From a virus, in the IMG/VR virus record IMGVR_UViG_3300017763_000249, positions 1 to 21,368 of that record: DNA of 21,368 nucleotides, one strand, 5' to 3'. Positions 1 to 21,368 of the stretch are shown one piece after another. How positions within the stretch are numbered: the stretch's first letter is position 1; every line of letters begins with the position of its first letter. The position numbers and the translations under genes were made by a program. Under the pieces are notes generated by a model. That model was not told the origin of the DNA, did no database searches, and was given only the letters and a program-made list of their open reading frames with translations.

Positions 1-1218
1 ACTGAAGGAGATATTCGTAATTCTACATTTGAAGATCCAGATCCAGTTCAAGAAGGTGATGAAATTACCACTACTTTCTCAGTTGATGTTAACTATATTC
101 AAAATCCGAAGTATGACAAAGCGACAATCTGCTCAACTCCGTTCCTGTGTGGTCATCAAACAACAAGTGAAGAAACCATATCAGTTCCATATGTGAGTAA
201 ACTAACATATCGTGCAGAGGAAGTCAGCACCGGTGGATTTGGCGGTGGCGGTGCCGGAGGTCTCGGTGGTCAGTCGAGTACAGGGTTCGATCCTGGCTTC
301 CCAGGCGCCGGCGAGGGTGGCGGCTTCGGCGGCGGCGGCGCCTTCGGCTTGCCCGACGACGATCCCGACGGCGGCTTCGGCGGCGGAGAACCGGTATATG
401 TTATGAGATTGGCTGATGTACAAACAAGTACAATCAGTGTGAAATTCCCTGCGGTTTGGTCCAGAGGACTTCCATACAACTACGGTAATATATCAAACTT
501 ACCAAAAAGATTCATAGGGTATCAAGGTAATTTCTTGGATAGTTCTTACATCGAATTCCTAAAGCAGTTTGGAATTATTAATGACGACTATCTTCAGAAC
601 CAAACTGGTGGCGACTTTGTAATTCAAGAACAGAATTCCGACACCACTGGATTTGGGAATCGGGCTGGTATCGCAGAATTGTCTGGTACGCTCAGACAAA
701 AGGGAATAGAAACTTCTTACGTTGGTAATAGGGCATTAAATCTATACGATGCAAACAGACCAATATATCATAAGAAAGATTGGCAAAACTTCCTTGATTG
801 TAGAGGAACTTGCGTAGGATCAGTTGCTGACGGTGAACCAAATAATATAAATCCAGAGACGAACAAAGCAGTTGAATATGCTAAGTTGTGTTCATATGCT
901 TGGAATCGATATTGGTCAACACCGAAAGAGCAGCCCATGTATAGAAGGGCGCAAGTTGCTCTTATTCAGTCTCAAGAGGTTGAGATCACAGTTCCGAATG
1001 ACATGAACTTGACTATTGGTAATTTAGTTCGCTTAATTCTACCCAAGTCGAAATCTCTTGCAAAAACAGAAGATAGTGCTAATCAGGAAAGGATCAATCC
1101 CTTATCGGGTAGATACTTGGTTACGGGTATTCGACGAACGTTCACAGGAAATAATACACAAGCAATGAGGGTTAGATTAAACCGAGATAGTTTACCTTAT
1201 GATCCAAATAACTCGTAA
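1..1218 (+). CDS. Baseplate hub-like structural protein (partial, 5' end outside window)
   Basis: The reading frame is open from base 1 (first codon Thr) to the TAA at 1216-1218, so at least 405 codons are present and the true start lies upstream. A GTG at 193 is only an internal Val codon. The last ~90 residues carry a pattern typical of the closing beta-barrel of hub proteins (T4 gp27, Mu gp44 type): 'IGNLVRLILP', then 'LSGRYLVTGIRRTF', then 'MRVRLNRDSLPYDP'. Hub proteins form the trimeric cylinder joining tail tube, spike and wedges. Its place directly before gp25 and gp6 fits. The oddity is a Gly-rich stretch at codons 78-131, encoded by much more GC-rich DNA than its surroundings, followed by a short acidic patch (DDDPD). 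The hub call rests on the C-terminal pattern and gene order. A gp5-type or other baseplate protein is the alternative. Confidence 0.5.
   Translation, partial: TEGDIRNSTFEDPDPVQEGDEITTTFSVDVNYIQNPKYDKATICSTPFLCGHQTTSEETISVPYVSKLTYRAEEVSTGGFGGGGAGGLGGQSSTGFDPGFPGAGEGGGFGGGGAFGLPDDDPDGGFGGGEPVYVMRLADVQTSTISVKFPAVWSRGLPYNYGNISNLPKRFIGYQGNFLDSSYIEFLKQFGIINDDYLQNQTGGDFVIQEQNSDTTGFGNRAGIAELSGTLRQKGIETSYVGNRALNLYDANRPIYHKKDWQNFLDCRGTCVGSVADGEPNNINPETNKAVEYAKLCSYAWNRYWSTPKEQPMYRRAQVALIQSQEVEITVPNDMNLTIGNLVRLILPKSKSLAKTEDSANQERINPLSGRYLVTGIRRTFTGNNTQAMRVRLNRDSLPYDPNNS
232..393 (+). repeat. Glycine-rich, GC-rich insert with 17-bp direct repeat
   Basis: Codons 78-131 of the hub-like gene are dominated by Gly, with Phe, Ala, Pro and Asp, using mostly GGC/GGT codons. 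The 17-bp unit GGCGGCTTCGGCGGCGG occurs exactly at 319-335 and 370-386, and GGCGCC palindromes lie between. The flanking coding DNA is AT-rich and non-repetitive. It probably encodes a flexible loop or linker. Recent expansion or acquisition is inferred from base composition alone. Confidence 0.8.
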
Positions 1219-1237
1219 CATAAGGCATACATAAGAT

Positions 1238-1627
1238 ATGGCAAAAGTAACAGATAGGTATCGATATTCTGATTTAGATTTCAACTTCGCAAAGTCAGCG
1301 TCGAATGATGTCGCACGGAAATTTGACAACAACGCAATTAAACAGTCTTTGAAAAATCTATTACTTACTAATTTTTATGAAAGACCTTTTCGTCCGTCGT
1401 TGGGTGCGAATTTAATATCCAGATTGTTTGGTAGTTTTAGTGATGGTGATTTGTCGGAAATGCGACAACATGTTGCTGAAGTCATCACAGACTTTGAACC
1501 AAGAGTAACATTACGATCCGTTAAAACGGCATACAATGATGTGACACAAACAGTATCTGTTGATGTAGAATACAGTTTCTTGGATGAAGAAGACACCTTA
1601 GACATAGTAATAGAGAGAGTAAAATAA
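1238..1627 (+). CDS. 25: Baseplate wedge subunit gp25 (GPW/gp25 family)
   Basis: A 129-residue protein, close to the 132 residues of T4 gp25. Family hallmarks are visible: an N-terminal strand-helix region in which residues 31-47 (NNAIKQSLKNLLLTNFY) lead into 'ERPFRPSLGANL' at 48-59, and the conserved acidic-Arg signature 'EPRV' at 87-90, followed by two strands. In T4 and related contractile machines (the type VI secretion homologue is TssE), gp25 clamps the wedge proteins to the first sheath ring. Spacing from the hub-like gene is 19 bases with only a weak AAGG (1222-1225) upstream. Its stop overlaps the gp6 start as TAATG, which suggests translational coupling and equimolar wedge assembly. 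Confidence 0.93.
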   Translation: MAKVTDRYRYSDLDFNFAKSASNDVARKFDNNAIKQSLKNLLLTNFYERPFRPSLGANLISRLFGSFSDGDLSEMRQHVAEVITDFEPRVTLRSVKTAYNDVTQTVSVDVEYSFLDEEDTLDIVIERVK

Positions 1628-1629
1628 TG
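1625..1629 (+). promoter_or_regulatory. TAATG stop-start overlap (gp25/gp6)
   Basis: The gp25 TAA (1625-1627) shares its last base with the gp6 ATG (1627-1629). Just upstream is 'gagagagtaaaa', a purine-rich stretch that could act as ribosome binding site inside the gp25 gene. Coupled translation is inferred. Confidence 0.7.
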
Positions 1630-3357
1630 GCAGACTCATTTATAAAACTTAGTCAAACAGATTTTGATCAAGTAAGAAGTTCTTTGATTGACTTTCTACG
1701 AACAAAGGAGGAGTTTACTGACTATGATTTCAGTGGATCTGCTCTTAGTACGTTGCTTGATATCCTAGCATATAACACTGCTTTCTTTTCAACATACACG
1801 AACTTCCTTGCAAACGAAAGTTTCATCGATTCGGCACAGAAGAGAGATTCATTGATGTCTCTTGCTAGATTAGTAGGTTATACACCTCGTTCCAGAATTG
1901 CTTCTAGAGCCGTTCTTACTGTTACCTCTACAGAGAACAACATACCAGCAGGAACTGCCTTCAATGGAGCAGACACTGGTTATGTCTTTACTACAATTGA
2001 CAACACAGAACTCAGTAACAATACAGGTGAGATAACAGTATATCAAAACGCATCTAGAAACTTCACAGTCAACACTACTTTTTTCAATGGGAAGGTTACT
2101 GTTCCAGAAGATGCAGACGTTTCTACACTAAGAGTTTTTGTTGGTGGTGAAGAGTATCAAAAAGCAGATAGAATTTCTGCGTTGAATTCAAACTCAAAAG
2201 TCTTCTTTATTGATCCCATCTACTCGGGAGCATACGAAGTCTCGTTTGGTGACGGAACTTATGGATTGCTCGTACCAGAAAACTCTGATATTAGAGTCGA
2301 ATATCTTACACCAAATGGTATTAACAATGCCAATGGAGAGACTAAGTTTAGTGAAACTGGAACTACGATCATATCATCTATCACTGTGAAAACTCCTTCC
2401 TTCGGTGGAGCAGAGCGTGAGAGTGCAGAAAGCATTAGAACGAATGCTCCGTCATACTTTCAGGCACAGAATAGAGCAGTCACGGCAAATGATGCCGAGA
2501 TTGTTTTCAAGGTAGACAACCCAGAAGTATTTGATGCCACCGCATGGGGTGGAGAGGATAACAACCCACCCCAGTATGGTAGAATTTTCCTTGCTGCAAT
2601 TAAAGATGCAACTGGTGCTACTTTTAGTGCGAGTGAGTTGTCGGAATTTGGTGCTAAACTACAAGAGAAAATGGTCGTTGGTGTTTTGCCTGAATTTAAA
2701 AATCCAACCTGTTACGATATTAATGTTCCAAGAGGAACTGTCGTATATGATTCGATAATCAACTCAGATGGAACAGGGATTCGTGACAAGGTGACAAGTA
2801 AGATACGATTGTACGACCCTGACTGTGGATTTAAAGCAGTGTTTCCATATTCAAATATTGTGTCTGAGTTGGTAACAGAAAATGATGACATCAGATCGGT
2901 GGACTTTGACGTAAACATATCTGCATCATTTTCAAATTCAGCCTATAATCAAGACATTACAGATCCACTACCAAGAAACTTCTTCATCTCCTTCGCAAAT
3001 AGAATTGTACCTGGCAGTATCTTCTCTAATGAATTCGCAATTCTAGTGGACCTGTTAGATAACGACGACGAAAACTTAGGTTTCATTGATGATGACGGAA
3101 ATGGTTTCCTTCGCTTTGGTGGATATGTAAATAGTGCAAAGAAAATTATTAATTCTAGAATAGGAACCGTAAATTATCAAACGGGAAATATTACTATTCA
3201 AAATCTATCAGGATGGGATGCAAAGAGAGATGCAGGTGATGCAGCAGCGATGGATCTAACCATATATGCCACACCATTTAGTAAATCAGTCAGAGGAATT
3301 AGACAGGCTTCATATAGTCTAGGAACAATAACAAATACAATGACGGTAACTGACTAA
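1627..3357 (+). CDS. 6: Baseplate wedge subunit gp6 (baseplate J-like)
   Basis: 576 residues against 660 in T4. The N-terminus (residues ~13-95) has the recognisable helical block of gp6/baseplate-J proteins, with 'LSTLLDILAYNTAFFSTYTN' followed by 'SLARLVGYTPRS'. Around residues 257-300 is the core J motif: a 'GGAERES' turn, an 'IRTNAPSYF' helix, then 'NRAVTANDAE', equivalent to the R-A-V-T-x-x-D-Y/A signature. gp6 dimers form the inner ring that links neighbouring wedges and drives the hexagon-to-star change on infection. The C-terminal beta region ends 'GIRQASYSLGTITNTMTV'. It sits between gp25 and a gene in the gp7 position, with single-base overlaps at both ends, so the three are probably translated together. 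Confidence 0.92.
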   Translation: MADSFIKLSQTDFDQVRSSLIDFLRTKEEFTDYDFSGSALSTLLDILAYNTAFFSTYTNFLANESFIDSAQKRDSLMSLARLVGYTPRSRIASRAVLTVTSTENNIPAGTAFNGADTGYVFTTIDNTELSNNTGEITVYQNASRNFTVNTTFFNGKVTVPEDADVSTLRVFVGGEEYQKADRISALNSNSKVFFIDPIYSGAYEVSFGDGTYGLLVPENSDIRVEYLTPNGINNANGETKFSETGTTIISSITVKTPSFGGAERESAESIRTNAPSYFQAQNRAVTANDAEIVFKVDNPEVFDATAWGGEDNNPPQYGRIFLAAIKDATGATFSASELSEFGAKLQEKMVVGVLPEFKNPTCYDINVPRGTVVYDSIINSDGTGIRDKVTSKIRLYDPDCGFKAVFPYSNIVSELVTENDDIRSVDFDVNISASFSNSAYNQDITDPLPRNFFISFANRIVPGSIFSNEFAILVDLLDNDDENLGFIDDDGNGFLRFGGYVNSAKKIINSRIGTVNYQTGNITIQNLSGWDAKRDAGDAAAMDLTIYATPFSKSVRGIRQASYSLGTITNTMTVTD

Positions 3358-3359
3358 TG
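3355..3359 (+). promoter_or_regulatory. TAATG stop-start overlap (gp6/gp7-position gene)
   Basis: The gp6 TAA (3355-3357) overlaps the next ATG (3357-3359) by one base, the same arrangement as at the gp25/gp6 junction. No strong Shine-Dalgarno is obvious upstream (acggtaactgac), so the downstream gene may rely on ribosomes finishing gp6. Confidence 0.65.
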
Positions 3360-4667
3360 ATAACAACAACAGAAAATCCATTCAATGAATTTGAAAATAA
3401 TCTAGGTCTTGCATTCTATAATGCACAACAGAGTCTATTAGGCTCGACTGCTGCGGTAGATGTTGATACACCAAGATTTCCTTTTTATGTTCGTGATAGA
3501 TTACCTGTTCATGTTTTAGAAAACCATGAATTATATGTAAAATTCATTGATGGTTATTTTGAGTGGTTAGGAATTTCTAACGGTATCAACCAAATTCCAT
3601 ATCTCATGGACATTGATAATGTCTCTCCTGCTCTGTTGATTCACCACAAAGAATTATTGGCTAAACTATTCCCAATAAATCAAAATTATCTATGGTCGGA
3701 TCCAGCAAATTCTGAAATTGATCTTAGAAGATTCTTGACTTTTATCAGACAGTTCTATTTGACCAAAGGAACCGAGGAGTCAATTCGTTTTCTCCTGGCT
3801 TCTCTTTTCGGTTTAGAGGCTGCTTCTATTGATTTTGACTATCCCAAACTTCAACTTTGTTTTTTGTCAGATTCGATCTGGGTTCCAAACATAGATGGTT
3901 TTGATAAAGATGCGGCTGGTGTAACATACCAAGGATACTGGAAAGATAGTAGAAGCACTCTTAGTGGTGGAGTAAGATTTAGAGACAAGTATTTTCAAGA
4001 GTTTTCTTACTCAGTAACTTCTGTTGTGCCAGCGGGACAGGGTAATTTGCCTGTGGAAGATGTAGCAGGTGGAGTTGATTTCAATTTAAATCCAATAAGA
4101 CAAATTGCACACCCAGCAGGATTTAGACTATTCAATAACGTTGGACCAGATTCATATATTCCAGCCGCACCTGGCCCTATTGATACGGGTTATTCTGAAC
4201 AGCCTTTGGTTGGACACTATCTGGCATACACATTCTCAACCACCATAGATCCAAGACAACCATTTCCAGATGCTTGCTCTGCTAAGGACTGGTTCACTTG
4301 TGGATACAATCCATATAATACTAATCCATTAACACTAGGATCAGTAAACTGTTTCACAGCGGTTCATGATTCAGGTGGGTATCCAATAGGATGGACCGCA
4401 GGCACTTCTGGTGAGAACGGTTACACTGGTCCAACCTATGGAGCAGATACATATACTACGGCAGCGGCTAGAGGTTATACGTTATGGCATGTTTATCATC
4501 ATCCCAGTGTTTGGTCTGTTGGTCCAACAACAGGAACAGCGTTTGGTGATATGAGACTTGGATGGTTAATGAACTTGATCCCAGATGCTGCAAAGGGATA
4601 CAATGTTTCACCAAACGATCCGCTTGAGACTTTGGCTTGCTCAACGCCTTTAGCGACTGGACAATAA
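3357..4667 (+). CDS. Baseplate-associated virion structural protein in gp7 position
   Basis: 436 residues. Residues ~42-72 (including 'LPVHVLENHELYVKFIDGYF' and EWLG) and ~123-152 ('LRRFLTFIRQFYLTKGTEES' then IRFLLASLFG) form a helical N-terminal module common in large structural proteins of marine T4-like phages, where a 'Y-x-x-F-x-x-F-x-x-Y-Y-E-W-L' helix is followed by an 'FY-x-x-KGTE' helix. From ~residue 160 the protein changes to an aromatic-, Gly- and Pro-rich beta region without a family I recognise. The position between gp6 and gp8 matches T4 gene 7 (the wedge initiator, 1,032 residues), but this protein is less than half that length and I see no firm gp7 signature. It may be a functional replacement for gp7 or a distinct connector. 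The start is set by the TAATG junction. Confidence 0.6.
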   Translation: MITTTENPFNEFENNLGLAFYNAQQSLLGSTAAVDVDTPRFPFYVRDRLPVHVLENHELYVKFIDGYFEWLGISNGINQIPYLMDIDNVSPALLIHHKELLAKLFPINQNYLWSDPANSEIDLRRFLTFIRQFYLTKGTEESIRFLLASLFGLEAASIDFDYPKLQLCFLSDSIWVPNIDGFDKDAAGVTYQGYWKDSRSTLSGGVRFRDKYFQEFSYSVTSVVPAGQGNLPVEDVAGGVDFNLNPIRQIAHPAGFRLFNNVGPDSYIPAAPGPIDTGYSEQPLVGHYLAYTFSTTIDPRQPFPDACSAKDWFTCGYNPYNTNPLTLGSVNCFTAVHDSGGYPIGWTAGTSGENGYTGPTYGADTYTTAAARGYTLWHVYHHPSVWSVGPTTGTAFGDMRLGWLMNLIPDAAKGYNVSPNDPLETLACSTPLATGQ

Positions 4668-4672
4668 GAGGA
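4668..4672 (+). promoter_or_regulatory. Ribosome binding site for gp8-like gene
   Basis: GAGGA lies directly after the preceding TAA and 7 bases before the ATG at 4680, a good Shine-Dalgarno that supports this start. Confidence 0.7.
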
Positions 4673-4679
4673 AATATAG

Positions 4680-6242
4680 ATGGCTTCACAAAGTAATGTA
4701 AATATAAGCAACAGAACAATATCGAACACAAGTTCCACGATGTTTCGTAGTTTAGCGGCAAGAACTACTCTCGATTATATCTGGAAAGATAATCAATTGT
4801 TCTTCTTTGCTGCAAAGGAATCAACGCCAGGTGGCATCTCCGCAGATTCTCTTAAGTCTGATGAGGAAGTTTATGAGAACATAGTTGTCATGGAAAGAGT
4901 TACTGAGGACGATGTGTCTTTGGTTGTGCCTCGAATTAATTGGACCCGAGGCACAGTATATAATGCCTTAGATCCTGATGTAAATTTTTACGATTACACT
5001 GTTGCATTTGATGGAACTGTAGTTTACAAGTATAAACCTTACGTTATGACAGATGATTACAACGTATATCTCTGCATAAAAAACTGTGAGTCGGGATTAG
5101 AAAGGGACAGAGTTGCTTCCCATGTCAAACCCACTAGTGTTGGAACTGACGAGTTTACTACAGAAGATGGATACACATGGAAGTATTTGTATTCGGTGAG
5201 TGATGAACTGTTCACATTCTTGACAACCAAGTGGCTACCAGTCCCAAGACCAATCGAATCTATACCAACAAATCTAAACACATCTAGTGCAAAGTACCGT
5301 CAATTTCAGGTTCAAGAAAAGGCAAAAACAACCGCAGGTAAAATCAATGATGTCAAGATTGATTTGAAACAACAGAATGTTTACTTTGATATGCCAAATC
5401 CACAAGCAACTGTAGTTGGTCAGGGAACTGGTGCGTCTGTTCAACTTAGCACAGCGTTTGAGCCTGGAAAGGGTTATAAAGTAACTGGTTATAGAGTAGC
5501 CAATGGAGGGGTTGGTTATGTTGGAGGTATACTATCTTTAGTAGATTCTCCTAATAGTAATGGTGATATCACCAGCAAGACAGATCTTGAATCTAAAATT
5601 ACTCTTTCCTCTTCCTATGGTGGAACTGAAACAGATTTGGGTAGTGATCCCACTATCACACTACAGGCAAGAACAATGATGTTTGTCGGTAATATGAGAC
5701 AGGGTGACGACTCTATTGGTTCTTTCCCAAATGGAGTTACCATGTCGGCATTTGGATTGATTGGAAACCCAGTTTACGCCACAGGTGATTATCAAGGTCA
5801 GATTGCAGGTCAAGAATTCGGACAGGGTGGAAGTAAAACACTCAACCTACGACAAGCAACTAAAACTAGATTGAAAGATAATAGTGGAACTGGGTTTGTG
5901 ATATCTACTGCAAAGTCCACAATCAATGATGATAGGTTAAAATTCAATAGCACAATTCTGTTTGATACGTCAAAAACCACAGCAAAGGTTATTGATCTTA
6001 CCCCACTTAAATTTTCAGATTCAGGAACTAGTAACCGAGCAGATCTTTTCCTCACAGGTGCAAAGACACCACCATTGCCAGGAGAGACAATGGCTGCCAG
6101 TGGAGGAGAGACCTTTGAAGTTGAGCAAGTTTTTGAGCCAACGTTAAAGGTAGGCTCTGGGGATCTCTTATACATAATACCAGTAACGTTTAACATTTTA
6201 GAAGAACAACTATACACAACTAGATTCATAATTCCGTTGTGA
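4680..6242 (+). CDS. 8: Baseplate wedge subunit gp8-like
   Basis: 520 residues against 334 in T4 gp8. The N-terminal ~200 residues follow the gp8 plan: an initial strand/helix with 'DNQLFFFAAKES' (equivalent to the T4 'ITFGRSEPW' segment), 'VVPRINWTRG' around 83-92 (T4 'VIPRRDWGDT'), a 'YNVYLCIKN' strand around 125, and 'EDGYTWKYLYSVSDEL' then 'TTKWLPVPRP' around 161-192 (T4 'GDGYVWEYLF' then 'YIVVPWPEE'). gp8 is a homodimer in the outer wedge that binds gp7 and gp10. The extra length lies in a central and C-terminal Gly/Thr-rich beta region (from ~230, with 'GQGTGASV' and 'GGVGYVGG' turns) seen in longer marine versions. The C-terminus ends 'LEEQLYTTRFIIPL', comparable to the 'INILFTF' end of T4 gp8. 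Confidence 0.8.
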   Translation: MASQSNVNISNRTISNTSSTMFRSLAARTTLDYIWKDNQLFFFAAKESTPGGISADSLKSDEEVYENIVVMERVTEDDVSLVVPRINWTRGTVYNALDPDVNFYDYTVAFDGTVVYKYKPYVMTDDYNVYLCIKNCESGLERDRVASHVKPTSVGTDEFTTEDGYTWKYLYSVSDELFTFLTTKWLPVPRPIESIPTNLNTSSAKYRQFQVQEKAKTTAGKINDVKIDLKQQNVYFDMPNPQATVVGQGTGASVQLSTAFEPGKGYKVTGYRVANGGVGYVGGILSLVDSPNSNGDITSKTDLESKITLSSSYGGTETDLGSDPTITLQARTMMFVGNMRQGDDSIGSFPNGVTMSAFGLIGNPVYATGDYQGQIAGQEFGQGGSKTLNLRQATKTRLKDNSGTGFVISTAKSTINDDRLKFNSTILFDTSKTTAKVIDLTPLKFSDSGTSNRADLFLTGAKTPPLPGETMAASGGETFEVEQVFEPTLKVGSGDLLYIIPVTFNILEEQLYTTRFIIPL

Positions 6243-6244
6243 TT

Positions 6245-6248
6245 GGAG
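6245..6248 (+). promoter_or_regulatory. Ribosome binding site for the DUF4815-like gene
   Basis: GGAG lies 6 bases before the ATG at 6255, in the 12-base gap after the gp8-like stop codon. Confidence 0.55.
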
Positions 6249-6254
6249 TAGAAG

Positions 6255-7004
6255 ATGGCCCAGCAATCATGGTATGAAAGTTTCTTTCCAACTGATCCTT
6301 ATTTGGACAGTTGGAGTCCAACCAAAAATTACATGTCGCTTGGTTTTGCTCCAGGCTATGCTTTGCAGTCGAGGGAACTCCTTGAACTACAAACTATTAT
6401 TATGCACCAAATGTCAACCACAGCAAGAACTATGTTTAGACATGGACAACCTAGAGTTGACTTGGAGGAAGAGTCTCTAGTAGATACTAGGTTCACTTCT
6501 CCAGTTGCCGTAAATACATCCACACATACATTTTCGATTATCCGAAATGCTCAATTCTTTGCTAATTTTCAACTTGGTGCTGGTGGTGCAGAACTGTCGA
6601 AACCAAATGGTTTTTGGTTAACATTTCCCCCAGTGACAGACAATCTCTATACAGAGCAGATAAACAATGGACAAGATCCAGGCACAAATGACATCGTTGG
6701 TTTTGAAATAGAGAGTCTAGAAAATATTCCTGGCCCTGAGTATGTCGATTATACAACCGATGAAAGTCTACTAGATCCAGCAGGAGATCAGTTTGCAAAT
6801 AGCAATGCGCCAGGAGCGACACGATTTGCGTATAGAGTTAAGAATCAAGATCCCACTAGTGACACTCCGAGATACTTAAAAATAAATGACTCATCTATAG
6901 GTGCAAGACCTATCGGAGAGTTCTTTGTCCCTATTGCTATTTTCAGAAACAACACATACTTCTGGGCGTTTGACAACACCACACCTCTTCGAGCAACCAA
7001 CTAA
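6255..7004 (+). CDS. Structural protein with DUF4815-like N-terminus
   Basis: 249 residues. Residues 26-53 read 'YMSLGFAPGYALQSRELLEL' followed by QTIIMHQM. This matches the 'F-x-PG-x-A-LQ-RELxELQTIxxxQ' helix at the start of DUF4815-type phage structural proteins, which occur next to baseplate and fibre genes. The rest (from ~75) is mostly predicted beta, with acidic loops, and ends in 'GEFFVPIAIFRNNTYFWAFD'. Family members I know of are usually much longer, so this is a short form or only the attachment domain. Its place between gp8 and the fibre genes suggests an adaptor that anchors fibres to the wedge, the job T4 gives to gp9/gp10. That role is inferred from position. GGAG at 6245-6248 precedes the start. 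Confidence 0.55.
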   Translation: MAQQSWYESFFPTDPYLDSWSPTKNYMSLGFAPGYALQSRELLELQTIIMHQMSTTARTMFRHGQPRVDLEEESLVDTRFTSPVAVNTSTHTFSIIRNAQFFANFQLGAGGAELSKPNGFWLTFPPVTDNLYTEQINNGQDPGTNDIVGFEIESLENIPGPEYVDYTTDESLLDPAGDQFANSNAPGATRFAYRVKNQDPTSDTPRYLKINDSSIGARPIGEFFVPIAIFRNNTYFWAFDNTTPLRATN

Positions 7005-7009
7005 TTGAC

Positions 7010-7015
7010 AGGAAA
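7010..7015 (+). promoter_or_regulatory. Ribosome binding site for the 916-residue fibre
   Basis: AGGAAA lies 7 bases upstream of the ATG at 7023, within the 18-base gap. It fits the chosen start. Confidence 0.6.
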
Positions 7016-7022
7016 GATTTAA

Positions 7023-9773
7023 ATGGCAGATATCACAAAAAACAATGAGCAAATCTCGATAGTGTCGTTAGGTGATACTATCAATGATTGGCGAACCTTA
7101 ACAAATACTGACATCATCGGTAAGTTAAACTTGATGAAGGTTTACGATATCTCTGCTCTTACTGGTCTTTCAGTTACTGGTGGTTTTGCTGGTGGTGGAA
7201 CTGGCGGAACTTTCGAGATGTCAGTTGCCGATACAATTGGTAAAGGAATTACAATCGACGGTAATCTTGTGGTTACTGGAAACGTCTCCTTCTCTACAGC
7301 GGGAGAAGTCTCTTTCCCTAATGGTTTGGTTAATGTTAATGGTGATGATAATCCACCCGCAGGAGAAGCGACTGCTGGTATTGTAGTTGGTGCTTACACT
7401 GGTGGTGGTGGACCATACTGGAATTCAGGGACAACTCACCCATACTTCTTGAATTGGAATGGACAGTGGTTCACTAATCAAGATCTTAAGTTAGTTGGCG
7501 GAGGAACTCTAGCCGATAGTGCGATGCAGCAGATCATCTTCGGACAGGCAAATGGTAAGACTTTATCCTTCAAGCAGACCGCAACCGATTTGGTTATTGG
7601 GAATGGTCACACATACGACGCACTAATAACTGGTGCCACCCATGCAGGTGAGATCGCTCGAATCCGAGCAAGCGACGGTAGAGTTGATATTCTAAAGGGT
7701 GTAAACAAGAGAAGAGTCACTGGTGTTTCTCACGGCTTCAACTTTGGTCAAGTCGTTAGAGCATCCGACGCATATGCCGCAGGGTTTACTCTTGCGATTG
7801 CTAGTGGTGCAACATCAGCAGAAGCAGTCGGTATGATTTCTAGAGTCAATGGTAACTCTGACTTTGAAGTAACATTCAACGGAGAAGTCGAAGGTACATT
7901 CACTAGTGTTACTGATGATACAAACATCCTTTCGGTTGGTTGTCCTTACTTCCTCTCCCCAACCAATATTGGTAACATTACACTCACAGAACCATCAACC
8001 GAGGGACATGTCTCGAAGCCAGTGTTCGTTGGTCTATCTCCAGACAGAGGCGTGTTACTGAACTATCGCGGACAAGTAATCAACACAGTCGGCGGCGCTG
8101 GTGGTGGTGGTGGTTCAACCGCAGACGGTGTTTCTGTTAGAACCACAATCGCTGGATCTGGTTTCGCAATCGGTGACATCATAGCACTCGAAGAACAGGG
8201 TGGTGGATACGAAAAACTAAGTGAGTCTAATAAGGCTAGAATTTTTGGTTTGGTGGTCAATGAAGTTTCTGGTGGATACGAACTCCTTCTTTATGGAATG
8301 TCAAAGGACAGTGATACTTTCAGAGACACAATTCACACGAACAGAAAAGCAGGAGATGACCACTTACTTTATGCAAATCAAGAGAATGGAACTGCTGGTC
8401 AATTTGGATTAACCTCGACTACTCCAAATACAGACTTTATCTCACCCTCGGCAATTGTCTTGGGAGATAAGGTATTTTACTTCAACGCCAGATTTGCTCA
8501 GAGTTACGCAACTCCTGTTGACAACAATCTTACGACAACCCAAAGATCAGCACAGGCGTTTACAGCAGCAGAGGTTGCTGGATCTTCAGATGGCGACACG
8601 ATCGGTGGTGGTGGTTATGCAGCGTCCCGTGTGGCTGAAGGAGTAGTAAACGAATTTGTAAACGGTGGCTTTGATATATGGCAAAGAGGAATTGGTGTTG
8701 ACTCTGCCCACACAACAACCGACGATACTTACTTTGCAGATCGTTGGATGAGAGAGTCCACCTTAACAGGATCATATGATAAAGACTTCTCAATTAAGAG
8801 AGAGAACTTCTCATTCGGTCAGTCCGAAGTTCTAGGAAACCCTGAATATTACTCTGTACTTAGATCGGGTGCAACTGGTAATACTGGTGCTACGTTTGGG
8901 GATAAAATTCTCTACAGTATAATCATAGAAGATGCAAACAGGTACGCAGGTATGCCAGTTACAGTTTCATTCTATGCGAAGGGTGCAACTGGTGCGACTG
9001 GTTTTGTCGCAACAGAATACGCACAGTATTGGAACGGCGCTCCTGCTGGTCACGGGAAAATTGTAAGCAGACAAAAATTAGATCTTGTTTATATCGATGG
9101 TGCTACTGGATGGACACGTTATGCCATGTCGTTCAAACCAAGAACCCTACCACCTGGCGCAACGACAAACTCTGAGGATAGTTACGCAACGTTCTCGGTT
9201 TTACCTTATCGATACAATGGAACAACAGGTAACACTGGCGCGGCTGATGTTACATACAACGCCGAACTCTTCCTTGCCAAGTTCCAGATGGAATCTGGTT
9301 TTAAGGTGACTAATCCACTCAGAACCGACAGAAACGAAGAGAGAAGAAGAGCGAGTAAGTTCTATCAAACTAGTTATACGGTAAATGAATATCGTGCTAA
9401 GAATACTATGGTGACTGGAACCAACATTCCCAAGTACGGAAGTCCTACAGTGACGATGAATAGCAGTGGTAACATTCAGTTTGAACTCCCAATTGAAATG
9501 AGAGCAGCACCAACCACAATTGATATTCTCTCTCCAACTGGTGTCGATAAAATGATATTCAATCTGGATGCAGGTAAGGATCTGGATAAGACTTCTGGAA
9601 CAAAGGGTTACAATGATGCTACGAGAAGTGTCACGAACCTTAAGAGTCTGTCAGCAGCCTCCAACTCGGAGAAGGGGTTCAACATATTCGTTCCATCTGG
9701 TGCCGTTTTTGGTGATGCTCTAACATTCCACTACGCAGCGAAAGCAGAATTCAATACAGGAGTTGACGCCTAA
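7023..9773 (+). CDS. Tail fibre/adhesin with repeated beta modules and lectin-like domain
   Basis: 916 residues. The N-terminus (~15-40, 'LGDTINDWRTLTNTDIIGKL') is the anchoring motif common at the start of marine T4-like fibre and structural proteins. At ~225-352 is a module with 'VSHGFNFGQVVR', a buried 'AEAVGMISRV', 'FEVTFNGEVEG' and a 'YFLSPTN' strand. A second, diverged copy follows at ~370-500 ('GSGFAIGDIIALEEQGGGY', 'RIFGLVVNEVSG'). From 545 comes 'FVNGGFDIWQRG' with 'FADRWMRES', the start of a jelly-roll-like domain common in phage tail proteins and suspected to bind carbohydrate, followed by 'PVTVSFYAKG'. Around 760-782, 'NPLRTDRNEERRRASKFYQT' is a widespread fibre motif (x-R-Y-Y-Q type). 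Four loops of the jelly-roll region contain short GATG-type Gly-X-Y triplets. Likely role: host recognition on a baseplate appendage. Confidence 0.72.
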   Translation: MADITKNNEQISIVSLGDTINDWRTLTNTDIIGKLNLMKVYDISALTGLSVTGGFAGGGTGGTFEMSVADTIGKGITIDGNLVVTGNVSFSTAGEVSFPNGLVNVNGDDNPPAGEATAGIVVGAYTGGGGPYWNSGTTHPYFLNWNGQWFTNQDLKLVGGGTLADSAMQQIIFGQANGKTLSFKQTATDLVIGNGHTYDALITGATHAGEIARIRASDGRVDILKGVNKRRVTGVSHGFNFGQVVRASDAYAAGFTLAIASGATSAEAVGMISRVNGNSDFEVTFNGEVEGTFTSVTDDTNILSVGCPYFLSPTNIGNITLTEPSTEGHVSKPVFVGLSPDRGVLLNYRGQVINTVGGAGGGGGSTADGVSVRTTIAGSGFAIGDIIALEEQGGGYEKLSESNKARIFGLVVNEVSGGYELLLYGMSKDSDTFRDTIHTNRKAGDDHLLYANQENGTAGQFGLTSTTPNTDFISPSAIVLGDKVFYFNARFAQSYATPVDNNLTTTQRSAQAFTAAEVAGSSDGDTIGGGGYAASRVAEGVVNEFVNGGFDIWQRGIGVDSAHTTTDDTYFADRWMRESTLTGSYDKDFSIKRENFSFGQSEVLGNPEYYSVLRSGATGNTGATFGDKILYSIIIEDANRYAGMPVTVSFYAKGATGATGFVATEYAQYWNGAPAGHGKIVSRQKLDLVYIDGATGWTRYAMSFKPRTLPPGATTNSEDSYATFSVLPYRYNGTTGNTGAADVTYNAELFLAKFQMESGFKVTNPLRTDRNEERRRASKFYQTSYTVNEYRAKNTMVTGTNIPKYGSPTVTMNSSGNIQFELPIEMRAAPTTIDILSPTGVDKMIFNLDAGKDLDKTSGTKGYNDATRSVTNLKSLSAASNSEKGFNIFVPSGAVFGDALTFHYAAKAEFNTGVDA

Positions 9774-9775
9774 TG
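9771..9775 (+). promoter_or_regulatory. TAATG stop-start overlap (fibre/collar gene)
   Basis: The TAA ending the 916-residue fibre (9771-9773) overlaps the next ATG (9773-9775) by one base. This is the third such junction in the window, and it suggests coupled synthesis of the two appendage proteins. Confidence 0.65.
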
Positions 9776-11068
9776 AGCAATTGCAATAATTCAAGTTCAA
9801 ATATATCAGGGACTCCTATTGCGGGAACCGTATCACAGGTAGGTTCTAACCTAGAAATAGGACCGATTGTTCAAACGAACCACGGGTTCACCGCTGGTAA
9901 TGTCATTCGTTTTGATGTTGGTTCAAATGGATACACTCTAGCACAAGCCGATAGTCCAACAAACGCAGAGGTTTGTGGTGTGGTTACTTCAACATCTAGT
10001 GCGAGTGTCTTTAGGTTTGTAGTCGAGGGTGATGTAGAAACATCTCAGTTTATCCTAAACAACACAATCTACGGATCGACAGGAGGAGAGGTCTTCTTCT
10101 TAAGCGGAGAAACTGCTGGTGTATTAGATAGTGTTCCACCTAACGATGCTGGAAAAGTTCTCAAATCTGTCGTAGTGCGGTTGCCTTCAATTCCAGACGG
10201 CTCTGGCATAACTCAAGAAAGAGGATTAGTTAAGAACTACGTTGGTAATTATCTGGGTGGAGATACTGCAATCTACATGAGTGCAGTAAACCCAATAGGT
10301 TCAATCCATGCCTTCGTTGGAGATACTACAACCATTCCATCTGGATGGGCTGTCTGTGATGGTAGTCCCATCAGTGTGACGACTTATCCAAACTTCTCTA
10401 CAGCAATTAATAAGAGATATGGTTTCAGAGAGGTGCTTACTTTTGCAGGTAATATTCCAGCAGGAAATATTATAGAGCAAGGTGATATTCAAGCAAGGTT
10501 AATCGAAAGAAGCGGACAAAAGGCTTTGGTTGAACACTTAATTCAAGATGTTACGAGAATAGACAATGTTCGCGGTTCTGGAACTGGATCACAAGACGCC
10601 AAGTTAACTACTACACCAACTATTGTTGGATTTGATGCAACAAAAACAGTTAACGTAATTAATGGAAGTCAAGTTTCTCCAAACCAAACAATAACTTTAG
10701 TCACGCTAGACTCGGCCCTGACTCCTGATTTAAGAAATAAATTTATCATGGGTGCGCCCGCTGACACTGAAGAAGTGGCAGGACTAAACCAAGAGGGTGG
10801 TCATGATAAATTAGAAATGGATCAGATCGGTGATGTTACTGGTACAATCAACCGAGGGTTTAATGAAAACACATATGAGTATCTAACAAACCTCCCTCCT
10901 TACGTTACTGTAAATTGGATCATCCGCGTGGGAGACTCAAGTTACACTTCCCTGCTTAATCAGTTGAGTCTAAAAACTCTCAGTCTAACTGAACTACCTA
11001 CTAGTGCCAGTGGACTGGCAGTTGGATCTGTATATAACGATGGCGGTGTTCTTAAAATCGTAACTTGA
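9773..11068 (+). CDS. Fibre protein with phage tail-collar domain
   Basis: 431 residues. Residues ~27-165 repeat the module of the preceding gene: 'TNHGFTAGNVIRFD', 'AEVCGVVTST', 'FRFVVEGDVE', 'EVFFLSGETAG', ending near 'NYVGNYLG'. Residues 172-217 are a clear tail-collar domain (Pfam PF07484 type): 'VNPIGSIHAFVGDTTTIPSG', then WAVCDGSPIS, then 'YPNFSTAINKRYG'. Collar domains occur in T4 gp12 short fibres and in many microcyle-like adhesins. After an inserted region, 'LRNKFIMGAP' and 'LPPYVTVNWIIRVGD' match the usual closing segment of collar proteins. The last ~25 residues ('LPTSASGLAVGSVYNDGG' then VLKIVT) are a C-terminal tag that recurs at the ends of phage structural proteins. It is probably a short baseplate fibre functionally comparable to gp12. 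Its stop codon overlaps the next ribosome binding site. Confidence 0.78.
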   Translation: MSNCNNSSSNISGTPIAGTVSQVGSNLEIGPIVQTNHGFTAGNVIRFDVGSNGYTLAQADSPTNAEVCGVVTSTSSASVFRFVVEGDVETSQFILNNTIYGSTGGEVFFLSGETAGVLDSVPPNDAGKVLKSVVVRLPSIPDGSGITQERGLVKNYVGNYLGGDTAIYMSAVNPIGSIHAFVGDTTTIPSGWAVCDGSPISVTTYPNFSTAINKRYGFREVLTFAGNIPAGNIIEQGDIQARLIERSGQKALVEHLIQDVTRIDNVRGSGTGSQDAKLTTTPTIVGFDATKTVNVINGSQVSPNQTITLVTLDSALTPDLRNKFIMGAPADTEEVAGLNQEGGHDKLEMDQIGDVTGTINRGFNENTYEYLTNLPPYVTVNWIIRVGDSSYTSLLNQLSLKTLSLTELPTSASGLAVGSVYNDGGVLKIVT

Positions 11069-11070
11069 GG
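11067..11070 (+). promoter_or_regulatory. Ribosome binding site for collagen-like fibre 1
   Basis: GAGG begins inside the TGA stop of the collar gene (11066-11068) and lies 6 bases before the ATG at 11077. Confidence 0.6.
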
Positions 11071-11076
11071 CGATAA

Positions 11077-12225
11077 ATGTCAAATAGCGTAATAGGTTAT
11101 AACTTCGGAGCAGTCGGACCCACTGGTGATACAGGTGGGTTCGGCCCTAATGGTCAACTAGGCCCAGCAGGACCAACTGGAGCAACGGGTGGTATTGGTC
11201 CCACTGGTTCTTCTGTCTCTGAAGTCATAATCGGCGACTTCAACGAAGACGGTTCAATAGACATCAAAACAGTTTACACCAATGGTGTGAGTGTTCTGTC
11301 TAGTGATGTTGTTGGTTCGGGGGGATCACTTGGACCTGTTGGTGATTTTGTTTATAAACTATTCGTTGAAGATATTGGAACTGCGGGTGCAACTGCACTT
11401 GTTAAGGGTATCATTGACAATTGTTACATCGGAACAATGGATCTAAAAACCATCAAGGGAACTGGTGGTATTCAGGTCACACAAACTGAAAATGAAATTT
11501 ACATCAGTTATAAAGATAATAAACAAATTGTCGGTGTTACCCCTGCAACAAAAAATCAAATTGCATACATGTCTGGCACTGCTGGTAATAGTGCAGAAGC
11601 CACTCCTCTTGTTCGGGGTGCAACAGGTTTTAATTATAACCCCGAAGACAAAACTATCAGTGCCGTTGTTCGTAAGTATAGAGAGGTTGGTTTTAGATTT
11701 GGTATAACAGAAGTGAGTGGTGGATCTATAAACGATTCAACAAGAGTCATAGAATTTAATGTAGATCCAGGCTTACATCTTGGTACAAGATACGTTCGGG
11801 AAGATCAGTACGGACCATCTGGACCGTGGGGAAACACTTGGTATATTGACGTTGATCAATTGTACATATCTCAAGTTCCCGCCGCCGCGATTCCTCTCGG
11901 AGTATCGGCTCCTTTCATTAAGATCAATGACGTTACGGCAACTGCCGACACATTTGAACACTACTTCGGAAGTGGTAGAGCAACTTCCTTTACTCTTGCT
12001 ATCAAGGGTGGAAGTAACAAACCAAGAACTGATGGAAAAACTTGCGGTATTGTTTGGCCTCAAAACTGGATATTCCCATACAGAGAAAATCCAGTATTAA
12101 CTTCGGGTCTTGATGTATATCAGTTCTATAGTCTTGGTAAGAAAGACTCTGAAAAAAGAACCGTGTGGTATGGTGTTCCACTAAAATCTAGTTCAGGCAC
12201 AGATATATTCTTTCCTACATATTAA
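11077..12225 (+). CDS. Collagen-like fibre protein 1
   Basis: 382 residues. Residues 14-46 are eleven uninterrupted Gly-X-Y triplets (GPTGDT, GPAGPTGATG and so on), a collagen-like trimer stalk of the sort found in phage fibres. Next comes a strand pair 'IDIKTVYTNGVSVLSSDVVG' and a beta module (~90-165, including 'LKTIKGTGGIQVTQ' and 'ENEIYISYKDN') ending 'IVGVTPATKNQIAYMSG'. Related versions of this module appear in the next two genes. The C-terminal ~190 residues are an unrecognised beta-rich globular domain with a strongly aromatic stretch ('SGPWGNTWYIDVDQLYI') and an 'IVWPQNWIFPYREN' segment, plausibly the tip that makes contact. Only two Cys are present, unlike its two neighbours. Spacing to the next gene is 19 bases. 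No family name can be given for the tip. Confidence 0.65.
   Translation: MSNSVIGYNFGAVGPTGDTGGFGPNGQLGPAGPTGATGGIGPTGSSVSEVIIGDFNEDGSIDIKTVYTNGVSVLSSDVVGSGGSLGPVGDFVYKLFVEDIGTAGATALVKGIIDNCYIGTMDLKTIKGTGGIQVTQTENEIYISYKDNKQIVGVTPATKNQIAYMSGTAGNSAEATPLVRGATGFNYNPEDKTISAVVRKYREVGFRFGITEVSGGSINDSTRVIEFNVDPGLHLGTRYVREDQYGPSGPWGNTWYIDVDQLYISQVPAAAIPLGVSAPFIKINDVTATADTFEHYFGSGRATSFTLAIKGGSNKPRTDGKTCGIVWPQNWIFPYRENPVLTSGLDVYQFYSLGKKDSEKRTVWYGVPLKSSSGTDIFFPTY
11116..11214 (+). repeat. Collagen-like Gly-X-Y repeat, fibre 1
   Basis: Residues 14-46 of this gene form 11 perfect Gly-X-Y triplets with many Pro and Thr in X and Y. The DNA is a matching loose 9-base periodicity of GG(T/A/C) codons. It is expected to form a homotrimeric stalk. 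Confidence 0.85.
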
Positions 12226-12244
12226 GACTATCGTGAGTTAAAGC

Positions 12245-15200
12245 ATGACGAATTCCTCTATCTCTACAATCATGGGACCAAGTGGACCGAGAGGACCACA
12301 AGCACCTATAGGATCAACAGGACCAAGTGGTCCAAGTGGTCCTACTGGATCAACTGGTGCCACAGGAGAAATTGGATACGCTCTGGTTGGTTGGACTGCT
12401 GGAACGATAAATTGTAAGAATAGAGTTTTAGTCAACGCTGATGGAACGACTGCCTCAATCGGGCCCGTCTCTGGAAACACAGCAGGATCTGATGGATCTG
12501 TAGGAACAGCAAAGTTCTATGTTCAGCAGTTGGGTGGCGGGGCTAAGATCTTCAAGAACTCAGTAGGCGATACTGCGTTCTTCCGATCCTTCAGAACCAG
12601 TCCTGACATTACAATCAATGAAACTGGAAACAACATTGAGTTAAATGCTCCACTTGGTTCTGGTCTATTATCACAAGTTGTTGGTAAGACAGGTGAACTC
12701 TTACACTATGCGGGAACCACTTTCATCAGAGGTGCTGATGATACGTTTTTTGCGGAAGGTGTCAGTGCAGAAGAGGGTTCTCTTCAGGCAGTAATTGGAG
12801 ATTTCAAAGAGTTAATCAAACGATATGATCCAGTAAATAATGAGTCCATAACTGTAGATACAACGATTACCAACAACCACTACGTTGTAGGTCGCACTGG
12901 TTTTGAAATTACAGATGCGGTGGCAAATGTTCACGGTTTTGAACCTGTAACAACAGACGGTGTGACTTTTGGTGAAACAGTAAACACAACATTCATAATC
13001 AAAAATGGTGGGCTAGCAACAAATCAAAATCCATTCAATGAAGATAAATTCTTATTCAGTCCAGCAGGCCCCACCTTTACTAGATCTGGCACTGATATTG
13101 TAAACTGCATCACGTTTAACAATGGTGACACTTGGCAATGCTTCATCGCTGGTAAAGATTATGATACTACGTTTGATGGAACACTTAGAGTAGGAGCCTG
13201 TTGTCAAGGACCAGATCAGTGTAGTGATTATGTTCTTTCTCAGAACTGCTCTGGTACTTTCTTCAATCGAGTAAGTTGTAATGCAGATCCATGTGATGGC
13301 ACTCTTGGTGCGTGTTGTGTGAACAACTCTTGCTTTAACTATTCTCTTTCCAAGTGTGATGATATTGGTGGCCAATTCTTTTCAAATCTATCATGTGGTG
13401 AATTTACATGTCCGGGACCGTGTGATAATTTAGGTTGTTGCTGTCTCGGTATTGAAGGACAAGTCACTTCGACTAAACCCATATGTGATAATCTGGGTGG
13501 TGTATTCAATGCTGATAAATCATGTGAAGAATTTATAGCAGACGGTGAAAATGGTTGTGAAGAACTAACAAGAGGAGCCTGTTGTTTACCAGATACATCT
13601 AAGTTATGTAACGTACTACCAATCGAATGTGTAGAGGCAGGTGGTATTCACATGGGTGCAGGCACTGTATGTGATCAGGTAGATTGTTGTGCAGGTAGAA
13701 GCATTCCTCTTGGTGCGTGCTGCTGCTCAAACGGAGAATGTAATGATCAAATTGTAGAGTCACTTTGTCCTTCCCAATGTCAGTGGACTGAAAATGCTGC
13801 GTGTGATGTTTGTGGAACAGTCCTAAATTGTAACTGCACAGAGGAGGGTGGTAACCAACCCGCTGGATTTAAAAAGTGGGCCTTGTGGATAAAGGATATA
13901 TTTGTTTCAAATCTTTCTGAGAATCCAGATTCCCCTGACGTAAAACTTCTAGGAAGTGGAGTTGCTGTAGCAGATATAAGCGGACCATTTGGTTGTGATA
14001 GACTATCCGATGGACTACACAACACATACTACACAAATTATGCAAACGCATCACACAATCCATTAACAGAGGCAATTCCATACGCACGTTCATTGAACGT
14101 ACCAGGCTTTGCTAATGAAAATGATTATTACATTCCAAGTCTAAATGAGATGGCTTTCATTGTGTTGAAGAACAGCATTCACTTCAACATTCTAATCGGA
14201 GATACAGTCAACAACTCTCCATACTGGACATCAACAAGATCAAGTGATACTGAATTCTTCACCATAAACGAAGCAGGATCTGTCCTAGAAACTCAGATGT
14301 CTAACATAGGTGAACCAAATCTAGGTAAGAGAGCCGTTGTTGTTAGACGAGAGATGTTAGAGAATGGAGCAGACGAGAGCGGTCTGCCTGCCGTTGGAGA
14401 AGAAAACGCTGACGGTGAAAAGTTTGTTGGTGTTTTTGCTGCTGGATGTTCTGTGATCTTGAGTAATCAAAACACAGGAACCTTTGAACTTCCAACATAC
14501 ACATGTTCAGATCCACTAGAAACTGGACAGTGCTGTACCAATAACCAGTGTAGTATAGCAAATGAATATGACTGTATTTTATCTACACCACCTGGCGTTT
14601 ATTCTGGAGACAACCCAGATGCTAGTTGTGATGACAATCCATGCGAGCCAGATGATCCAACACAAGTTGAAACCTTAAACTGTGCGAGAGCGGGAGTCAT
14701 CTCATACAAAGCAACGGAATTTGATTGTGCATTTGGAATATCAAAGCAACTCTACTACTACGCAGGAACCGTAGATATCAACGGTGTCCCCAATGATCTT
14801 GCGAACTACGACAAACTAAATGTCACAGGTAAAAATGATTCAACTCCAGACTATGATATTCGTGCCACCGCAGTAGATGCAGACACAGGCATTCTTGCAC
14901 AAGGTTATTGTCTTGGACACGATAAGGCTATGGAGTGCGGTACAGATAGAAATATTCTAGCACCCACTGCGATTGCAGCGGCAACACTGAGAGCATATTG
15001 CAATCAAGATTGGTTATATGGAGAAAATTATTCATGTGGCGATTCTGACGTTTGTGGTCAAGCAAAATCTACCTTTGATACGGTGATTGATGATTGTTTA
15101 TCACCAAACTCTATTGCTCTTTGTGGAAAAGCAATTCAAAGAGATACCATAAACATCTTGAATGAATTAGAGAACACAACATGCAGCACCACAAACTGGC

Positions 15201-18052
15201 CATCGGATGTCATATGGATTGATAGCAATAACTGTGCCCCTACTGATGGTGTCTGTAATAAAGCCATTCGCATATGGAACGGTGAACAGGCAAACTGGCC
15301 ACAGGCAACCACAGGAAGAGCAAGCGTATTTACATGCGAACCATGTCTAAATGCCTTCTGTGCATACACTACATCCGTTGGGGATAACACGGTAGATTGT
15401 TGCAAGAGTGGTGGTGAGTGGAGCGATACTTGTGCTGATCTTTACAAGAGTTATTTAGAGAGTGTTTACTATAATGAGTGTGGTAACTCTGATAACCTAG
15501 ATAATCCTTTCTGTGGATTAGACGCTACAAACATCAATTGGCTTACTTTAAGTAATTCTGATATTGGAGAATATGATGATCAAGATCGAGTAGTGTTTAG
15601 TAACAATTCAAGAAAATGTCGTGATGAACTAGATCAACTAAGATCATCCAATCTGTCAGGACCGGATTGTAATGTATTCAACAATCCTGAGTTTGAAACT
15701 TTACAGTATGTTGATTACTCTGTTAAGGCAGACTATTTAACACTCATGCAACCATTATCGCCACTACCTGGCGGATTGAATTTCCAGTTCGTCCCTGTTA
15801 TCTGTAACCAAACAAATCCTTGTATTGCAGGACAGTCCGACTGGCCATCAGAGTTTTCTAACCCAAGATATACTTCACTACTCTATGGCATCAACGATCC
15901 AGCAAATGAAAACCAGTCTTTGATTGGTTCAGCAACGAGCAATAGCAATTTAGGTCTTTGTATCGGTGGTAGTTGTGTAGATAGTTTGCCTTCTCGATCT
16001 GGAACTCCAAAGGCTAGAATCGAAGCGACTATTAATCAAACTCCTGCCGACGAAAGGATCAATGAGCAGAGAGGTCTGTTGATCACAAACTGTCAGAACA
16101 GAGTATTCTGTAGAGGAAATAGTTGCACCGAGTGTGGTGGCTTTGAAGATCTTGTCGAACCATTCGATCAACCTTTAGTCTCTTGTTGGAATTGCTCGAC
16201 TGGACAGTGTTTAGAAACCACAACATGTAGTGAGGACTCCTCACTCTTCCCCGCAGAGTCATGTGATCCATCAGACAACCCATGTCCATTCGGTCAGTGC
16301 TGTGATGCAGATTGTACAGAAACGAGATTGGCAGACTGTGGTGGAGTGTGGAGTCAAACAGATACTCCATGTCCGAACGGTAACTTAACATGCGACTGTG
16401 GATCCGATGCACTCGGCAACTGCTGTACAGATTCGGTTCATAGTTATACATGTCAAAGTCAGTGTGCAGGTGCATGGGAAGAAGGACCAGACGAAGGGCC
16501 TGGATCTTGTATTCCAACAGGCTGCTGTTATCAGGTTGAAAATGTCAGTGGTGATCCCTCGACCGCCCGCGCCGTAACATCACAAACAACCCAATTAGAG
16601 TGTGGAGGTGGGGATGTATCCACAGGAGTGGGTGGTCTGATCTTTATCTCATGGACAGAGGGTGTTGATTGTAGTGCAGTAAACCCAACTGGTAGATTCT
16701 GTAACACTAATAATGAAACTTGTACGGATAACGTATTACCAGCGGACGGAACAATTATTGCAGGTAGTGGTAGGATTAGTATTGAGAACTGGACTCTAGA
16801 TGGATCATGTATAGGAGAAAATCCATGTAATTTCTCCACTGATCTAGCACCAATTTGTTGTCAGGGAATACCAGCAACCGATGGAACTGGAGCGTTTAGT
16901 TGCTTTGAAGATCCAAACCGTGTAGTATGCTTCCCTCAGTTTATCAATGTGGTTGGAAGTTCAACTACATATGCGGGTGTAGAGGATACTACATGTGACG
17001 ATTTTGATTGTTCAACTCAGTCTGGCTGGGGTCACTGTTGTTACAAGTCAAGTGATACTGCCGAATGGCAATGTGCATATCCAGTAGGAGAGTATCACTG
17101 CTTGAACAACTTACACTCCGATGAAACAACCAACCCATCTTGGACTCTAGATGGCAGTAACTGTGACACATGTGGTGATCCTAAAGATCCAACACTAGTA
17201 AATTGCTGCTACAATGTAGATCAATTTGGAACCAAGAGATGTCGTGTTGTTGAGGAAGGTAATTGTACTGCCTCAATATTAAGTGGATGTGGTGTTAAAG
17301 ATATGTTTGGAACCAACACCAATGTTAACGGAAGTGCCAGTGAAGGTTCTGAAGTGTGTGATGAGTGTAACGGATGTGATTCGCCTTCTCTAGTTAACTG
17401 CTGTTTTAATAATGGATCAGATTGTATTATGGTTCCCGAAGATCAATGTAATACTAGTGGAATACTAAACTGTGGACAGGGGGCCTTCGATACTCCAGTA
17501 ATTAGTGGAGACGTAACTGATCCCACCGCAATTGGTTGTCAGGAATGTGAAGAGGGATCATGTGAGACTAACCTCTATATAGAGGGTACTCAAATTCTAC
17601 AGTGTGGAAGTGATATATGTCCGTTTGGTGAAGGTAATAACTATAGTAATTTAGGTGGTGGAGGTAATCCAATCTTTAACCAACTAAAGGTTCTACGAAT
17701 AAGATTTGAAGAAAGAGTTCTTTTAGGTCCAACTGAATATGTAATAGAACTGGAATTTGATAATGAATTTAATGCAACTCAATTCATAGCAAACTACGAC
17801 TTGAAGAATGTTAATGACGTTAATAACGATCCTCTTGGTGATCAGTATATAAGATTTACTAAGAGTGATACTGATATTATTGCATACATTCCAAATGTAA
17901 TACCAACACGACAAGTCAACTTTGTTAAATTCTCTTCATTCAGTCCAACATTCAATCCACCAACACCATCGAAGCCTGTGCAGGAATTTGTTGAAGATTC
18001 TAGTGGAGGAAATATCAACTACTCGGCTAAATATAGAATAAGATTTCCCTGA
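12245..18052 (+). CDS. Giant cysteine-rich collagen-like fibre with GACC repeats and DUF1566-like domain
   Basis: 1,935 residues. Order of parts: collagen-like segment (11-44); beta module shared with the neighbouring fibres (~50-175); a beta domain ending 'TFTRSGTDIVNCITFNNGD' then TW (~240-316); five Cys-rich repeats starting at residues 317, 355, 397, 444 and 490 (best example begins 'GACCLPDTSKLC' and ends 'GAGTVCDQVDC'); a DUF1566/C-type-lectin-like domain (~542-705) with 'YYIPSLNEM' and 'YWTSTRSS' and closing 'RAVVVRRE'; another repeat at 761; a large Cys-containing region of unknown fold (~810-1340); more repeats from 1350 to ~1790; and a Cys-free beta C-terminus (~1805-1935). About 36 Cys fall in residues 317-540 by hand count. 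It is probably a long stiff fibre stabilised by disulfides (or metal), with a lectin-like host-binding insert. The start at 12245 has only a weak Shine-Dalgarno. Met10 is an alternative. Confidence 0.75.
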   Translation: MTNSSISTIMGPSGPRGPQAPIGSTGPSGPSGPTGSTGATGEIGYALVGWTAGTINCKNRVLVNADGTTASIGPVSGNTAGSDGSVGTAKFYVQQLGGGAKIFKNSVGDTAFFRSFRTSPDITINETGNNIELNAPLGSGLLSQVVGKTGELLHYAGTTFIRGADDTFFAEGVSAEEGSLQAVIGDFKELIKRYDPVNNESITVDTTITNNHYVVGRTGFEITDAVANVHGFEPVTTDGVTFGETVNTTFIIKNGGLATNQNPFNEDKFLFSPAGPTFTRSGTDIVNCITFNNGDTWQCFIAGKDYDTTFDGTLRVGACCQGPDQCSDYVLSQNCSGTFFNRVSCNADPCDGTLGACCVNNSCFNYSLSKCDDIGGQFFSNLSCGEFTCPGPCDNLGCCCLGIEGQVTSTKPICDNLGGVFNADKSCEEFIADGENGCEELTRGACCLPDTSKLCNVLPIECVEAGGIHMGAGTVCDQVDCCAGRSIPLGACCCSNGECNDQIVESLCPSQCQWTENAACDVCGTVLNCNCTEEGGNQPAGFKKWALWIKDIFVSNLSENPDSPDVKLLGSGVAVADISGPFGCDRLSDGLHNTYYTNYANASHNPLTEAIPYARSLNVPGFANENDYYIPSLNEMAFIVLKNSIHFNILIGDTVNNSPYWTSTRSSDTEFFTINEAGSVLETQMSNIGEPNLGKRAVVVRREMLENGADESGLPAVGEENADGEKFVGVFAAGCSVILSNQNTGTFELPTYTCSDPLETGQCCTNNQCSIANEYDCILSTPPGVYSGDNPDASCDDNPCEPDDPTQVETLNCARAGVISYKATEFDCAFGISKQLYYYAGTVDINGVPNDLANYDKLNVTGKNDSTPDYDIRATAVDADTGILAQGYCLGHDKAMECGTDRNILAPTAIAAATLRAYCNQDWLYGENYSCGDSDVCGQAKSTFDTVIDDCLSPNSIALCGKAIQRDTINILNELENTTCSTTNWPSDVIWIDSNNCAPTDGVCNKAIRIWNGEQANWPQATTGRASVFTCEPCLNAFCAYTTSVGDNTVDCCKSGGEWSDTCADLYKSYLESVYYNECGNSDNLDNPFCGLDATNINWLTLSNSDIGEYDDQDRVVFSNNSRKCRDELDQLRSSNLSGPDCNVFNNPEFETLQYVDYSVKADYLTLMQPLSPLPGGLNFQFVPVICNQTNPCIAGQSDWPSEFSNPRYTSLLYGINDPANENQSLIGSATSNSNLGLCIGGSCVDSLPSRSGTPKARIEATINQTPADERINEQRGLLITNCQNRVFCRGNSCTECGGFEDLVEPFDQPLVSCWNCSTGQCLETTTCSEDSSLFPAESCDPSDNPCPFGQCCDADCTETRLADCGGVWSQTDTPCPNGNLTCDCGSDALGNCCTDSVHSYTCQSQCAGAWEEGPDEGPGSCIPTGCCYQVENVSGDPSTARAVTSQTTQLECGGGDVSTGVGGLIFISWTEGVDCSAVNPTGRFCNTNNETCTDNVLPADGTIIAGSGRISIENWTLDGSCIGENPCNFSTDLAPICCQGIPATDGTGAFSCFEDPNRVVCFPQFINVVGSSTTYAGVEDTTCDDFDCSTQSGWGHCCYKSSDTAEWQCAYPVGEYHCLNNLHSDETTNPSWTLDGSNCDTCGDPKDPTLVNCCYNVDQFGTKRCRVVEEGNCTASILSGCGVKDMFGTNTNVNGSASEGSEVCDECNGCDSPSLVNCCFNNGSDCIMVPEDQCNTSGILNCGQGAFDTPVISGDVTDPTAIGCQECEEGSCETNLYIEGTQILQCGSDICPFGEGNNYSNLGGGGNPIFNQLKVLRIRFEERVLLGPTEYVIELEFDNEFNATQFIANYDLKNVNDVNNDPLGDQYIRFTKSDTDIIAYIPNVIPTRQVNFVKFSSFSPTFNPPTPSKPVQEFVEDSSGGNINYSAKYRIRFP
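12275..12376 (+). repeat. Collagen-like Gly-X-Y repeat, giant fibre 2
   Basis: Residues 11-44 read as Gly-X-Y triplets (GPSGPR, GPSGPSGPTG, GSTGATG) with one Gly-to-Ala break at residue 20. Pro and Ser/Thr dominate. It sits at nearly the same distance from the start as in the neighbouring genes. Confidence 0.82.
13193..13813 (+). repeat. GACC cysteine-repeat array A (5 units)
   Basis: Units begin at 13193, 13307, 13433, 13574 and 13712. The shared pattern is G-A-C-C, a short loop, C, ~6-9 residues, C, often x-x-G-G plus an aromatic or aliphatic residue, ~6-8 residues, C, 3-4 residues, C. The units differ greatly in DNA sequence, so they are old duplicates. The pattern matches a repeat I know from secreted and surface proteins of environmental bacteria. 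Confidence 0.78.
13868..14359 (+). other. DUF1566/C-type-lectin-like domain within giant fibre 2
   Basis: Residues ~542-705 carry the landmarks of DUF1566-type domains: an early 'KWALWIKDIF' strand, an 'AIPYARSLN' helix, 'NDYYIPSLNEMAFIVLK' (the W/Y-x-LPS-x-x-EL element), 'PYWTSTRSS' (the YWSST element) and the closing 'KRAVVVRRE' (V-R-x-VR element). Such domains adopt formylglycine-enzyme/C-type-lectin-like folds and are used as binding modules. The catalytic residues of a formylglycine enzyme are not evident. Confidence 0.6.
14525..14650 (+). repeat. GACC-type repeat following the lectin-like domain
   Basis: One unit begins 'GQCCTNNQCS' at residue 761 and ends 'SCDDNPCE'. It resumes the Cys pattern right after the lectin-like domain, which shows that the domain is inserted in a repeat array. 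Confidence 0.7.
16292..17560 (+). repeat. GACC-type cysteine-repeat array B (about 7 units)
   Basis: Units with a central Cys-Cys pair start near 16292 (GQCC), 16415 (GNCC), 16520 (GCC), ~16850 (ICC), 17030 (GHCC), 17198 (VNCC) and 17393 (VNCC). Compared with array A, the loops are longer and more variable and the GG turn is often lost. The last two units share 'VNCC' and a longer tail ending in Cys-x-x-Cys (C-D-E-C and C-Q-E-C), so they look like a more recent pair. Confidence 0.65.
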
Positions 18053-18066
18053 GTCTGATATATAAT

Positions 18067-18073
18067 AAGAGGA
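18067..18073 (+). promoter_or_regulatory. Ribosome binding site for giant fibre 3
   Basis: AAGAGGA lies 4 bases before the ATG at 18078. It is the strongest Shine-Dalgarno among the fibre genes and supports this start. Confidence 0.65.
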
Positions 18074-18077
18074 TCAT

Positions 18078-21000
18078 ATGGCCAACAGTACGTTTCAATC
18101 TATAACTGGACCATCAGGACCAGAGGGAATTAAAGCAATCGGTGTCACTGGTAACAGTGGTGACACTGGTGGTATTGGTGCAACTGGTCCAGAGGCACCA
18201 TTCGTGTCTCAGTATAGATGGTCCGAGGTTGATCCATCAAATGGCGAAGAAAGAATCAAGTTAACACTTTCAGATGAGAGTGTTGTTTATGTTGGTGGTG
18301 TATCTGGACAGAATGCCTACGTTGCTGGAGTTACGGCACTGGGTGAAAGTGTTGGCAATCCAAGTGGTCAAATCTTCAAACAAACCACCACCGCTGGACC
18401 AGATCCTAGCGGAGCAACTTTTCAATTCAGAGGACTGACTGCTGCTGTTGATCTTGGTATTGAGTGGGCTGACGATACGATCTCCATCTCCTCTCCAATA
18501 GGAATCACAACAGGCTATGTGGATTCAGGTAGCACAGGTGAGTTCCTGTTCCTATCTCCCCAATACAAAGCACAAGGTGGTTCGGGTAGTTTTTATGATA
18601 GTTTCGGCGGACCAAATCCAACGGGGACTGGCGATACAATCAGTGTTAAGTTTAGAAACGCCATAGCACACGTTGGAGATGAATATAATATTGACTTCTG
18701 TAATACGGCAGTTGCAAATGAATCTGGTGATAAACTAAAGGAATATATTCTTGATGTGGCGAACCTAGTTCGTTTTAGTCCTCCAGAAGAAAATGGTAAA
18801 CGATTTGGTTATCTTTGTGTTTCTGTAAAATTCTTTCAAGCAGATGATAGAATTGTAATACTACGAACAAAAGTAGACAACAATCAAGATACAGAAACAA
18901 TTCGTCAACCTTTATATGGTGCATCTGAGGTAAACTTTGAAAATCCATTGTCAGGTGAACTCTTGTATGTTTCTGGAGAAAACAACAGCGGTGAAGGTTA
19001 TGGCAATGATTCGTACAGACGAAGTATAATAAGTTTTAACACACCATACGAAAATTTAAATGAGGGTTATGAAGCAGGTATCCATCCTCAAGTATGGAGT
19101 GGATCTACGGGCGCACCTGCCGTTGATTACCCCAGCGAACAAGCAGTAATTTTCGATACAAACTGTATAGACGATGATACTCTGGAAGGTAAGTTGTTCA
19201 GAGGTAAACCATTCTGCTCAGATCCAGAATCTGAGTTGGGTAATGGAACTCACAGTTACTGTCTCCGTATTGAGGAAGACATGTTCGAGTCTCAAAACAC
19301 AAGTAGTCCGTGGTACGGTAAAATTCGCATGGTCGTAATGCCTGGTTGTGGCAACGAGTCAGGTAGTGGCACTCAATGGAAATGGAAAATTTCATGTGAG
19401 TCTGTGTGTTCATGTAGAGATGCAGGAACAGTTGATGACAACCCATATGGTGCGTGTTGCACAAGTGCAGTTGCAGATTGTGATTCCCTGTCGGGTGGAC
19501 CAATCAGCGGTAGATTAGAACTTGATATTACCAACGCTGACGTTTTCAATGTTGCTGCCCCAATTGATATCGCGGGAATCACTTGGTCATACGATCAAAG
19601 GCCTGGACTGTCTCTTGGTAGTAATGATGGTAACAACTTTGGTGAGATGAAAAACATCACGGTCATCGTTGAGGGTGGACCAAATAATATTAAATTCCCA
19701 GACAACGTAAAGTTTGCTGGAACACCAACATTTACAAATGGTATTGACATAGTAAACTTACTGACTGTTGATAATGGTGACACTTGGTTTGCCACACAAA
19801 CAGGATATGGGTGGGATGTTGATATATTCAAAGAGGATCGATTGGGATCATGTTGTAGTGGTCTTGGTTGTGTAAACTTTGTAAACAAAACATATTGTGA
19901 TGAACTAGGTGGATCTTTTGAGGAAGATGTTCCTTGTTATAGAAGAACTGATCCTGAGTGTGGTGCAGGAATCACGGGAGGTTGTTGTTCTGGTCTAGAA
20001 GGCACAATCAACACAGGAGTTTTGTGTGATGATAGTGGTGACTATACTCCACCTGCGGATTATGTATGTTGTAGTGATGATGCAGGATGTTTGCCTGGGC
20101 CTGAAGATTTTGGTTCATATATTGGTTGCTTATACGGACAATGTGAAAGTTGTTGTGGTGGTAATTTAAACTTTGAATTCTGTGATGATTTATGTACCCT
20201 ACCTATACAGAAGTGTTGTTTTGATTTAGATCCTGAAAGTTCATACTGTGTCACAATAACAGATGGATGTAACAGTTGCGAAGAACTAGGAGGAAGAGAG
20301 GTTCAGAATTGTTCTGAATGTAATTTGGGTAACGACAATCTCTTCAAGTGTTGCGCCCCGTGTCCAATCGGTTGTGTTGATGTTCCAAATACAGAAAGTT
20401 GCACCGCACTACAGGGTAGGATCTCAAACACTGGCTTATGTTCAGCGTGTCTAGGTCCAGAATATGATGACATATATGGAGGAACAGATGGACCTGTTGG
20501 TAGACCAAAGTGTTTGCTTCCCTCGACTCTTCTACAGTGCAACCTAATCAACGGTTATTTTGTTCCTTCAACTGTTACTGAAGATCCTTGTACAATCTGC
20601 GAGACTATCAATGTATGTGATCCACCACCAGTAGGTGCCTGTTGTGACGATACAAACGGTGATTGTCGTGGTATTATGTTAGAAGAAGTTTGTGATGCCA
20701 TAAAAGCACAAAATCCAGAGTTAAATATCACATGGCTAGGGGCAGGATCTGAATGTGATGACTGTTGTGGTAATCAGGAATTCCGAGGTGCTTGTTGCTT
20801 CTGTAATGAAAATTGTGTTCCTAATCTAACACCACAAGAGTGTTCCTCATTGAGAGGAATCTTTATGGGAATAGATTCTACATGTGGCTCTGTTAATTGT
20901 AGCATCGCTGGACCATGTGAATGTCCCTGTGAAATAACAGGATGTTGTGATTGTCCCGCAGGACACCCATCAAGAAGTCCTTGTTGTGATGATCCACAGT

Positions 21001-21368
21001 CTGAAGAATGTTGTGATAGTGGAGACTGGTGTGGCGACGATGACGACGACGACGATTCTTCGGATGATCCAAATGACACAGACGATACTGAAGAATTTGA
21101 AATACCACTTTTTCCAGGCGACAGCGGAAAGAGAGGCCCCGGAACACCCAGAAGTGATTGGACTAAGGGTGCCTGTTGTCAAGCGGGAGCAGGTTGTCAC
21201 CGTATATTCGTTGGTTCTAGACTAACTGGTCCTGTGTTTGGTCCTTTCGATCCAGCAGAGGTGGCTAATGAAAGATGTTCAGGAACATTCACACCTGAAG
21301 CGACATGTCAAGAGGTCAGTTGTAAAAAGCCAAAATACACAGGTGCGTGTTGTTGTGCAACTTGGTCT
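18078..21368 (+). CDS. Giant cysteine-rich collagen-like fibre (partial, 3' end outside window)
   Basis: I followed the frame from the ATG at 18078 to the last base: 1,097 codons without a stop, so the gene continues past the window. Order of parts: collagen-like segment (~11-40); the beta module shared with the two preceding fibres (~43-170, with 'RIKLTLSDESVVYVGGVSG'); an unrecognised region (~180-455); a first Cys-Cys unit at 458; a beta domain (~475-589) ending 'TFTNGIDIVNLLTVDNGDTW' that is clearly related to the one before the repeats in the previous gene; then GACC-type repeats starting at 590 (GSCC), 635 (GGCC), 853, 904, 1031 and 1089 (all GACC), with further CC units between; and an Asp-rich tract (~986-1007). 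It is probably a paralogue of the preceding giant fibre. No stop or C-terminal domain is visible here. Confidence 0.8.
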   Translation, partial: MANSTFQSITGPSGPEGIKAIGVTGNSGDTGGIGATGPEAPFVSQYRWSEVDPSNGEERIKLTLSDESVVYVGGVSGQNAYVAGVTALGESVGNPSGQIFKQTTTAGPDPSGATFQFRGLTAAVDLGIEWADDTISISSPIGITTGYVDSGSTGEFLFLSPQYKAQGGSGSFYDSFGGPNPTGTGDTISVKFRNAIAHVGDEYNIDFCNTAVANESGDKLKEYILDVANLVRFSPPEENGKRFGYLCVSVKFFQADDRIVILRTKVDNNQDTETIRQPLYGASEVNFENPLSGELLYVSGENNSGEGYGNDSYRRSIISFNTPYENLNEGYEAGIHPQVWSGSTGAPAVDYPSEQAVIFDTNCIDDDTLEGKLFRGKPFCSDPESELGNGTHSYCLRIEEDMFESQNTSSPWYGKIRMVVMPGCGNESGSGTQWKWKISCESVCSCRDAGTVDDNPYGACCTSAVADCDSLSGGPISGRLELDITNADVFNVAAPIDIAGITWSYDQRPGLSLGSNDGNNFGEMKNITVIVEGGPNNIKFPDNVKFAGTPTFTNGIDIVNLLTVDNGDTWFATQTGYGWDVDIFKEDRLGSCCSGLGCVNFVNKTYCDELGGSFEEDVPCYRRTDPECGAGITGGCCSGLEGTINTGVLCDDSGDYTPPADYVCCSDDAGCLPGPEDFGSYIGCLYGQCESCCGGNLNFEFCDDLCTLPIQKCCFDLDPESSYCVTITDGCNSCEELGGREVQNCSECNLGNDNLFKCCAPCPIGCVDVPNTESCTALQGRISNTGLCSACLGPEYDDIYGGTDGPVGRPKCLLPSTLLQCNLINGYFVPSTVTEDPCTICETINVCDPPPVGACCDDTNGDCRGIMLEEVCDAIKAQNPELNITWLGAGSECDDCCGNQEFRGACCFCNENCVPNLTPQECSSLRGIFMGIDSTCGSVNCSIAGPCECPCEITGCCDCPAGHPSRSPCCDDPQSEECCDSGDWCGDDDDDDDSSDDPNDTDDTEEFEIPLFPGDSGKRGPGTPRSDWTKGACCQAGAGCHRIFVGSRLTGPVFGPFDPAEVANERCSGTFTPEATCQEVSCKKPKYTGACCCATWS
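18108..18197 (+). repeat. Collagen-like Gly-X-Y repeat, giant fibre 3
   Basis: Residues 11-40 contain Gly-X-Y triplets (GPSGPEG, then GVTGNSGDTGGIGATGPEA) interrupted by a phase-breaking 'IKAI' between Gly17 and Gly22. The opening 'GPSGP' is shared with the preceding gene. Confidence 0.78.
19845..21368 (+). repeat. GACC-type cysteine-repeat array C
   Basis: Clear units start at 19845, 19980, 20634, 20787, 21168 and 21342. Several less regular CC units lie between, for example 'ESCCGGNLNFEFC', 'QKCCFDLDPESSYC' and 'FKCCAPCPIGC'. The array is still running at the window edge. The unit at 20787 ('GACCFCNENCVPNLTPQEC', then LRG, ending 'TCGSVNC') closely follows the consensus. Confidence 0.75.
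21036..21101 (+). repeat. Asp-rich tract with GAC/GAT codon run
   Basis: Seven consecutive Asp codons (GAC/GAT) start at 21036, followed by Ser and further Asp/Glu residues over ~22 codons. It is a low-complexity, highly acidic linker interrupting the Cys repeats, followed by a short GDSGKRGPG collagen-like patch. Confidence 0.8.

Follow-up and report, generated by a model that had tools for sequence, protein, structure and literature searches.

A cysteine-rich, probable fibre gene cut by the contig end in an uncultivated T4-like phage

The window analysed here, the whole 21,368 nt of IMG/VR virus record IMGVR_UViG_3300017763_000249, ends inside a very long open reading frame (ORF), which raises the questions of whether this frame is a real gene and what its product might do. 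Direct reading of the plus strand from the ATG at 18078 to base 21368 gave 1,097 codons and zero in-frame stops, as a preliminary description had claimed, while the remaining five frames over 18078–21368 contain 30–135 stops each and the base-composition probability of 1,097 stop-free codons is ~10^-32. An upstream start is excluded by the in-frame TAA directly 5' of the ATG (18066–18068, + strand), and the ribosome binding site previously placed at 18067–18073 (+ strand) is found exactly there in the sequence as AAGAGGA, four bases before the ATG. The remark that the region otherwise holds only small reverse-strand shadow frames was nearly right, the exception being one forward-strand shadow of 92 codons (20947–21225).

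When other IMG/VR contigs were compared, a homologue on an independent contig (L002) proved to be full length with 1,470 codons, starting at the same Met and 73% identical, its alignment spanning residues 1–1097 in one frame without a stop. A second independent contig (L003) is 85% identical over residues 742–1097, and three more full-length orthologues have about 1,480–1,520 aa, the identity of the four full-length orthologues to the ORF being 47–73%. The preliminary description had named a start much further downstream or a sequencing indel as possible flaws; the former is contradicted by the start Met and N-terminus, which are the same in the orthologues, and the latter by the single stop-free frame held by the independent contigs. 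Values of dN/dS were 0.20 (against L002) and 0.32 (against L003), indicating from these alignments that the gene is under purifying selection. The orthologues run on for 358–371 residues past the position of the window edge, with 25–27 more Cys, confirming that the right edge interrupts the gene, so that the 3'-truncated ORF (18078–21368, + strand) represents 1,097 of an estimated 1,455–1,470 codons. An assembly or frame artefact producing a spurious long frame would fit an ORF leaving the contig edge with no internal stop, but is so improbable that it can practically be set aside, given the low dN/dS against L002, the frame retained and every Cys kept in independent contigs, and a second contig, 99.94% identical, that covers window positions 1077–16575, though not the ORF itself. 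The ORF is a genuine gene, cut by the contig end.

The ORF lies in a T4-like late tail and neck cluster, of which gp25-gp6-gp8 are present in the window and gp13-14-15-17 are known from orthologous contigs only. On the plus strand the window encodes the baseplate wedge proteins gp25 (1238–1627; PHROG 261, E 3.9e-31), gp6 (1627–3357; PHROG 219, E 2.5e-106, with tblastn matches to pelagiphages and cyanophages) and a gp8-like protein (4680–6242; PHROG 438, E 1.7e-45), and a short tail fibre of gp12 type with a Phage Tail Collar domain (9773–11068; Pfam Collar E 9.6e-9, above the cut-off, and PHROG). After these baseplate and short-fibre genes, and before the neck gene gp13, comes a cassette of four genes encoding a 382-aa collagen-headed protein (11077–12225, + strand, not Cys-rich), a giant protein of 1,900 aa, the ORF product of 1,470–1,520 aa and a Cys- and leucine-rich-repeat protein of about 1,100–1,150 aa. 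Seven contigs that span the cassette wholly or in part (L002, L173, L193, L198, L259, L328 and L340) keep this order, and 3' of the cassette the orthologous contigs, where they extend so far, encode a 178-aa protein followed by gp13, gp14 and gp15, a 156-aa ORF and the start of a terminase-like gene. The 99.94% identical contig extends leftward into further T4-like genes, among them genes for a tail tube cap and for a single-strand DNA binding protein of gp32 type; this contig, IMGVR_UViG_3300021959_000231 (L007/L143), is from the same virus and also breaks in the cassette, inside the giant gene. No tRNA genes were found in the window. For gp6 and gp13 the nearest named phages are pelagiphages and cyanophages, and for gp6 also a Methylophilales phage, at about 28–42% identity, which places the lineage at a distance from the isolates in that collection.

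Copies of the leucine-rich-repeat gene (L002:12419-15871, L003:2195-5671, L010:207-3683 and L173:8038-11454) carry both a six-Cys module, described below as the GACC module, and a C-terminal leucine-rich-repeat domain, which in the L173 copy scores above the Pfam LRR_8 cut-off (30.3 against 27 bits). At another locus (L372, Sf-CH11, 39955-43818) genes for an annotated prolyl 4-hydroxylase and other 2OG oxygenases adjoin large structural proteins just before gp13.

The ORF product starts with a short, interrupted collagen-like Gly-X-Y tract (18108–18197, + strand; residues about 11–40), identified from the sequence, and weak PHROG tail-fibre matches fall at residues 10–38 of the orthologue P0002. 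A collagen-like head similar in kind is found in both preceding proteins. The following N-terminal region (18213–18827, + strand; residues 46–250) is partly common to the preceding giant protein (12245–18052, + strand; 1,935 aa, 134 Cys), with blastp and phmmer E of about 1e-3 without the collagen tract, and hhalign including the tract gave E 2e-8. A tail-fibre domain of PHROG 7760 type (19497–19796, + strand; residues about 474–573; E 7.7e-5) also matched the C-terminal end of small tail fibre proteins from Vequintavirus by tblastn (E 0.03). Together with the collagen-like N-terminus, this gives the product matches to known tail-fibre domains, at modest scores.

The preliminary description had called the product a paralogue of the giant fibre. 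The two N-termini have in common the collagen-like start and about 120–170 further residues, for which blastp gave E 2e-12 when the collagen tract was included and 2e-3 to 4e-4 when it was left out. The proteins also share the tail-fibre domain of PHROG 7760 type, over roughly 80 residues (39% identity, E 4e-8), as well as the GACC module. Residues about 250–450 of the ORF have no counterpart in the giant, nor has the giant's long central part any in the ORF, and homology does not extend along most of the length; the giant is thus a partial paralogue and a fellow member of the cassette, the term being right module by module only. In the giant protein a weak, below-cut-off Lcl_C match was seen at residues 607–673, and is not listed for the L002 orthologue.

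The conserved cysteine-rich half (19833–21368, + strand; residues 586–1097), which went unremarked in the preliminary description, is the unusual part of the protein. It has 71 Cys and 2 His in 512 residues and includes a variable aspartate-rich tract (21033–21086, + strand; alignment A1). Up to the window edge the ORF encodes 83 Cys, of which as many as 73 are invariant in all four full-length orthologues, compared with 10–46% for other residue types (Trp 46%, Gly and Met 43%), and against L002 the ORF retains 83/83 Cys at 73% overall identity (Fisher p 2.6e-12). Searches of Pfam, NCBIfam and PHROGs with this half gave no match, nor did a PDB sequence search with the whole of P0002, and no tandem DNA repeats were found in it. 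Most of the half is not recognisably modular, a good module match being obtained at three stretches only.

From the clearest repeats a consensus was derived, G[AS]CC-x-C-x8-C-xxxGG-x-F-x-G-x-C-x-C, with six Cys in about 38 residues (hereafter the GACC module); for membership of the module family the slightly wider form G[AS]CC-x-C-x(7-8)-C-xxxGG-x-[FWY]-xG-x-C-x-C was used. On the plus strand, module 1 (19845–19961; residues 590–628) scored 38.7 bits and module 2 (20634–20765; residues 853–896) 28.9 bits with a phage HMM, both stretches belonging to its training set. An HMM built solely from units of bacterial loci gave 13.6 bits for module 1 and 33.2 bits for module 3 (20787–20900; residues 904–941), assigning the ORF to the module family, and did not separately detect residues 853–896. 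The bacterial loci were obtained by scanning species genomes with a degenerate DNA pattern; many of the matches listed are from Phycisphaerae/Planctomycetota and some from Myxococcota, and at least 118 bacterial units were confirmed by the phage HMM; since the loci were picked with a phage-derived pattern, the bacterial HMM is not a blind test. The arrangement of the bacterial units, in tandem with linkers, lies outside the selection pattern. No Pfam or NCBIfam model covers the units in six bacterial proteins, P0001 or P0002. Among the matches listed, Planctomycetota genomes, and some of Myxococcota, commonly carry GACC repeats (e.g. L082, L089, L094 and L071), at times together with weak dockerin matches.

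Two pattern scans of IMG/VR found the module in 135 of 230 loci among the matches listed (E < 1e-3 with the search size set to 1e6; pattern-selected loci, no census), and a T4-like baseplate or neck gene occurred in the same stretch in 46 of the 135 module loci against 11 of the 95 module-free ones, again among the matches listed. In 11 named-phage regions (342 kb) no GACC module was found and the Cys-rich ORFs there did not score with the module HMM. By tblastn, 50,697 phage records gave no match to P0001 (1e-5) or to P0003 and P0004 (0.01), and the repeat stretches searched against named phages at E 10 gave chance-level matches only. Literature searches found nothing relevant on fibres of cyanophages rich in Cys or on Cys repeats of planctomycetes. 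One viral ORF (L333:1-4434) combines 11 GACC modules with a region of FG-GAP repeats that also matches cyanophage and Vibrio phage proteins; these named-phage matches were rejected as GACC relatives, as they fall at residues 61–430, mostly FG-GAP, and no GACC unit is detectable in the records. Judged by sequence, GACC modules occur widely among environmental phages and bacterial proteins of secreted type.

To model the fold, two adjacent units (residues 853–947, 40 sequences) were submitted to AlphaFold, giving a mean pLDDT of 83.6 (about 88 over module 3) and a predicted beta-beta-alpha-beta unit; a full-length model from three sequences (pLDDT 27.5) was unusable. When a 32-unit module profile was compared with the PDB, iRhom1 and iRhom2 were matched (E 2.6e-4 and 0.01), and neither was recovered by two control profiles with permuted non-Cys columns, a small control which argues that Cys spacing alone does not explain the match. 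Foldseek with the module model also ranked the iRhoms first, weakly (E 0.29, prob 0.85), and VIA-align gave Z 4.0–4.6 over 41–49 residues, a weak score, the iRhom2 segment being that of the profile match. Against viral predicted structures Foldseek returned nothing below E 0.9, and P0001 and P0002 gave no Pfam rhomboid match at E up to 1. Eight disulfides hold the extracellular domain of the iRhoms together, and its fold was described as having no known structural relative (PMC11248996). One segment of this domain (IRHD) in iRhom1/2 resembles the GACC module by profile and, weakly, by fold alignment, whereas the iRhoms themselves are eukaryotic pseudoproteases of the membrane whose membrane core is rhomboid-like. 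Common ancestry of the module and the iRhom segment is plausible.

Taken with the cassette position, the collagen head, the tail-fibre domain and the Cys conservation, the divergence of the proteins bears on function: between L002 and L003 the neck proteins gp13 and gp14 are 93–94% identical and the fibre-type proteins 56–66%, faster divergence of the latter probably being the usual host-contact pattern. On these grounds the ORF product is probably a tail or neck fibre, stapled by disulfides, of an uncultivated T4-like phage with a contractile tail, with its disulfides, virion location and receptor as inferred features. The word fibre in the preliminary description is likewise made likely, rather than proven, by position, collagen tract and PHROG tail-fibre match. 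The collagen-like tract and the neighbouring N-terminal region would form a probable anchor and trimerisation part, followed by the tail-fibre domain and a distal half of GACC modules, each with three predicted disulfides, and the modules together with the looser Cys-rich sequence may form a rigid, protease-resistant, fast-diverging host-contact region. Virion incorporation, trimerisation and adhesion are, like the disulfides, suggested by these features.

T4-like structural proteins fold in a reducing cytoplasm, and disulfides would therefore need to arise at a late stage or once the particles have left the cell. Such folding would favour free thiols, and with the very high Cys content and the aspartate-rich tract it could suggest that the Cys-rich half binds metal, in a zinc or metallothionein-like manner, with no disulfide bonding. 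This is unlikely, as in comparison with shuffles CxC is depleted in the Cys-rich half and CxxC is at chance level, only 2 His accompany the 71 Cys, the module resembles an extracellular disulfide-held domain, and weak matches to dockerin or anchor domains, which are typical of secreted proteins, occur in some of the six bacterial carriers scanned. Within the disulfide-stapled fibre reading, the place of attachment may also be considered. The cassette follows the collar-domain fibre gene of gp12 type and precedes gp13, and in the T4 gene order wac is found between gp12 and gp13, which would suit a neck or whisker protein instead of a baseplate-attached receptor-binding fibre. The same slot is, however, filled with several kinds of fibre gene in related marine T4-like phages, and searches made without a dedicated fibritin model gave no match to the fibritin sequence, so that a neck or whisker protein appears doubtful while keeping an appreciable chance.

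The fibre reading adds to environmental phages a conserved fibre cassette for which no relative was found among named phages, and an extracellular-type module without a curated family in the libraries searched (Pfam, NCBIfam), and it raises the question of how phage proteins with about 100 conserved Cys, made in a reducing cytoplasm, are folded. If the iRhom likeness is true homology, it suggests where part of a domain described as lacking any structural relative could have come from. The most far-reaching proposal, which we hold tentatively and consider somewhat less than evenly probable, is of uncatalogued, widespread, collagen-headed and disulfide-armoured fibres in environmental T4-like phages, whose six-Cys module is related by descent to planctomycete proteins and the iRhom domain.

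Among known systems, a precedent for a disulfide-crosslinked contractile tail, like the fibre proposed here, is Agrobacterium phage Milano, where disulfides occur throughout the tail, short tail fibre included; according to the accessible text of that report the inter- and intra-chain Cys are in standard tail proteins and a Cys-rich repeat module is not described there (PMC10811340). The same six-Cys GACC unit occurs in tandem in proteins of Planctomycetota/Phycisphaerae, Myxococcota and others, which differ in being cellular; for the six that were scanned, neither a collagen nor a fibre domain was reported. Kyanoviridae and relatives (HTVC008M, Mosig, Melnitz, cyanophages) share the order of the late genes and likewise encode large fibre-type proteins in the interval from the baseplate genes to gp13, but differ in lacking the GACC module in the regions scanned. 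Finally, the small tail fibre of Vequintavirus FV3 (YP_007006214; PHROG 7760) has a domain of about 100 residues like residues 474–573 of the ORF; in FV3 this domain is the C-terminus of a 222-aa protein, while in the ORF it is internal and a long Cys-rich part follows.
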